From positions 43,056 to 107,055 of the forward strand of contig JAKARS010000003.1 in the NCBI GenBank assembly GCA_021828375.1: DNA of 64,000 nt, read 5' to 3'. Source of the DNA: Nitrospirota bacterium. Lineage in GTDB: Bacteria; Nitrospirota; Leptospirillia; Leptospirillales; Leptospirillaceae. The first letter of the stretch is position 1; every line of letters begins with the position of its first letter. This document shows positions 1-64,000 of the stretch, piece by piece. The notes under the pieces are model-generated. The model made no database searches and was not told the origin of the DNA. It saw nothing but the letters and a program-made list of their open reading frames with translations. Position numbers and translations under genes: made by a program.

Positions 1-1275
1 GGGGCCATCCTGCGGGATATCCCGGTGATCGGGGATCAGGTGGCCCGGTTTGCCCGGGTGGCCCATGGACAGATGGTCGGGATGATCTCTCCTCCGGGCC
101 AGTGGTTCGAAGAGATGGGCCTCTCTTATGTGGGCCCTCTCGATGGCCACGATCTCCCCCTTCTTGTCGAGACCCTGTCGGCCCTCAAGGACCGCCCCGG
201 CCCCGTCCTCCTCCATGTCCGCACCATCAAGGGGAAGGGGTATGAGCCGGCGGAGAAAAGCCCCATCGCCTTTCATGGCGTCGGACCCTTCGATCCGGAA
301 ACGGGGGTCTTCAAGAAGAAGTCCGGCGGTCCTCCGGCTTACACCAAGGTCTTTGGTCAGGCGATGATCGAACTCGCCCGGGAGATTCCCGAGCTCTTTG
401 CGATTACGGCGGCCATGCCCGAAGGGACGGGACTGTCCGATTTTGCCAAGCTTTTTCCCGGCCGTTTTGTCGATGTGGGGATCGCCGAGCAGCATGCCGT
501 CACCCTGGCCGGCGGGATGGCGGCCCAGGGGCTTCGACCGGTGGCCGCGATTTATTCGACCTTTCTCCAGCGGGCCTATGATCAGGTCGTTCACGACATC
601 TGTCTCCAGAATCTCCCGGTTCTCTTTGCACTTGATCGAGGAGGACTGGTGGGCGAGGATGGCCCGACCCATCACGGGGTCTTCGACATCTCCTACCTTC
701 GACATATCCCCAACCTCGTCGTGATGGCGCCCAAGGACGAGAATGAACTTCGCAAGATGCTGTGGACCGCCCTTCATCTTCCGGGACCTGCCGCCATCCG
801 TTACCCTCGGGGAGAGGGCTTGGGCGTTCCCCTTGACTCGGGATTCACTGCCATCCCGGTCGGGAAGGCCGAGATGCTTCGGGATGGCCACGACCTGGTC
901 TTCCTGGCCTATGGCTCGATGGTCTCGGTGGCCATGGAGTCGGCCCGACTCCTTCAGGAAGAGGGAATCGACGCGGGGGTGGTCAACATGCGATTTGCCA
1001 AGCCGCTGGATACGGAGCTTCTGACGGAGGTCTGCCGCCAGACACCCCTGCTTGTGACCGTCGAGGAGGGGGTTGTCATGGGAGGGTTCGGGTCGGCCGT
1101 CCTGGAGTTCCTCGCCGCCTCCGATCTTCTGTCCCGGGTTCGTGTTCGCCAGGCAGGCATTCCTGACCATTATGTGGAACATGGAGCTCCTGGGATCTTG
1201 CGGGATTCGGTGGGCCTGACGGCGCCGAAGCTTGCGGAGCTGGCGCGCAAGAGTCTCCACTCTCCCGTCGCCTGA
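1..1275 (+). CDS. dxs: 1-deoxy-D-xylulose-5-phosphate synthase, C-terminal part
   Basis: C-terminal two thirds of the TPP enzyme that condenses pyruvate with glyceraldehyde 3-phosphate, the first step of the MEP isoprenoid pathway. The frame is open from base 1, so the N-terminal TPP-binding region lies outside the window; 424 codons are left of a family length near 630. Landmarks are PLDGHDL at the end of the first domain, VGIAEQHAV with the catalytic Glu, GEDGPTHHGVFD with the conserved substrate-site His, and the C-terminal transketolase domain (EEGVVMGGFGSA). tlyA follows after 10 bases. The product feeds the hopanoid and carotenoid genes far to the right in this window. Confidence 0.97.
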   Translation, partial: GAILRDIPVIGDQVARFARVAHGQMVGMISPPGQWFEEMGLSYVGPLDGHDLPLLVETLSALKDRPGPVLLHVRTIKGKGYEPAEKSPIAFHGVGPFDPETGVFKKKSGGPPAYTKVFGQAMIELAREIPELFAITAAMPEGTGLSDFAKLFPGRFVDVGIAEQHAVTLAGGMAAQGLRPVAAIYSTFLQRAYDQVVHDICLQNLPVLFALDRGGLVGEDGPTHHGVFDISYLRHIPNLVVMAPKDENELRKMLWTALHLPGPAAIRYPRGEGLGVPLDSGFTAIPVGKAEMLRDGHDLVFLAYGSMVSVAMESARLLQEEGIDAGVVNMRFAKPLDTELLTEVCRQTPLLVTVEEGVVMGGFGSAVLEFLAASDLLSRVRVRQAGIPDHYVEHGAPGILRDSVGLTAPKLAELARKSLHSPVA

Positions 1276-1285
1276 TTTTCGAAAC

Positions 1286-2038
1286 GTGGGGAGAAAAAAG
1301 GAGGCGCTGGAGCTCCTTGTTCTCCGAAAGGGGTGGGCGACGACCCGCGAAATGGCGCGGGAACTTGTTCTTCGGGGAGAGATATGCGTCAATGGGATTC
1401 CTCGAACAGATCCCTCTGTCCGGACCGAGTTTGACCGGGTCTCCCGAGTCGTGGCCGGGGAGGGCCCCTGCTATGTGGGACGGGGAGGCGACAAGCTTGC
1501 CGGCGCGATTGCCTTTTTCTCTCCTCCTGTCCAGGGCGTCCGACTTGCGGATCTCGGGGCGTCGACCGGAGGGTTCACCGACTGCCTGTTGCAGTCGGGC
1601 GCGGCCTCCGTTCTTTCCGTTGATGTCGGGAAGGGGCTTCTCGACTCCCGCCTTCGCTCGGATCCTCGTGTGACACTTCTCGAGTCCGTCAATGTTCGCC
1701 ATCCCGGATCCTGGATTCCTTCGGAAGGCGTCGATGGTGTTGTGGCCGATCTTTCCTTTATCTCCCTTCGCCAGATCCTGCCGCAGATTTGCCTTCTCCT
1801 TTCCCGGGGAGGATGGATGATGGCTCTGGTAAAGCCCCAGTTCGAGGCGGCTCCGGAGGAAATCGCACGAGGGGGGATTGTTGTCAGGGAGTCGGTCCGA
1901 CGGAGAATTTTGCGGGATATTGTCCACTGGATTGGAGAGAATGGGGGATGTGTTCGGGGGGTGATGCCCTCGACGGTCCGGGGAAGAAAAGGAAATCAGG
2001 AATATTTTTGCTACGCGCGCTGGAAGGGTCGTCTGTGA
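1286..2038 (+). CDS. tlyA: TlyA family rRNA 2'-O-methyltransferase / hemolysin A
   Basis: A 250-residue protein with an N-terminal S4 RNA-binding domain (about residues 3-60) and a C-terminal FtsJ/RrmJ-like SAM methyltransferase domain. The SAM site is ADLGASTGGFTDCLL, followed by VADLSFISL and VKPQFE, all typical of TlyA, which methylates ribose in 16S and 23S rRNA. The frame extends upstream into dxs to a TTG at 1232, but the S4 domain begins right after the GTG at 1286, which I take as the start; no clear Shine-Dalgarno sequence precedes it. The stop overlaps the GTG of the next gene by four bases, so the two are probably translationally coupled. Confidence 0.9.
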   Translation: MGRKKEALELLVLRKGWATTREMARELVLRGEICVNGIPRTDPSVRTEFDRVSRVVAGEGPCYVGRGGDKLAGAIAFFSPPVQGVRLADLGASTGGFTDCLLQSGAASVLSVDVGKGLLDSRLRSDPRVTLLESVNVRHPGSWIPSEGVDGVVADLSFISLRQILPQICLLLSRGGWMMALVKPQFEAAPEEIARGGIVVRESVRRRILRDIVHWIGENGGCVRGVMPSTVRGRKGNQEYFCYARWKGRL

Positions 2039-2976
2039 ATATTGTCATCGGTGGAGGGGCGGGATTCATTGGGGCCCCGCTGGCCCGGGCACTCTCTCGG
2101 ATGGGGCACAATGTGACCGCAATCGACGACATGTCGACGGGCTACCGTTCGTCCCGGGACGCTCCCGTCCCCCTCGTCAAAGGGTCCCTTGACGATGCGA
2201 AGTTTGTGGCCCGGGTCATCGAGCGCACCCTCCCTTCCCTGTACATACACCTGGCGAGCCAGCCCGATGTCCGCTTGTCGTGGGAGAGTCCCTCCTGGGA
2301 CATCCAGCGGACGGCGGGAGCGATCATGGGGGTATTGGAAGCCAGCCGACTGGCCTCGATCCCCTGGATCCTGCTTGTCTCTTCGGGTGAGGTTCTGGGA
2401 AAGGCGGGGGAAAAGGACAGAAGTCCTCTTTCTGAGAGGACCCCGATGGCGCCCTTCTCTCCCTATGGTATTTCCCATGCCTTCGCCGAGTTTTCCCTGG
2501 CGTCACTTTCGGATCCCCATGCCACCCGACAGACGGTGGTTCGTCTCTCTCCGGTCTATGGCCCCGGGCAAACGGTGGCGGGCGAAGGGGGACTCATCGG
2601 GTCAGCCATCCGGCAGACCCTGCTTCGTAGCTCGGTGAATCCTCCTGCGATTCCCGGCAACGGAGGGCGGGTTCGCGACTATGTCTATATCGATGACGCG
2701 GTGGAGGCCCTCCTTCATATTATCAGCCGGGATGCCGAAGGCGTCTTCCATGTGGGGTCGAATGTTCCGGTGAGCGATCGGGAGATCTTTCTCGAAATCG
2801 GAAAGATCCTGGGAGACGATGCTCCCGTCAACTACCATTCGAAGACCTTTGCCGACTCGGAATATCGTGTCCTAGGACATGGTCGCCTGACGCAGGAGTC
2901 CGACTGGGAGTGTGAGGTCTCCTTCCATGAGGGAATGGCCAGGACGATCAAGTTTTTTTCGGAGGTGATCCAGTGA
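2035..2976 (+). CDS. NAD-dependent epimerase/dehydratase, extended SDR family
   Basis: A 313-residue extended short-chain dehydrogenase of the UDP-sugar epimerase type. The N-terminal Rossmann motif GGGAGFIG (residues 7-13), DDMSTG for NAD ribose binding, HLASQPDV, and the active-site serines of LLVSSGE (116-117) are all present. The catalytic YxxxK is altered: SPYGISHAF has Tyr144 but His148 where Lys is expected. The substrate cannot be read from sequence; a nucleotide sugar is the family expectation. The GTG start overlaps the tlyA stop by four bases, and the stop overlaps the cutA start in the same way. An alternative start far upstream at 1789 would run through tlyA and is rejected. Confidence 0.85.
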   Translation: MNIVIGGGAGFIGAPLARALSRMGHNVTAIDDMSTGYRSSRDAPVPLVKGSLDDAKFVARVIERTLPSLYIHLASQPDVRLSWESPSWDIQRTAGAIMGVLEASRLASIPWILLVSSGEVLGKAGEKDRSPLSERTPMAPFSPYGISHAFAEFSLASLSDPHATRQTVVRLSPVYGPGQTVAGEGGLIGSAIRQTLLRSSVNPPAIPGNGGRVRDYVYIDDAVEALLHIISRDAEGVFHVGSNVPVSDREIFLEIGKILGDDAPVNYHSKTFADSEYRVLGHGRLTQESDWECEVSFHEGMARTIKFFSEVIQ

Positions 2977-3335
2977 GGGTCGATCTTGTTATTGTGACAC
3001 ATCCCGATCCCGAAGCGGCGGAGCGGCTCGTGTCGAATCTGGTCTCAAGGCGGCTGATTGCCTGTGGACATCTGTTGCCCCGGGGAACGTCGCTTTTTTT
3101 CTGGGACGGATCTCTCCAGCGAGAGGGGGAGGTGACGTTGCTCCTCAAGACGATTCCGGAAAACCGGGAACTCCTTGAAAAGGAGATTCTTCGAGAGCAT
3201 CCCTATCAGGTTCCGGAGATCCTGTTTTTGGCCGCTGACCATGTGACGGCGGGCTATGCGGCCTGGGTTCGAGAATCCTGCAAGGCGGGGGATGGGAGCT
3301 CAACGGGAGAAGGAGGAGTTCGTGGCCCGGCTTAA
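2973..3335 (+). CDS. cutA: CutA1 divalent cation tolerance protein
   Basis: A 120-residue CutA1 family protein, a small trimeric PII-like fold linked to copper and divalent-metal tolerance. It starts with the VDLVIVTHPDPEAAERL strand-helix and carries the family hallmark HPYQVPEIL in its C-terminal half. The last ~15 residues (GDGSSTGEGG region) look like a low-complexity tail. It uses a GTG start inside a GTGA overlap with the epimerase, and its 3' end overlaps the next gene by 14 bases, so four consecutive genes here are probably one transcript. The exact cellular role of CutA is unsettled even in the well-studied cases. Confidence 0.9.
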   Translation: MRVDLVIVTHPDPEAAERLVSNLVSRRLIACGHLLPRGTSLFFWDGSLQREGEVTLLLKTIPENRELLEKEILREHPYQVPEILFLAADHVTAGYAAWVRESCKAGDGSSTGEGGVRGPA

Positions 3336-4191
3336 GAAGACGATTACTGTCACCATTCTTCCGGGAGTCACAGAGAAGTCTCGCCAGTGGACCTTTCCTC
3401 GCTGGGCGATTTATCTCTTCTTCACCGGAGTTGTGGCCCTTTTCTCCGGTATTGTCCTGCTCATCTTCTTCTACAGCTATGAAACGAAAAAGTTCATGGC
3501 CCTTCAGACGATTCAGGAAGAAACCCGCATTCAGCAGAAGCATCTCGACAACTACCGAAAGAAGCTTGATGCCATTGAGGCCCAGCTCTCCGAGGTGAAC
3601 AACCTCGATGCACAGATCATGAATATGGTGGCAAAAGGGGCTCCGGACGTTCATCCCCCCTCCCAGGGAGAGGGAGCCGCCTCCTCCGCGCCAACGATGC
3701 CAGCCCTTGAAAAGAATGCCCTGAAATCGGAGGGGCCTGCCGCCACCCCGACACTCCTTCCTTTCAACGGGGATGGAGGCGCGGTCCGCTATCATTTGCC
3801 GGTGAGGGGGTGGATCGTCTCCTCCTTTGGGCGTCGCACCGGACCCGTGGGGGGAGGTGAAGAGTTTCATCCTGGACTTGATATTGCCAGGGAGGAAGGC
3901 ACCGTTGTCCATTCGGATGCTCCGGGCGTGGTGGTTCTGACGGACAGGACACCCGACTACGGAAACTATGTCATTGTGTACCATGGTCTTGGCCAATCCT
4001 CTCTCTTTGCTCATCTTGACTCCATCGATGTGGTGACGGGACAGGCGGTCGGAAGAGAGACGGAGATCGGGACCATCGGCTTGACCGGTTTGACCACAGC
4101 CCCCCATCTTCATTATGAGGTTCGCGAGTTCGGACATCCGGTCAATCCTGAGTCCTACCTCGCCTCAGAGGGTTCTGACGGGAATCCCTGA
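3322..4191 (+). CDS. M23 family zinc metallopeptidase, membrane anchored
   Basis: A 289-residue LytM/M23 protein that probably cuts peptidoglycan cross-bridges or activates amidases in the periplasm. A single membrane segment (about 27-52) is followed by a coiled coil (about 55-100), a Pro/Ala-rich linker, and the peptidase domain (about 165-280). Zinc ligands are complete: His183 and Asp187 in EFHPGLDIA, His262 and His264 in PHLHYEV, so it should be catalytically competent. The GTG at 3322 is chosen because AAGGAGGAG lies just upstream at 3310-3318; this start is inside the end of cutA. A direct role with SecA, the next gene, is not implied. Confidence 0.88.
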   Translation: MARLKKTITVTILPGVTEKSRQWTFPRWAIYLFFTGVVALFSGIVLLIFFYSYETKKFMALQTIQEETRIQQKHLDNYRKKLDAIEAQLSEVNNLDAQIMNMVAKGAPDVHPPSQGEGAASSAPTMPALEKNALKSEGPAATPTLLPFNGDGGAVRYHLPVRGWIVSSFGRRTGPVGGGEEFHPGLDIAREEGTVVHSDAPGVVVLTDRTPDYGNYVIVYHGLGQSSLFAHLDSIDVVTGQAVGRETEIGTIGLTGLTTAPHLHYEVREFGHPVNPESYLASEGSDGNP

Positions 4192-4257
4192 GTCGAAGTC
4201 TGCCAGTCAACAATCTCGAAGCTGTTCTGCTGATCTTACTCTAGAGGAGTCTTTCTC

Positions 4258-6948
4258 ATGTTCAAGTCGCTCGTCCGCTCTCTTTTTTCCAGCCAGAACG
4301 AGAAGGAAATCCGGAGAATTTCCCGGATTGTCGATCGGGTGAATTCGCTCGAGCCTTCTGTCGAGACACTCTCGGATGAAGAACTTGCCGGAAAAACCCT
4401 GGTCTTTCGGGAGCGGATTGCCAAGGGAGAATCCCTCGATGCGATATTGCCGGAAGCTTTTGCTGTCGTCAGGGAAGCCGGAAGACGGGTGCTGGGGATG
4501 AGGCATTTTGATGTCCAGATCATGGGGGGAGCGGTCCTCCATGAGGGGCGTATTGCCGAAATGAAAACCGGAGAAGGAAAGACGCTTGTGGGAACCCTTC
4601 CCGTCTATCTCAATGCCCTGGAGGGAAAGGGCGTTCATGTCGTGACCGTGAATGATTACCTGGCGCGGCGCGACTCTGAATGGATGGGGAGGCTTTACCG
4701 CTTTCTTGGACTTTCGGTGGGGCTGATCCAGCATGATATGCCGGATGAACTCAGGCAGGAAGCCTATGCCTGCGATATTACCTACGGGACGAACAACGAG
4801 TTCGGTTTCGACTATCTCCGTGACAACATGAAGTATGAGCTCGATCAGTTTGCTCAGCGTCCTCTGAACTTTGCCATTGTGGATGAGGTCGACAGCATCC
4901 TGATCGACGAGTCGAGGACGCCCCTGATCATTTCCGGTCCTTCCGAAGAGTCCACCGATCTCTACGAGAGGGTCGACCGGATCATTCCCCGCCTGATTCC
5001 AGGCCAGCACTTCACCGTCGACTTAAAGCACAAGACGGTCTCCATGACAGAAGAAGGGTCGGATCTTGTCGAGTCTCTTCTCGATGTGGGAAACCTCTAT
5101 GATCTCAAGAACATCTCCTTTGTCCATCATCTGATTCAGGCCGTGAAGGCCCACCACCTCTATCGCCGGGATGTGGACTATGTGGTCAAAAACGGGGAGG
5201 TCATCATCGTCGATGAGTTCACCGGCCGGCTTATGGCGGGGCGACGATGGGGAGAGGGGCTCCACCAGGCGGTGGAGGCCAAGGAGAAGGTGAAGATCCA
5301 GATGGAAAACCAGACTCTGGCGACCGTGACCTTCCAGAATTATTTTCGTATGTACCGGAAGCTTTCCGGAATGACCGGGACGGCCGATACCGAAGCCACC
5401 GAGTTCCATCGCATCTATTCCCTCGATGTCATTGTCATCCCTCCCCACCGGAAGATGATCCGCGTTGATCTCCCCGACCAGGTTTATCGCACCCAGAAGG
5501 AGAAATACGACGCGGTGGTTCTCGATATCATCGAGCGCCACCAGGTCGGGCAGCCGGTCCTTGTGGGGACTGTTTCCATCGAAAAGTCCGAGCTCATCTC
5601 CCGGCTCCTCACGGAAAAGAAAATTCCCCATGAGGTCCTCAATGCCAAATTCCATGAGAAAGAGGCCGAGATTGTCGCTCAGGCCGGGCGACTGGGGAAA
5701 GTGACAATCGCAACCAATATGGCAGGGCGGGGAACGGACATCCTTTTGGGGGGGAATCCCGAATTTCTTTTTCATGCGGAGCTGAGAAAGCGGGGGGAGG
5801 AGGTCTCTCCAGAAGAAAAGAAAGCCCTTCTGTCGACCTTCGAGGAGATGGCCAAAAAGGAGCGCGAAGCTGTGGTGGCCGTGGGGGGCCTTCACATCAT
5901 TGGAACGGAAAGGCACGAGAGTCGACGAATCGACAACCAGCTCCGGGGTCGGGCGGGCCGACAGGGGGATCCGGGTTCATCCCGATTCTACCTCTCCCTT
6001 GAAGACGACCTGATGAAAATCTTTGGGGCAGAGAAGATCAAGGGTCTGATGGAGCGCATGGGCATGGAGGAGGGGGTCCCCATCGAGCATGCCTTTGTCA
6101 CGAAGGCCATCCAGAACGCCCAGAAGAAGGTTGAAACTTACCACTTCGATATCCGTAAGCAGCTTCTTGAGTACGATGATGTGATGAACCAGCAGCGGCT
6201 GGTCTTTTATGAGCTCAGAAAACGGGTGCTCAAGGGTGAGGGGCTTCGGGAGCTTGTTTCGACCTGGGGAAGTCGTTCTCTGGAACGGCTGATCCTTTCA
6301 ATCATTCCAGAAGACGCCTACCCCGAAAGCTACGATCTTCAGGGGCTGGTGGAAAAAGTCCAGGAAAAAAGCGGTCTCACCCTCACGACTGAAGAGATTC
6401 AGGATATGGGAATTGATGCCCTTGTGGCTCATATCCTGTCTCGATTTGAGGGCCATCTTTCCGAAAGGGAAGCGCTCTTTGGTGCGGATGTCTTTTCTTC
6501 CATTGTTCGATATGTCTCTCTTCAGGCTCTCGATAACGGATGGAAAGAGCACCTTCTGACCATGGACCGTCTGAAAGAGGGGATTGGCCTCCGCGGGTAC
6601 GGCCAGAAGGATCCCCTGGTGGAGTACAAGCGGGAAGGGTTCGATCTTTTCGAGCAGTTTATGGAGGAGGTTGAGAACTCCGTTGTCGAGGTGACCGGAT
6701 CTGTTCGGGAGGTGGCCGAGGCTCCTGAAGAGGAGCCGGATTTTGGGAATCTGGCCTATTCTTACCCCGACGAATCGGGAGAGGTTGTCATGGATCTGGG
6801 GGGGGAGTCTTTTTCTCCGAACCCATTTGGCGTTGCCGTTGAACCGGTGTCCGGGGGGACAGCAGGAAGTCCGTCAAAGATTGGGCGGAATGATCCCTGT
6901 CCCTGCGGGAGTGGAAAAAAATACAAAAAATGTCATGGGGCTGTGTAG
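4258..6948 (+). CDS. secA: Preprotein translocase subunit SecA
   Basis: Full-length 896-residue ATPase motor of the Sec export pathway, acting with SecYEG at the inner membrane. Walker A is MKTGEGKT (residues 102-109), the DEAD-like motif is [15 protein letters not shown] near residue 210, and MAGRGTDI and the helical-wing and scaffold regions follow. The C-terminus keeps the zinc-binding SecB/lipid-contact tail: Cys881, Cys883, Cys892 and His893 in [22 protein letters not shown] at 4242-4247 lies nine or so bases before the ATG. The 66 bases upstream show no convincing promoter, so it may be read from the upstream gene cluster. Confidence 0.98.
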
Positions 6949-7015
6949 TCAGCTCCTCCGTATACTTAGGGAGGATAATGCCCTGTCATGGTGGCGAAAT
7001 TCGGTCGTTTTTTAG

Positions 7016-7044
7016 TTGACAAAGTCCCGGTCCAAAAATAGAAT
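7016..7044 (+). promoter_or_regulatory. Sigma70-type promoter of the nuo operon
   Basis: TTGACA at 7016-7021, a 17-base spacer and TAGAAT at 7039-7044. The -35 box is a perfect consensus and the -10 matches five of six. Transcription should begin near 7051, leaving a leader of about 70 bases before nuoA. This is the only strong promoter between secA and nuoA. Confidence 0.75.
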
Positions 7045-7123
7045 GATAGGACAAATCGAACCGGAGAACGAATAGAAATCCATAGATGTCAAGGTTCCGT
7101 TCGCCTGGAACCAGAGGGGGCTC

Positions 7124-7495
7124 ATGTTTTCACTTTCCCATCCCGACCACTACATTCCAATTCTGATTTTCCTTTTGATCGCGATTGGCTTTGGCGCCGT
7201 CTCCCTTTTGGTGGGACGCCTCATTCGCCCCCATAACCCCTACCGGGACAAGGATGCTCCCTATGAGTGCGGTGTTCCGCCTATCAACGATGCCCGGGAA
7301 CGTATTTCGATCCGTTATTATGTCATTGCCATGCTTTTTCTCGTCTTTGACGTTGAGGTTGTCTTTCTCTACCCTTGGGCCGTCGACTTTAGACGTCTTG
7401 GCCTCTTCGGTCTTGTCGAAATGTTGATTTTCCTTGTCATCCTGATTGTCGGATATGTCTATGCATGGAAGAAGGAGGCGCTTGAATGGGAGTAG
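7124..7495 (+). CDS. nuoA: NADH-quinone oxidoreductase subunit A
   Basis: A 123-residue membrane subunit of complex I. It has three transmembrane helices (about 10-32, 66-86 and 93-114) with the conserved PYECGVPP loop between helices 1 and 2 and the [12 protein letters not shown] motif in helix 2, both diagnostic of NuoA. GAGGGGG lies about six bases before the ATG. It is the first gene of a 14-gene operon and its end overlaps nuoB by ten bases. Confidence 0.96.
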
Positions 7496-7983
7496 TTCAC
7501 CATAAAGATGGCGAGCTGTCTGTCGTCACGATGAAGCTGCAGGACGCAGTGAACGACATCGTGAACTGGTCGCGAAAATCGGCTCTTTGGCCGATGACCT
7601 TTGGGTTGGCTTGCTGCGCCATTGAAATGATGGGGGCCGTGGCCTCCCGGTTTGATATTGATCGTTTTGGTGCGGGTGTTTTTCGGGCCTCTCCCCGACA
7701 GTCTGATCTGATGATCGTTGCTGGCACCCTGACCCGAAAAATGGCGCCTGTGGTGCGGAAGATCTATGACCAGATGCCGGAACCCCGGTATGTCATCGCG
7801 ATGGGTTCCTGCGCGACAAGCGGTAACATCTATGACAGTTACAGTGTCGTTCAGGGAGTGGATCGACTGATTCCCGTTGATGTCTATGTCCCCGGATGCC
7901 CTCCCAGGCCAGAGGCCCTTCTTGATGGCCTGATCAAGCTTCAGGAGAAAATCATGCAGGACAAGCCGGTTTTCCGGAACTAG
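7486..7983 (+). CDS. nuoB: NADH-quinone oxidoreductase subunit B
   Basis: A 165-residue peripheral-arm subunit that carries the terminal N2 [4Fe-4S] cluster donating electrons to quinone. The tandem cysteines Cys43-Cys44 in [10 protein letters not shown], Cys109 in MGSCATSGN and Cys138 in [14 protein letters not shown] are all present. The start codon lies within the end of nuoA, indicating coupled translation. Confidence 0.97.
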
Positions 7984-8002
7984 AGCGAGGAGAAGAGCTA
8001 GG

Positions 8003-8530
8003 ATGCATCCTGTCGCAGAGTCCCTTCATCGGAGATTCCCGGAAATTGTGACCGGGTCTCGGGAAGCCTTGGGAGACCTGACGGTCTACCTCAAAGAAAA
8101 TGGGGCCCTCGAGGTTTTTCGTGTTCTTCATGATGACCCCGAGTTTCGCTACGACTACATCGTTGATGTGACCTCAGTCGATTACCCGATGGACCCTGAG
8201 CGCTTCGAGGTTGTTTACATTTTTTACTCTCTTCCTCGTCGCCATCGCATCCTGGTGAAAATTCGCGTTCCTGAAACCCATCCCGTTGTGGATTCGATCG
8301 TTTCCATCTGGAAGGGGGCAGAGTTCATGGAGCGTGAGGTGTATGACATGATGGGGATCCAGTTTCGTGGCCATCCGGATCTTAGGCGCATCCTCATGCC
8401 CGATGATTATGATGAGGGCTATCCTCTTCGGAAGGATTTTCCTCTTGTGGGAAAAGGATGGCGGGATGACTTTTCCTTTGTCCCCAAATATCACGAAGGT
8501 CTTCCCCCCCTCCCCAAGGGATTTTCATAA
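8003..8530 (+). CDS. nuoC: NADH-quinone oxidoreductase subunit C
   Basis: A 175-residue peripheral subunit that packs against NuoD near the quinone site. Family motifs include VTSVDYP, the ERFEVVYIFYS strand, EREVYDMMGI and the C-terminal signature RRILMPDDYDEGYPLRKDFPL. A GAGGAGAAG purine tract sits just ahead of the ATG. nuoC and nuoD are separate genes here, not the fused nuoCD of enterobacteria. Confidence 0.96.
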   Translation: MHPVAESLHRRFPEIVTGSREALGDLTVYLKENGALEVFRVLHDDPEFRYDYIVDVTSVDYPMDPERFEVVYIFYSLPRRHRILVKIRVPETHPVVDSIVSIWKGAEFMEREVYDMMGIQFRGHPDLRRILMPDDYDEGYPLRKDFPLVGKGWRDDFSFVPKYHEGLPPLPKGFS

Positions 8531-8666
8531 TCCTACGGCGCAGGCAGGGATGACAAATATTGCATTCATGGTGTCGGCTCGGTCTTTTTAAAGGAGAGTC
8601 GGCAACGGGTTGGCTGGCAACGCTCGTTGAAGCCGCCCGCACGTTTGGCAGGGAAAGGGGAATCTC

Positions 8667-9953
8667 TTGGAGTCACTGGAAAAGGAAAAGGTTGCAGCCA
8701 CGGCGGCAGAGGCCCCGACAGTTCGTCGGGAAATTACGCTCTCCACTCTTCGCCAGGCGGTATTGAATGGCCTTGACTCCTCGATCAAGACAGAGCAGTT
8801 CCTCCTCAATATGGGGCCTCAGCACCCCAGTACCCATGGTGTGTTGAGAGTCCTTCTTGACCTTGACGGGGAAAGAATCAAAAAGGCCGTTCCCGACTTG
8901 GGATACCTCCATCGCGGGACCGAGAAGATTGCTGAATACCGAACCTATAATCAGATCATTCCGCTCACGGATCGGTTGGATTATGTTTCGGCGATGGCCA
9001 ACAACTATGCCTTTGTTCGAGCCGTTGAAAAGCTTCTTCAGCTCAAGGTTCCAGAGCGCGCCGAGTATATCCGAACCATCGTGGCCGAGATGCAGCGAAT
9101 CGTCAATCATCTTTTTTGGCTCGGGACCCAGGCGCTTGATATTGGTGCGATGAGTGTCTTCTTCTATACATTCCGTGAGCGGGAAGTTCTCCTCGACCTA
9201 TTCGAGAAGATTTGCGGGGCCCGCCTGACAACCAATTATTACCGGGTTGGAGGTGTGGAAGGTGATCTGACGCGTGATGTCGTCGATGCCCTCTATTCCT
9301 TTGTGGAAACCTTCGAAGGACATATCAAGGAATACAATACGCTCCTTGAGACCAACCGTATTTGGCTGGCTCGGACCAAGCATATTGCCGTCATTACAGG
9401 CGAGGATGCCGTCAATTTTGGTCTGTCCGGCCCCACCTTGCGTGGCTCCGGTGTCGATTATGATCTTCGGAAATACGAGCCCTATGCGGCCTATGATCAG
9501 ATCGAGTGGAGCGTGCCTGTAGGGCATAACGGCGATATATACGACCGTTATTATATCCGGGTTGAGGAAATGCGTCAGAGTGCCTCGATCATCCGGCAGT
9601 GCCTTGACAAGCTCCCCGAGGGCCCCTTCATGACCGACGACCACAAGGTGTCCTTCCCCCCAAAAGGGCGGGTCATGCATAACATGGAGACCCTGATTCA
9701 TCACTTCCTCCTTGTTGTGGAAGGTTTCAAGACCCCCCCCGGAGACACCTATTGTGGAACGGAGACACCCAAGGGAGAGCTCGGATTTTATATTGTCAGT
9801 GACGGCTCGGGAAAACCGTACCGGATGAAGATTCGAGCCCCGTCATTTGTCAGCATGGGAGCCTTTGATCATATGGCAAGGGGCTATATGATCGCAGACA
9901 TTGTTACCATATTCGGAACTTATGATATCGTTATGGGAGAGTGCGACCGCTGA
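8667..9953 (+). CDS. nuoD: NADH-quinone oxidoreductase subunit D
   Basis: A 428-residue 49-kDa type subunit that forms much of the quinone chamber with NuoB. Motifs include MGPQHPSTHGVLR, DLGYLHRGTEK, the quinone-site GVEGD region and the C-terminal FGTYDIVMGECDR. It begins with an unusual TTG at 8667, supported by AAAGGGG at 8655-8661; upstream in-frame codons hit a stop at 8628, so an earlier start is excluded. An extra ~40 residues precede the conserved core. The 136-base gap after nuoC holds no gene. Confidence 0.95.
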   Translation: MESLEKEKVAATAAEAPTVRREITLSTLRQAVLNGLDSSIKTEQFLLNMGPQHPSTHGVLRVLLDLDGERIKKAVPDLGYLHRGTEKIAEYRTYNQIIPLTDRLDYVSAMANNYAFVRAVEKLLQLKVPERAEYIRTIVAEMQRIVNHLFWLGTQALDIGAMSVFFYTFREREVLLDLFEKICGARLTTNYYRVGGVEGDLTRDVVDALYSFVETFEGHIKEYNTLLETNRIWLARTKHIAVITGEDAVNFGLSGPTLRGSGVDYDLRKYEPYAAYDQIEWSVPVGHNGDIYDRYYIRVEEMRQSASIIRQCLDKLPEGPFMTDDHKVSFPPKGRVMHNMETLIHHFLLVVEGFKTPPGDTYCGTETPKGELGFYIVSDGSGKPYRMKIRAPSFVSMGAFDHMARGYMIADIVTIFGTYDIVMGECDR

Positions 9954-10095
9954 CGAGAGTCATCGCGCTTTTTCATGTGCCGCAGGTTTAATCCCTGTGG
10001 TGGATACAGGCTCTGAATATCCGGGGGAGACGCTCCTTTTCTCTTAGGACAGGGCAATATTTCAACCGAAACTGACATTCTTCGGAGATGGCAGA

Positions 10096-10626
10096 ATGGC
10101 ACACAATGACAATGCTGCGACACTAAATATCACCGATGAAGAGATCGATCATATATGTGAGGAGTTCGGCAACAGGGAAGGTGCTGTTGTTCAGATTCTT
10201 CAGACAATCCAGGACAAGTACGGATATGTCCCCGCTGAAGTTCTCGAACGAGTGGGAGAGGATCTGGGTATCCCCCATAGCAAGATGTTCGGGGTTCTGA
10301 CTTTTTACTCTCAGTTCTACCGGGAGCCTCGAGGAAAATTCATTCTCAAGGTTTGTGTGGGAACAGCCTGTCATGTTCGTGGGGCCGGTCTTCTTGTCGA
10401 CAAGATAAAGGAAAATCTCCATATCGAAGAGGGCGAAAACACCGAGGATATGATGTTTACCCTCGAGCCCGTTTCCTGCCTCGGATCCTGCGCCCTGGCT
10501 CCCATGGCGATGGTCAATGGAAACACCTACGGAAAGCTCTCCGGAGACAAGATGGTCAGTCTTCTCAAGGAATTCAGGGAAGAGTCCGCGGGAGCACCGG
10601 AGACGGAGGCCTCTCCGGCCTCCTGA
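10096..10626 (+). CDS. nuoE: NADH-quinone oxidoreductase subunit E
   Basis: A 176-residue thioredoxin-like [2Fe-2S] subunit of the NADH dehydrogenase module (cluster N1a). Cluster ligands are Cys87, Cys92, Cys128 and Cys132 in KVCVGTACHVRG and SCLGSCALAP. GGAG lies eight bases before the ATG. A 142-base gap separates it from nuoD and a 216-base gap with a terminator-like hairpin separates it from nuoF, the two widest gaps in the first half of the operon. Confidence 0.96.
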   Translation: MAHNDNAATLNITDEEIDHICEEFGNREGAVVQILQTIQDKYGYVPAEVLERVGEDLGIPHSKMFGVLTFYSQFYREPRGKFILKVCVGTACHVRGAGLLVDKIKENLHIEEGENTEDMMFTLEPVSCLGSCALAPMAMVNGNTYGKLSGDKMVSLLKEFREESAGAPETEASPAS

Positions 10627-10766
10627 TTCACCCTGGAGCCGCACGACTGGAACGGAGCAAGAGTCTCCTGACCCGTAGCGTAGGCCTTGGGTGTACTAGT
10701 CGCTGGATTGCAGAATTACGTTACTCTGTTTTCCGGCGTAGATGAAGCGTGAGTGATATCCCATAT

Positions 10767-10790
10767 ACAGCATGTTTGTCATGCTGTTTT
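10767..10790 (+). terminator. Hairpin with T-tract between nuoE and nuoF
   Basis: ACAGCATG (10767-10774), a 5-base loop, CATGCTGT (10780-10787), then TTT-C-TT. A perfect 8-bp stem with T-rich tail in the rightward direction fits an intrinsic terminator or attenuator inside the nuo operon. The stem is only moderately GC-rich, so read-through is likely, as nuoF to nuoN need expression. Confidence 0.6.
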
Positions 10791-10842
10791 CTTATAGGTG
10801 AGTCGTGGGGTGTTTTTCCCCAGACTCCGAGGAGTCTACCTG

Positions 10843-12696
10843 ATGGCAACGCAGACGGTTGAAGAAATGGCGGCCGGTCTCTTTCGCGATGTGGCAATCC
10901 CTACCATCCATATTGGGATGGCAACGTGCGGTCTCGCCGCCGGAGCCCGCTCCATTGAGGAACTGGTCGTAAAAGAGCTGGAAAAGAGAGGGCTTGAAGC
11001 CCGAATCATTCCGACAGGCTGCATCGGAATGTGTCACAACGAACCCCTTCTGGACATCACGATGCCCGGAATGTATCGCGTCTCCTATCGGAACGTCAAG
11101 GCATTGATTATTCCCCAGATTTTCGATGCTCACTTCGTTAAGGGAGAATTCGCAAAAAAATACGCGGTCTGCCAGATTCCCATCGCAGGCCATAAGCCCT
11201 TCGAGGGCCTGCCTCTCATGGCCGAGACAGGCTTTTTCAAGGGCCAGGTGAAGATCGTCTCCAGCCGGTGTGGTCTCATCGATCCCTCAAGTATCGATGA
11301 CTACATTGCCACCGACGGCTACAAGGCCCTTAGGAAAATGTTGACTGAGATGACCCCGGACATGGTCATTGATGAAATGACAAAGTCGGGACTCAGAGGT
11401 CGCGGGGGAGGCGGCTTTTATACCGGCCTCAAGTGGAAACTGACCCGGCAATCTCCTGGGGAAGAAAAGTATGTCGTGTGCAATGCCGATGAAGGCGATC
11501 CAGGTGCCTTTATGGATCGTTCGATCCTGGAAGGGGATCCCCATAGTGTCCTCGAAGGCATGCTGGCGGCATCCTTTGCCATCGGAAATGCCAGGAAGGG
11601 GTACATCTATTGCCGTGCAGAATACCCTCTGGCAATCAAGCGCCTTCGGAAGGCCATCGACGATGCCAGGGAGCGAAACTTCCTCGGCGACAATATTCTC
11701 GGGACAGGTTTTTCCTTTGACATAACGATCAAGGAAGGTGCTGGCGCCTATGTTTGCGGAGAAGAAACAGCCCTGCTCGCCTCCCTGATGGGCGAGCGAG
11801 GAATGCCTTGGCCAAAGCCTCCCTTTCCCGCACAGAAAGGCGTCTGGGGAAAGCCGACAGTGATCAATAATGTTGAAACCCTCGGCAATGTGGGACACAT
11901 TATTCTCAACGGAGGAGACTGGTATGCCTCCTACGGCTCAGAGAAGACAAAAGGAACTAAGACCTTTGCTCTGACTGGATCTGTCAAAAACTCCGGATTG
12001 ATTGAAGTGCCGGCGGGAACTCCCTTGCGCTCCATTGTCTTTGATATCGGGGGAGGGATGCTTGAGAAGAAAATCCCGTTCAAGGCCGCCCAGCTGGGAG
12101 GCCCCTCCGGAGGATGCATTCCCGCCTCCGGGCTTGATACGCCCGTAGATTTTGAAAATGTCATTGCTGCGGGAGCGATCATGGGATCGGGGGGAATCGT
12201 CATTATGGACGAAGCCTCCTGTATTGTGGACACAGCAAAGTTCTTCCTCAAGTTTACCCAGGATGAGTCCTGCGGTGAGTGTACTCCGTGTCGTGTGGGC
12301 TCGAAAATCATGCTGGAGATCCTCACACGGATTACCGAGGGGAAAGGGCAGGAAGGCGATTTGGATGAACTCATTCGTCTTTCCATGTATGTCAAGTCAA
12401 ACTCGCTTTGCGGTCTTGGTGCGGCGGCCCCGAATCCGGTCCTCTCGACGATTCGCTATTTCAGGGAAGAGTTTGAGGCCCATATTCGCGATAAACATTG
12501 TCCGGGTACCGTCTGTGCCAATTTGATCAAGTATGTCGTCATTGAGGAGGACTGTACCACTTGCGGTCTTTGCGAGCCGGTCTGTCCGACGGGCTCAGTG
12601 ACCTGGGACAAGGGCGAGGTTGCCCATATCAATCTTGAGACCTGTATTCGCTGCAAGGCTTGTGTCGATGCCTGCAAGTTCAGAGCGATCATTTAG
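10843..12696 (+). CDS. nuoF: NADH-quinone oxidoreductase subunit F with extra Fe-S domains
   Basis: A 617-residue NADH- and FMN-binding subunit, far longer than the ~430 residues of a standard NuoF. The core has GLRGRGGGGFYTGLKW (about 183-198), NADEGDPGAFMDR and GAYVCGEETALL, with cluster N3 ligands Cys477, Cys480, Cys483 and Cys523. An N-terminal thioredoxin-like [2Fe-2S]-type domain (1-100) has only three obvious cysteines (29, 60, 64), and a C-terminal 2x[4Fe-4S] ferredoxin domain has CxxCxxCxxxC at 571-581 and 601-611. This layout resembles HndC/HoxF-like proteins. ATG 10843 follows GAGGAG at 10829-10834; the GTG at 10798 is unlikely. Confidence 0.93.
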   Translation: MATQTVEEMAAGLFRDVAIPTIHIGMATCGLAAGARSIEELVVKELEKRGLEARIIPTGCIGMCHNEPLLDITMPGMYRVSYRNVKALIIPQIFDAHFVKGEFAKKYAVCQIPIAGHKPFEGLPLMAETGFFKGQVKIVSSRCGLIDPSSIDDYIATDGYKALRKMLTEMTPDMVIDEMTKSGLRGRGGGGFYTGLKWKLTRQSPGEEKYVVCNADEGDPGAFMDRSILEGDPHSVLEGMLAASFAIGNARKGYIYCRAEYPLAIKRLRKAIDDARERNFLGDNILGTGFSFDITIKEGAGAYVCGEETALLASLMGERGMPWPKPPFPAQKGVWGKPTVINNVETLGNVGHIILNGGDWYASYGSEKTKGTKTFALTGSVKNSGLIEVPAGTPLRSIVFDIGGGMLEKKIPFKAAQLGGPSGGCIPASGLDTPVDFENVIAAGAIMGSGGIVIMDEASCIVDTAKFFLKFTQDESCGECTPCRVGSKIMLEILTRITEGKGQEGDLDELIRLSMYVKSNSLCGLGAAAPNPVLSTIRYFREEFEAHIRDKHCPGTVCANLIKYVVIEEDCTTCGLCEPVCPTGSVTWDKGEVAHINLETCIRCKACVDACKFRAII

Positions 12697-12713
12697 TGGG
12701 TGAGGCTGCTTCC

Positions 12714-15350
12714 ATGGTGAAATTGACAGTCAACGGAAAAGAGGTCGACGTTCCCGCTGGAACAACGATCCTTCATGCTGCCTCTGCCGCAGGATTCTCC
12801 ATTCCGACTTTCTGCTATAACCCCCGTATGGATCCGGCCGGCTCTTGCCGTATCTGTGCGGTGGAACTTGAAGATAGCAAGCGGACAGTTATGGGGTGCA
12901 TCACGCAGGTAACCGAAGGAATGAAGGTCCTCACCGAGTCATCGAAGGTCCATGAGGCCCGCAAGACCAACCTCGAGCTGCTGCTTCTTCACCATCCTCT
13001 TGATTGCCCCGTATGCGACTGTGGAGGGGAGTGTCCCCTTCAGAATATGTCCTTCTCCTATGGAGGCACGGACTCCCGCTTTGAAAGCCATCGAAACGAT
13101 GAACCCGAAGATATGAAAAGCGAGGTTCTCGTTTTTAATTCAAACCGATGTATCCTCTGTGGAAAATGCGTTCGTATCTGCGACGAAATTCAGGACGTCC
13201 ATGCAATCGGGTTCATCAATCGAGGGTTCGACACCATCATCGGTCCGCCCTTAGGCAAGAAGCTTGATTGCGAATTCTGTGGAGATTGTCTTGAAGTCTG
13301 TCCGACCGGAGCGATCACCGACAGATTTGTTCGCTACCAGTTCCGTCCCTGGCAAATGGAGAAAACAGAGACAACATGCACATCCTGTAGCTCGGGATGC
13401 CGCATGGTGGTGGATACGGAAAACGAATCCATCGTAAGAATTTCCTCCCGAGAGGGCTTGGGACCCAATGAGGGATCGATCTGTGTCGTTGGCCGATTTG
13501 GCTTTAACGGAGTTCAAAGCAAAAGCCGTCTCGAGGCCCCACATGTCAAAAAAGCCCAGCGCCTTGTTCCTTCGACGTGGGATGAGGTCCTTCCCGAACT
13601 CTCGACAAAACTCTCCGCCATCATCTCTCGAGGTGAGGGACGGGTTGCCGGGCTGGCCTCTTCCCGACTTCCCCTGGAAGATGCCTTTCTTTTCCAGCGG
13701 TTCATGCGCCAGGTCCTGAAGACAAATTTCCTCGATTCAGAAGCCCGTCAGGGCTTCATGAACATGGCACTTCCGCTTGTCTCTGCCACCGGCTCGCTTC
13801 GTCCCATGGTGGATCATGAGGATATTGTGAAGGCAGATCTCATCGTTGTTCTCGGAGCCGATCCAGCGGTTGAGTCTAATATCACCGGCCTTGCCATCAA
13901 GAAGGCGGTCAGGAAAAACAGGGCGGCCCTCTATCTTGTCCATGGTCGTGATGTTAGCATCTCCAGCCGTGCCCGTGAGGTTATTCGCCTGGCACCTGGA
14001 TATGAAGCAGTTTTTCTGCGGACCCTCCGCGAAACACTCTCCTCCGGGACGAACGATCTTTCCTCGGAGGTTCGCGTCCGTCTGGATGGGTGGGGTGTCA
14101 ATCCTGATGCATTCCTTCGCCTTGTCTCTGACGTCAAATCTTCAAAAAGGACGATCTTCGTCACTGGAAGAAGGTTCCATCGCTCCGATGCTGCATTTGA
14201 GGCCTCCCACGAGCTTATTCGTCTGATGGGAGAGCGAGGTCTTTTTGCCTCTGAAGGAAGCGGACTCTTTGTCCTCCCCGAGTCTGGAAACGACCTTGGT
14301 GTTCTCATGATGGGTGCCTCTTTCGAATGGCTCCCGGGACTTCTTGAGACAAAAAATTCCGAACAGAGGTCCGTTTGGGAAAACCATTGGAATACAAAGC
14401 TTCCGTCGGGTGGGGGAGGTTTGAGGGAGATTCTTGGGGGAATCGAATCAGGAGAAATCCGGGCCCTCATTTCATTTGGGGTCGATCCTCTTCGCTTCCT
14501 TCCTGATTCTGCCGGCGTACGTAAAATTCTCTCCAAGCTCGAACTGATTGTTGTGGCCGATCTGTTTCAGGGACCTCTTGCCGATATGGCCCATTATGTT
14601 CTTCCGGCCGCAAGTTCCTTTGAGCGCACTGGCCATATGGTGAGCGCCGAAGGGTTCGTCCAACCCCTGGCTCCAGCCATGGCCCCTTGGGGCAATGCCC
14701 TGAGCGAAGGAAACATGATTCTTCGTCTCGCGGCTCAGATGGGGTGCCCACTTCCGTTTGACTCCATCGAGGCAGTCTCCGCTGAAATTTTCCGTATCTT
14801 CCCAGACCTTCGTCCATCAACGCGAAATGCGTCATATTTTCAAGGAAAGACAGGGGAGATCCTTCTTTCGATTCCCCGCTCACAGCCTCCTCACAAGGCC
14901 GAAAGAGAGTCCGTCAATTCCCGCATGACAGACTTTTTGAAACAGACTCCTCATCCTATTGCCGCACCAGTTGTGGGTGATGAGGTTACGAAAGGCGAAA
15001 ACACCTTTGTTATGACCCTTTCAAAGTCCATCAACCACGCCGGAACGCAAACGCTCCTCGACTCAAATCTCATGACCATTGAGGGGGAAGGGTTTCTCCG
15101 TGTGCCTCGTCAATGGGCAAGAAAGATGAAGCTCAAGAAGGGAGCCTGTGTCTCGGTTTCAACTTCCCATGGGCGGATTTCCCTTCCGATCGATCCGGTC
15201 TCAGGGATGGCCGAGGGCGAGGTTCATTTTCCGTTCCATTTTGCCGATGCCCGTTTCATGGAGCTATTTCCCGGCAAGGTCAGCTTCAATGCGCATTCCG
15301 GCGCGCAGTCCGGACAGACGATTGACGTTAAGGTCGAGCCGATCGCCTGA
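12714..15350 (+). CDS. nuoG: NADH-quinone oxidoreductase subunit G
   Basis: An 878-residue 75-kDa type subunit that carries electrons through the peripheral arm. The N-terminal [2Fe-2S] domain has Cys34, Cys45, Cys48 and Cys62; the His-Cys cluster is HHPLDCPVCDCGGEC (93-107); two [4Fe-4S] clusters use Cys146-156 and Cys186-196. CTSCSSGC plus Cys257 would bind an N7-type cluster. The rest is a molybdopterin-oxidoreductase-like domain and a C-terminal MopB-binding-like beta domain (about 760-878). It starts 17 bases after nuoF; an in-frame upstream frame reaching back into nuoF is not a plausible start. Confidence 0.95.
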   Translation: MVKLTVNGKEVDVPAGTTILHAASAAGFSIPTFCYNPRMDPAGSCRICAVELEDSKRTVMGCITQVTEGMKVLTESSKVHEARKTNLELLLLHHPLDCPVCDCGGECPLQNMSFSYGGTDSRFESHRNDEPEDMKSEVLVFNSNRCILCGKCVRICDEIQDVHAIGFINRGFDTIIGPPLGKKLDCEFCGDCLEVCPTGAITDRFVRYQFRPWQMEKTETTCTSCSSGCRMVVDTENESIVRISSREGLGPNEGSICVVGRFGFNGVQSKSRLEAPHVKKAQRLVPSTWDEVLPELSTKLSAIISRGEGRVAGLASSRLPLEDAFLFQRFMRQVLKTNFLDSEARQGFMNMALPLVSATGSLRPMVDHEDIVKADLIVVLGADPAVESNITGLAIKKAVRKNRAALYLVHGRDVSISSRAREVIRLAPGYEAVFLRTLRETLSSGTNDLSSEVRVRLDGWGVNPDAFLRLVSDVKSSKRTIFVTGRRFHRSDAAFEASHELIRLMGERGLFASEGSGLFVLPESGNDLGVLMMGASFEWLPGLLETKNSEQRSVWENHWNTKLPSGGGGLREILGGIESGEIRALISFGVDPLRFLPDSAGVRKILSKLELIVVADLFQGPLADMAHYVLPAASSFERTGHMVSAEGFVQPLAPAMAPWGNALSEGNMILRLAAQMGCPLPFDSIEAVSAEIFRIFPDLRPSTRNASYFQGKTGEILLSIPRSQPPHKAERESVNSRMTDFLKQTPHPIAAPVVGDEVTKGENTFVMTLSKSINHAGTQTLLDSNLMTIEGEGFLRVPRQWARKMKLKKGACVSVSTSHGRISLPIDPVSGMAEGEVHFPFHFADARFMELFPGKVSFNAHSGAQSGQTIDVKVEPIA

Positions 15351-15474
15351 CGGAATTCCTTTATCACACGTCAGAAAAGAGTTTTTTATTCCGAGGGAAG
15401 GTTGTCTTCCCGAAAAGGGATCTTGTGTGTTGAAAGCTTCCGGAGTTCCGGAAGTCAACAGGAAAGGGTAGGGT

Positions 15475-16488
15475 TTGGCCAACGACCTCATCGGAGCCCT
15501 TGTCGTCATGCTGGGCGTCCTTTTTGTAGTTTTGACGATGATTGCATACCTGACATACCTTGAGCGCAAGGTTCTTGGGTTTATGCAGGACCGCCTTGGT
15601 CCGATGGAGGTGGGACCGTGGGGTCTTCTCCAGCCGCTTGCCGATGGCATCAAGCTTCTTTCCAAGGAAGACATCATTCCAAGCGAGGCCAACCGGGCGA
15701 TCTTTCGGATTGCTCCGGTCATCTCCCTTGTTCCTGCCATCCTCGCATTTTCCGTCATTCCCTTCGGTCATGACTCCTTCTCTCTGTTGGGCGTGACTCT
15801 TCACCCCTATATTGCTGATATCAACGTTGGAATCCTTCTTATCCTGGCACTCTCCTCTATCGGAGCTTACGGAATCCTCCTGGGAGGATGGGCCTCGAAC
15901 AGCAAATACTCAATCTTGGGAGCGCTGCGTTCGGCAGCTCAGGTCATCAGCTATGAGCTGACGGCAGGCATGTCGGTGATCGGAGTTTTGATCCTCTCTG
16001 GCTCAATGTCACTGGTCAAGATAGAAGATGCCCAATCAGGCGGATTCTGGCACTGGTATATCTTCCCGCAGATTGTCGCCTTTGTTATCTATGTAATTTC
16101 CGGGATTGCCGAAACAAACCGAACCCCTTTCGATCTTCCCGAGGCGGAATCCGAGCTTGTGGCAGGTTTCTTCACCGAGTATTCGGGGATGAGATTTTCT
16201 CTTTACTATCTCGCCGAATATGCCAACATGATTATCGTCTCTTCCATTGCGACAATTCTCTTTCTCGGTGGATGGAATCCTCCCATTCCCGCGCTTGGTT
16301 TTATTCCCCCTGTCATCTGGTTCCTTCTCAAAGTTTACTTTTTCCTGTTCTTTTTCTTCTGGATTCGTGCAACGCTTCCTCGACTGCGCTATGATCAGCT
16401 CATGCGGTTTGGCTGGAAGATCATGCTTCCGGTCTCCTTTGCAAATATCATTGTGACGGGGATAGCGGCTTACTTTTTGGAGCGTTAG
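15475..16488 (+). CDS. nuoH: NADH-quinone oxidoreductase subunit H
   Basis: A 337-residue membrane subunit next to the quinone site, with about eight transmembrane helices. Conserved loops include ERKVLGFMQDRLGPMEVGP, ADGIKLLSKEDI, GIAETNRTPFDLPEAESEL and FFWIRATLPRLRYDQLM. Translation appears to start at a TTG (15475), preceded by the purine-rich AGGAAAGGGTAGGG; no better in-frame start precedes the first helix. The 124-base gap after nuoG contains no gene. Confidence 0.95.
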   Translation: MANDLIGALVVMLGVLFVVLTMIAYLTYLERKVLGFMQDRLGPMEVGPWGLLQPLADGIKLLSKEDIIPSEANRAIFRIAPVISLVPAILAFSVIPFGHDSFSLLGVTLHPYIADINVGILLILALSSIGAYGILLGGWASNSKYSILGALRSAAQVISYELTAGMSVIGVLILSGSMSLVKIEDAQSGGFWHWYIFPQIVAFVIYVISGIAETNRTPFDLPEAESELVAGFFTEYSGMRFSLYYLAEYANMIIVSSIATILFLGGWNPPIPALGFIPPVIWFLLKVYFFLFFFFWIRATLPRLRYDQLMRFGWKIMLPVSFANIIVTGIAAYFLER

Positions 16489-16546
16489 CCGAACGACAGC
16501 AAAAACATGATCAAGTTTTCGGGATATTCCAGAAGAGGAGTTGGAG

Positions 16547-17095
16547 ATGTTGAAGAAATTTCTTGACACCATATTGTTTACTGAAATAGGACAGGGCTTG
16601 AAGCTCACCCTGCGCCATATGTTCATGAAGAAGGTCACCTCCCAGTATCCGAAAGAGAAGCTTGTCCTGGCCGACGGATATCGTGGATTTATCGCTCACA
16701 GACGTTACGACGATGGCGTTGAGAGATGTGTCGGCTGTGATCTTTGCGAGGCTATTTGTCCGGCCAAAGCCATTCGTGTAGTTAGCGACATCCATCCGGA
16801 AATTCCGGATCGTCGTTACGCCAAGGAGTACACGCTCGATTTTACCCGGTGTATTTTTTGCGGATTTTGTGTTGTGGCATGTCCGGTCAACGCACTTTCC
16901 ATGACAAAGGAGTTTGCCCACTCCTCCTTTACCCGTAACGGGCTCATCTATTCCAAGGAACAGATGCTGGCGCTCGGAGATCGCGCTGGTGCTGATTCCG
17001 ACGCTTACCTCAAAGTTCGAAACATGTGGGAAGCGGAAAATTCTGGAAAAGACGAGGGACATTATCACTTCCCCCCCATCTCACTCGGAGGATAG
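16547..17095 (+). CDS. nuoI: NADH-quinone oxidoreductase subunit I
   Basis: A 182-residue ferredoxin-like subunit holding clusters N6a and N6b. The two CxxCxxCxxxCP motifs are Cys61-71 and Cys102-112. An amphipathic N-terminal helix contacts the membrane arm. ATG 16547 is preceded by GAGGAG at 16535-16540; a TTG two codons upstream is possible but has poorer spacing. nuoJ begins five bases after its stop. Confidence 0.95.
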   Translation: MLKKFLDTILFTEIGQGLKLTLRHMFMKKVTSQYPKEKLVLADGYRGFIAHRRYDDGVERCVGCDLCEAICPAKAIRVVSDIHPEIPDRRYAKEYTLDFTRCIFCGFCVVACPVNALSMTKEFAHSSFTRNGLIYSKEQMLALGDRAGADSDAYLKVRNMWEAENSGKDEGHYHFPPISLGG

Positions 17096-17099
17096 CGGC

Positions 17100-17621
17100 T
17101 TGATCCAGCAACTGCCTTTCTTTTACTTCGGCGGAATGGCGCTCGTTTGCGCCATTCTCGTCGTGACATCCCGGGTAGCGATCTATTCTGCCATGGCTCT
17201 TCTCGGTATGTTTGTTCATGTCGCAGGACTTTTTATCATCCTTGAAGCCCCATTTCTCGCCGGGGTCCAGCTCCTCGTCTACGCCGGTGCGATCCTTGTT
17301 CTCTACCTTTTCGTCGTGATGCTCCTAAACCTTCAGGGCGGCGGGGCGACGTCTCTTCAAAAGCAAACACCCTGGGCCGTTATTCTCTCTCTTATTGCCG
17401 TAGGCGAGCTTGGATATCTTCTGGTAAAGACAAATTTTTATCCGAAGCTTCCTGCGATTCCCCACCCGTCCGTTCCGACTCTCGGCAATACGGAGACAAT
17501 CGGCATGGTTCTTTATACGCAATATCTTTTTCCCTTTGAAGTGGCCTCGATCGTCCTTCTTATTGCGCTCGTGGGTGCCATTGTGATGGCCCGAGGGCGA
17601 GGACGGTTTCGTCAGGAGTAA
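17100..17621 (+). CDS. nuoJ: NADH-quinone oxidoreductase subunit J
   Basis: A 173-residue membrane-arm subunit with five predicted helices. The conserved YAGAILVLYLFVVMLLNL helix (helix 3, with the pi-bulge region involved in coupling) is clear. The TTG at 17100 is chosen: GGAGGA at 17087-17092 lies seven bases upstream and it follows the nuoI stop by four bases. An upstream frame extends into nuoI but has no family similarity there. Confidence 0.93.
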   Translation: MIQQLPFFYFGGMALVCAILVVTSRVAIYSAMALLGMFVHVAGLFIILEAPFLAGVQLLVYAGAILVLYLFVVMLLNLQGGGATSLQKQTPWAVILSLIAVGELGYLLVKTNFYPKLPAIPHPSVPTLGNTETIGMVLYTQYLFPFEVASIVLLIALVGAIVMARGRGRFRQE

Positions 17622-17680
17622 AGGAGATCCTGTTTCTCCTCGTTCGAACGACTTAATCGCAAGTCTATCCTGGAGTGTCG

Positions 17681-17983
17681 ATGGTTCCTCTGTCGTGGTA
17701 TGTTGCCCTGTCCGCAATGATGTTCGTGACAGGACTTGTCGGAGTCCTCATCCGGCGAAATATTGTGGTCGTTCTTCTCTGCATCGAAATCATGCTCAAT
17801 GCCGTGAACATCAATTTCGTTGCCTTTAGCGACTACCTGCATCTGATCGACGGGCAGATCTTCGTCTTTTTCGTGATCACCGTTGCGGCGGCCGAAGTTG
17901 CGATTGGACTTGGGATCATCATTTCCCTCTTCCGTTTGCGAGAGTCGGTTAACATGGATGACTACAACCTGCTGAAGCTCTGA
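17681..17983 (+). CDS. nuoK: NADH-quinone oxidoreductase subunit K
   Basis: A 100-residue, three-helix antiporter-like subunit, the usual family length. Conserved acidic residues sit in IEIMLNAVNINF and AAAEVAIGLGI, needed for proton translocation in characterised homologs. ATG 17681 is preceded by TGGAG; a GTG two codons earlier (17675) overlaps that site and is less likely. Confidence 0.93.
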   Translation: MVPLSWYVALSAMMFVTGLVGVLIRRNIVVVLLCIEIMLNAVNINFVAFSDYLHLIDGQIFVFFVITVAAAEVAIGLGIIISLFRLRESVNMDDYNLLKL

Positions 17984-18005
17984 CCTGCCGAGGGAGTTCC
18001 TGTAA

Positions 18006-19937
18006 ATGATGCCGATTCTTCTGATCCCGCTCCTGCCCCTTCTTGGATTCCTGATCGTGGGAATCTTTTGGCCCTTCTTCAAGGGGAAAGGGCACCTTGT
18101 GGCCCTTCCTCTGGTCACCCTCTCTTGGGCCATTGCCACGCTAGAGTTCTTCAAGAGCTTTTCGGCCCCTCCAAGCCTGACTCTTGTCTACGACTGGATC
18201 CGGTCCGGACATCTCGATGTCGGGATCTCTCTTCAGTATGATCATCTTGCCGCTGTCATGCTCTTCATGGTGACAACCGTTGCGATGCTGGTCCATCTTT
18301 ATACCATTGGCTACATGCATGGTGACTCGGGATATGATCGCTTTTTTGCCTACATCTCCTTGTTTACCTTCTCGATGATCATGCTGGTCCTTTCCGACAA
18401 TCTCGTGGAAATGTTCATCTTCTGGGAGGCGGTAGGTCTTTGTTCCTATCTTCTTATTGTTCACTGGTATGAGCGCCGACCGTCTTGGCTTGCCGCAAAC
18501 AAGGCCTTTATCATGAACCGCGTCGGGGACTTCGGGTTCCTTTTGGGAATTTTTCTCGCCTATACGGTCTTTGGATCTGTTCGATTCGCCGAGATATTTC
18601 CGGCCATCGGATCACACCTCCATCAATCGGTCAATCTTGCGGCGGTCTTTCGCGGAAGCTGGAATGTTCCGGTTCTTGATGTCATCGCCCTTTTGCTCTT
18701 TCTTGGCGCTGTGGGCAAGTCGGCCCAGATTCCACTTCATCCATGGCTTCCCGATGCCATGGAGGGTCCAACCCCCATTTCCGCCCTCATCCATGCGGCA
18801 ACGATGGTCACCGCCGGTGTCTTTATGATTGCCCGGATGAATCCCCTTTATAATGCAGCTCCCTTCGCTCTCCATGTCGTCGCCTGGACCGGGGCGATCA
18901 CGGCCATCGTGGCAGCGACGATCGCGCTGACCCAGCCGGATATCAAAAAGATTGTGGCCTACTCGACCATGAGTCAGCTCGGATACATGGTCATGGTCTG
19001 TGGTCTTGGTGGTTATGGGGCAGGGATCTTCCATCTCCTCACCCACGGCGCCTTTAAGGCCCTTCTCTTCTTGGGAGCTGGCTCTGTCATTCACTCATTG
19101 TCCGGGGAGCAGGATGTCTTTCGGATGGGAGGTCTTCGTAAGTATGTCGGGCTGACATTTGCCACCATGCTGATTGGATCTTTGGCACTTTCCGGAATTC
19201 CCCCATTTGCAGGCTATTACAGCAAGGATCTCATCCTTGTAACGGCTTATCAGCAGGGCCCGCTCGGTCAGATGCTCTGGCTTATCGGCGTTTTGACCGC
19301 TGTCCTGACGGCCTTCTACAGCTTCAGACTTCTCTTCCTTGTCTTCGGTGGAAAGGAGCGATTCCACTCCGAGGGCCAAGGACATGCGGTTCATCCCCAT
19401 GAGAGCCCTTTCACGATGACAATTCCTCTATTGGTCCTTTCCATTGCCACTGTTTTTGCAGGGTGGGCCGGAGAGCATTACGGTATTCTCCAATACCTCT
19501 CCCAGGAATTGCCGATTCCCCCCGTCAAAGAGGCCGCAGGCGGTTTTTCTGAAAATGCGCTCAAGGGTCTTTCTGTGGTCGGTGCCCTTTTCGGGATCCT
19601 CATTGCCTGGATCCTCTACGGAAAAGAGTCGTCCATCCCTGCGGCCCTCGCCAGGAATCTTTCTTTCTTTTACAAGATATCCTTACACAAGTGGTATTTT
19701 GACGAGTTTTATGATGCCGTTTTTGTTCGTCCGTCCTTTGCCATCGGTCGCCTTTTCTGGCAGGAATTGGACAAGGGTGTGATTGATGGGATTGTCAATG
19801 GCGTGGCTTACTTTTTCCGGAACAGCGGGGGAAGTCTGCGACGTCTTCAATCCGGCCAGATTCAGAACTATGCCATGGCCATGGCTATTGGTGCCTTTGG
19901 TCTCGTGGCGTTCTATCTTTTTTTTAACAGACTGTAG
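18006..19937 (+). CDS. nuoL: NADH-quinone oxidoreductase subunit L
   Basis: A 643-residue distal antiporter-like subunit with about 15-16 transmembrane helices and the long lateral helix at the C-terminus. Proton-path motifs are present: FWEAVGLCSYLLI with the key Glu, SAQIPLHPWLPDAMEGPTP with broken-helix Lys region, HAATMVTAGVF and STMSQLGYM. Two ATG codons occur in tandem at 18006 and 18009. It starts 22 bases after nuoK. Confidence 0.96.
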   Translation: MMPILLIPLLPLLGFLIVGIFWPFFKGKGHLVALPLVTLSWAIATLEFFKSFSAPPSLTLVYDWIRSGHLDVGISLQYDHLAAVMLFMVTTVAMLVHLYTIGYMHGDSGYDRFFAYISLFTFSMIMLVLSDNLVEMFIFWEAVGLCSYLLIVHWYERRPSWLAANKAFIMNRVGDFGFLLGIFLAYTVFGSVRFAEIFPAIGSHLHQSVNLAAVFRGSWNVPVLDVIALLLFLGAVGKSAQIPLHPWLPDAMEGPTPISALIHAATMVTAGVFMIARMNPLYNAAPFALHVVAWTGAITAIVAATIALTQPDIKKIVAYSTMSQLGYMVMVCGLGGYGAGIFHLLTHGAFKALLFLGAGSVIHSLSGEQDVFRMGGLRKYVGLTFATMLIGSLALSGIPPFAGYYSKDLILVTAYQQGPLGQMLWLIGVLTAVLTAFYSFRLLFLVFGGKERFHSEGQGHAVHPHESPFTMTIPLLVLSIATVFAGWAGEHYGILQYLSQELPIPPVKEAAGGFSENALKGLSVVGALFGILIAWILYGKESSIPAALARNLSFFYKISLHKWYFDEFYDAVFVRPSFAIGRLFWQELDKGVIDGIVNGVAYFFRNSGGSLRRLQSGQIQNYAMAMAIGAFGLVAFYLFFNRL

Positions 19938-20039
19938 CTCCTGACCTTAAAGTAAGTCGCATTTGAGGGAAGGACCTTGTTCCCGGTCGTCCGGGGGCTG
20001 TCCCTTTTTCATGAACAACATCGAAGAGGATGAATCCTG

Positions 20040-21542
20040 ATGACATTTTTGTCCGTGCCTATTTTGACCTTCCTGATCTTCTTTCCGGTGGTCGCCTCCC
20101 TTCTTATCCTTCCGTTCTATAAAAAGCCTGGCACGGAGGGAGTGGTCAAGTGGACGGCACTGGGAATCACGGTCATCGAGTTTCTTGTTTCTCTTTCCCT
20201 TCTGATCGGAAACAATCCTCATCTCTACCAGATGCAGTTTGTCGAGAATCATTTGTGGATTCCATTTGGGAACATTCACTATGCCTTGGGAATCGATGGA
20301 ATCAGCCTTGTCCTCGTCATCATGACAACCTTCCTGATGCCGATGACGATCCTCACTTCCTGGGTGGGCATCTCCAAAAATCTCCCTCTTTTCATGATCA
20401 ATCTCCTTGTCCTTGAAGGGGCGATGATCGGAGTCTTCTGCGCCACCGACTTCGTTCTCTTCTATGTTTTTTGGGAAGCCATGCTTATCCCCATGTACCT
20501 GATCATCGGTGTCTGGGGGGGGCCGAATCGAATCTATGCGGCCATCAAGTTCTTTCTCTACACTTTGGCTGGATCTTTACTTCTTCTTGTTGCCATCATT
20601 GCCCTTTACTTTGTCGGGGGACACACGTTCGATATTACTCGCCTTTCAGGGCAACACTATGGCATGAATTTCCAGATCCTGGCTTTTCTGGCAATGTTTG
20701 TCGCCTTTGCTGTCAAAATCCCCATGTTTCCCTTCCATACATGGCTTCCGGATGCTCACGTGGAGGCTCCGACCGCCGGCTCTGTCATTCTTGCCTCGAT
20801 CATGCTTAAGATGGGGGCTTACGGATTTCTTCGCTTTTCTCTGCCGATGTTTCCCGATGCCTCGCATTTTTTTGCTCCCATGATCCTCACGCTTTCTGTG
20901 ATCGCCATTATCTGGGGAGCTTTTATGGCCCTCGCGCAGGAAGACATGAAGAAGCTTATCGCCTATTCATCGGTGAGCCATATGGGAGTGGTGACTCTTG
21001 GTATTTTTGTGGCCAATACTCAGGGTATTGAAGGGGCTCTCATGCAGATGCTCAACCATGGCATTACTACTGGAGCGCTCTTTCTCTGCATCGGAGTCCT
21101 TTATGACCGCTCCCACTCTCGTCTCCTCTCCGAGTACGGGGGATTGGCAAAACAGATGCCAGTCTACTCCACACTTTTGGTGATTTTTGCCCTTTCTTCC
21201 CTGGCTCTTCCCGGGACAAACTCCTTTGTGGGAGAGTTTCTTGTCCTTATCGGATCCTTTAAGACCCATGCCGTGGTCTCCTCCTTGGCAACGACCGGGG
21301 TTATCCTCTCGGCCATGTATTTGCTGTATCTCCTTTCCCGGGTTGTCTGGGGAGTCTATACCCCCAAGAGCTACGCCATGCCGGATCTCCGTGCCTATGA
21401 GTGGGGATCGCTTATTCCGCTGGTTGTCATGGTGATTGTCATCGGACTTCTTCCAAACCCGGTACTTTCTCTGTTTCATCAAAGTGTTGCCCATCTGGTG
21501 GGGCAGATGCAGCCCGCCCCCCTCGCATTGCTTCACAATTAG
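20040..21542 (+). CDS. nuoM: NADH-quinone oxidoreductase subunit M
   Basis: A 500-residue antiporter-like subunit, about 14 transmembrane helices. Motifs include FYVFWEAMLIPMYLIIG with the essential Glu, FPFHTWLPDAHVEAPTAGS, and IAYSSVSHMGVV. GAGGATG-type purines precede the ATG. The 102-base gap after nuoL contains a short CCCGG/CCGGG hairpin with no useful T-tract, so it is probably not a full stop. Confidence 0.96.
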   Translation: MTFLSVPILTFLIFFPVVASLLILPFYKKPGTEGVVKWTALGITVIEFLVSLSLLIGNNPHLYQMQFVENHLWIPFGNIHYALGIDGISLVLVIMTTFLMPMTILTSWVGISKNLPLFMINLLVLEGAMIGVFCATDFVLFYVFWEAMLIPMYLIIGVWGGPNRIYAAIKFFLYTLAGSLLLLVAIIALYFVGGHTFDITRLSGQHYGMNFQILAFLAMFVAFAVKIPMFPFHTWLPDAHVEAPTAGSVILASIMLKMGAYGFLRFSLPMFPDASHFFAPMILTLSVIAIIWGAFMALAQEDMKKLIAYSSVSHMGVVTLGIFVANTQGIEGALMQMLNHGITTGALFLCIGVLYDRSHSRLLSEYGGLAKQMPVYSTLLVIFALSSLALPGTNSFVGEFLVLIGSFKTHAVVSSLATTGVILSAMYLLYLLSRVVWGVYTPKSYAMPDLRAYEWGSLIPLVVMVIVIGLLPNPVLSLFHQSVAHLVGQMQPAPLALLHN

Positions 21543-21593
21543 TCGCTGACGGGTCTTTTCTCAGGTACTCAACCGTTTGAAGGAGCTTTTTTG

Positions 21594-23039
21594 ATGAACT
21601 TCTCCCCGGTCAACATCATGGGAACGATGCCAGAGATCTATCTGACGGTCCTAGGATGCCTCCTCTTTTTGATGGAGCCCTTTGTTCCTGCCAAGAAGCG
21701 CTCTCTTCTCGGGGTTTTTGCCATCTTCTCTCTTGTTTTTGCCATGATTGCCACCTTTGGCCTAAACGGAAAAGGATTGCCCCTCTATCAGGGCCTCTAT
21801 ATCGTCGATCCCTTTTCAAACTTCTTTAAGACGGTGATTTACCTGGGAACGATCATCACGATCCTTTTCTCCCTTCCCTACCTTGAGAAGGAAGAAATTC
21901 ACCTTGGTGAGTATTACGGCTTTCTCCTTTTTGCGGCAGTGGGGATGATGATCATGGTCTCGGCGGGAGACCTCATCACCCTCTTTTTGGGAATTGAGCT
22001 CATGTCACTGTGTCTCTATGTGTTGGTTGGGCTCAAAAGAAATTCCAACCGTTCAGTGGAGGCTTCCTTCAAGTATTTTCTCCTGGGGGCCTTTGCCGCA
22101 GCAATTTTTCTTTATGGGATCTCTCTTCTCTATGGAGCATCAGGGACCGAAACTCTGAGCGGTCTCGCCCAGTTTGTTGCCAACCCCGGTGCTCTTCGTC
22201 CGATGGTTCTGGCGGGAATGATTCTGACGATGGTGGGATTTGCCTTCAAAGTTTCAGCGGCGCCTTTTCACATGTGGACTCCCGACGTCTACGAGGGGGC
22301 TCCGACCGTTGTCACCGGCTTCATGGCATCGGTGGGCAAGGTCGCGGCTTTTGGCGTCTTCCTTCGGGTCTTTTGGGTGGCCTTTTCTGCCAATCGTGAC
22401 CACTGGTCCCTCCTGATCATCACCGCGGCAATCCTTTCCATGATTGTCGGCAACATTGTGGCGTTGGTCCAGACCAACATCAAGAGGATGCTGGCCTATT
22501 CCTCCATTGGCCATGCGGGCTATGCCGTCATCGCTCTCCTCAATCCCAGCCGGGACAGCCTCTTTGCCCTGATGTTCTATATGTTCGCCTATCTCTTCAT
22601 GACCCTCGGAGCCTTTGGCATCATCCTGATCCTTCGGCGGAAGGGGATCGAGGCCGAAGAGATCTCTGACTTTGTCGGACTCAACAAAAAGAATCCCATG
22701 GCCGCGTTCCTGATGCTGATCTTCATGTTTTCCCTGGCCGGTATTCCACCTTTTGGTGGCTTCCTGGCAAAATTTTATGTCTTCATGGCGGCCGTTCACG
22801 CTGGGTACACCTGGCTGGCTGTCGTCGGTGTGCTCCTTAGTGCCGTTGGAGCCTATTACTACATCCGGGTGGTCATGGCGATGTATATGAAGGATCCGGT
22901 TGAGCCCGTCGAGTTTACTCCCAATCGCATGGAAGGAATGGCCCTGTTTGTGACGGCGGGGATGACAGTCCTTCTCGGGATTTTTCCGCTTCCGTTTGTT
23001 CACTATATTGAGACTTCTCTTGCGATTCTCGTTCCCTGA
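21594..23039 (+). CDS. nuoN: NADH-quinone oxidoreductase subunit N
   Basis: A 481-residue antiporter-like subunit and last gene of the nuo operon. Diagnostic segments are FLGIELMSLCLYVLVG, FKVSAAPFHMWTPDVYEGAP, LAYSSIGHAGYAV and FSLAGIPPFGGFLAKF. AAGGAG at 21580-21585 is properly spaced for the ATG at 21594; the TTG one codon upstream is an alternative. The stop codon is immediately followed by a strong inverted repeat. Confidence 0.96.
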   Translation: MNFSPVNIMGTMPEIYLTVLGCLLFLMEPFVPAKKRSLLGVFAIFSLVFAMIATFGLNGKGLPLYQGLYIVDPFSNFFKTVIYLGTIITILFSLPYLEKEEIHLGEYYGFLLFAAVGMMIMVSAGDLITLFLGIELMSLCLYVLVGLKRNSNRSVEASFKYFLLGAFAAAIFLYGISLLYGASGTETLSGLAQFVANPGALRPMVLAGMILTMVGFAFKVSAAPFHMWTPDVYEGAPTVVTGFMASVGKVAAFGVFLRVFWVAFSANRDHWSLLIITAAILSMIVGNIVALVQTNIKRMLAYSSIGHAGYAVIALLNPSRDSLFALMFYMFAYLFMTLGAFGIILILRRKGIEAEEISDFVGLNKKNPMAAFLMLIFMFSLAGIPPFGGFLAKFYVFMAAVHAGYTWLAVVGVLLSAVGAYYYIRVVMAMYMKDPVEPVEFTPNRMEGMALFVTAGMTVLLGIFPLPFVHYIETSLAILVP

Positions 23040-23065
23040 AGAAAATCCGGAGACCGATTTTCTTC
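23038..23065 (+). terminator. Hairpin closing the nuo operon
   Basis: A perfect 10-bp inverted repeat, GAAGAAAATC (23038-23047) and GATTTTCTTC (23056-23065), with an 8-base loop, beginning inside the nuoN stop codon. The descending arm is T-rich but no T-run follows, so the mechanism is uncertain. Its position fits the operon end. Confidence 0.55.
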
Positions 23066-23092
23066 TCTGTCGAGAGTCAATCGGTGTATACT
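23064..23092 (+). promoter_or_regulatory. Possible promoter of tatA
   Basis: TATACT at 23087-23092 is a good -10 box; the region 17 bases upstream (TCTCTG, with TTCTCT one base further) is a weak -35. Position after the nuo hairpin and 36 bases before tatA fits a separate tatA promoter. Confidence 0.4.
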
Positions 23093-23127
23093 GAAAGAAA
23101 CGGGGTTATCCGAGGGGAGGTATTCGC

Positions 23128-23316
23128 ATGCTGACAGGTCTTTTTGAACCGGTCCATCTGATTGTCATCCTCCTCATTGTCATGCTGGTCTTCGGGGCAA
23201 AGAAGCTCCCGGAAATTGGCTCGGGCATGGGGAAGGCCATTTCCAATTTCAAGCGGTCGATCAAAGACACTCCGGATCCGCCGGAGCCGGATGACAAGCT
23301 CGAGTCGAAAAAGTAG
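23128..23316 (+). CDS. tatA: Sec-independent translocase TatA
   Basis: A 62-residue pore-forming component of the twin-arginine export system, which moves folded, often cofactor-bound proteins across the inner membrane. It has an N-terminal membrane helix (about 8-24), the hinge [14 protein letters not shown], an amphipathic helix with the conserved Phe-Lys pair (NFKRSIKD) and a short acidic and Lys-rich tail. GAGGGGAGG lies about seven bases before the ATG. tatB and tatC are not nearby, so this is an isolated tatA. Confidence 0.93.
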
Positions 23317-23326
23317 GGGATCGGGA

Positions 23327-23767
23327 ATGTCCTATTCCCGGAAAAAGATCTGGAGTCTTCTCTTGGTCGGTCTTCTTTCGGAGGCAGTCGGCTTCGTTCT
23401 GATAAAGAGAGGGTTGTCAGAAGTTCCTTCATTTTCGGGCCACTCCCTGCGATCCCTTTCCTTCCTCCTTCCTGTCCTCACATCCCCGCAGGTTCTTGTC
23501 GGCACTGCCTTTGAGGCCCTCCATTTCGGTGTTCTCATGGAGCTTCTGTCGGTTTCCGATGTCTCCTATATCATTCCTCTGACCTCCATTGGCTATGTCC
23601 TCACCCCTCTTTCGGCCCTCTTTTTCCTTCAGGAGAAGATTCCCACTCTCCGTTGGGCCGGGATTTTTCTTGTGTGCGCAGGGGTGGCGGCGGTCTCTCT
23701 CTCCGATCGGTCCGGAAAGGACCATTCTGCCGCTTCTCGATCTGACATGGATGCGGTCTCTTCTTGA
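23327..23767 (+). CDS. EamA/DMT-family 4-TM membrane protein
   Basis: A 146-residue protein with four predicted membrane helices, half the size of a full EamA transporter and similar in size to EmrE or ArnE/ArnF. The signature GYVLTPLSALFFLQEKIPTLRWAG is split as GYVLTPLSALFFLQE and LRWAGIFLVCAGV. It is a clear paralog of the protein at 54763-55134 (shared GYVLT, R(I/E)KIP-like and LRWxGI blocks). It begins 10 bases after tatA. Substrate is unknown; a lipid-sugar or small-molecule flippase is possible. ATG 23327 is chosen because the upstream extension overlaps tatA in another frame. Confidence 0.78.
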   Translation: MSYSRKKIWSLLLVGLLSEAVGFVLIKRGLSEVPSFSGHSLRSLSFLLPVLTSPQVLVGTAFEALHFGVLMELLSVSDVSYIIPLTSIGYVLTPLSALFFLQEKIPTLRWAGIFLVCAGVAAVSLSDRSGKDHSAASRSDMDAVSS

Positions 23768-23821
23768 CCCAGCCACGTCAATCGGCTATTCTTCTAAGGC
23801 TAAATTTTTCTTCCCTCCTAT

Positions 23822-23899
23822 GCGCCTGTAGCTCAGTCCGGATAGAGCATCGGATTCCGGTTCCGAGTGTCGGGAGTTCAAATCTCTCCAGGCGCGCCA
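23822..23899 (+). tRNA. tRNA-Arg (anticodon CCG)
   Basis: A complete cloverleaf: acceptor GCGCCTG paired with CAGGCGC, a D-arm with GCTCAGTCCGGATAGAGC, anticodon stem TCGGA/TCCGA around loop TTCCGGT (anticodon CCG, decoding CGG), and a T-arm with loop TTCAAAT. Discriminator G23896 is followed by an encoded CCA (23897-23899). The preceding ~55 bases are T/A-rich and may hold its promoter, but no clear boxes stand out. Confidence 0.95.
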
Positions 23900-24273
23900 T
23901 CTTTCATTCTCGTTCCGCAAGGACTCTTCAATTCCCTTTCCAGCACTTAATCGAGTGGCGAGCCCTACAAGGGTGAAATGACGCAGGAATTTCCTGAGCA
24001 ATGTCTTGCTTCCCGCCCCCCACTTTTTAAGGGACTCTCTCCCTCTCTTCCCCAACCCCAGTTTCTCACGCTCTCCCCTCCCCACGTCATTCGGTTTCCT
24101 TTTGTCTTGACCGGTTCTGCCGGGCAGGCGAAAAGCTCTTTTTCTTTTTTTGCTCTCAGTGGGTTTTTTGGGGCAGTCACCAGTGGCTTAATGTGTGTGC
24201 TCCGTCTCCCGTGCCGGAGTTTTGTCCGGAAAGTCGTCTGTCTCCCGGGGCTTCCAGCGATTCTCAGCATTCC
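23900..24273. other. Intergenic region, no gene recognised
   Basis: A 374-base T- and C-rich stretch between tRNA-Arg and the 3' end of the leftward cyclase gene. I see a small palindrome (CAGGAA-T-TTCCTG near 23985) and a weak CCGGA/TCCGG hairpin near 24213-24229, but no terminator with a T-tract in either direction and no supported ORF. Confidence 0.6.
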
Positions 24274-27200
24274 CTAAAGGCGTTTTTCGATCCTTTGTCT
24301 GAGACTCTGGGCAAACTGACGGGCCCAGGAGCTGTTGAACTGGTGAATATGCTCTCCGGCCACCACAAGCCATTGGTCATAGGATCCTGACGGAGAGGTT
24401 TCGTTTCCGTGAATGCGTCCAACAGGAATTTCCAGGAGAGATCGGACGTTGGTTTGTGCCAGTCTTCGAAAGGATTCGGGGAGCTCCGGATCCAGCAAGG
24501 ATCGGGTCCTTAAGGTTGAGATTTTCAGGAGGGTCTCTCTGGAGTATGCCTCTTCAAACGGCGACACAAGGGTCTTTCCCTGATGTCCCGATGACGCAAG
24601 GATGACTCCTCTCTGAGAGTGTGGCGGCAAGGAAAGATAAAAGACTCCGAGGACTCCCGGAAGGGTCTGGAGAAGATCGATCTCGGGACAGGCGTCCTGT
24701 GAGGGTTCTATGGGAAGCTCGGCAAGGGTCGCTTCCATATAACGGCCGACTGTTTCAATCTCGGATTCAAGCTCCATCCGGATGTGATCTTCGATGCGTT
24801 GGTCGGCGATGGCCAGGATTTTGGTGCGATCCCTGTCGGGAACGAGCCCCCGATGGATCTGGCTGGCGAGAAGCTTGCGGTAGAGGTTCATTCCGGCGAC
24901 GAGAAGGCTGTTCGAGACACCGGAGAGACAATGGATTTGTCCCACAATTCTTGCGCGGGAGAGGATCGTCTCCCGTTCTGTCCGGGGCGAGAGCAGAAAC
25001 CTGAGGTGCTCGCACTGACGCAGGGCTAAAGTCCGGCGTCCATCCTCCCCCAGAGGCTCCAAAATGTTGCGGGATTCGGGCAGGCTGTCAAGCTTCCCGT
25101 AGAATGCCTCCACGAATCGTTCGACAGCCGGGTCGATGGACTCTGCGTACTTTTCGAGGAGTGCCTTCGCCAGGTCGTCATAGGCGTCGATTTCCCGGGA
25201 GGAGGGTCCCGTATCGGGATCGCCCGCGAGGTGCCACCACTTTTCCCGGGCCAACTTCTTTTCCTTGATGTGGCACAGGGCCCGGTCGGCCTCCCGGAGA
25301 AGCGTCTCGGGGTCGAGGGCGTCGGAGGGATAGAAGGCCATTCCCAGGCTCAGCCCCATATGGGTCACCCGTCCGGGCAGGATCTCAAAAGGGGTCTCGA
25401 CGGTTTGTCGAAGCCGGTCGAGAAAGGCATGAAATTCGGGAGTGCTGGGATTGACGATGTCTTCGATCACGAGGGCAAACTCGTCGCCCCCTAGCCGTGC
25501 GATGAAATCATGGCTCCGGATGGTGTCGGAAAGTCTTCGGGCCAGCTCCTGCAAAAGGGTGTCGCCGGCGGCATGGCCAAAGGTGTCATTGACGGGCTTG
25601 AAGTCGTCCAGATCGAGGATCCCCACGATGAAACCGCCCCCTTGGCGATTCTTGCGGGCCACGAGCCGCAGAAGGTGGTCGTCGAGGGCCGCGCGGTTGA
25701 GAAGTCCCGTCAGGGGGTCGTGCTGGACCGAAAAGGTGAGGCGGCTGTTTTGCGCCAGAAGGTCTCGGAATTCGGTGATGTCATTCTGGACTCCGACGAA
25801 GTGTGTGATGGCTCCCTCGGCGTTCCTGACGGGAGAGAGGGTGAGCAGATTCCAGAAGGTCGAGCCGTCCTTTCTGTAGTTCAGGATCTGTCCCCGATAG
25901 TTCTGTCCAGAGTCGAGGGCCTGCCGGATTTCGTCCACGGTCTCCCGATCACTGCCCTCCCCCTGGAGGAATCGGCAGTCCCGCCCGACGATCTCATCGT
26001 GGCGGTAACCCGTAATGGTCGTGAAGGCTTCATTGGTGTAGATGATCCGGCGCTGGCTGTCGGTGATGATGACCCCCTCATGGACGGCCACAAGAGCCCG
26101 GGCAAGAAGGGTCTCCCCCTCCCGGGCCTTCTTTCTGAGGGTGATGTCGGAGATGGTCCAGAGGGTATCGAATCCTTCCTGCTCAAAAGGAACCCCAGAC
26201 ATCTCAAGCCACCTCGGTTCTCCGGTTTCGGGAAGGTCGAGAGGGATCTCCAGCGTGAGACGTTCATGGTGTCGGGAGGGGACGAGAATGCGTTCCTCGA
26301 GTCCGGGAGGTTCGGCCGGATTTCCCAGGATCTCGAGAATCTCCCGTCCTTCGAAGGGGCCGAAACGGTGGAGGATCTCTTCCATTCGGCTGTTGGAAAA
26401 ACGGACAACCGATCCTTCGGTCAGGATGATGCCCAAGGAGGAGGCGTCAAGGATGGCGGCATTGAGGGCACTGGTTCGCCTCTCGACCGACTTGAGATCG
26501 AGCCGGTCGAGACCGCGGGAGAGGCTCTGGGCCAACTCCTCCAGGACACTTCGGACCGGCTCCTCGAACTCCTGGCGTTCTCCGTAGTAAAGGGCAAAGA
26601 GCCCCCAGAGGCGTCCCTTATGGAAAACAGGGAGGACGGCGAGGCTTTCAATGCCGTACCTCCGGGCAGGCTCCTTCCAGGGGGCCGGGCCGGGCGGGGG
26701 GGAGAATGACGCTTCGAAGACGGCTCGGCCTTCCCGGAAGGCCCGGCCAGTCGGTCCCTGTCCGTTGGGGGAGTCGAGCTGGACGGAAATGCGGGCTTCC
26801 CGAAGAAAGTCGGTCGCTCCCGAGGCGGCCAGGAATTCGATCTCGCCGTGAGGGTCGGGTTGACCGACCCAGGAGAGCACGACTCCGGATTGGGTGATGG
26901 CGAGATCGCAAAGATCCATGAGAAGCCGCCTCTCGTCCTCCACCGTCGACAGGATGACATTGGCCCGGGCATGGAGCGCATTGACCGCGGCGAGTCGCTC
27001 GAGGGCCCGGGCATGAAGGTGCCGATCGGTGGTGTCGTAGATGGTGGCCACGAGGATCTCTTCGCCCCCGACTCTGGCCGTTGTGGCAAAGAAATCAGCC
27101 CAAAGGGCTTCCCCTGTCTTTTTTCGTCCACGGACATCGGTCACCAGAACCCGTCCCTCATGAAAAACTGCCGGGTAGAGGCGCCTTCCGATCCGAAGGA

Positions 27201-28368
27201 ACTCTTCATCGTCGAGGTAGAGGCATCTGACCGATTGTCCCTCGAGCTCCTCGGGGCGCTCGTATCCGAGCATCTCGAGCATGTGGGCGTTCACCGTGAC
27301 GATGGTCCGGTCCCGGACCAGGAGAATTCCGGAGAGTGCGTTGTCGAGAAGGGCCTTTTTGAGGGCCAGGGCCTCCTGGCGGCTTCGGAGGATCTGGAGT
27401 CGTTCGAGCCCCCGGGAGAGGTCCCGGGAAAGCTCCGAGAGAACTTCCTGAAGAGGAGGATCGAAGGCCTTTGGGGCGAGGTGGTAGAGGGTGAGGACGA
27501 GACGCTCTTCCGCGCGTCCGGAGATGGGGATGGCCGCCAGGCTCTTGAATCCGAAGCGGCCGATGGCCTCCTGAACCTTGCGGGCAAAGGGCGAAGGATC
27601 TTCCGCCAGGGTTTCGTCGAACGCGAGGTGGAAGACCGGCTCCCCGCTCTTCCACGCCAGGTAGGGGGCGCTGGTGATGCCGGTGATCTCCGGACTCGAG
27701 GGAATCTGGACCGAGTCGAGCCATCCGGTCTCGCCGTTTGCGGCAAGAATGTGAAAATACCCGTTCTCCCCGGGTCGCCCAATCCAGGCCAGGGCGATGC
27801 CTTCAAGGGAAACAGCCAGACGGCAGAGGGCGTCATAGAGGGAGGGCTCGTCAGGGGCGGAGAGAAGGGTCCTGTTTGCCTCAATCAGGAGCCGGTTATA
27901 CTCGGACAGGGTCTGTCGATCCCGATCGGCGGATTTTCGGCGGCTGATGTCTCGGGCGCAATGGAGAGCATAGGGGAGGCCGTTTTGGATGAAGGGACGG
28001 GAGCGGATCTCGACGGGGACAACCGTCCCATCACGTTTTTGATGCCAGCTTTCGACGGTTAAAATCGTGTCGGGAGGGAGCGCAAGGATCTCTCGCATAT
28101 GCCGGATCAGGTCGTCTCCGTCCCATTCCGGTTGCCACAGAGAGATCGGGCGGTGGAGGAGCTCCTCCACACGATAGCCCAGTGAGTCGGCAAGGGTGGG
28201 GAGGGAAAAGATCAGAAGACCTTTTTCGTCGGTGATGTAGGGGGCATCGGTTCCCATCTCGAGAAGAAGAGGGAGCCAGTCCTGAATGTCTCTCTCGTCT
28301 TTCGAAGAACCGGTCGAGTCGCTCTCCATGGAGGGGGCCTCCAGGGTGGGGTGCAGGAGAAATCTCAT
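24274..28368 (-). CDS. Multi-sensor diguanylate cyclase: PAS/GAF/LOV-GGDEF-globin
   Basis: A 1364-residue cytoplasmic signalling protein with no membrane helix. Approximate order: PAS (25-148), GAF (165-330), PAS (335-450), GAF (460-625), PAS (635-748), LOV-type PAS (755-868), GGDEF (880-1045), globin-like domain (1060-1180) and a C-terminal GAF-like region. The LOV segment has GRDCRFLQ with the photo-adduct Cys798, plus NYRKDG, FWNLL and HFVGVQ flavin-contact residues. GGDEF is intact (960-964) with an RxxD I-site (951-954), so it should make c-di-GMP and be product-inhibited. RIVGQIHCLSGV has a His1146 placed like the heme-proximal His of globin-coupled sensors. ATG 28368 lies six bases after a -10 box; an internal ATG at 28329 with GGAGG upstream is an alternative. 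Confidence 0.88.
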   Translation of the reverse strand: MRFLLHPTLEAPSMESDSTGSSKDERDIQDWLPLLLEMGTDAPYITDEKGLLIFSLPTLADSLGYRVEELLHRPISLWQPEWDGDDLIRHMREILALPPDTILTVESWHQKRDGTVVPVEIRSRPFIQNGLPYALHCARDISRRKSADRDRQTLSEYNRLLIEANRTLLSAPDEPSLYDALCRLAVSLEGIALAWIGRPGENGYFHILAANGETGWLDSVQIPSSPEITGITSAPYLAWKSGEPVFHLAFDETLAEDPSPFARKVQEAIGRFGFKSLAAIPISGRAEERLVLTLYHLAPKAFDPPLQEVLSELSRDLSRGLERLQILRSRQEALALKKALLDNALSGILLVRDRTIVTVNAHMLEMLGYERPEELEGQSVRCLYLDDEEFLRIGRRLYPAVFHEGRVLVTDVRGRKKTGEALWADFFATTARVGGEEILVATIYDTTDRHLHARALERLAAVNALHARANVILSTVEDERRLLMDLCDLAITQSGVVLSWVGQPDPHGEIEFLAASGATDFLREARISVQLDSPNGQGPTGRAFREGRAVFEASFSPPPGPAPWKEPARRYGIESLAVLPVFHKGRLWGLFALYYGERQEFEEPVRSVLEELAQSLSRGLDRLDLKSVERRTSALNAAILDASSLGIILTEGSVVRFSNSRMEEILHRFGPFEGREILEILGNPAEPPGLEERILVPSRHHERLTLEIPLDLPETGEPRWLEMSGVPFEQEGFDTLWTISDITLRKKAREGETLLARALVAVHEGVIITDSQRRIIYTNEAFTTITGYRHDEIVGRDCRFLQGEGSDRETVDEIRQALDSGQNYRGQILNYRKDGSTFWNLLTLSPVRNAEGAITHFVGVQNDITEFRDLLAQNSRLTFSVQHDPLTGLLNRAALDDHLLRLVARKNRQGGGFIVGILDLDDFKPVNDTFGHAAGDTLLQELARRLSDTIRSHDFIARLGGDEFALVIEDIVNPSTPEFHAFLDRLRQTVETPFEILPGRVTHMGLSLGMAFYPSDALDPETLLREADRALCHIKEKKLAREKWWHLAGDPDTGPSSREIDAYDDLAKALLEKYAESIDPAVERFVEAFYGKLDSLPESRNILEPLGEDGRRTLALRQCEHLRFLLSPRTERETILSRARIVGQIHCLSGVSNSLLVAGMNLYRKLLASQIHRGLVPDRDRTKILAIADQRIEDHIRMELESEIETVGRYMEATLAELPIEPSQDACPEIDLLQTLPGVLGVFYLSLPPHSQRGVILASSGHQGKTLVSPFEEAYSRETLLKISTLRTRSLLDPELPESFRRLAQTNVRSLLEIPVGRIHGNETSPSGSYDQWLVVAGEHIHQFNSSWARQFAQSLRQRIEKRL

Positions 28369-28374
28369 CACCGG

Positions 28375-28401
28375 ATTTTATCAGGATCCCGCACTCTTCA
28401 A
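28375..28401 (-). promoter_or_regulatory. Extended -10 promoter of the multi-sensor cyclase
   Basis: On the minus strand TTGAAG (28401-28396), a 15-base spacer ending in TGA, then TAAAAT (28380-28375). The TGn before the -10 box makes an extended -10 element that tolerates the short spacer. ATG 28368 follows after exactly six bases, so the mRNA would be leaderless. Confidence 0.5.
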
Positions 28402-28527
28402 GGGAAGAAAGGCAATTTTCCCGAAGTCATCAGGGCGAAGATCGATGAAGGCTGATGAAATGGATGATGTATGTTGCGAAGTATACCACACGCTAAAGAG
28501 GGGGATCCGGATCACCCGTTCCGCCCC

Positions 28528-28557
28528 TTGAAATCGCTTCGATCCTCCTCGTAGAAT
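28528..28557 (+). promoter_or_regulatory. Promoter of the cupin/GGDEF-EAL pair
   Basis: TTGAAA (28528-28533), 18-base spacer, TAGAAT (28552-28557). Start of transcription would fall near 28564, giving a leader of about 34 bases before the ATG at 28598. It argues against the upstream ATG at 28556, which overlaps the -10 box. Confidence 0.6.
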
Positions 28558-28597
28558 GAAAAAGGTTAATGTTAAAAAATTTTTCAGGGGATTGTTG

Positions 28598-29251
28598 ATG
28601 CTCTTTCATGCCGATCGTTCCCAGCGCATTGTTGTCCTTCCGGAGAACCGGTCCTGGATCGAGCGGAAAGAGGGCGGGTCCCTTTGCCCGCTCGAGAGCC
28701 TCCCCGGGGTGGTGGAGTCGTCCTTTGTGAGGCTTCCCCCGGGGAGCTCCTTGGATCCGGACTCTCGGGACCTCGAGATTTTCGTTCTTGACGGTCGACT
28801 TGAGGTCGGGGGCCGGGTGTGGCCGACCGGAAGCTACCTGCGCATTGCCGGGGAGTCGGGACTTTCGGTTCTTGCCGGCGAACCGTCGCTCCTCTTTCTG
28901 AAGGCGGGGACCTTCCCCGAAGAGGACCGGAAAAGTGCCGGCCTTGAGACGGCGGGAGTGCGCTTTTCCCCCGGACTGGTTCCCGGCCTCTCCGTTCTTC
29001 CCCTCTTCTCGGGAGGAACCGCCAATACTGCCCTGGTCCGGTGGGAGCCGGGAACGGTCTTTCAGCCCCATCGGCACTTCGGCGGGGAGGAGATTCTGGT
29101 GATCTCGGGAACCTTCGAGGATGAGCACGGTTCCTATCCCGCGGGGAGCTGGTACCGGGCACCCCACATGAGCCGCCACCATCCCTTCTCACGGGAGGGG
29201 TGCCTGATCTTCGTCAAGACGGGTCATCTGCAGGACGCCAGCGCCGCGTGA
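28598..29251 (+). CDS. ChrR-like bicupin protein
   Basis: A 217-residue protein with two cupin folds. The C-terminal half matches the cupin domain of ChrR-type anti-sigma factors: EPGTVFQPHRHFGGEEILV, FEDEHGSYPAGSW and RHHPFSREGC, with His and Glu residues suited to metal binding. The N-terminal half (about 25-105) has the same strand pattern but lacks the His set. No zinc anti-sigma domain and no sigma factor gene are adjacent, so it is not a simple ChrR. ATG 28598 has CAGGGG seven bases upstream and fits the promoter at 28528. It sits 28 bases before a GGDEF-EAL gene, probably in one transcript. Function is unassigned. Confidence 0.8.
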   Translation: MLFHADRSQRIVVLPENRSWIERKEGGSLCPLESLPGVVESSFVRLPPGSSLDPDSRDLEIFVLDGRLEVGGRVWPTGSYLRIAGESGLSVLAGEPSLLFLKAGTFPEEDRKSAGLETAGVRFSPGLVPGLSVLPLFSGGTANTALVRWEPGTVFQPHRHFGGEEILVISGTFEDEHGSYPAGSWYRAPHMSRHHPFSREGCLIFVKTGHLQDASAA

Positions 29252-29279
29252 CGGAGACGAAACGGAAGGGGAGGTTTTG

Positions 29280-32200
29280 GTGAACCCCGAGATGACCGAT
29301 CGCGAAGAGATAACTCGGGCCGTTCTGCATTCCAACCGTCTTCTGGTCCGCTCGGTGGGCGCCCCTCTCGATGCCACCTTCGAGTCCCTCTGCTCGATTC
29401 TTGTGGAGGAGCTTGGGGCCCGCCTGGTGGTCATCAGCCGTCTCGACCTCGAAGACCTCTCCCTGCGTCCGGTGGCGGCCGAAGGGGCGGCCCGGGAGTA
29501 TTTTTCGGGCATCGTCCTCTCCGCCTCCAGCGACTCCCCCATGGGGCAGGGGCCGGCAGGACAGGTCATGCGGTCGGGTTCTCCCATGGTCGCCAAGCTT
29601 CCCGAGTCGCTCCCTCCCATGATGGGGCTCCACGATCGGGTGCGTCGCTTTGACCTGGGGGGAAGCGCCCTGGCGCCCATCTATACCTCGGAGGGCCTTT
29701 GGGGCCTTATCTCCGTCTATCGAAGCTCCCATGCCTCCTTCAGCCCCGACATTCTTCCCCTCCTCCAGAGCTTTGCCCGGGACATTGGCGACTTCCTTGA
29801 CCGACGCCGGGAGTTCCAGGAGCTCTCCCTCCGCCGCTCCTTCCAGGAGGCAATCGAGTCCTTTCAGGCTCGACTTCTTCGGGGCCTTTCGGTGGGGGAG
29901 ATCCGGTCGGCCCTTCTCGAATGCGTCGTTGACCGGATGGGTTTTCCGGTGGCCTTTCTTGTGGAGGAAATTCAGGAAGGTGTTCCGTCCCGGACCCCGC
30001 ATCTCGATGGCTACCGCCTCTCTCACGGGGCCCTCCCCGGGATCCGGGAGGACTTTTCGGACGAGCTGGTGAGCAAGGTTTTCTCTCAGGCCCTGCTTGA
30101 GTCTCCTCTTCCCGGAATTCCTGCGGGGGCGACCTTCCTTTTTGCCCCTTCGGACTCCCCCTTGTGGTCGCCCATGCTCCGGAAGGTTCTGGCGGATCTC
30201 TCCCTGGGGGGCGGCCTCCTTTTTTCCCTTGAAACACTGGAAGATCCCTCCAAAACGGTCTCTCTTCTGACTGGAGCCCGATCCTCCCATCCCCCCTCCC
30301 AGGAGACCGTGGAGCTGCTCTCCCAGCTTGTCAATGGAGCCCGAATGGCAATGGCCCAGAGCCGCGACCGGAGCCGGCTGGATCGCTATGCCAGATTCTA
30401 TCGGGCCATCGGCGCAATCGGGAAGCTTCTGGCACGCCATCCGGCCCCCCAGGAGCTGTACGATGGAGTCTGTGAGGCCATCACAGAGGCGACGGGGATC
30501 GACCTGGCCTTTGTCTCGCTCGTGGAGCCGGGGGACAAGGTCCGGGCGGTCTCGGCCCGGGGAAGAGCCAGAGATTTCATAGACGGGGCCGTTTTTTCCG
30601 TCGACCCCCAGGATCCGGGGCGCTGCCTGATCCACAGCCGGACATTGGGAACGAGTGATGTGGTCGAGTTTCCCCTTCTGGAGGAGTGGTTGTGTTCCGA
30701 TGCGGTGCGCGAGGTGGCCCGTCCCTGGCATCTCCGGAACACCCTGACGGTTTCATTTGCCAAGGATGGCCACCGCATTGGGATCCTTGGACTGATCTCC
30801 CGGGAGCAGGGGTTCTTTGACAGGACCCTTGTGGGGCTCCTCTCCGGCATTGCCCAGGACATCTCCTTTTCCCTGGAATTTCTCGATCGCCAGGAGAGGC
30901 TCAAGGTCTTGGCCTCCATCGATCCCCTGACCGACCTGCCCAACCGCACGGCCTTTGTGGGGGAGCTCGGTCGCCTGACATCGAGCCAACCGGATCTCGC
31001 CCTTTCTGTGGGGATTCTCGACATCGACGGCTTCAAAAACTGGAACGATGCCTTTGGCCATATCGAAGGGGACCGACTTCTCCAGTCAATGGCCCGGGAG
31101 CTTCCGGGGATCCTTCCGGAAGGGGCCTTCCTGGCCCGGATGGGGGGCGACGAATTCGGGATCTGCCTTTCCTCTCCCGGATCCATCGATCGCCGGGGCG
31201 TGGAGGAGATCTCCCGGAAGATCCTCGGCCTCGGTCTTCGCCTCGACGGGGGACACAATCTGGTCACCGTCAGTCTGGGGTGGGCGATCTTTCCCGATGA
31301 TGCGCAGACTCCTGCGGAGCTTTTGGCCCGGGCCGACGAGTCGCTCTTTGCCGCCAAGTCCTCGGGAAGGAACCGTTCGACTCTCTTTGGCCCGGAGATT
31401 GCCCAGGCCATGGTCTCCCGGGTGGAGACCCGTCGCTCCTTTCCCCTGGCCCTTGAACGCGGGGAGATCCTCTTTTGGCTCCAGCCACAGGTGGATGTGC
31501 GGGGTGGCCGGATCGAAGGGGTCGAGATGCTGGTAAGGTGGAAACGGGAAGAGGGGATGGTGTCCCCGGGGATCTTCATTCCCGAGGTTGAGCGGGAGCC
31601 GGCCCTGATCAGAAAGCTCGGATGCCATGCCCTGAGCGAAGCCTGCCGGTTGAGGCGCGAGCTCTCTGCCCCGCTTCCCCCTCTCCGGATCTCCCTGAAC
31701 ATTGGGGCCGGCCATTTCCTTCATCCGGCCTTTCTCGACGATGTCGATGCCGCCCTCCGCGGGGAGACGGGGACGGGACTCGTCGTGGAAGTGACCGAGG
31801 GAGCCTCTCTCGAAAGCCCCGAGCGGACCGGTCGGATTCGCGAGGAGCTTCGGCGCCGGGGGCTTGAGCTCTCTCTCGACGACTTCGGGACCGGCTTCTC
31901 CTCCCTTCATCATGTGGCCGACCTGTTGCCGGATGAAATCAAGCTCGACGGGAGCTTCATGCGAAGCTTCCGGATGCGGACCAACGCCTTTGCCGTGGTC
32001 GGTTCGACCCTTCTTCTGACGGATCTCTCCGGGAGCCGCCTTGTGGGCGAGGGGATCGAGCATCGTTCCGATGTCGAGCTCTGGCTTCGGATGGGAGGAT
32101 CCCTGGTTCAGGGGTACTTCTTTGCCAAGCCCATGTCCCTCGAGGACTTCAAGAGCTTTTATGCGCGCCCGCTTCCCGAGATTGCCCTCCCTCCGGTCTA

Positions 32201-32492
32201 TCCGGTGGAGGAGCTTCCCTTTCTCGAATACGCCTTTCGAACGGCGGGAGAGGCGTCCGGGGATTCCGGAGGGCTTCCGGGCTTGTCCTGTCCCCTCGAC
32301 AGCTGGTTCGAGGTTCGAGGCGTTCATTATTACCACCTTCCCTCCTGGCACGCGGCCCGGGAAGCTCATCAGGCCTTCCATCGGGGAGGGGGATTGAAGG
32401 GAGCGGCGGAAGTGGCCCCTCTTGAAGCTCCCCTCCAGGCTCTCAGGGAAGAGATGGATGCCTATTTGCAGGCCCTTCCCCTTCGTCCCTAG
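29280..32492 (+). CDS. GAF-GGDEF-EAL cyclic-di-GMP turnover protein
   Basis: A 1070-residue soluble protein. An N-terminal GAF (about 20-175), a second divergent sensor region (180-360), a GAF (365-535), GGDEF (540-705) and EAL (715-960) are followed by ~110 extra residues. GGDEF is canonical at 622-626 but the RxxD inhibitory site is missing (PEGA in that position). The EAL signature reads EML (749-751), yet the catalytic set looks complete: Asn in SLNIG, Glu in VVEVTE, DDFGTG (867-872), Lys888, Glu in VGEGIE and Gln944. It could therefore make or degrade c-di-GMP. GTG 29280 is preceded by GGGGAGG at 29268-29274. Confidence 0.9.
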   Translation: MNPEMTDREEITRAVLHSNRLLVRSVGAPLDATFESLCSILVEELGARLVVISRLDLEDLSLRPVAAEGAAREYFSGIVLSASSDSPMGQGPAGQVMRSGSPMVAKLPESLPPMMGLHDRVRRFDLGGSALAPIYTSEGLWGLISVYRSSHASFSPDILPLLQSFARDIGDFLDRRREFQELSLRRSFQEAIESFQARLLRGLSVGEIRSALLECVVDRMGFPVAFLVEEIQEGVPSRTPHLDGYRLSHGALPGIREDFSDELVSKVFSQALLESPLPGIPAGATFLFAPSDSPLWSPMLRKVLADLSLGGGLLFSLETLEDPSKTVSLLTGARSSHPPSQETVELLSQLVNGARMAMAQSRDRSRLDRYARFYRAIGAIGKLLARHPAPQELYDGVCEAITEATGIDLAFVSLVEPGDKVRAVSARGRARDFIDGAVFSVDPQDPGRCLIHSRTLGTSDVVEFPLLEEWLCSDAVREVARPWHLRNTLTVSFAKDGHRIGILGLISREQGFFDRTLVGLLSGIAQDISFSLEFLDRQERLKVLASIDPLTDLPNRTAFVGELGRLTSSQPDLALSVGILDIDGFKNWNDAFGHIEGDRLLQSMARELPGILPEGAFLARMGGDEFGICLSSPGSIDRRGVEEISRKILGLGLRLDGGHNLVTVSLGWAIFPDDAQTPAELLARADESLFAAKSSGRNRSTLFGPEIAQAMVSRVETRRSFPLALERGEILFWLQPQVDVRGGRIEGVEMLVRWKREEGMVSPGIFIPEVEREPALIRKLGCHALSEACRLRRELSAPLPPLRISLNIGAGHFLHPAFLDDVDAALRGETGTGLVVEVTEGASLESPERTGRIREELRRRGLELSLDDFGTGFSSLHHVADLLPDEIKLDGSFMRSFRMRTNAFAVVGSTLLLTDLSGSRLVGEGIEHRSDVELWLRMGGSLVQGYFFAKPMSLEDFKSFYARPLPEIALPPVYPVEELPFLEYAFRTAGEASGDSGGLPGLSCPLDSWFEVRGVHYYHLPSWHAAREAHQAFHRGGGLKGAAEVAPLEAPLQALREEMDAYLQALPLRP

Positions 32493-32504
32493 ATCCTCCT
32501 CCCT

Positions 32505-32521
32505 CTCCCCGGTCCGGGGAG
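32505..32521. terminator. Palindrome between convergent genes
   Basis: CTCCCCGG (32505-32512), one central base, CCGGGGAG (32514-32521). A perfect GC-rich dyad in the 36 bases between two convergent genes, readable in both directions, but without T-runs on either side. Probably a bidirectional, T-less terminator or transcription roadblock. Confidence 0.4.
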
Positions 32522-32528
32522 CATCCGC

Positions 32529-33269
32529 CTAGGCATATCCGAAAAACAGATCCACCGTCAGCCTCTCCCGGGGAAATCCGAAGGAGGCCGTCAGGATCTC
32601 CGAGAGGGAGTCCACCATGGCCGGGGGTCCCGCCAGATAGAGTCTCGCCTCCATCCCCGTCTGTTCCAGGATCTCTTCCATCGCCCGCCGAACCAGCTCC
32701 TCCCGAGGCCGTCCGCCGGACTTCGGGCTCCGGGTCTCAACCGGAACCCATGTGGCGATCCCCCCTTCGTCCCACTGTCGACACTCCTCCTGATAGGGGG
32801 TCTCTTCGGCGGTCCGGTTGAGCGTCAGAAGAACGGGGGGACGCGACGCTTTTTCGGCAAGGGTGCGTCCGCATTCCCGAAGCATGCTCCGAAAGGGGGT
32901 GATCCCGATCCCTCCGGCCAGGAAGATGAGGGGAAAGGCCCACTCTTCGCCCGAGGGAAGAAGAAACTCTCCAAAGGGAGGCGACAGGAAGAATTCATCG
33001 CCCGGGCGGGCCCGGACAAGGGCCTCCTTGAAGCGTGAACCCGAGGCCGTCCGGGTGGCGAAGGTGACCAGGGGAAGCTCCGACGGGGCGCTGGCGAGGG
33101 AGAGCGTTCGTCCCTCCCCGGGAGCGCCTCCCTCGGAGAGAGAGAGGACGGCGGCCTGTCCGGGGGCGAAGCCATAGGGGAGCCCGGGGAGTTCGAAGGT
33201 GGCGGCGAGGGTTTTTTGTGCCACGGTGTCGAGGTGAATCAGTCGAACGGGCAGATCGCTGTTTTCCAT
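32529..33269 (-). CDS. Ferredoxin-NADP+ reductase-like oxidoreductase
   Basis: A 246-residue FNR-superfamily flavoprotein without a fused ferredoxin or heme domain. The FAD-binding half has RTLSLASAP (R-x-x-S type), and the nucleotide half has FLAGGIGITPFRSM, RTAEETPYQEE and YLAGPPAMVDSL, ending in a short FFGYA tail. It would shuttle electrons between NAD(P)H and an unknown partner. It is the last gene of a leftward run that also encodes a FAD monooxygenase, which could be that partner, though they are separated by two transporter genes. No clear terminator except the shared palindrome downstream. Confidence 0.85.
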   Translation of the reverse strand: MENSDLPVRLIHLDTVAQKTLAATFELPGLPYGFAPGQAAVLSLSEGGAPGEGRTLSLASAPSELPLVTFATRTASGSRFKEALVRARPGDEFFLSPPFGEFLLPSGEEWAFPLIFLAGGIGITPFRSMLRECGRTLAEKASRPPVLLTLNRTAEETPYQEECRQWDEGGIATWVPVETRSPKSGGRPREELVRRAMEEILEQTGMEARLYLAGPPAMVDSLSEILTASFGFPRERLTVDLFFGYA

Positions 33270-33319
33270 GGGGCCTCCCGGGAAAGAAGAGTCAGTGGTG
33301 GTGCGATCGATTTGTGGTG

Positions 33320-34609
33320 TCAGTCAAGAAATAAGGCATACCCCAGAGAGAGAAGGAAGGCACCGGCGAGCCAGAAGAGGGCCGGCAGGACCGACCGGCT
33401 GCGCGACAGGACCAGGGCATAGAGACCGTTGATGAGGTTGTTGCTTCCTCCCGCCAGGATGATGCTCCCCTTGATCGTGCCCGCGGTGGCGGCGAAGTGG
33501 CTCGAGAGGAGGGAGAGGACAAAGGGAGTGATATCGGTGAACCCCACGGAGACGGCGAGGGCATGAAGTCCTCCCGACCCGAACCGGGCATTGATGATCC
33601 GTGTCAGGGTGGAAAAGAGAAGAAAGGCCATGGCGAAGAGAAAGGCCGTCCGCAGCTCGAGCGGATGGGCGACGGGCTCCTCGGGGGGGGAGCCCGGGGC
33701 TTCGCTTGCGTTTTTTTGGGGGGAAAAGAGGCGCGCTGTGGCAAAGGCCGCGGCAAGGGAAAGAAGAAAGAGCACCCCGTAGGGAAGGAGGAGGGGCAGG
33801 GAGATCTCCCGGGGTCCGAGAAGCAGGACAAGGAGGGCCATGCGGACATACATCATGCTCGAGGCCAGGATGATGGCCGGGGCGATCTCCGGGGAGGAGT
33901 GGATCTTGGCGATGCGGGCAAGAACCACGGTGGCCACCGTGCTGGAGTAGAGGCCTCCCAGCGTTCCCGTCAGCAGAATCCCACGCTTGGGAAAGAGATA
34001 GGTTCGGGCAAGGTAGGAGAGGTAGGAGACGCCCGAGACCATGACCACGGCCAACCAGACCCGGGTATAGGTGACGGGGAGAATCTCGCCGATGGGGGTG
34101 TCGGGAAGGAAGGGAAGAATGACCCCGGCCATGATAAGGAAGATCGCAAGAGTGACCGCCTCCGAGATGGGGACGGAGTCGGAGAGCCGCCGTATCAGGG
34201 GGCTCTTGCCGAGGATGAGAAGGATGGCGACCACGAAGACCATCAAAAACCACAGGGGCTCCCTCTGGGCGACGGGGCCGATGGCATAGGCCAGAAGCGC
34301 CATGATATGGGGGATGAGGGAGGGGTTCTCGTTCTGGCGCTTCAAGTAGCTGATCCCCAGGAGCGCTCCGAGAACGAAAAATCCGGCAATCAGGGTCTTC
34401 TCCGAGGGATCGAGAAGGGCCAGGACATATCCCATGATACCGGAGAGGGTCAGCGTCCGGGTGGTGCCAAATCCCAGGTCCTTTTCCCCGCTCTCCCGCC
34501 GAAAGGCGTGAAGCTCCAGTCCGAGGATGAAGCAGAAGAGGAGGGTGAGGGTGAAGCTGGTCAAAAGCGGAGGAATGGAGGGGGGAAGCGTCACAGGAGG
34601 TTGGCCCAT
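33320..34609 (-). CDS. MgtC/SapB-type DUF4010 membrane protein
   Basis: A 429-residue protein with about 12 predicted membrane helices. The N-terminal segment FILGLELHAFRRE resembles the MgtC/SapB domain, and SGVSYLSYLARTYLFPKRGILLTGTLGGLYSSTVATV matches the DUF4010 core (split here as SYLSYLARTYL and GTLGGLYSSTVATVVLAR). A cytoplasmic Pro/Glu-rich loop (about 295-315) divides the halves. Its function is unknown. The start overlaps the 3' end of the ClC gene by 19 bases, so the two are coupled; a role in ion homeostasis is inference from this pairing. Confidence 0.8.
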   Translation of the reverse strand: MGQPPVTLPPSIPPLLTSFTLTLLFCFILGLELHAFRRESGEKDLGFGTTRTLTLSGIMGYVLALLDPSEKTLIAGFFVLGALLGISYLKRQNENPSLIPHIMALLAYAIGPVAQREPLWFLMVFVVAILLILGKSPLIRRLSDSVPISEAVTLAIFLIMAGVILPFLPDTPIGEILPVTYTRVWLAVVMVSGVSYLSYLARTYLFPKRGILLTGTLGGLYSSTVATVVLARIAKIHSSPEIAPAIILASSMMYVRMALLVLLLGPREISLPLLLPYGVLFLLSLAAAFATARLFSPQKNASEAPGSPPEEPVAHPLELRTAFLFAMAFLLFSTLTRIINARFGSGGLHALAVSVGFTDITPFVLSLLSSHFAATAGTIKGSIILAGGSNNLINGLYALVLSRSRSVLPALFWLAGAFLLSLGYALFLD

Positions 34610-36321
34610 TCACCGGAGAAGACGTCGGTGCGGGTAATGCCGCCCACCAGCCTCCGGGTGTGCTGGTTGTCGATGACCGGAAGGAACTCCAGGTCCCGCT
34701 CGTTCATTCGGGCAATGGCGGTCAGGATCGGATCGTCGACGGTGACCGTGACGACATTGGTGACCATGATCTGGCCGACGGTGGTCTCCGCCCACTTCTC
34801 CGGCGGGACCCGGTCGAGGTCGTAGAGGGAGATGATCCCGATCAGCTGGAGGCCCGTCGGACCCTCCTGCGTGACGGGGTAGATCCGGTGGAGATGGCGA
34901 AGAACAAAGTGCTCCCGAAACTCGGCCAGTGTCAGGTCTGCGGGGGCGCTGACGATGTTCCTGAGCATGGCGTTCCTGACGGGAAGATGGAAACGGTTCG
35001 CGAGATGGATGTCCTCCCGGTCCCTCTGATGGGTGGAAATGGAGGTGGTCCCGCTGACCACGTAACTGACGACCGTGCCGATCAGGCCGGGGATCAGGTA
35101 GCCCGAACTGTGGGTGGCCTCGGCAATGAAGACCACGGCTGCGAGAGGGGTCTTGTATCCGGCGGCGAGGAAGGCGGACATTCCCATGACCACGCCGAAG
35201 TCGTAAGGCTCGAGCCCCGCCACCTGGGCGACCACCGATCCGGTGGCGGCCCCGAGGGAGAGAAGGGGGAAGAAGGATCCGCCGATTCCCCCGGCGGAAA
35301 AGGTGAAGATGACGGCGATGGCCTTGAGGAAGAAGAGCTCCAGGGCCATATCGATGGGAACATTCCCGGTGAGAAGGTGCTGGATGAAGATGTATCCGGG
35401 GCCCAGGGGAAGCGCCTCTCCCCAGGCCCGGGTGGCGACATACCCGGTCAGCCCCAGGATCAGGGCTCCGAGGAAGGGGCGCAGTCCGATCCGGTGGCGC
35501 GACCCTTCGGAGAACCATCGTTTGGTCTGTCGGTAGATCCGGATAAAGGCCGCCGTGAGAAAGCCGCAGACAACGCCGATCACAATGACCGACAGGAAGT
35601 CCTTGAAGTGGAACTGGGCCTTGGCGGCCAGCTGGAAGAGGGGAGCCGTTCCCACGAGGCTCACCATGACGATGTAGGAGGAGACGCTGGAGATCAGCGT
35701 CGGGACCAGGGCGTTGGGGGCGATGTCGGAGCGGTAGGGGACCTGGAGGACGAAGATCGCTCCCGTGAAAGGGGCCTTGAACATGGCGGAGAGCCCCGCG
35801 GCAGCTCCCGCCAGAAGCATGACCCGTTGCTCTTCGTAGGGGATGCGCAGCCAGCTGAAGGTGCGGTCCACCAGGGAGCTGACGACGCCCCCGATATAGG
35901 TGGAGGCCCCTTCGAGACCGGCCGATCCCCCAAATCCCAGGGTGGAAATGTAGGCCGGGATCTTGAAAAGGGCATTCCTGAGGGGAAGCTTGCCCCGGTA
36001 CTCGTGGTAGCTCTTGATGATCTCTTCCGTACCTCCGGCATTGTCGACCCGACCCGAAGCGAGAATGTAGCGGGCGACCAGGACGCCGGCCATGGGGATG
36101 AGAATGACGACGAGGTGGTTTTTGAAGGCGGTGTTGTAGAGGGTGAGAAAGAGAAGGCGATAGACAACGCGTTCGATGAGGTAGACAAGAAATCCGGTGG
36201 TCACCCCGATCAGGACCGAGATGAAGAGCGTCCGCCAGAAGATGTTGAGACGGGTCACATGGCCCAAGATCTGGCGGGCATTTACCCGGAATCGGCGCCG
36301 TATCTGCATGGCGGGGCTCAC
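34591..36321 (-). CDS. ClC-family anion channel/antiporter with CBS domains
   Basis: A 576-residue protein with the ClC membrane domain (about 25-430) and a C-terminal pair of CBS domains (about 440-576) that usually bind adenine nucleotides. The gating glutamate is kept as Glu137 in SAGLEGAS, but the usual selectivity motifs are altered: NAGGTEE stands where GSGIP is expected and GGIGGSFFP where GxFxP is expected. Chloride or another anion is the likely substrate, possibly useful for acid or anion stress. The GTG at 36321 has AGGAG a few bases upstream; ATG at 36310 is an alternative. Confidence 0.88.
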   Translation of the reverse strand: MSPAMQIRRRFRVNARQILGHVTRLNIFWRTLFISVLIGVTTGFLVYLIERVVYRLLFLTLYNTAFKNHLVVILIPMAGVLVARYILASGRVDNAGGTEEIIKSYHEYRGKLPLRNALFKIPAYISTLGFGGSAGLEGASTYIGGVVSSLVDRTFSWLRIPYEEQRVMLLAGAAAGLSAMFKAPFTGAIFVLQVPYRSDIAPNALVPTLISSVSSYIVMVSLVGTAPLFQLAAKAQFHFKDFLSVIVIGVVCGFLTAAFIRIYRQTKRWFSEGSRHRIGLRPFLGALILGLTGYVATRAWGEALPLGPGYIFIQHLLTGNVPIDMALELFFLKAIAVIFTFSAGGIGGSFFPLLSLGAATGSVVAQVAGLEPYDFGVVMGMSAFLAAGYKTPLAAVVFIAEATHSSGYLIPGLIGTVVSYVVSGTTSISTHQRDREDIHLANRFHLPVRNAMLRNIVSAPADLTLAEFREHFVLRHLHRIYPVTQEGPTGLQLIGIISLYDLDRVPPEKWAETTVGQIMVTNVVTVTVDDPILTAIARMNERDLEFLPVIDNQHTRRLVGGITRTDVFSGEWANLL

Positions 36322-36442
36322 TGTCTCCTGCCGGTCATGGCTGCCCGGAAAAAAGTCATAAGAATGTCAACCTGCTCAAAGGATAGCGCCGCCGGGACGG
36401 GATTGCAAAAGGATCTCTCCAAAAGGAGGCAGGTCCTCTTTG

Positions 36443-37747
36443 TCACGGCGATCGAAAAAGACCGGCCGAGAGGGCCCGGAGCTTGTCGAGAGGGGAGAGG
36501 GGCTGGATCTTCTCTCCCCCGATGGTGGTGACGATTTTTTTCTCGAGGGAGGGAATCCGTCCGATTCCTCGGAACGACGCCTCCCGGGCTGCCACGACCA
36601 GAGGGTGACCCGAGTTCCACACAAAGGTCATCTCGTCGGCCAGGGCGTGGAGGGCCCGGATCACCGGCTGGCGGCGGGATTCGTATTCGAGAAGCTGCTC
36701 CCGTGTGGTCAGGGGGCCGCGGAGAAGGGCTTTGGCGAGGATCGGAGCCAGAACCCGTCCATCCTCCATGGCCTGATTCCGTCCCTGGGCCACGTGGGGG
36801 TTCATGGCATGGGCCGCATCCCCCATGAGGACGACCCCATCCCGGACCCATTGCTTGAGGTCGACCTTCCAGACGGGAAGGGGAAGATATCGGGCCGGAT
36901 CGTCGTATCCCTGGGCCTTGGCCACCCGAGAGAATCCCGGGACAAGGGCCTCAAGTCGGGCCAGGAGGGAGGCCGTCCCTTTTGCAAAAAATCTTTCCCG
37001 GTCCGAATCCGGGAGCAGCAGGAGAAAGAATCGGCGTCTTTCGGAGACCGAGAAGAAGAAAAAAATGAAGCGGGGACCAAGAAAGTAACGCCCGGTCGCC
37101 TCGAGAAGGGCCCGAGGGAGCTCCTCCCCTTCGGGAAGGAGCAGGGATCCTCCAAGGTAGGAGTCCTGGTAGGGGACAATTCGGCCATTGTCCTGGGCCA
37201 GCCCCGAGAGCTCCCGGACCCGCGAGTGTCGACCGTCGTCTCCCACAATGACTCGGGCCAAGATGCGTGTGGCCGTCCCGTCGTGTTGACGGGCAGTGAC
37301 CTCGACTCCCTCACTGTCAATGGAGATCTGTGTCAGCTCCGTTCCGAAACGGAGGAGGATGTTGGGGTGGGAAGAGAGGCTCCGGGCCAGGATCTGGTCC
37401 ATCTGATGGGGTTCGATGGCGAGGGCAAAGGGGTGGGAGCTCTGTCCCCGGTCATAGTGGGAGCGCATGAGGAGCCGGCCGTTGCCATCAAGAAAGTCGA
37501 AGGAGCGATAGAGCGTATGGGGAGCGGACAGGAGCTCGTCCATGAGGGAGAGCTCCGACAGGATCCCCAGCCCCAGGGGCTGGACAAGCTCTCCCCGGTG
37601 AACGGGAGAGAGGTCGGGGCGCTTGTCCAGGATCAGGACCCGGAATCCCAGGGGGGCCAGATAGCAGGCCAAGGTGAGAGCGCCAATTCCCGCTCCGGCG
37701 ATGACGACATCAAAGGCCTCGGTTTTTTGTGGGGTCTCAGGGGTCAT
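36443..37747 (-). CDS. FAD-dependent monooxygenase, UbiH/PHBH family
   Basis: A 434-residue flavoprotein hydroxylase. It shows the dinucleotide motif VVIAGAGIGALTLA near the N-terminus, the DG motif GDDGRHSRVR and the second FAD motif GDAAHAMNPHVAQGRNQAMEDG (split as GDAAHAMNPHVAQG and RNQAMEDG). The substrate is unknown; an aromatic, quinone or polyene precursor is the family range. ATG 37747 is chosen, with GGGAG nine bases upstream; the longer frame to 37879 lies inside the preceding gene. It overlaps the lipoprotein gene by 11 bases, so it is translationally coupled to it. Confidence 0.85.
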   Translation of the reverse strand: MTPETPQKTEAFDVVIAGAGIGALTLACYLAPLGFRVLILDKRPDLSPVHRGELVQPLGLGILSELSLMDELLSAPHTLYRSFDFLDGNGRLLMRSHYDRGQSSHPFALAIEPHQMDQILARSLSSHPNILLRFGTELTQISIDSEGVEVTARQHDGTATRILARVIVGDDGRHSRVRELSGLAQDNGRIVPYQDSYLGGSLLLPEGEELPRALLEATGRYFLGPRFIFFFFSVSERRRFFLLLLPDSDRERFFAKGTASLLARLEALVPGFSRVAKAQGYDDPARYLPLPVWKVDLKQWVRDGVVLMGDAAHAMNPHVAQGRNQAMEDGRVLAPILAKALLRGPLTTREQLLEYESRRQPVIRALHALADEMTFVWNSGHPLVVAAREASFRGIGRIPSLEKKIVTTIGGEKIQPLSPLDKLRALSAGLFRSP

Positions 37748-39383
37748 AGAAGGCGGCTCCCGGATGGGGGGGGCGATCGGGAAGATAGGCAAGGGGAAGG
37801 AGGCGAGCGAGACGCCGCCCCGTCTCCAGGAAGGCCTGGTCGAGGGCCGACTTTCTCCCGAAGCCCCGTCCCGTGGCATCGAGAGGAAGAAAAAGAAGAA
37901 GCCCCTGGGAATCCTTCAGCGTCACCGTCATGTGAAGGTGGACGGTGGCGACGGAAAAGTCCGAATGGGAGAGACGGCTTGTGTCGAGAGCGAGGGCTGC
38001 GATGGCCAATTCCGCGTGCGGAGCGGGCAGGGGGAGACCCTGGGGGGCCAAGGGGCAGGCAAGCGTTTCTCCCTTGTGGACACAGAGGGTGATGCCGGCT
38101 TTCCCCAACGGGTGGACCAATCCCTTTTCTGCCGCCCGGCGGATCTCCTGGTCCGATGCCGTTGGGAGGACAAGCTGAAGGGGAAAGAGCGGGCGTCTGT
38201 GGTAGAAGGTGAAGTGGACATCGATAAGGGTCTTGCCCAGAAGTTGCCGGAAAAACGGCCGGTCAAGAGGCGAGCCGGGCTCCGGACGATAGGTTCCCTC
38301 AAGGGTTCCCCGGGAGAGGGGAACATGAATTGTCCGGATGAGACAGCGGCCGTCTCCCCGGGATCCGGTGGCGGAGCAGTCGAGGGAGAGACGGGGATGA
38401 TAGCGGTAAGGAGGCTGCCGAAGCAGAAAAGTCTCCCAGAAGAGGGTGTCAGGGGAGAAGGGGGTCTCGGGAGCCTTGTAGATTCCCGGAAGCGGGGGAA
38501 AGACGAGGTGTTCCGGTTTTTCCGGAGGAAGGAGCGTTCCATGAAAGGCGAGCCCCGACACACCGGCCGTGCGGGAGGAAATCCGGGTGCGGGTCCCTTC
38601 ACGAAGACGGGCGGGGGGATCGGGACTCTCACGAAGAACAAGGGGAACGTGCTCAGGCCGAAGAGAAAGGTCGAGGCCCCGGAGGAGGGCTCGCCAGAGA
38701 TGGGCGGCGGCGGACCGTTCGCGGTCGACCCGGGGGCGATCTGATTTTGCGAATGATTGAAGCGAGTGGATCTTCCTAGATGTCTCCAGGGCCAGGCGTA
38801 TGTCCCGAAGGGCCCGGGCGCCATCTCCCTGAGAGATCTCCTTCTGTCCAAGGTCGAGGAGGCGGGAGAGCTTCCTTTCGTTGTCCCGGTCTTTTCTTGC
38901 GAGTGTTCGGGTGATCCTCCGAAGATAGGCGGACGGGACGGAAACGAGCAGATAGAGTGAGGTTTTGTGGATATAGGGACGCTCGTGGCTCTGGATGTAG
39001 GTGCGGATCCAGCTGTCCGTCACCCGGGGCCCCCCGACCGGATCCTCCCGGAGCCAGCGCGTGGCTTCGGCGGGAGACAGGAGATATCCTTGTTGTGCCA
39101 GGGGGGCTCTCATCTTTGCCAGTGCGTGGGCCAGGGCTTTTTTTCGGGCCGTCTCGGGAGACTTTTCCTTGTGAGCGTGGCCGGTGAAGAAGAGTTCGTC
39201 GGGAGTGCTTTGGGGAGGATGGAGCACAAAGAGGGGCGGAGTCTCGGGCTCCTGACGAAGAAGCAGGGGGGGCGAAGGTGAGGAAAAGGAAGGAATGAAG
39301 GTGCAGGAGCCCGCAAACAAAAGGGAGAGGATGCGGAACCCGGACAGCCGGGAGGCTGTCCGGGAGGGGCGGGAGACTGACAA
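37737..39383 (-). CDS. Putative lipoprotein of unknown function
   Basis: A 548-residue protein with an N-terminal signal and lipobox (LLFAGSC, Cys27 from the TTG start), so probably anchored in a membrane on the periplasmic side. Residues ~70-200 (ARKKALAHALAKM, KTSLYLLVSVP) recall the LPP20-type domain of surface lipoproteins, with a helical repeat-like stretch after it (QKEISQGDGARALRDIRLAL). The remainder shows no family I recognise. A TTG start at 39383, eight bases beyond the zwf stop, is the best in-frame choice; no good Shine-Dalgarno is visible. It is coupled to the downstream monooxygenase. Confidence 0.65.
   Translation of the reverse strand: MSVSRPSRTASRLSGFRILSLLFAGSCTFIPSFSSPSPPLLLRQEPETPPLFVLHPPQSTPDELFFTGHAHKEKSPETARKKALAHALAKMRAPLAQQGYLLSPAEATRWLREDPVGGPRVTDSWIRTYIQSHERPYIHKTSLYLLVSVPSAYLRRITRTLARKDRDNERKLSRLLDLGQKEISQGDGARALRDIRLALETSRKIHSLQSFAKSDRPRVDRERSAAAHLWRALLRGLDLSLRPEHVPLVLRESPDPPARLREGTRTRISSRTAGVSGLAFHGTLLPPEKPEHLVFPPLPGIYKAPETPFSPDTLFWETFLLRQPPYRYHPRLSLDCSATGSRGDGRCLIRTIHVPLSRGTLEGTYRPEPGSPLDRPFFRQLLGKTLIDVHFTFYHRRPLFPLQLVLPTASDQEIRRAAEKGLVHPLGKAGITLCVHKGETLACPLAPQGLPLPAPHAELAIAALALDTSRLSHSDFSVATVHLHMTVTLKDSQGLLLFLPLDATGRGFGRKSALDQAFLETGRRLARLLPLAYLPDRPPHPGAAFYDP
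39341..39362 (-). other. Hairpin at the zwf/lipoprotein junction
   Basis: A perfect 9-bp inverted repeat, CGGACAGCC (39341-39349) and GGCTGTCCG (39354-39362) with a 4-base loop, 29 bases after the zwf stop and within the first codons assigned to the lipoprotein. No T-run follows. It may lower expression of the downstream genes or stabilise the zwf message. Confidence 0.45.
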
Positions 39384-39390
39384 GGCCGTC

Positions 39391-40920
39391 TCAGACGGGC
39401 TCGGGGTCGTCGAGCCGGTCCTTCTCCTCGGGCCCGTCGGTCCCTGCCGTATAGAAGCGCAGGGGAGAGAGTTTGGAGAGATCGCCCAGGAGGGGGGCGA
39501 TGAAGGTCCAGGAACGTTCCACTTCGTCATTTCTGGCAAAGAGCGTCGAATCTCCCACGATCGCATCATGAAGAAGTCGCTCATAGGCGTCGGGCGCCTT
39601 GTCGCGGTAGGCCGTCTGATAGGAAAAGTCCATCTCCACAGGGTCGATCACCAGGCGTCCTCCCGGACGCTTGATCCCGAAGCGGAGGGCGATGCCTTCG
39701 TTGGGCTGGATCCGGATGATGAGCTCGTTGGGAACCGTGCCGGGGCATCCGGCCAGACGGAAAAGCGCGAAGGGAAATTCCTTGAAGACGATGCGGATGG
39801 TGGTCTCCCGGCGGGTCATGCGCTTCCCTGCGGTGAGGTAAAAGGGAACTCCGGCCCATCGCCAGTTCTGGACTTCGACCTTGATCCGGGCAAAGGTCGG
39901 GGTGTCGGAGGTGGGGGGGATCTTGGGTTCGTTGCGGTATCCGGGAACGGGAACACCATCCACTTCTCCCACCGTATATTGTCCTCGGACGATGACCTTC
40001 GGGATCTCTTCTGTCCGGATCGGCTTGAGGGAGCGCAGCACCTTGACCTTTTCGTCCCGGATGGCCTGGGCCTCGAAGGCCACCGGCGGCTCCATGGCGG
40101 TCAGGGTCATCAGCTGGAAAAGGTGGTTCTGAACCATGTCCCGGAGGATCCCGGCCTCCTCGAAGTAGTCTCCCCGACCCTCCACGCCGACCGCCTCATG
40201 GACGGTGATATGGACGCTCTTGACGTGGACATTGCTCCACAGGGAGCCGAAAGCCGGGTTGGACATGCGAAAGACGACGATGTTCTGGACGGTTTCCTTG
40301 CCGAGATAGTGATCGATGCGGAAGACCTGATTTTCCCGGAAGACCTGAAGCACCTCGCGGTTGAGGTCCTGAGCCGAGGCGAGATCACGTCCGAAGGGTT
40401 TTTCGATGATGATTCGGGTGAACCCTCCGCCCGTGGCGGTCTCCCCCTCGTTGATCGTCGAAAGCCCGTAGGTGCCGAGATTGCGGATGATGGGCACGAA
40501 GTAGCTCGGCGGGGTTGCCAGGTAGTAGAGAACGTTGCCCTGGGTGGGTTTTCGGAATTCGTCGGAAAGAAGGGTGGTGCGGAGGGCATTGTAGCCATTG
40601 GGATCGTCAAAGGTCATGGCATGATAGAAAATCCTCTTCTCAAACTCGGGGAAAAGGTCGAGACGTCCAGTATTTCTTGCAAATGTCTGGACCGATTCCC
40701 GGATCTCTTCCCGGAATTCGAGGTGGGTTTTCTGACGGCGTGCGACTCCCAGAATCCGGGTTTCCGGGTGAAGGAGTCCATCCACGGCCTGATCGAAGAG
40801 TGCCGGAAGAAGTTTTCTATGCGTGAGGTCGCCAGAGGCCCCGAAGATGATGATGGTGAGGGGAGCCGTGGCGCCGTTATTCGTTGGGGCTCCGGAAGCA
40901 GCCTCAGAGAGTTCTGGCAC
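39391..40920 (-). CDS. zwf: Glucose-6-phosphate 1-dehydrogenase
   Basis: A 509-residue enzyme that oxidises glucose 6-phosphate with NADP+ to start the oxidative pentose phosphate pathway. The NADP motif is IIFGASGDLTHRK (24-36), EKPFGRDL is at 173-180, and the active-site signature RIDHYLGKE (201-209) carries the conserved His and Lys. The GTG start has AAGGA about seven bases upstream. It lies directly after tal in a tkt-tal-zwf block. The gluconate-phosphate enzymes (pgl, gnd) are not in the window. Confidence 0.97.
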   Translation of the reverse strand: MPELSEAASGAPTNNGATAPLTIIIFGASGDLTHRKLLPALFDQAVDGLLHPETRILGVARRQKTHLEFREEIRESVQTFARNTGRLDLFPEFEKRIFYHAMTFDDPNGYNALRTTLLSDEFRKPTQGNVLYYLATPPSYFVPIIRNLGTYGLSTINEGETATGGGFTRIIIEKPFGRDLASAQDLNREVLQVFRENQVFRIDHYLGKETVQNIVVFRMSNPAFGSLWSNVHVKSVHITVHEAVGVEGRGDYFEEAGILRDMVQNHLFQLMTLTAMEPPVAFEAQAIRDEKVKVLRSLKPIRTEEIPKVIVRGQYTVGEVDGVPVPGYRNEPKIPPTSDTPTFARIKVEVQNWRWAGVPFYLTAGKRMTRRETTIRIVFKEFPFALFRLAGCPGTVPNELIIRIQPNEGIALRFGIKRPGGRLVIDPVEMDFSYQTAYRDKAPDAYERLLHDAIVGDSTLFARNDEVERSWTFIAPLLGDLSKLSPLRFYTAGTDGPEEKDRLDDPEPV

Positions 40921-40980
40921 AGGGAATCCTTTCGGTAGGGGCGCCTCCCAAAGGGCGCCATGTGGAGGTCCGCAGGAGCC

Positions 40981-42150
40981 TCAGGCTCTTTTTTTTGAGG
41001 CGATTTTGCGTTCGGTGCTTTCTATCAGGCTCTCGAAGGACTTGTTGAAGGATTGGACCCCTTCCGTGATGAGCTGATTGTAGGCGGCCTCAAGGGAGAT
41101 GCCTAGGCTTGCCAATGCGTCGAGGATGCGGTGGGGGTCCTCAAGGGGAGCTCCTTTGGTGAAGCGGTCAACGGTGCGTGCCACGATCCCGTGGTCGGCA
41201 AATGCCCGAAGGGTTTCGAGGGGAACGGTGTTCACCGTGTCGGGCCCGATCAGGTTGTCCACGTACAGAGTATCCGAGTAGGCGGGGTCCTTGGTGCCGG
41301 TCGAGGCCCAAAGCGGACGCTGGACGGAGGCTCCGGCCTTGGCCAGTGTTTTGAAGTCAGAGGAGGAAAAAAGGCTCCCGAAAAGCTCATAGACAATCCG
41401 GGTATTGGCGATGCCGGCCTTTCCCCGCAGCTCTTTGGCCTTTTGGGAGACGGAAGGGTCGGACGATCCGCCGGAAAGGGCGTCGAGCTTCTTGTCGATC
41501 AGGGTATCGAGGCGGCTGATGAAGAGGCTTGCCACGCTGCGGACCCGGGAGGGATCCTTGCCTGCGGCATGGTAGGCCGTGAGGCCGTCGATATAGGCCT
41601 GGGCAGACTGTCGGTAGGCGTCCGGAGAAAAGAGAAGGGTGACATTGACGGAGATTCCTTCCGAGATCAGCTGCCGAATGGCGGGAATTCCCTCCGGGGT
41701 CCCCGGAATCTTGATCAGAAGATTGGGTCGGTCCACCATCCGGTGGAGGGTTCTGGCTTCGGAAATCGAGGCTTCGGTCTCGTGGGCCAGGAGGGGGTTG
41801 ACCTCGATCGAGACAAATCCGTCAAGAGTTTTGGAGCTTTCATAAACGGGACGGAAAAAGTCGCAAGCTCGTTGAACATCCCTGACCATGAGGGTCCGAA
41901 TGATCTCCGAAGCCGAGAGGCCTTGGGCAGAGAGGGAGACGATGTCGGCATCATAGTCCGAGGATCCGTTGATGGCCTTTTCAAAGATCGTGGGATTGGA
42001 GGTGATCCCCCGGACCCCCGTCTCGTTGATCAGGCGGTCAAGCTCTCCGGAGTCCATGAGGTGGCGGCTGATGGAGTCGAGCCAAAGGCTCTGCCCTTCG
42101 CGAAGAAGGTCGGCGATGCGTCCGGTCGGGGCGTATTTGAGTGAGGACAT
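40981..42150 (-). CDS. tal: Transaldolase
   Basis: A 389-residue transaldolase of the longer bacterial type. It transfers a dihydroxyacetone unit between sugar phosphates in the non-oxidative pentose pathway. The Schiff-base lysine is Lys147 in LLIKIPGTPEG; other family blocks are GITSNPTIFEKAI, VSIEVNPLL and GISVNVTLLFS. Two ATG codons lie close together; the second (42150) has AAGGAG six bases upstream and is preferred over 42156, which abuts that site. It follows tkt after 33 bases. Confidence 0.96.
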   Translation of the reverse strand: MSSLKYAPTGRIADLLREGQSLWLDSISRHLMDSGELDRLINETGVRGITSNPTIFEKAINGSSDYDADIVSLSAQGLSASEIIRTLMVRDVQRACDFFRPVYESSKTLDGFVSIEVNPLLAHETEASISEARTLHRMVDRPNLLIKIPGTPEGIPAIRQLISEGISVNVTLLFSPDAYRQSAQAYIDGLTAYHAAGKDPSRVRSVASLFISRLDTLIDKKLDALSGGSSDPSVSQKAKELRGKAGIANTRIVYELFGSLFSSSDFKTLAKAGASVQRPLWASTGTKDPAYSDTLYVDNLIGPDTVNTVPLETLRAFADHGIVARTVDRFTKGAPLEDPHRILDALASLGISLEAAYNQLITEGVQSFNKSFESLIESTERKIASKKRA

Positions 42151-42183
42151 GGACATCTCCTTGGATGGGACCTGGTCTGTGGC

Positions 42184-44229
42184 CTAGAGGGCAAGTTCGG
42201 GCCAGCATTCTTTAATGCGGGCCATGATTTTGGGAACGGAGAAGCCGAACTCCTCCATGAGGCGTTCGTAGGGAGCCGAAGCGCCGAAGTGGTCAAGCCC
42301 CACGGCAATTCCCTTTTCTCCCACATAGCGCCAGGCGGAGAGGGTGCTGCCGGCTTCGGCAAAGAGGCGAAGGGAGGCGCCGCCCAGGACCGAGTCACGA
42401 TAGGCCTTGTCCTGGCGATCGAAGAGCGTCGTGCAGGGAAGGCTGACGAGGCGCGTCGGAACCGACCGTCCTTCGAGCTCGTCCTGCAGCTTCCAAAGGA
42501 GGGAGACCTCGGAGCCGGTTCCCATCAGGGTGACCACGGGAGCCTTGGACGCCTCCCGGAGGATGTACCCCCCCCTGCGAACCCCGGAGAGGACCCGTTC
42601 GAAGGGAACGTCCAGAATGGGAAGGGCCTGGCGGGAGAGGATGAGGGAGACGGGCATCGAGTCCTGCTCGGTGATCCAGTCCATGGCCGCAAGGGTTTCA
42701 TTGGCATCGGCCGGTCTCATCACCGCCATGTTGGGGAGGGCCCGGAGGGAGGTGAGGTGTTCCACCGGCTGGTGGGTCGGCCCGTCCTCTCCCAGTCCGA
42801 TGCTGTCGTGGGTGAGGACGTACAGGACCGGAAGCCCCATGAGGGCCGAGAGGCGCATGGCTCCCTTCATGTAGTCGGAAAAGACAAGAAACGTCCCTCC
42901 GTAGGGGCGAACCCGAGTCAGGGCCATTCCGTTCATGATTCCCCCCATGGCATGCTCCCGGACGCCGAAGTGGAGATTGCGTCCCCCGGGGGTCGCAATC
43001 TGGCAGTCGGTTTCCCCCTTGATGAGCGTGTTGTTTGAGGGTGCAAGATCCGCCGATCCGCCGAAGAGAAGGGGCTGCATCCGGGAGGCCTCCTGCAGGA
43101 CGGTTCCGAAGGCCTGCCGCGTGGCCATGGGCTTGTCGGTGGGGGCGAAGGGGGTGAGACGTCCGGCAAGTCCCGAGGCGTGATTGCCGTTGACCACCGC
43201 CGACTCGAAAAGATCGGCTTCCTTGGGGAAGGAGGCCCGATAGCGGGCAAAGGTCTCGTTCCAGGCAGCCTCCAGCCCTGCGCCCTTTTGCCCGATTTCG
43301 GCAAAGACCGGACGAACCTCGTCGGGAATGAAAAAGTCGGGGGACGGGGGCCAGCCGAGGCGTTCCCGGGTTTTCTTGACCTCCTCTGCGCCCAGGGGAG
43401 ACCCGTGAACGTGGGCGGTGTCCTGATAGGTGGGGCTTCCATAGCCGATGTGGGTGCGGATGGCGATCATCTTCGGTTTGTCTTTTTCGTTGGGAAGGGC
43501 TTTTTCGGGATCGGTGGCCCAGTCCAGGGCATCGCGGATGGCCGAGGTGCTGTTACCGTCAGAGATCTCGCGAACGGCCCATCCCAAGGCCCGGAAGCGA
43601 GCCGGTACGTCTTCGGTGAAGGCGAGGTCGGTGCTTCCATCGATGGAGATGTGGTTCCTGTCATAGAGGCAGATCAGATTGGAGAGCCCCTGGTGGCCCG
43701 CAAAGGAGGCCGCCTCATTGGCGACCCCTTCCATCATGTCGCCATCCCCGCAGGTGACAAAGACCCTGGGGTTGAGCAGGGCCATCCCGGGACGGTTGAA
43801 GGTCGTGGCGAGGTGGCGAAGGGCCAAGGCCATCCCCACGGCATTCGCGAATCCCTGACCCAAGGGGCCAGTGGTGGTTTCTATCCCCCGGGTATGGTGG
43901 TATTCAGGATGGCCAGGTGTCTGGCTTCCCCATTGCCGGAAGGACTTTAGATCCTCCATTGTCAGGCCAAATCCCGTCAGGTGGAGAAGGGAGTAAAGCA
44001 ATGCCGATGCGTGACCGCCCGAGAGAACGAAGCGATCCCGGGCCACCCAGTCGGGGTTTCTCGGGTTGATCCGGAGATAGTCCCGCCAGAGGACAAAAAC
44101 GGGAGCGGCAAATCCCATGGGCGTTCCGGGATGTCCCGAGTTGGCCTTTTGAACGATGTCAACGGAGAGCATTCGAAGGGTATTGATCGCCCGGAGTTCT
44201 GTCTCTGGAGTCAGGAGGGGGTGAGGCAT
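42184..44229 (-). CDS. tkt: Transketolase
   Basis: A 681-residue TPP enzyme moving two-carbon units between sugar phosphates, shared by the pentose phosphate pathway and carbon fixation cycles. Motifs include KANSGHPGTPMG, the TPP motif GDGDMMEGVANEA, the catalytic-site GEDGPTHQPVEHL and the HGSPLGAEEV loop. ATG 44229 has AAGGAG eight bases upstream; the longer frame to 44325 has no ribosome site. It is the first gene of the leftward run to 32529. Confidence 0.97.
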   Translation of the reverse strand: MPHPLLTPETELRAINTLRMLSVDIVQKANSGHPGTPMGFAAPVFVLWRDYLRINPRNPDWVARDRFVLSGGHASALLYSLLHLTGFGLTMEDLKSFRQWGSQTPGHPEYHHTRGIETTTGPLGQGFANAVGMALALRHLATTFNRPGMALLNPRVFVTCGDGDMMEGVANEAASFAGHQGLSNLICLYDRNHISIDGSTDLAFTEDVPARFRALGWAVREISDGNSTSAIRDALDWATDPEKALPNEKDKPKMIAIRTHIGYGSPTYQDTAHVHGSPLGAEEVKKTRERLGWPPSPDFFIPDEVRPVFAEIGQKGAGLEAAWNETFARYRASFPKEADLFESAVVNGNHASGLAGRLTPFAPTDKPMATRQAFGTVLQEASRMQPLLFGGSADLAPSNNTLIKGETDCQIATPGGRNLHFGVREHAMGGIMNGMALTRVRPYGGTFLVFSDYMKGAMRLSALMGLPVLYVLTHDSIGLGEDGPTHQPVEHLTSLRALPNMAVMRPADANETLAAMDWITEQDSMPVSLILSRQALPILDVPFERVLSGVRRGGYILREASKAPVVTLMGTGSEVSLLWKLQDELEGRSVPTRLVSLPCTTLFDRQDKAYRDSVLGGASLRLFAEAGSTLSAWRYVGEKGIAVGLDHFGASAPYERLMEEFGFSVPKIMARIKECWPELAL

Positions 44230-44721
44230 GGTGGGATCTCCTTCAAGTGTTGGGGGCTGACGGGTTGTCGGGAGCCCCATGTCTGACGTCTGGTGCCAGG
44301 GCAGGTCTAAGGAGGGCATCCTCAAGAAAGACCCCTCGGCGGTTCCAGGCGGATTCTCTCAGGCTTTTGGTGTTCTTGTTTTTCACCTCATGCCATCAGA
44401 AAAAGTCTGCAACTTCCGAAGAGTTGAAATCAGAATCCCTGAGAAGCTTCTTGCTGTTGGAAGGCCTCTCCCATAGACTATGGGGAATCTTTCTTTAAAA
44501 ATCAACCAGACTGACGCTTTCTGAGACGTATTGACCGGGGATTCGGGAGTTCGTCTTGGCGAGGATCCGGGAGCCTTTGCGGGGCTGACTGCGGCTCTCT
44601 CGTGAGGGGGATCGAGGGGGAAAGCTTTTCCGCTGTCTTTGTCTGGAAAATGATTGCAATTGCTGGAGATCATGGCTCGGATGTTGACCTTTTTGCTTGA
44701 TTTTGCTAAGAAATCAGAGGA
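44230..44721. other. Divergent control region between tkt and shc
   Basis: A 492-base gene-free region, visibly AT-richer than its surroundings. It holds the shc promoter (44684-44712) on the plus strand and, on the minus strand, a possible tkt promoter: TTGATT near 44503-44498, 17-base spacer, CATAGT near 44480-44475. That -10 box lies in a perfect palindrome, CCATAG-A-CTATGG (44471-44483), which could be an operator. Short ORFs here have no supporting features. Confidence 0.5.
44684..44712 (+). promoter_or_regulatory. Promoter of shc, nearly leaderless
   Basis: TTGACC (44684-44689), 17-base spacer, TAAGAA (44707-44712). The ATG at 44722 follows after nine bases, so the transcript would begin at or only a few bases before the start codon. 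Confidence 0.55.
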
Positions 44722-46863
44722 ATGATTTCGATTCCAACAATGAAGTGGATGGCGGACGCATTGGGGATGGGGGACGGGGTGTCAGGGCAATCAAATTTTA
44801 CTGGCGGAAAAAAGATGTCGCCGGCCGAGGGGAGTTCCTCTCCTGCTCCGGCGCTTCTTGAGAAGACCGCTCCGTCGATTGGGCTGGTTGATCGGGTCGA
44901 TCCCCTTTCGAGAACCCTGGCCCGGGCCGTTTCCTGGCTTGTGGCTTCACAGGATGCTGCAGGGCACTGGGTGGCGCCCCTTGAAGCCGATGCCACGATC
45001 CCCTCGGAATATGTGTTTCTCCATGAAATTCTGGGACGGCCGTTGGATCCCGTCCGCCGGGACAAGATTGTCCGGGCGATTCTTTCCGTTCAGGGAAAGG
45101 AAGGCGCTTGGCCACTTTTTCACGACGGTGACCCCGATATCAGTGCCACCGTCAAGGCCTATCAGGCGTTGAAGCTGTGCGGATTCGATCCCTCCCATCC
45201 GGCTCTTGTCCGTGCCAGGGAGTGGGTCCTCTCCCAGGGGGGCGCCGGCAAGGTCAATGTCTTCACCCGAATTGCCCTGGCCATTTTTGGTCAGTACAGC
45301 TGGGAAAAGATTCCGGCGCTTCCCGCCGAAATGGTTCTCCTCCCGGCCTGGTTTCCCTTTTCGATCTATTCAGTCTCCTACTGGTCGAGGGCGGTGATTG
45401 TTCCTCTGCTGTTCATTTACCACCACAAGCCCCTTGTCCGACTCTCTCCCGAGAGGGGCATCTCGGAGCTCTTTGATCCCGCCCGACCTGACGGGGAGTC
45501 CTTTGCCCCTTCCCCGGAGTTCTTTTCCCTGAGAAACCTTTTTCTCCTCCTTGACAAGGGGCTCCAGGTCTGGAACCGACATCCTCCCGACTTCCTTCGA
45601 AAGAAAGCCCTGTCGTTTGCCATGGAGTGGATGGTTCCCCGTCTCAAGGGAGAGGGGGGGCTGGGAGCGATCTATCCGGCCATGGCCAACAGTGCGGTGG
45701 CCCTTTCCCTCGAGGGATACGATCTCGATCACCCCCTGATGCAGCGTGTTCTTGGCTCCATCGATGATTTGCTCATTGAGGGGGAGAAGGAGATTTTGGT
45801 CCAGCCGTGTGTCTCTCCCGTCTGGGACACAGCCTTGGCCATGGGCGCCCTGATTGAGGCCGGGATCTCCCCGGACTCCCCCACGGTTGACCGGGCCATG
45901 GAATGGTTTTGTGCCCGGGAGGTCAGGACCCGGGGGGACTGGGCCGTTCGCGTCCCCGATTGTGAGCCGGGTGGCTGGGCCTTCCAGTTCGAAAACGATT
46001 ACTATCCTGATGTGGACGACACCGCCATGGTCCTCATGGGAATGGCCAAGATTCTTCCGGCCCGACCCGACTTGGCCGCTCGAATGGAAGGCGTCTTCCG
46101 GCGCGCAACACTGTGGGTGATGGCCATGCAGGGAACGGACGGCGGCTGGGGGGCCTTTGACCGGGACAACGACCTTCTCTTTCTCAACCATATCCCCTTT
46201 GCCGATCATGGGGCCCTGCTCGACCCCAGTACGGCTGACCTCACCGGCCGGGTGCTGGAGCTCCTGGGATCCTTGGGATACGGGCCTGATTTCCCTCCGG
46301 CCGCCCGGGCGATCCGCTATCTCAGGCGGGAGCAGGAAGAGGACGGCTCCTGGTTCGGACGGTGGGGTGTCAACTATATCTATGGAACATGGTCGGTCAT
46401 TGCGGGGCTTAAAAGTATCGGCGTTCCCATGTCTGAGCCTTGGGTCATGCGTTCCATGGAGTTTCTGATGGCTCGCCAGAATCCGGACGGTGGTTGGGGA
46501 GAGGATTGTCTCTCCTATGCCTCGCGAGACTACGCGGGACGGGGGGCTTCGACGCCCTCACAGACGGCCTGGGCCTTGATCGCGCTTCTTCATGGAGGAC
46601 ATGCGGGTCACATGGCCGTCAGGCAGGGAGTCGAATTTCTGCTCCGGCAGATGACACCTGACGGAACCTGGGACGAGGAGCTCTTTACGGGGACGGGATT
46701 CCCCCGGGTCTTCTACCTGCGCTACCACATGTATCGCCATTATTTTCCGCTCTGGGCCCTGGCCCTTTACCGGAACATGACCGAGAGAGGAAGAGCTCTG
46801 GGGCACGAACGGGTGGATTTCTGGAAGACGGCTCCCTACGCGCCGATCGCCCGAAGTGTCTGA
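44722..46863 (+). CDS. shc: Squalene-hopene cyclase
   Basis: A 713-residue class II triterpene cyclase that folds squalene into hopene or hopanol, the committed step of hopanoid synthesis, as a monotopic membrane enzyme. The catalytic acid motif DVDDTA is at 430-435, and several QW-type repeats are visible (e.g. GWGAFDRDN, DGSWFGRWG, DGGWGEDCLSY, TPDGTWDEELFTG). The N-terminal ~55 residues are not conserved; an alternative ATG at 44815 would remove 31 of them. The ATG at 44722 fits a leaderless transcript. Overlaps hpnG by eight bases. Confidence 0.97.
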   Translation: MISIPTMKWMADALGMGDGVSGQSNFTGGKKMSPAEGSSSPAPALLEKTAPSIGLVDRVDPLSRTLARAVSWLVASQDAAGHWVAPLEADATIPSEYVFLHEILGRPLDPVRRDKIVRAILSVQGKEGAWPLFHDGDPDISATVKAYQALKLCGFDPSHPALVRAREWVLSQGGAGKVNVFTRIALAIFGQYSWEKIPALPAEMVLLPAWFPFSIYSVSYWSRAVIVPLLFIYHHKPLVRLSPERGISELFDPARPDGESFAPSPEFFSLRNLFLLLDKGLQVWNRHPPDFLRKKALSFAMEWMVPRLKGEGGLGAIYPAMANSAVALSLEGYDLDHPLMQRVLGSIDDLLIEGEKEILVQPCVSPVWDTALAMGALIEAGISPDSPTVDRAMEWFCAREVRTRGDWAVRVPDCEPGGWAFQFENDYYPDVDDTAMVLMGMAKILPARPDLAARMEGVFRRATLWVMAMQGTDGGWGAFDRDNDLLFLNHIPFADHGALLDPSTADLTGRVLELLGSLGYGPDFPPAARAIRYLRREQEEDGSWFGRWGVNYIYGTWSVIAGLKSIGVPMSEPWVMRSMEFLMARQNPDGGWGEDCLSYASRDYAGRGASTPSQTAWALIALLHGGHAGHMAVRQGVEFLLRQMTPDGTWDEELFTGTGFPRVFYLRYHMYRHYFPLWALALYRNMTERGRALGHERVDFWKTAPYAPIARSV

Positions 46864-47635
46864 CGGGGGACAGGGCGCTTGCCCACTCCTCGTCGTGACG
46901 GCACTGGAAGACGAAGCTCGGGCCTTCACCCATAAGCTGAAAGGTCGCGTCATCCCCCGGAGTGGCCATGGGACGCTCAGTCCCTCTGTTCCGCCTCCAC
47001 GCTCTCTTTTTGAGGTGGTGTGGGTCGGTCCCGGAAAATCCGGAATGGGGGTTCTTTCCGCTCTTCTGTCTTCAGGGAGATATTCTCGTGTTCTCTTTAC
47101 CGGTCTGGCGGGAGCTCTAGCCCCTGACCTGTTCCCGGGGACGATCGTTGTGGCCGAGGAGGTTCTCTCCTCTTCGGGGGAGACATTTTTGCCGTTGCAA
47201 GACTTTTTTCTGAGTTTTTTTCGCCCCATGTTTGAGGGGTGGGGCAAAGGATCGATCCGCTTCGGGAGGATCCTTTCAGCCGAGGCTCTCGTCGGAGCCC
47301 CCCGGGAAAAAAAAAGGCTGGCGTCCGAGACGGGAGCCATGGCTGTTGACATGGAAAGCGCCGGATGGCTTGATGCGGCTTCCCGTGCCGGGATCCCGGC
47401 GACTGTCGTCCGGGTTGTCTCCGATGGGGCAGATGACGCCCTTCCTCCGGAGATCCTCTCTTTTGTCACACCGGAAGGGGCGGTCTCCTTCGGGGGGATT
47501 CTCCGCGCTCTCCTGGTCCGTCCCACGCTTCTTTATGAACTGCTTCTTTTGGGTTCAAGCATTCGTCAGGGCCGCCAAGCCCTTTCTCGCCTGGGTCAAG
47601 AGGTTTCTTCAGCCCTTCGGGAGGAGGGGCATTGA
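46856..47635 (+). CDS. hpnG: Hopanoid-associated nucleoside phosphorylase HpnG
   Basis: A 259-residue member of the MTA/SAH nucleosidase-like phosphorylase fold. In characterised hopanoid producers HpnG removes adenine from adenosylhopane to give ribosylhopane, the precursor of bacteriohopanetetrol. Visible motifs are LVVTALEDEARAF, GPGKSGMG, FTGLAGAL and the ribose-site AVDMESAG. Its GTG start overlaps the end of shc. HpnH, which makes adenosylhopane, is not in the window and must lie elsewhere. Confidence 0.88.
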   Translation: MSDGGQGACPLLVVTALEDEARAFTHKLKGRVIPRSGHGTLSPSVPPPRSLFEVVWVGPGKSGMGVLSALLSSGRYSRVLFTGLAGALAPDLFPGTIVVAEEVLSSSGETFLPLQDFFLSFFRPMFEGWGKGSIRFGRILSAEALVGAPREKKRLASETGAMAVDMESAGWLDAASRAGIPATVVRVVSDGADDALPPEILSFVTPEGAVSFGGILRALLVRPTLLYELLLLGSSIRQGRQALSRLGQEVSSALREEGH

Positions 47636-49008
47636 GTGTTCGGAGGCTCCGGAAGGGAGGAACGGACTCCCGGATCCGACGAGTGTTTTCTCTGTGGCGG
47701 GTGGTTTTCGTTCTTCTTGCCTGCGGGAGCCCCCCCCTTTTCTCCTTTGCCGCCCCGCCGCCGATGGCCCCCATCGCCCCGGTGCAGACGACCCTTGGCC
47801 CGCAGGGACTCAGCTTTCCCCAACTTCCCATTGGTGCTCCCCCTCCCTTCAGCTACAGCACTCCCTTCGACAATACCGTTGTCGTCCCCGTTCCGGCCAT
47901 CGGCGACTCCTACAACTCGGGGCTGACCTATGGGACGATCGTTCCGATCCTGTATGCCAAGCCCTCCGGTCGAATCACCTCGATCTTCGCTCCGTCCGTC
48001 ATGTACAACTCCTATATGGGCCTTGAAACGGGCTTTCGGTATTACCGGTTCTACAAGGGGAATCTGAAGCGCTGGCATGTCGTCGGCATCCAGTCGAACT
48101 CGATCATGAACTTCTACGAGTTTCACTACCGGGACCTTTCCCTTGACCGGGGACGCTTTATTATCGATACCCGTGTGAAGAGCTTTAAAAACCCGACCGC
48201 CCGGTTCTATGGCCTCGGTCCGACCTCGAACTTCTCCGACCAGTCGAACTACACCCTGTCCACCACATCGGCTCACGGAACCTTCGGAATGAATTTTGAC
48301 GACATGAAGATCCGGGCCTGGATCATGGAGCGATATCGCTCCTATGGTGCCTCTCCGGGGCAGGTTTCGGGAATGGAATATACCGGACTTCTGTTTCCCG
48401 ATGCTCCGGGGTTCGCCTCGGGAGCGCAGATCCTGACGCATCGGGCCGATGTCACCTACGACACCCGTGACAACCATCTCATTCCCTCTGCCGGAACCTA
48501 TGCCCGGGCCTTCGCAGAGCTCGACAACAACATGACTCCCGGACAAAACAGCGTCTTTGACCGCTTTGATGTCGAGTACAAGACCTGGATCCCTCATGGA
48601 GACCAAGACCAGGATGTCCTGGCCATCCGGGCCATGATCAACCTCATGAACGGACCGAATATCCCGTTCTATGCCATGAGCATGCTGGGGGGGGCCTTCA
48701 CGCTTGAGGGATACGGGACCGGACGTTTCTACGACTATGATGCCACCCTGTTCAATATCGAGGAGCGTATCGCGGCCTTCGACATGAATCTCTTCAATGT
48801 CCAGTCGGAGTTCCAGGTGGCGCCTTTTTTAGGGGTGGGGGAGGTTTACCGAGACATGTCTCAGGCCACGAACTTCGGATACTATGCGGTCAACCCGGGA
48901 GTCGGGCTTCGGGCCCTGGTCAAACCTGACGTCGTCGGGCGTGTCGATATCGGCTATTCGACCGAAGCAGGGGCCGTCACCTATGTCGGAATTGGTTTTC
49001 CTTTCTGA
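47632..49008 (+). CDS. Outer-membrane beta-barrel protein (surface-antigen type)
   Basis: A 458-residue exported protein. After a basic signal segment (about residues 15-42, likely cut near FSFAAPPP) comes a Pro-rich linker and a long run of alternating aromatic strands (YRFYKG, FYGLGPTSNFSDQ, THRADVTYDTRDN), ending in GIGFPF with a C-terminal Phe, the usual barrel-insertion signal. The C-terminal half resembles the Omp85/D15 surface-antigen barrel; no POTRA repeats are present. The TTG start sits in a TTGA overlap with the hpnG stop and has GGAGGAGG at 47621-47628. Coupling to shc-hpnG suggests a hopanoid-linked role, but that is inference. Confidence 0.75.
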   Translation: MSVRRLRKGGTDSRIRRVFSLWRVVFVLLACGSPPLFSFAAPPPMAPIAPVQTTLGPQGLSFPQLPIGAPPPFSYSTPFDNTVVVPVPAIGDSYNSGLTYGTIVPILYAKPSGRITSIFAPSVMYNSYMGLETGFRYYRFYKGNLKRWHVVGIQSNSIMNFYEFHYRDLSLDRGRFIIDTRVKSFKNPTARFYGLGPTSNFSDQSNYTLSTTSAHGTFGMNFDDMKIRAWIMERYRSYGASPGQVSGMEYTGLLFPDAPGFASGAQILTHRADVTYDTRDNHLIPSAGTYARAFAELDNNMTPGQNSVFDRFDVEYKTWIPHGDQDQDVLAIRAMINLMNGPNIPFYAMSMLGGAFTLEGYGTGRFYDYDATLFNIEERIAAFDMNLFNVQSEFQVAPFLGVGEVYRDMSQATNFGYYAVNPGVGLRALVKPDVVGRVDIGYSTEAGAVTYVGIGFPF

Positions 49009-49688
49009 CGGAGTCTTGCGGCAAGCCGTCGGGCCTCCCGAACGGCAGAACGGTCCTCTTCGGTCTGAACACGGGAAAAGGTGGGCGGGAGTCTGTCTGA
49101 GAGGAGGCAGAGGGGAAGTGTCGCCGGAAGGAGAAAGGTGTCGATTCCTCCTCCCCCCAGTGTCTCAATGAAGAGAGAAACTCCGGAGAGGTTGTGATGA
49201 TAGTGGACGGCCGCTCCGGGGCGGTCATAGAGGCACTCTGCCAGCGAGTGGCTCACCAGGGATCCCCGATGCTCCAGGTCTCCGGACGGGGACGGAACAT
49301 AACGGCGGATCCGGTATCCCGACTCATGAAAGACTCCCCTGTAGCGGGTCACATGAAGATGGTCCTCCCGGTCGAACCAGGCCACTTCGTCCCCTCGGGA
49401 GAGATGGCGCCCCGAGACAAATCTCGGATCGCTCCACTCAAAGCCCATGGAGCGCAGTGCGGCTTCGGCATAAGGATGGCGGGGCGCATCCGGTCTTCCC
49501 ACCTTTTTGGGCGGGTAGGTGTCCGGAAGGGAGATTCGGGTTTTGTCGAGGATGGACTGATCATTGACCGGAACAGGGGCGGTCCTGCACGAGGCCAGAA
49601 GAAAAAGGCCAAGGGTGAGGGTGGTTACGGAGAAAATCCCTCGGAAGGAGAGGCTGCCCCTGCGGGGTGCGCTCCGATGCCTGGGCAA
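48981..49688 (-). CDS. Putative lipoprotein of unknown function
   Basis: A roughly 235-residue protein with a basic N-region, a hydrophobic stretch and a lipobox (LFLLASC, Cys34 from the TTG at 49688). The mature part has HPYAEAALRSMGFEWSD, EVAWFDREDHLHVTRYRGV and many His and Tyr residues; I recognise no family. The reading frame extends to a GTG at 49760, giving an unusually long signal region, and neither start has a good ribosome site. Its last 28 bases overlap the end of the convergent barrel gene. The lipobox supports it being real. Confidence 0.55.
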   Translation of the reverse strand: MPRHRSAPRRGSLSFRGIFSVTTLTLGLFLLASCRTAPVPVNDQSILDKTRISLPDTYPPKKVGRPDAPRHPYAEAALRSMGFEWSDPRFVSGRHLSRGDEVAWFDREDHLHVTRYRGVFHESGYRIRRYVPSPSGDLEHRGSLVSHSLAECLYDRPGAAVHYHHNLSGVSLFIETLGGGGIDTFLLPATLPLCLLSDRLPPTFSRVQTEEDRSAVREARRLAARLRQKGKPIPT

Positions 49689-49863
49689 ATGAAGGCGCGT
49701 GAATCGATGATGTCCTGTCGGTTCGATGGCGGGAAGTCCTCGGGGTGGTTGCGGATGCACAAACTTTCAGGCCATCCTGCCATGGCCTCCGGGAGCTGTC
49801 AACCTCCTTGGGAGCTTTCGGTCGGCAGGGGCTTTTTCTGAATTTCGGCAAGGGGTGCCGGTC

Positions 49864-49892
49864 TTTACGGTCTCTTTTTCCCATGATATCAT
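49864..49892 (+). promoter_or_regulatory. Promoter of hpnA, leaderless
   Basis: TTTACG (49864-49869), 17-base spacer, TATCAT (49887-49892). The hpnA ATG (49899) begins exactly six bases after the -10 box and no Shine-Dalgarno sequence is present, so the transcript should start at the ATG. Confidence 0.5.
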
Positions 49893-49898
49893 AGTTCC

Positions 49899-50969
49899 AT
49901 GGATTCCCCCCCTTTCCCCTCTCTTTCCCTTGTGACCGGAGCCACCGGATTCGTGGGCTCCTGGGTTGCCGATCTCCTTGTCTCTGAGGGGACTCCCGTT
50001 CGGTGCCTTCATCGCGCCTCCTCGAATACGTCCAACCTCCCCCCGCGAGGACCGCGAGTCTCGTGGGTCGAGGGAGATCTTCTCGACCCAGACTCCCTCG
50101 ACCGGGCCATGGAGGGGGTTCATACCCTTTACCATGTGGCGGCCGACTATCGTCTCTGGACTCCGAAAAAGGGAGAGATCCTTCACTCCAATGTGACGGG
50201 AACGAGGAATATCCTTGAGGCGGCCTTGCGGGCCGGGGTCTCCCGGGTCGTTTACTGCAGCAGCGTGGCGGCCCTGGGAACCCGGGACGATGGCCGCCCC
50301 ATCGACGAGACCATGGAGGTCGACCGCTCCTCGCTGGTGGGGGAGTATAAGCTCTCCAAGTACGAGGCCGAACAGGTGGCGCTCTCCTATGCGAACCGCC
50401 TCTCGATTGTGGTCGTCAACCCCTCGGCTCCCATCGGGGGGCGGGACATCAAGCCGACACCCACCGGACGGATCGTCCTTGATTATCTGAAGGGGCGCAT
50501 GAAGGCGGCCATTCATACCGGTCTCAATGTCGTCCCGGTCAAGGATGTGGCCCGGGGGCATCTGCTGGCGGCAAAAAAAGGGGCAGTGGGAGAGAAGTAT
50601 ATCCTGGGAGGGCAGAACATGACCCTCCTGGAGCTTTTTCGCCACCTGGAGGCAATCACGGGAATCCCGGCGCCCCAAGTGACCATTCCCCGGGAGATGA
50701 TCCTTCCCTTGGCCTGGGTCTCCGAAGGAGTGTCGCGGGTGACGGGCCGGGAACCTCTTGTTCCGCTCGAGGGGGTGCGCATGGCCAAGAAATTGATGTA
50801 TTATAATGGAAGCCGGGCGATTCGGGAGCTGGGTCTTGTCCCGACTCCCGTGGAGGAGGCCTTTCGTGATGCCGTGCAATATTATCTCTCCTCCGGCTAC
50901 CTTGAGCCGCGCTTGGCGGACAGACTCTCCCGCACCTTCTCGGAGAGGCTCGCCCAAGCGCAGGGATGA
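49899..50969 (+). CDS. hpnA: Hopanoid-associated sugar epimerase HpnA
   Basis: A 356-residue extended SDR. The Rossmann motif is LVTGATGFVGSW, followed by VYCSSVAALG and an intact YKLSK catalytic pair, then NPSAPIGGRDIKPTPTG, which is characteristic of the HpnA group. It is found with hopanoid genes in many bacteria, and a role in modifying the polar head sugar is assumed. The C-terminal ~25 residues are Arg/Ser rich. It heads a rightward run with ispH, hpnJ and hpnI. Confidence 0.9.
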   Translation: MDSPPFPSLSLVTGATGFVGSWVADLLVSEGTPVRCLHRASSNTSNLPPRGPRVSWVEGDLLDPDSLDRAMEGVHTLYHVAADYRLWTPKKGEILHSNVTGTRNILEAALRAGVSRVVYCSSVAALGTRDDGRPIDETMEVDRSSLVGEYKLSKYEAEQVALSYANRLSIVVVNPSAPIGGRDIKPTPTGRIVLDYLKGRMKAAIHTGLNVVPVKDVARGHLLAAKKGAVGEKYILGGQNMTLLELFRHLEAITGIPAPQVTIPREMILPLAWVSEGVSRVTGREPLVPLEGVRMAKKLMYYNGSRAIRELGLVPTPVEEAFRDAVQYYLSSGYLEPRLADRLSRTFSERLAQAQG

Positions 50970-51002
50970 CCCCTCAAGGGCGATCCCGAATGTCAGGGAT
51001 CT

Positions 51003-51034
51003 TTGACCACCGACGACGCGTGTTTTCATATAAT
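51003..51034 (+). promoter_or_regulatory. Possible promoter of ispH
   Basis: TATAAT at 51029-51034 is a perfect -10 box. TTGACC at 51003-51008 is a good -35 sequence but the spacing is 20 bases, longer than optimal. AAGGAG (51040-51045) follows, six bases before the ispH ATG. Confidence 0.4.
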
Positions 51035-51051
51035 CGATAAAGGAGCTCCCT

Positions 51052-51960
51052 ATGGAAATCTTTCTGACGGAATACGCCGGTGTGTGTGTGGGCGTGAAGC
51101 GGGCAATCAAGATGGCCCACAAGACGGCCGAAGAGGCCAATGGTCCCATCTTTGTCCTTCACGAGATCGTCCACAATACTCACGTGGTCAACGATCTGGC
51201 CAACAGGGGAGTCCATTCGGTGGACGATGTGGCGGAGGTCAGCGAGGGAACCCTGATCATCAGCGCCCATGGGGTTGCTCCCAGTGTGATTGCCGATGCG
51301 AAAAGCCGTCAGCTCGAGGTGGTCGATACGACCTGTCCCTTGGTGTCGAAGATCCATCGGATCGTCAAGGCTCTGGCAGACAAGAACTACACCATTCTCC
51401 TCCTGGGCGAGAAGAGCCACGATGAGGTCATGGGAGTTCAGGGCCACGCCAAGGACCATATCCACATCTTCCATCGCAAGGAGGAGATTCCCGGACTTCC
51501 GATGACGGATGGACCTGTTGCACTCGTCTCCCAGACCACCCAGTCGATCAAGTATTTTGACGAGATCCTCGCCCTTCTCGTTGAGCGATATCCCCAGCTG
51601 GAGGTTCACAATACGATTTGCGACGCCACGGAGAAGAGGCAGACGTCGGCCCTTGCCATCGCCGGCAACATGGATGTCATGATCACCGTGGGCTCCATGA
51701 GTTCGGCCAATTCCCGTCGTCTCCAGGAGGTGGCCGGGGGGCTTTGTCCCGCCTCCTATCTGGTGGACAAGGCCTCCGACGTTCAGGCGGAATGGTTTGC
51801 AGGGCAAGAGCGTGTGGGCGTGACTGCCGGGGCCTCCACTCCCGACTATCTGATCGAAGGGGTGATCGACCGTCTCATGGAAATCTCCCGGGAGCGTGGC
51901 ATGGAACCGACCGTCGTGCGGAGTGAATCCTCCGAAGAAGAGTTCATCGAGGTTCACTGA
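51052..51960 (+). CDS. ispH: 4-hydroxy-3-methylbut-2-enyl diphosphate reductase
   Basis: A 302-residue Fe-S reductase, last enzyme of the MEP pathway, giving IPP and DMAPP. Cluster ligands Cys12 (AGVCVGVKRAI), Cys95 (VDTTCPLV) and Cys190 (TICDATEKRQ) are present, as are substrate residues His41, His73 and the Glu of GEKSHDEVMG. A consensus AAGGAG precedes the ATG. Placement between hpnA and hpnJ links isoprenoid supply with hopanoid synthesis. Confidence 0.96.
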   Translation: MEIFLTEYAGVCVGVKRAIKMAHKTAEEANGPIFVLHEIVHNTHVVNDLANRGVHSVDDVAEVSEGTLIISAHGVAPSVIADAKSRQLEVVDTTCPLVSKIHRIVKALADKNYTILLLGEKSHDEVMGVQGHAKDHIHIFHRKEEIPGLPMTDGPVALVSQTTQSIKYFDEILALLVERYPQLEVHNTICDATEKRQTSALAIAGNMDVMITVGSMSSANSRRLQEVAGGLCPASYLVDKASDVQAEWFAGQERVGVTAGASTPDYLIEGVIDRLMEISRERGMEPTVVRSESSEEEFIEVH

Positions 51961-52031
51961 AGACGCGTCGGAGCATTGCGTCGCCGGAACCCTTTCATTA
52001 TGTCTTGAAGCCATTCACTCTCCCGAGGAGG

Positions 52032-52068
52032 TCCCGCCGATTGCGGGCGGGATTCCTGCGGATATATT
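52032..52068 (+). promoter_or_regulatory. Hairpin and weak promoter before hpnJ
   Basis: TCCCGCC (52032-52038) and GGCGGGA (52046-52052) form a 7-bp hairpin without a T-run. TTGCGG (52041-52046), 16 bases, TATATT (52063-52068) could be a promoter; -35 overlaps the hairpin. GAGGA at 52070-52074 is the hpnJ ribosome site. Confidence 0.35.
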
Positions 52069-52080
52069 GAGGATCTCTCT

Positions 52081-53532
52081 ATGACGACTCACTCGCCACT
52101 TCGCACTCTCTTTCTGAATCCCCCGTCCTTCGATGACTTTGACGGAGGAGCCGGGGCCCGATATCAGGCGACCCGGGAGGTGCGCTCCTTCTGGTACCCG
52201 ACGTGGCTGACCTATCCGGCCGGGATGCTCGACAATTCCAGGGTGGTGGATGCTCCGGCCCAGAACATGGGTCGCGACGAGACGCTTGCGCTGGCCGACT
52301 CCTTCGACATGGTGGTCCTTTATACCAGTACCCCCTCCCTCAAGAACGACATCATGACGGCGCAGGGGCTCAAGGCCCGAAACCCTCGCATGCTTGTGGG
52401 GTTTGTTGGACCCCACCCATCGGTCCTTCCCGAGCTCACCATGAAGGCCGATCCTGTGATCGATTTTGTCGTGCGCGAAGAGTTTGACTATGCCATTCCG
52501 GAAATTGCCCGGGGAGCGAAGCTCGAGGACGTGGCCGGGATCCATTTCCGACGGGATGGGCAGATCATCGGCAACCCCGATCGTCCCGTCATCGAAAACC
52601 TTGACGTTCTTCCCTTTGCCTCGCAGGTCTATGCCAGGGACCTCAAGATTTCAGACTACGAGATTCCGTGGATGCGGTTTCCCTATATCTCGATCTACAC
52701 AGGGCGGGGATGTGGAAGCAAATGCACCTTCTGCCTCTGGCCCCAGACCTTCTCCGGCAACGTCTATCGTGTGCGCTCCGTGGAGAATGTCCTGCAGGAA
52801 GTGGCCTACATCAAGAAGACCTTTCCTCAGATCAAGGAGCTCTTCTTCGATGACGATACCCTGACGGAGTATCGCGACCGGACCCGGGAACTGTCCCAGG
52901 GCCTCAAGTCCTTCGGCCTTTCCTGGGGATGCAACTCCAAGGCGAATGTGGACTACGACACCCTCAAGATCATGCGGGACTCGGGATGCCGGGTCATGGT
53001 GGTCGGTTATGAGTCGGGGAACCAGACGATCCTCAACAATGTCAAGAAGGGAATCCGCGTGGAGCAGGCGGAGAAGTTCACCCGCGATGCCCATCAGCTT
53101 GGCATGACCATTCATGGCACCTTCATGGTGGGTCTCCCCGGCGAGACCCCGGAGACCATCGACGAGACGATCTCCTTTGCCAGCCGCCTCAACATCGAGA
53201 CCCTGCAGGTCTCTCTGGCCTCTCCCTACCCCGGGACCCATTTTTACGAGTATGCGCGGGAAAATGGATATCTCGTCGACTCCGAGATGGTGACCGACGA
53301 CGGCTTCCAGGCCGTAAATGTGACCTATCCCGGCATCAGCTCCCGGGAGATTTTCATGGCCGTTCCCAAATTCTACAAGAAGTACTACTTCCGCCCCCGC
53401 TATATCCTGAAGGTCTTCCGCCGCGCCATCTTTGATCTTTCCGAGATCAGGAAGATTGCCCGGGAGGCCCGCGAATTCTTCCGCTTTATGGCCAAGAGGC
53501 GGGATGCCGAAAAGGCTCATCAGCTTCCGTGA
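52081..53532 (+). CDS. hpnJ: Hopanoid biosynthesis radical SAM protein HpnJ
   Basis: A 483-residue B12-type radical SAM protein. Residues 1-150 form a cobalamin-binding-like domain and the radical SAM core begins with Cys211, Cys215 and Cys218 in GCGSKCTFCLWP. The N-terminus TLFLNPPSFDDFDGGAGARY and the start YPTWLTYPAGML are typical of HpnJ (quoted in pieces). In characterised systems HpnJ contracts the sugar ring of glucosaminyl-bacteriohopanetetrol to form the cyclitol ether. hpnI follows, while hpnK, the deacetylase acting between them, is not next to them. Confidence 0.93.
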   Translation: MTTHSPLRTLFLNPPSFDDFDGGAGARYQATREVRSFWYPTWLTYPAGMLDNSRVVDAPAQNMGRDETLALADSFDMVVLYTSTPSLKNDIMTAQGLKARNPRMLVGFVGPHPSVLPELTMKADPVIDFVVREEFDYAIPEIARGAKLEDVAGIHFRRDGQIIGNPDRPVIENLDVLPFASQVYARDLKISDYEIPWMRFPYISIYTGRGCGSKCTFCLWPQTFSGNVYRVRSVENVLQEVAYIKKTFPQIKELFFDDDTLTEYRDRTRELSQGLKSFGLSWGCNSKANVDYDTLKIMRDSGCRVMVVGYESGNQTILNNVKKGIRVEQAEKFTRDAHQLGMTIHGTFMVGLPGETPETIDETISFASRLNIETLQVSLASPYPGTHFYEYARENGYLVDSEMVTDDGFQAVNVTYPGISSREIFMAVPKFYKKYYFRPRYILKVFRRAIFDLSEIRKIAREAREFFRFMAKRRDAEKAHQLP

Positions 53533-53557
53533 CGACCTGCCAACTTTTCCTTCTCAG

Positions 53558-54763
53558 ATGACGTCTGGAGAGCTCTTTGATCTGGCCGGTGGGTTCGGCC
53601 TTTTGGGGGGATTTCTGGGCGTCGTTTTCGATGGGGCCGCCCTCTTTGGGGCCGACCGTCTTCTTCGGAGCCGTCAGGATATCTGGATGCCCGACGGGGC
53701 CCTCCCTCCCGTCGTCATGATCAAGCCGGTTCGCGGCCTTGACCATGGAGCCCGTGACAACTACCTTTCCTTTATTCATCAGGACTACCCCTCCTTTCGC
53801 ATTCTCTTTACCGTCGATTCGCCGGACGATCCCGCCGCCTCTCTGATCCGGGATCTCGAAAGGGAATGGCCCGACAAGGTCAAACTTGTCGTTGTCTCGG
53901 AGAGAACCGGCCAGAACCGCAAGATGAACAAGGTTGCGGCAGTGGCCCGGGAGATTCTTTCCTCTTCTCCTTACATTCTTGTCAATGACAGCGATATCCG
54001 GGTTCCCCCCTCCTATCTCCGAGAGATCATGCGGCCCATGCTGGCCGATCCCAAGGTCGGTGCCGTCACCTGCATGCAGCGGGGGATGCCCGAGGGAGGC
54101 TTCCCGTCCCGGCTGGCGGCCCTCATGCTCAACAGCGAGGCCATTCCTCAGGGGCTCGTCGCCTATGCGCTTTTGCCTCTGACCTATCTCTACGGCCCCA
54201 CGATGCTCTTTTCGGCCGAGGCCCTTCGCTCCATCGGGGGCTTCGATGCCATGAAGGACTACCTGGCCGACGACTATCATCTGGGTCGCCTCATCCATGA
54301 GAAGGGGTACCGGATCGTTCTTTCCCATCTCATGGTGGATGCTCGGATCCGGGACGAATCCCTCTCGGGGGTCATTGCCCACGAGGTTCGGTGGGCCCGA
54401 ACCTATTCCTCCCTTCGCCCCCTGGGCTACTCTCTCTCCATTTTTTCGAAACCCTTCCTTTTTTGCCTTCTGGCCGTTCTGTTGGGAGGGATCGGCGGAA
54501 GCCCTGCCATGGCCTTCGGCGCCGTGGGGCTTTATGTTCTTCACCTGGCCCTTTCCTCCTATCTTCTTCGGGAAATCGTGGGCCAGCCCCTCTCCCATAA
54601 GGATCTCTCCCTGTGGATTTCCCGGGAGATCCTCTCCCTTTATGCCTATCTCATGAGTTTCGGTCGGTCCATCCTCTGGCGGGGCTATCGTTATCGGATC
54701 CTGCCGGGCGGAGCCCTTCGTCCTCTCGATCCCAAGAGTACGACGGAAGCCGCGACTCACTGA
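53558..54763 (+). CDS. hpnI: Hopanoid biosynthesis glycosyltransferase HpnI
   Basis: A 401-residue family 2 glycosyltransferase of the ceramide glucosyltransferase type, placed in the inner membrane by an N-terminal helix (about 8-30) and C-terminal helices. Motifs are IKPVRG, the NDSDI metal-binding Asp pair (144, 146), ADDYHLG (238-239) and VRWAR (RW at 278-279). HpnI adds GlcNAc to bacteriohopanetetrol in known systems. ATG 53558 is chosen; an upstream ATG at 53504, within hpnJ, has GAGG in front and is possible. The stop overlaps the next ATG. Confidence 0.9.
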   Translation: MTSGELFDLAGGFGLLGGFLGVVFDGAALFGADRLLRSRQDIWMPDGALPPVVMIKPVRGLDHGARDNYLSFIHQDYPSFRILFTVDSPDDPAASLIRDLEREWPDKVKLVVVSERTGQNRKMNKVAAVAREILSSSPYILVNDSDIRVPPSYLREIMRPMLADPKVGAVTCMQRGMPEGGFPSRLAALMLNSEAIPQGLVAYALLPLTYLYGPTMLFSAEALRSIGGFDAMKDYLADDYHLGRLIHEKGYRIVLSHLMVDARIRDESLSGVIAHEVRWARTYSSLRPLGYSLSIFSKPFLFCLLAVLLGGIGGSPAMAFGAVGLYVLHLALSSYLLREIVGQPLSHKDLSLWISREILSLYAYLMSFGRSILWRGYRYRILPGGALRPLDPKSTTEAATH

Positions 54764-55134
54764 TGTTTTCCTATGGCGCCCTCCTGGCTCTCTTCTTGTT
54801 GGCCCTCCTGTTGGAAGATGCCGGATTCATTCTTCTCTCCCGGGGGATGAAGGCCACCCGAACAGATCCAAAGGGGGGAAGCCGTCTTCGGGCAATCCTC
54901 AGGCATCCGGAGGTTCTTCTTGGCGTCTTTCTCCAGGCAGTCTACTATCTTCTGCTCTTGGGGATCCTCCGAGATTTGCCGGTCAGCCAGGTGGTTCCGA
55001 TGACAGGTCTGGGGTACGTCCTGACGGCGCTCATGGCCCGCTTCATCCTCCGGGAGAGGATCCCCCTCCTACGATGGGGAGGGATCACCCTCATCACGGC
55101 GGGGGTGGTCTTCATCGCCCGATCGGGAGGATAG
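54763..55134 (+). CDS. EamA/DMT-family 4-TM protein coupled to hpnI
   Basis: A 123-residue protein with four predicted helices, the size of EmrE and of ArnE/ArnF subunits. It carries HPEVLLGVFLQAVYYLLLLG, GLGYVLTALMARFILRE and IPLLRWGGITLITAGV and is a paralog of the protein at 23327-23767. The ATG shares a base with the hpnI stop (TGATG), so it is translated with the glycosyltransferase. A flippase or chaperone for the glycosylated hopanoid is a reasonable guess, since ArnE/ArnF flip an aminosugar lipid; nothing proves it here. Confidence 0.82.
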   Translation: MFSYGALLALFLLALLLEDAGFILLSRGMKATRTDPKGGSRLRAILRHPEVLLGVFLQAVYYLLLLGILRDLPVSQVVPMTGLGYVLTALMARFILRERIPLLRWGGITLITAGVVFIARSGG

Positions 55135-55141
55135 GGAAGCC

Positions 55142-55918
55142 ATGGGGCTTCTCCTCTCCACGCTCCTCTTTCGTTGGTATGTCTTCTTTTTCTGGGGCGT
55201 CGGACTCGTCGCCCTCTCCCGGGCCACAGGGATGTTGGGGGGAGTCTTGCGCTTTGCCGTGGCCTGGGGCGTCGCCTACCTCTTTGAGTGGTCCTCCGCC
55301 CGCCCCGGCGGATGGTTTCCCTTTGGCCACTACCAATACCTTCCCACGACAAAAGATCGGGAAATCTGGCTCGGGATTCTTCCCCTCATGGACTCCCTGT
55401 CCTTTGCCTTCCTGGCCGTCGGTGCCCTGGGGCTGACGGGTCTTGCCGTCCGGCGTTCCCTGGGGGAGATCCTGGCGGCTCCGGGATGGCTTTGGCGCCG
55501 CCTCCTTCCGGTCGCGGTCCTTCTCTTTACCGCCATCGATATGGTGATCGACCCGGTGGCCCTTCGCGGATCACGATGGTTCCTTGGCCAGATCTACGAC
55601 TACCCTGACGGGGGGGCCTACTTCGGCGTCACGCTGTCGAACTTTGTCGGATGGGCCGTCACCGGGACGACGATCCTCGTTCTCTGGCGATTCCTCCCGT
55701 TGAGGGGAGAGGGCCGGGAGGAGGGGGGGGCTCCGGATCGCCTCCTGCCTCCCTTTCTCTATCTCTCCGTTTATCTCTTCAACCTCTCCGTGGCCCTCTG
55801 GCTTCGAGAGTGGGGGATTGCCTCCGCCGATATCCTTCTGGCGATTGTGGTCGGAGGACTCCTGTTTCGTCTCCGCCGGGTTTTGCCCTCTCGCCGGGGG
55901 GCTCTTCGAGGCGCATGA
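55142..55918 (+). CDS. CruF-like carotenoid hydratase family protein (DUF422)
   Basis: A 258-residue membrane protein with about seven helices. The family core is visible: LFEWSSARPGGWFPFG, IWLGILPLMDSLSFAFLA, TAIDMVIDPVALRG, GAYFGVTLSNFVGW. Proteins of this family (CruF, and the archaeal bisanhydrobacterioruberin hydratase) hydrate the ends of acyclic carotenoids. It lies seven bases after the EamA gene, probably in the same transcript as hpnI. No other carotenoid gene is in the window. The start ATG has AGGGAAG upstream. Confidence 0.78.
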   Translation: MGLLLSTLLFRWYVFFFWGVGLVALSRATGMLGGVLRFAVAWGVAYLFEWSSARPGGWFPFGHYQYLPTTKDREIWLGILPLMDSLSFAFLAVGALGLTGLAVRRSLGEILAAPGWLWRRLLPVAVLLFTAIDMVIDPVALRGSRWFLGQIYDYPDGGAYFGVTLSNFVGWAVTGTTILVLWRFLPLRGEGREEGGAPDRLLPPFLYLSVYLFNLSVALWLREWGIASADILLAIVVGGLLFRLRRVLPSRRGALRGA

Positions 55919-56009
55919 TCTGCGGAAGCGGAGCCACGAAGTGACGGGGAGCAGGAAGAGCGGGGAAGGGGAGAGCTTGTTGGGGAAGGCCCCTCCAAAC
56001 TCTCCTTCA

Positions 56010-56038
56010 TTGAACTTCCATGCCTCTCGCCGTATAAT
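56010..56038 (+). promoter_or_regulatory. Promoter of the CbiX-like gene, leaderless
   Basis: TTGAAC (56010-56015), 17-base spacer, TATAAT (56033-56038). ATG 56045 begins six bases after the -10 box, so transcription should start at the start codon itself. This is the best-matching promoter in the right half of the window. Confidence 0.65.
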
Positions 56039-56044
56039 CGGAGA

Positions 56045-56869
56045 ATGAAGAGTTCCCTGTCCCCCGAAGCCCCCTCCGTTGCCGTTGTCGTTATTGGCCA
56101 CGGGAGCCCCATGGAGGAGGGCAATCGACATTTTCGGGAGACCTTTCGGAAGCTGGCTCCCTGTCTCCCTCCGGGTTTTGTCGTCCGGGAAGCCTTCCTC
56201 GAGCATGCCGACCCCCCTGTCTCCCGTGTGATCGACGAACTTCCCGAGGGCCTCTCGACCCTTCTGCTCTTTCCTTTTTTGCTCTTCGATGCGGGACACT
56301 CGAAGGAGGATGTCTGGAAATTCGTGAAGGAGGCCTCCCGCAAGCGGCCGGATCTTTTGATCGTCCGGGAGTGGGCGATCGGAACGGATTCGGCGCCCAT
56401 CGACGCTCTTCTTTCGATTCTTCCCCCTGCCGACCCAGCGATCCGGGATCTTGTCGTCATCGTGGGGCGGGGAAGTCTCGACCCGGCGGCCAATGCCTCC
56501 CTGTACTATCAGGGACGGCGGCTGTGGGAGAGGCGCCGTGGACCGGAGTTCCGGTACGCCTTTATCGGGGTGACCGAACCCCGTCTGGGGCCCTTCCTCG
56601 AAGAGCTCGATCCTGCAGGATACGACCGGCTCATCGTGGTGCCCTACTTTCTCTTTGAAGGGGTTCTGATGGAGCGGATCCGGACGGCGACCTCCGCCTT
56701 TCTGGCGCGCCATCCCCTTCCCTCCGGAGGCGTTGTGACCCCCCCCTTCGGTGACCACCCGCTTCTTCTCTCGGCCATTGCCAGACGGCTTGAGCGGCTT
56801 GCCCGCAATCGCCAGACGGTCTATCCCCGGTGGGTCTCCCTCGATCCGCCGGCCCTGTCCACCCTCTAA
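56045..56869 (+). CDS. CbiX/SirB-like chelatase domain protein
   Basis: A 274-residue protein with two CbiX-type halves. The N-terminal half has IGHGSPMEEGNRHF and FDAGHSKED, with the two metal-binding histidines of sirohydrochlorin chelatases. In the C-terminal half the matching positions are VGRGSLDPAANASLYY and FLFEGVLMER, so both histidines are lost. It could insert cobalt or iron into sirohydrochlorin, or the tandem could be purely structural. hemE follows after 14 bases, which supports a tetrapyrrole role. Confidence 0.75.
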   Translation: MKSSLSPEAPSVAVVVIGHGSPMEEGNRHFRETFRKLAPCLPPGFVVREAFLEHADPPVSRVIDELPEGLSTLLLFPFLLFDAGHSKEDVWKFVKEASRKRPDLLIVREWAIGTDSAPIDALLSILPPADPAIRDLVVIVGRGSLDPAANASLYYQGRRLWERRRGPEFRYAFIGVTEPRLGPFLEELDPAGYDRLIVVPYFLFEGVLMERIRTATSAFLARHPLPSGGVVTPPFGDHPLLLSAIARRLERLARNRQTVYPRWVSLDPPALSTL

Positions 56870-56883
56870 CGGAAGGCCTCTTC

Positions 56884-57927
56884 ATGGTCGCCCGCCCTGC
56901 CGTCAAAAACGATCTCTTTCTCCGGGCCTGTCGCCGCGAGCGGCTGGACCGTCCTCCGATCTGGATCATGCGCCAGGCCGGACGGTATATGCCCGAATAC
57001 CAGGAAATCCGGAAGAAGACCTCGTTTCTGGGACTCTGCAAGACTCCGGAGCTTGCCGCCCAGGCGACGCTCCTTCCCATCGATCTTCTGGGGCTCGATG
57101 CGGCGATCCTCTTCTCCGACATCCTGATTCCTGTGGAGGCGATGGGTCTCTCTCTGGAGTTCACCGAGCACAAGGGACCGAAGTTCCTGAATCCGGTGCG
57201 GACCGATGCCGATATCGAGCGGCTGGTGGTTCCCGATGCGAAGAAGGATACGGGTTTCGTGGGCGATGCGGTCCGACTGATCAATACGCGCCTTGAGGGC
57301 CGGGTGCCCCTTCTGGGATTTTCCGGGGCCCCTTTCACGCTGGCCACCTACATGGTCGAAGGGGAGACCTCCAAGGAGTTTACGAAGGTCAAGCGTCTCA
57401 TCTTCTCGAACCCCCGCGGATACCGGGCCCTGATGGAGAAGGTGACCCGCACGGTGATCGACTATCTCGAAATGCAGGTCGAGGCGGGAATCCACGCCTA
57501 CCAGCTCTTCGATACCTGGGCCGGATCCCTCTGCGCCGAACACTATCGGGAGTATGCGCTTCCCTACACCCGGGAGGTGGTTCGGGCCCTGTCCCGACAC
57601 GGGATTCCCTCCATCCTTTATGTCAACGGCACCGCCGCTCTGCTCGATCTCATGGACCAGGCCGGCACCGACGTTCTCTCCATCGACTGGCGACTTCCCC
57701 TGGAGAAGGCGATTCCCCGGATCTCTCCCGAGAAGGCCGTTCAGGGAAATCTCGATCCGGTCGTCCTTCTCACCACGGAAGAGGCCCTTGCCGGAGAGGT
57801 CCGCCGGGTGCTGGCGGGAGTGGGGGATCGGCCGGGGTACATCTTCAACCTTGGCCACGGAATTCTCCCGGAGACGCCGATGGCGATGGCCCGCTCTCTG
57901 GTCCGGATGGTTCAGAACGGACGCTAG
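56884..57927 (+). CDS. hemE: Uroporphyrinogen decarboxylase
   Basis: A 347-residue enzyme that removes four carboxylates from uroporphyrinogen III to give coproporphyrinogen III. Both family signatures are present: PIWIMRQAGRYMPEY near the N-terminus with the substrate-site Arg, and GFSGAPFTLATYMVEG near residue 145. ATG 56884 has GGAAGG seven bases upstream; the longer frame to 56830 lies in the preceding gene. It lies between the CbiX-like gene and hemN. Confidence 0.97.
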   Translation: MVARPAVKNDLFLRACRRERLDRPPIWIMRQAGRYMPEYQEIRKKTSFLGLCKTPELAAQATLLPIDLLGLDAAILFSDILIPVEAMGLSLEFTEHKGPKFLNPVRTDADIERLVVPDAKKDTGFVGDAVRLINTRLEGRVPLLGFSGAPFTLATYMVEGETSKEFTKVKRLIFSNPRGYRALMEKVTRTVIDYLEMQVEAGIHAYQLFDTWAGSLCAEHYREYALPYTREVVRALSRHGIPSILYVNGTAALLDLMDQAGTDVLSIDWRLPLEKAIPRISPEKAVQGNLDPVVLLTTEEALAGEVRRVLAGVGDRPGYIFNLGHGILPETPMAMARSLVRMVQNGR

Positions 57928-58020
57928 CATTGTCGACTCCCGCCTCTGGCTTTGGCCACAGCGGGCCCCATTCACCGCACGAGGGCCGTCCTTCGGGAGG
58001 GTCCCGACAAGGGTTCTGAC

Positions 58021-59397
58021 ATGATTGAGAATGTGGATCTCTCCCTCCTGAAAAAATACGACCGTCCGGGGCCCCGGTACACCAGCTACCCCACGGCGCC
58101 GGTCTGGACCGAAGAATTTGGCGAGAAGGAGGCCCGGGAGGCCCTCGATGAATCCAATCGGCGAGGGGCCCCCCTCTCGCTGTACTTTCACATCCCCTTC
58201 TGCGAATCCCTCTGCTACTTCTGCGGCTGCAGCACCATCATCACTCGGGACAAGTCCCGGGCGGAGGAATACAACGACTACCTCGCCCGCGAGCTGGGGG
58301 TCCTCTCCTCCGTGCTCGACCCCAAACGCCGGGTGATCCAGCTTCATCTTGGAGGGGGCACCCCTTCGTCCCTCACCCCCTTCCAGACCCGGAGGCTCTT
58401 CGAGTCGATCAACAAGAACTTCGAGGTGGACTACCGGGAGGGGGAGATCTCGGTGGAAATCGATCCCCGGTTTGCCCAGGACAGCTATCTCGAGGCGCTT
58501 CGGGAAGTGGGCGTCAACCGCATCAGCATGGGGGTTCAGGACTTCGATCCGAAGGTTCAGGAGGCGGTCCATCGGGTCCAGCCGGAGGACGTCACCGTCC
58601 GCGTGGCGAAGAAGGTCCGGGATCTGGGCTTTCATAGCCTGAATATCGATCTTATCTACGGACTTCCCTTCCAGACGGTGGAGAGCTTCTCCCGGACTCT
58701 CGACAAGGTGATCGAGATCGCTCCCGACCGCCTCGCCGTCTTCAACTATGCCCATGTTCCCTGGCTGAAAAAGCACATGGTTCTGATCCGGGAGGAGACC
58801 CTGCCTCCTCCCGATGCCAAGTTCGGCCTGATCCGCCTGATCGGGGACAAGCTGGCCGGCGCCGGATACCGATTCATCGGGATGGACCACTTTGCCCGAC
58901 CCGACGACGAGCTGGCCCGGGCCCAGAGGGAAAAGACCCTCTACCGGAACTTCCAGGGATACACCACCAAGAAGAATGCCGAGTTGGTGGGCGTGGGGGT
59001 GACGGCCATCAGCATGCTCGACCGGGCGTATTTCCAGAATGCCCGGGCCCTTCCCGACTATGCCTCCCGGATCCTCTCCGGCCACATGGGGACCTTCCGG
59101 GGCTTTCGGTTGAGCGAGGACGACCGGATGCGCCGGGAAATCATCTCGCACATCATGTGTGATCTCGAGATCGACCGGGCCACGGCCCTCTCCCCCTTCG
59201 GAGCCTCCTTCGACCGGGTCTTCGAATCCGAAATTGCGACCCTCCAGAACTTTGTTCCCGACGGCCTGCTGGAGATCACTCCGGAAAAAATCCGCATCAC
59301 CGACCTTGGCCGCATCTTCCTTCGCAACATTGCCATGGTCTTCGACCGCTATCTTCGCGAAGCCCCCAAGGGTCCGCTCTTCTCCCGCACCCTCTGA
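58021..59397 (+). CDS. hemN: Oxygen-independent coproporphyrinogen III dehydrogenase
   Basis: A 458-residue radical SAM enzyme that decarboxylates two propionates of coproporphyrinogen III without oxygen. The cluster motif is Cys61, Cys65, Cys68 plus the extra Cys70 typical of true HemN (CESLCYFCGC). Other blocks are PGPRYTSYPTAP at the N-terminus, LGGGTPS and YFQNARALPDY near the C-terminus. ATG 58021 is preceded by AAGGG at a suitable distance. Full length and the YTSYP segment separate it from HemW-like proteins. Confidence 0.95.
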   Translation: MIENVDLSLLKKYDRPGPRYTSYPTAPVWTEEFGEKEAREALDESNRRGAPLSLYFHIPFCESLCYFCGCSTIITRDKSRAEEYNDYLARELGVLSSVLDPKRRVIQLHLGGGTPSSLTPFQTRRLFESINKNFEVDYREGEISVEIDPRFAQDSYLEALREVGVNRISMGVQDFDPKVQEAVHRVQPEDVTVRVAKKVRDLGFHSLNIDLIYGLPFQTVESFSRTLDKVIEIAPDRLAVFNYAHVPWLKKHMVLIREETLPPPDAKFGLIRLIGDKLAGAGYRFIGMDHFARPDDELARAQREKTLYRNFQGYTTKKNAELVGVGVTAISMLDRAYFQNARALPDYASRILSGHMGTFRGFRLSEDDRMRREIISHIMCDLEIDRATALSPFGASFDRVFESEIATLQNFVPDGLLEITPEKIRITDLGRIFLRNIAMVFDRYLREAPKGPLFSRTL

Positions 59398-59403
59398 CCA
59401 AGA

Positions 59404-59417
59404 CCTCCCCGGGGAGG
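59404..59417. terminator. Palindrome between hemN and aroE
   Basis: CCTCCCC/GGGGAGG, a 14-base perfect palindrome seven bases after the hemN stop, in the convergent gap to aroE. No T-run follows on either strand. The rest of the 157-base gap contains a CCCC-TTTT-GGGG element (about 59473-59484) and no gene. Confidence 0.35.
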
Positions 59418-59554
59418 CGTGAACGTCGTCATCCTCGTCGGCCTCCTCCCGGCGGGAGAAACGGCGTCCCTTCCCCTTTTGGGGGAGATTGGCGGATATC
59501 CTGAGGGATCCCTTTCTCTCCGTTCTTCGTGTTCTTTTTCTCCTTCCCGTCTGC

Positions 59555-60505
59555 TTAAAGACATTTCCAAAGGTCGTCCTGTCCCGTGGCCTGCCGTATG
59601 GCCGCCTCCATTATCTCGATCGAGGGATCGACCCCGGTCCAGAGCCGGAATGCCAGCGCTCCCTGCATCAGGAGCATGCCCAGCCCGTTCTGGCAGGGAG
59701 CGGCATAGGCGCGGCCCATGGAGAGAAAGGGGGTCAGTCCCCCCGTCTCCTTGGAACCAGTTCGTTGGGAGACATAGGAGAGGTCCAGCAGGATCGAGTC
59801 GCCAAGCGGGACTCCCTGAAGCGGGGGGAAGGGAGGATCGCTTCCGGCAAAGGCCTGAAGGGAGAGGGTGTTGATCAGGAGAACCCCTTTTTTCTTCGGT
59901 TCCCTCGTTGGCTCGTCCTGGGCAGGAGAGGACTCTCTCCCGTCGATGGCCTCCTGCCAGGACCGATCCTCCAGTGCGAAGCTTTTCACTCCCTTGGTCA
60001 GGAAGGGAAGAGACTCGATCAAGTCCTCTCCTCGTTTCTGTGTGCGATTCACGATGAGAATCCGGCTCACCTGACGTCGGGAAAGGGCCCAAAGGACGGA
60101 GCGGGCCGAACCGCCGGCCCCGAAGACGACGGCAGAGGAGGGAAGGGAGAGTCGGTTGGCCTCGAGGAACTTTTCCAGAGCCGTGAGGAATCCCGGGGCA
60201 TCGGTGTTGTCCCCACGCAGTCTTCCCCCGTGGGAGATGACGGTGTTGACCGCCCCCAGATCTCTGGCCGTGGGGGAGAGCTCATCAAGAAGGGGAAGGA
60301 TCGCCTCCTTGTGCGGGATCGTGACATTGACGCCTGAGACTCCCAGAGTGCGAAGGGCGTCGATGGCGTGAGGAAGGTTTTCCGGGGGGATGTCAAAGGG
60401 AAGATAGGCGGCATCGATGCCGGCAGCGTCGAAGGCGGCCTGCTGGAATCGGGGGGAAAGGGAGTGGGCCACCGGGTGGCCGATGATAGCAAAGAGCTTG
60501 CGCAC
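59555..60505 (-). CDS. aroE: Shikimate dehydrogenase
   Basis: A 316-residue NADP-dependent enzyme of the aromatic amino acid pathway. Substrate motifs are GHPVAHSLSP, NVTIPHKE with catalytic Lys66, and GDNTDAPGF with Asp102; the cofactor motif is FGAGGSAR and the basic NRTQKR loop suits NADP. It is about 30 residues longer than typical AroE because of a charged insert (GRESSPAQDEPTREPKKK) after the cofactor-binding region. The GTG start has GAGGAGGA six bases upstream. Confidence 0.95.
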   Translation of the reverse strand: MRKLFAIIGHPVAHSLSPRFQQAAFDAAGIDAAYLPFDIPPENLPHAIDALRTLGVSGVNVTIPHKEAILPLLDELSPTARDLGAVNTVISHGGRLRGDNTDAPGFLTALEKFLEANRLSLPSSAVVFGAGGSARSVLWALSRRQVSRILIVNRTQKRGEDLIESLPFLTKGVKSFALEDRSWQEAIDGRESSPAQDEPTREPKKKGVLLINTLSLQAFAGSDPPFPPLQGVPLGDSILLDLSYVSQRTGSKETGGLTPFLSMGRAYAAPCQNGLGMLLMQGALAFRLWTGVDPSIEIMEAAIRQATGQDDLWKCL

Positions 60506-60612
60506 GACGAAGTCCTCCTCGGGGGGTGGATCGTTTTCTGGCGGGAGAGAGGCGGGCAGGTCAATCCGGGACTGACGGCCAAAAGGGGGCGCCGGTTGGC
60601 TCGAAACCCGCG

Positions 60613-60633
60613 GGGGAGGTGAAGATCCTCCCC
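60613..60633. terminator. Hairpin downstream of the small exported protein gene
   Basis: GGGGAGG (60613-60619), 7-base loop, CCTCCCC (60627-60633), 21 bases beyond the stop of the leftward gene at 60654 and before aroE. No T-run, so termination efficiency is uncertain. Confidence 0.4.
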
Positions 60634-60653
60634 AGGGGGTTGTCAGGGGAGCG

Positions 60654-61202
60654 TTACTTCAGCCAGCGGGAGGCTTCGGTTCGGTAGGTCTTCTCCGCTT
60701 TCTTGACGGCATCGGCATAGTCGGATGAGGCCTTTTTCAGGGATTCGGTGTAGTCCCGGAGGGCTGCGGCCATCTGCCCTTCATGAATGGCCCGGGCCTT
60801 GGCGATTGCCAGGGCGAAGTCGCGGGCGGCCCCCTTGATCTTGTCCTTGAGGTGGGCATCGAAGTGGGGACTTTGGGCCACCTCTTCCTTGACCGTATTG
60901 ATCTTGAGTGTCACATCATTGTTGGCGCGCTGCGTGGCCTTGTCGTAGGCGGCATCGGCCTTGGACTTGGCGGCATCAAACTTCTTCCGGGCTTCGGTCA
61001 TGAGCTTGTGGTAGAGGGAGGAGGCGTGGCTGACGACGCGATCGTACCGGGAGACGGCTCCGGTGACGCCGGAGGTTTCTCCCTGGGCATGGACCGGGAG
61101 GGGGGTTCCGAGAAAAAATGTTCCGGCAAGAAGCAAGGAGGCGAGAGAGACGAGTGCTTTTGCAGACCGTTGTCCATGCGAGAAAGGAAGTCCTTGTTTC
61201 AT
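60654..61202 (-). CDS. Small exported alpha-helical protein of unknown function
   Basis: A 182-residue protein with a clear signal peptide (hydrophobic LVSLASLLLAGTFFLG, cut after PVHA) and a mature part made almost only of charged, Ala/Lys-rich helices (e.g. KKFDAAKSKADAAYDKATQ, KKASSDYADAVKKAEKTY), probably coiled coil. No Cys in the mature part. It resembles no family I can name; periplasmic spacer or chaperone-like helical proteins have this look. ATG 61202 has GAGG six bases upstream; further ATG and TTG codons lie at 61205 and 61208. Confidence 0.7.
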   Translation of the reverse strand: MKQGLPFSHGQRSAKALVSLASLLLAGTFFLGTPLPVHAQGETSGVTGAVSRYDRVVSHASSLYHKLMTEARKKFDAAKSKADAAYDKATQRANNDVTLKINTVKEEVAQSPHFDAHLKDKIKGAARDFALAIAKARAIHEGQMAAALRDYTESLKKASSDYADAVKKAEKTYRTEASRWLK

Positions 61203-61395
61203 CATCAACCTCGTTTTTAGGGGGCGGAGCCCTTAGTCAATAATAATTTCGACGAGAGCCATCATAGCACAAAGGGGCAGGCAGTGGGACCCATCCCGAG
61301 AGGGAGCGGGGAGGATGGCTCAGACCTCTAGAAGGAGCGATGCCTCCCGGTGGCATCAGGTTGATTTCTCAATGTATTCATGTCGTTGCCGTTGG

Positions 61396-61404
61396 TGTTA
61401 GAAT
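61396..61404 (+). promoter_or_regulatory. Extended -10 promoter of the triple-GAF cyclase
   Basis: TGTTAGAAT: a TG dinucleotide one base before TAGAAT (61399-61404). No good -35 is seen at 17 bases, which is common for extended -10 promoters. The leader to ATG 61471 would be about 60 bases. The rest of the 268-base gap from 61203 is AT-rich near 61235-61270 but shows no gene. Confidence 0.45.
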
Positions 61405-61470
61405 GGGGCGTCCGACTCGTGACGGCGATCACAAGCGTGTGTTTTTCCCGACAATCCGGAGCCATGAACA

Positions 61471-63708
61471 ATGGAATCGCTCACTCCTCTCAAGCAGATG
61501 TCGCGGGCCCTGGCGACACTGAATCGGCTGGTGGCCTCCCTCCCCGACGAAGAGACCCTTTACGATGAAATCGGACGGATTGCCGTCGAGGAGTGCGGCC
61601 TGAGCCACGCCATGGTGGGGGTCCCCGACGAAGAGGGATGGATTCAAGTCAGATCCGCCCATGGAAAAAATCGAGAGGCTTTCTTTCGTGCAAGGATCTC
61701 GGTCAGGGAAGACCTTCCTGAAGGTCAGGGGGTGATTGGCCGGGCCTACCGCGCCTCGAGCCCCATTGTGGAAAACCGACTTCTCGACCTTCCCGAAATG
61801 CAGGTCTGGCGCTCCGTCCTCGAAGGAATGGGGACGGGGTCGTCGGCGGTCTTTCCCTTCTATCGGGGAGGAAGTGTCCACGGAGTCCTCTCCGTCCATG
61901 ACGACTCCCGGGACTTCTTCACCCCCGATCTCGTCGATATCCTGAAAAGCATGGCCGCCTCTCTCTCCTTCGCCCTCGACAACATCGACCGGAAAAAGTC
62001 CCAGACCCTCCACGAAGAAGTTCTTCTGACGATCAAGAACTACTATCGGGCACTGGGGGAGGTCAACGAGTTTCTGATCCGGATTCCGTCCCCTCAGGAG
62101 CTCTTTCAGAAGGTCTGCGACACCCTCTATTCCCGGGGGGATCCCAAGGGCGCCGTCGTTGGCCTTCTCGATCCGAAGGCGGCCACGATCGTCTGGAGCG
62201 CTTTTGCGGGCCTTCCTTCGGATTGGGTTGAGTCTCTCGTTCTTTCGGTCGACCCCGATGAGACCGGGACGGAGTCCTTGGCAGGAGAGGTGCTGCGAAC
62301 CGCGACGCCACGGGTGGTGAACGATTGTCTTCGCCATCCCTTGCCCCCGGCCCTCCGGAGAAAGCTTGAGGAGCAGAGCATACGCTCGGCGGCGGCCTAT
62401 CCTCTTCTTCGCTCGGGGCAACCCACCGGCGTCCTGATCGCCTTTTCCCAATATTCGGCATTCTTCGGAGAGGAGATGGAGCGCCTCCTCTCCGAGATGA
62501 GCCGAAATATTTCCTTTGCTCTCGACAACTATGACCGAAAGCTTGACCAGCAAAAAAACGAGCGCACGATCCTGACCCTCAAGAACTACTACCGAGCCCT
62601 GTCGAAGATCAACCAGATCGTGGCCAATGTGATGTCCCCCCACGAACTTTTCGACAGGACCTGCGACATCCTCCACGAAAGCGAGAAAACAAGCACCGTC
62701 GGTATTGCCGAACTTGATCGGGAGACAGGAATTCTCCTCTGGAAGCACTCCACGGGACCCGAATCAAAATGGGTCGGCAACCTGCGTCTTCCTGTTCATC
62801 CGGTCTCCGGGAAAGGCGGCCCCGACAGCCTCATTCTGAAGTCCTTTCACCAGGGTCAGCCTCTGGTCGTCAACGAGTCCATGGATGCGGCCTCCGACAG
62901 CTTCCTCCGCTTGCTCTTTGCAAAACACGGGATTTGCTCGGCCGCCCTGTTTCCGGTTTTCCGGGGAGGCGCCTTTTATGGGGCGGTGGCCGTGGTGTCG
63001 AGACAGTCGGGATTTTTTAATCCGGAACTCTCCGATCTCCTTGACGAAGTGTCCCGAAGCCTCTCCTTTGCCCTCGACAACTATGACCGGGAGCAGGAGC
63101 GGCGCTCCCAGGAGGAGCGGGCTCTGTTTCTCTCTCTCCATGACCCGCTGACGAGTCTTCCCAATCGCCGCCTTTTCTATGATCGCCTCGATTATGCAAG
63201 AAAGACGGCTGTCCGACACGGGACGGCCTTTGCCGTGGGTCTTTTGGACCTTGATGGCTTCAAGGAGGTCAACGATCGCCTTGGCCACAAGGCCGGCGAC
63301 CAAGTCTTGATTGCGGTCTCCTCCCTGCTTTCCACGCTCCTTCGGGAGTCTGACACCGTTGCCCGTCTAGGCGGTGACGAGTTCGGGATCATTTTGACCG
63401 GCCTTTCGCTGGGAGAGATTCCCGATTCCTCCTCTCCCAGGATCAATCCCGGGCTCAATGCCACGCTGGATCGGGTTCTTGCAGGGATCCGGGGCATCCG
63501 GGAGATTGACGGATTTCCTGTGGCCGTTACGGGATGTCTGGGAGTGACGATTTTCCCTTCGGACCCCTCCGAGGTCGACCAGCTTGTCATGAATGCCGAC
63601 CGGTCGATGTATGCGGTGAAAAAAGCCGGAAAGAATGGCTGGAAAATTTTTGCTCCCCCTGTTTCCTCCCCTGATCGTCCCTCCGTTCTCCCGAAAAAAA
63701 AAGACTGA
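61471..63708 (+). CDS. Triple-GAF diguanylate cyclase
   Basis: A 745-residue soluble protein made of three GAF modules (about 10-175, 190-357 and 370-540) and a C-terminal GGDEF domain (550-735). GGDEF is canonical (634-638) with an RxxD inhibitory site RESD (625-628), so an active, feedback-inhibited cyclase is expected. Each GAF ends in nearly the same segment, SFALDN(I/Y)DR, and modules 2 and 3 begin with KNYYRAL, showing internal duplication. The signal sensed is unknown. It stands alone, with its own likely promoter and a minus-strand terminator overlapping its stop. Confidence 0.9.
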   Translation: MESLTPLKQMSRALATLNRLVASLPDEETLYDEIGRIAVEECGLSHAMVGVPDEEGWIQVRSAHGKNREAFFRARISVREDLPEGQGVIGRAYRASSPIVENRLLDLPEMQVWRSVLEGMGTGSSAVFPFYRGGSVHGVLSVHDDSRDFFTPDLVDILKSMAASLSFALDNIDRKKSQTLHEEVLLTIKNYYRALGEVNEFLIRIPSPQELFQKVCDTLYSRGDPKGAVVGLLDPKAATIVWSAFAGLPSDWVESLVLSVDPDETGTESLAGEVLRTATPRVVNDCLRHPLPPALRRKLEEQSIRSAAAYPLLRSGQPTGVLIAFSQYSAFFGEEMERLLSEMSRNISFALDNYDRKLDQQKNERTILTLKNYYRALSKINQIVANVMSPHELFDRTCDILHESEKTSTVGIAELDRETGILLWKHSTGPESKWVGNLRLPVHPVSGKGGPDSLILKSFHQGQPLVVNESMDAASDSFLRLLFAKHGICSAALFPVFRGGAFYGAVAVVSRQSGFFNPELSDLLDEVSRSLSFALDNYDREQERRSQEERALFLSLHDPLTSLPNRRLFYDRLDYARKTAVRHGTAFAVGLLDLDGFKEVNDRLGHKAGDQVLIAVSSLLSTLLRESDTVARLGGDEFGIILTGLSLGEIPDSSSPRINPGLNATLDRVLAGIRGIREIDGFPVAVTGCLGVTIFPSDPSEVDQLVMNADRSMYAVKKAGKNGWKIFAPPVSSPDRPSVLPKKKD

Positions 63709-63719
63709 AATGATTTCAG
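63694..63719 (-). terminator. Intrinsic terminator on the minus strand
   Basis: Read leftward: CTGAAA, 3-base loop, TTTCAG (63719-63705), then TC and nine T residues (63702-63694). This is a textbook T-tract terminator for leftward transcription coming from the right edge, probably the tmRNA-like gene. It overlaps the stop codon of the cyclase. Confidence 0.6.
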
Positions 63720-63975
63720 AAAAAGGCCGTTCTGTCTCAGTTCTTGTTTTTTCTGACGGGGTTGTTCGAGGGAAGAGTCTCAGGACTTTTCATGGATGAG
63801 TCAGGACATTGGCGTTCAGGACTTTCTTTCGTTCTTCTTCCCTTCTGCTCCTGTTTAACGTCTCTTGATTGGGTCGAGACGGGGAGCGATCCACTGAGAA
63901 TTGGGCACGACTGACGGAGAGCGGCGGATCGGGTGATTGTTGTTGTCGAGAGGGTTTGTGAAATGAAAATGAATA
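63720..63975. other. Intergenic region, no gene recognised
   Basis: A 256-base region between the cyclase and the RNA gene at the window edge. I see no ORF with a ribosome site on either strand and no repeat. It would be the 3' trailer of a leftward transcript from the right edge. Confidence 0.5.
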
Positions 63976-64000
63976 TGGTGGAGCTGACGGGGGTCGAACC
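63976..64000 (-). ncRNA. ssrA: 3' end of a tRNA-like RNA, probably tmRNA
   Basis: Read on the minus strand this is a T-loop TTCGACC, T-stem strand CCCGT, acceptor strand CAGCTCC, discriminator A and encoded CCA. The ending CAGCTCCACCA is the usual 3' end of tmRNA, whose 5' end is normally GGGGCTG. The gene continues beyond the window, so an ordinary tRNA with this acceptor cannot be excluded. Confidence 0.55.

Follow-up and report, generated by a model that had tools for sequence, protein, structure and literature searches.

A probable LOV-regulated diguanylate cyclase with a protoglobin domain downstream of GGDEF in a member of the Leptospirillaceae

A gene on the minus strand of the window (the whole stretch of 64,000 nucleotides analysed) is predicted to encode a multi-input diguanylate cyclase with a functional LOV blue-light receptor as its immediate N-terminal controller, a reading given a probability of roughly 0.7. 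A functional LOV domain attached to an intact GGDEF domain is supported alike by sequence, fold, pocket residues, selection and clade-wide conservation of the cysteine, and the sequence and structural models make it very probable that the product is a diguanylate cyclase regulated by a photoactive LOV domain.

The first-pass annotation had placed a LOV-containing diguanylate cyclase at 24274-28368, and these coordinates were right: the gene is a single open frame on the minus strand with its stop codon at 24274-24276. A plus-strand gene was ruled out, the plus-strand translation of 24274-28368 being interrupted by stops. The frame can begin at a GTG at 28371 (1365 aa) or an ATG at 28368 (1364 aa), and the ATG at residue 14 offers a possible later start. 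Pfam and family-built profiles give the domain order PAS-GAF-PAS-GAF-PAS-LOV-GGDEF-protoglobin-GAF-like, in which LOV comes sixth among the sensor modules, as first read, after PAS-GAF-PAS-GAF-PAS. The original reading as a LOV cyclase was thus supported but incomplete, since the protoglobin and the further GAF-like domain downstream of GGDEF had gone unmentioned. The features, in window coordinates, are:

24274-28371, minus strand: entire gene for the multi-sensor LOV diguanylate cyclase, with ortholog alignments starting at about residue 1-26
27937-28272, minus strand: PAS 1, from profile matches
27409-27915, minus strand: GAF 1, from profile matches
27019-27384, minus strand: PAS 2, from profile matches
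26497-26997, minus strand: GAF 2, from profile matches
26134-26484, minus strand: PAS 3, from profile matches
25768-26109, minus strand: LOV domain, residues 754-867, from Pfam PAS_9, PDB LOV matches and AF2/Foldseek
25975-25977, minus strand: Cys798 (TGC), predicted to form the adduct, aligned to AsLOV2 C450
25786-25788, minus strand: Gln861 (CAG), aligned to AsLOV2 Q513
25711-25782, minus strand: helical linker between LOV and GGDEF, 24 residues, D(IT) to (HDP)L
25258-25734, minus strand: GGDEF domain, with GGDEF at residues 960-964 and the I-site RSHD at 951-954
24802-25218, minus strand: protoglobin domain, residues 1051-1189, with proximal His1146 and with Tyr1090 near position B10
24931-24933, minus strand: His1146, predicted to be the proximal heme ligand and unchanged in 24 of 24 family members
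24280-24783, minus strand: C-terminal GAF-like domain, from profiles and model

By sequence and fold, the sixth module is a true LOV domain. When the domain was searched against the PDB with phmmer, LOV photoreceptors came out on top (best E about 1e-30), the leading matches being bacterial LOV histidine kinases, CagFbFP, phototropins, aureochromes and YtvA; a chance motif match was rejected on the strength of these values. An HMM comparison, proposed earlier as a check, returned Pfam PAS_9 and partial matches to the NCBIfam models YtvA_fam and BluLightHisKinLov. The motifs by which the domain was originally recognised are all present, namely GRDCRFLQ at residues 795-802, which includes Cys798, and the flavin-contact motifs NYRKDG at 830, FWNLL at 838 and FVGVQ at 857. 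Of 20 flavin-pocket positions in AsLOV2, 14 are identical here, including C450, R451, Q454, R467, N482, N492 and Q513, compared with only 0-2 in PAS 1, PAS 2 and PAS 3. The flavin-contact set is made up of R799, R815, N830, N840 and Q861, equivalent to AsLOV2 R451, R467, N482, N492 and Q513. For an AlphaFold (AF2) model of LOV-linker-GGDEF (mean pLDDT 88.6) the top Foldseek match in the PDB was 8c05, dark-state MsLadC (E 1.2e-25), and the LOV part of the model superposed on CagFbFP with an rmsd of 0.7 Å over 104 columns; phmmer, AF2 and Foldseek agree on a PAS fold of the LOV subtype.

The departure from the LOV signature is, as the first reading had it, Asn to Asp beside the Cys. PpSB1-LOV, the photoactivity of which is well established, reads YQDCRFLQ, also with Asp. 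The change looks harmless at the level of sequence, and the idea that Asp beside the Cys is disabling was rejected because PpSB1-LOV carries the same GxDCRFLQ.

In the cyclase domain the GGDEF motif and the RxxD I-site are intact, and the LOV domain is joined directly to it, as in LadC proteins. Light regulation has been reported for homologous arrangements in four LadC proteins (MsLadC, AoLadC, SfLadC and DpLadC; PMC10396304) and for an M. loti fragment comprising LOV and GGDEF (PMC9098866). The protein is probably dimeric, and in the dark the LOV domain would hold oxidized FMN. Blue light would produce a flavin-C4a adduct with Cys798, with N5 protonated and Gln861 rearranged, and this change would travel along the linker, a helix of 24 residues, to the GGDEF dimer, shift its register and alter c-di-GMP synthesis. 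The gain would be set by the PAS/GAF modules on the upstream side and, on the downstream side, by the heme globin with His1146, responding to O2 or some other gas.

By the LadC definition the linker has 24 residues in all 10 members of the clade to which the protein belongs and 21 in nearly all other units, and QN(S/D/E)xL is retained in every member of the linker alignment. LadC linkers comprise 21- and 35-residue classes (PMC10396304), and linker register sets activity in these proteins (PMC10396304, PMC12805367). The present protein departs from the LadC layout in its 24-residue linker and in the extra sensors on both sides of LOV-GGDEF (PMC10396304). Coupling is uncertain, because a linker of 24 fits neither light-regulated LadC class, and the sign of the response is unreadable from sequence, because a shift of three residues is not a whole heptad; activation by light is slightly the likelier direction. 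A tentative variant of the main reading is that the protein is photoactive and light represses or only mildly tunes the cyclase, the dominant input coming from the globin or from the PAS/GAF modules at the N terminus. It would suit a linker three residues longer than in the 21-residue class, the three PAS and two GAF domains before LOV and the globin and GAF-like domains after GGDEF, and the M. loti fragment is in fact light-repressed (PMC9098866), but light activates each of the four LadC proteins that have been measured (PMC10396304).

Four orthologs share a common locus and neighbours, in genomes G000 (the window), G006, G004 and G002. The G006 ortholog is the same gene as in the record Nitrospirae bacterium UBA4572, and the UBA4572 ortholog was the only return of a single scan of genome contigs. 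The LOV domain is under strong purifying selection, being among the most constrained domains of the protein with a dN/dS of 0.06-0.13. Against G004 it is the best-conserved domain (91% identity, dN/dS 0.058), compared with 82% and 0.105 for GGDEF and 46% identity for the first PAS, and against G006 it ties with GGDEF, both at 95% identity. The G006 protein, which is the closest ortholog (90% identical), keeps the Cys and has Gln replaced by Leu (FVGVL; CTG for CAG) and Phe by Leu (GRDCRLLQ). LOV domains that lack the Gln can still signal: YF1 and NmPAL tolerate Leu at this position, and a LOV-GGDEF protein that naturally lacks the Gln responds to light (PMC9098866). In the G002 ortholog (L069) the frame is broken inside GGDEF, giving slightly overlapping frames of 996 aa and 844 aa that reflect either a pseudogene or an assembly error; its LOV part is still under constraint.

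In the 21 genomes analysed from this taxonomic family, LOV and LOV-like domains cluster on GGDEF proteins, and a LOV domain with the Cys, both Asn and the Gln occurs in 20 of them, the exception being G010, which is 70% complete. In a tree of 50 LOV/PAS-GGDEF units the protein falls inside a starred clade of 10 (97/95) in which the Cys is present in 10/10 and the Gln in 9/10, with a mean LOV identity of 63%. The Cys label requires 4 changes on this tree as against 17 for shuffled labels. A Cys to Leu change is found in four of the five members of a GAF-LOV-GGDEF-EAL subclade, where the pocket is otherwise largely kept. Among these four is a GAF-PAS-GAF-LOV-GGDEF-EAL paralog encoded in the same genome as the target (G000:C47; L007:3471-8261), which reads GKNLRLLQ, with Leu for Cys and the flavin pocket otherwise retained, a possible natural Cys-less LOV. 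Some other family paralogs are plainly degenerate, e.g. GETPYILV and GREATRIL. Two tandem PAS-LOV-like proteins, L113 (G011:C57) and L114 (G006:C70), read GQNCRFMN and DKNCRFLN, respectively, and no GGDEF was found in them. A search of the 21 family genomes for BLUF receptors as an alternative light input found none, and photolyase is encoded in 10 of the 21, including this one.

The photolyase of this genome may be counted in favour of a light input. Against it are counted the Cys to Leu paralog in the same genome, which shows that LOV-type domains of this family can be retained when the adduct is lost, the replacement of Gln and of Phe by Leu in the closest ortholog, and the fact that some habitats of likely relatives are dark mines. 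An unlikely reading is that the LOV-type domain, though it binds flavin, serves chiefly to sense redox state or oxygen, with the Cys incidental and light not the physiological cue. Such a role would accord with the replacement of Cys by Leu in an otherwise intact pocket in the paralog from the same genome and in three others, with the oxygen theme suggested by a globin on the same protein, and with the response of natural Cys-less LOV-like proteins to chemical or photoreduction (PMC4682037); the Cys and Gln counts in the target clade and the strong constraint on the domain argue against it. That the domain is a decaying relic, no longer binding flavin or coupling to the cyclase, is very improbable, given that the flavin-contact motifs examined are kept, dN/dS is low and LOV is better conserved than GGDEF relative to G004, even with degenerate paralogs in the family and the Gln gone from the closest ortholog.

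Besides the photoreceptor reading, the region after GGDEF points to a possible second input. The protoglobin domain was recognised by Pfam (3.9e-7), and globin profile matches in the PDB included 7o0i, the RsbR heme sensor (3e-9), as well as HemAT and DosC. His1146 aligns with the proximal His of HemAT, and a model of the globin region (pLDDT 87.9) matches the AfGcHK and DosC globins at about 2-2.5 Å, with a GAF-like fold following the globin. The protoglobin fold and conserved proximal His are those of a globin-coupled sensor, but in such sensors the globin is N-terminal to the output, whereas here it is C-terminal to GGDEF. A heme gas-sensor globin domain is probable on this evidence, and a single GGDEF domain may be gated by light and gas alike. 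A search of 148 genomes from the phylum found the globin-GAF module in this family only.

An EAL domain follows the globin-GAF module in the G004 and G002 orthologs and is lacking in the target and G006. As the next outgroup (G005, G013) carries EAL, it was most likely lost in the target and G006. A remnant just downstream of the stop was rejected, the gene's frame on the minus strand containing no recognisable EAL there and soon running into stops, followed by a tRNA, and the EAL seems to have been lost rather than shifted out of frame. There is an even chance that all of this holds as one picture: a cyclase gated from both sides, by LOV at the N-terminal side and by a heme globin at the C-terminal side, in iron-oxidizing chemolithotrophs in which LOV blue-light sensing is near-universal, with the EAL dropped to leave a pure cyclase and with sister paralogs lacking the photochemical Cys.

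Two genes beside the cyclase gene are syntenic in four species:

28556-29251, plus strand: ChrR-type double cupin, divergent neighbour
29277-32492, plus strand: GAF-GAF-GGDEF-EAL protein

ChrR cupins are known from singlet-oxygen responses, and a light-stress link for the cupin beside the LOV cyclase gene is conceivable. A further GAF-GAF-GAF-GGDEF protein is encoded at 61471-63708 on the plus strand, which brings the c-di-GMP genes in the window to three (24274-28371, 29277-32492 and 61471-63708). Just downstream of the LOV cyclase gene is a tRNA-Arg (CCG; 23822-23899, plus strand), and a complex I (nuo) cluster (8667-23039, plus strand) adjoins it. The G+C content, 58.1%, is close to the 57.5% of Leptospirillum Group III (PMC7231039), and the host is probably an iron-oxidizing Leptospirillum relative.

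LOV-GGDEF proteins are of an already known kind: GGDEF or GGDEF-EAL outputs are present on about 18% of LOV proteins in bacteria, and some LOV proteins are counted in this phylum (PMC4844311). The literature searched contained no mention of LOV domains together with Leptospirillum, and titles and abstracts on Leptospirillum and blue light held nothing relevant. Also undescribed in the literature searched were a LOV-GGDEF protein with a C-terminal globin, a 24-residue linker class, and a near-universal family LOV domain from which the photochemical Cys has been lost repeatedly. Bioleaching and acid drainage both depend in part on biofilm growth, so that a light input could be put to the test and to use. 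Furthermore, the family offers a natural LOV series on related GGDEF proteins (Cys with Gln, Cys with Gln replaced by Leu, and Cys replaced by Leu), so that the interconversion of light receptor and flavin redox sensor would become directly testable.

Among known systems, PpSB1-LOV is a short LOV protein without an output domain and in this is unlike the cyclase described here. It shares with it the Asp before the Cys, NYRKDG and FWN, and has GIQ (3sw1, 5j3w). The globin-coupled cyclases DosC/DgcO likewise combine GGDEF and a protoglobin with its proximal His in one polypeptide, but in DosC the globin precedes GGDEF, whereas here it follows and a LOV domain is also present. RmcA of the chemotroph Pseudomonas aeruginosa is similarly a multi-PAS c-di-GMP enzyme in which a LOV-like PAS is tied to light and biofilm, although that domain, PASd, has no Cys and acts through the phosphodiesterase (PMC8846402). 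The MsLadC/LadC family (8c05; PMC10396304, PMC12805367) shares a LOV domain directly N-terminal to GGDEF, a helical linker and the adduct Cys, and the present protein differs in having five more sensor domains upstream, a globin and a GAF-like domain downstream, and a linker of 24 rather than 21 or 35 residues.
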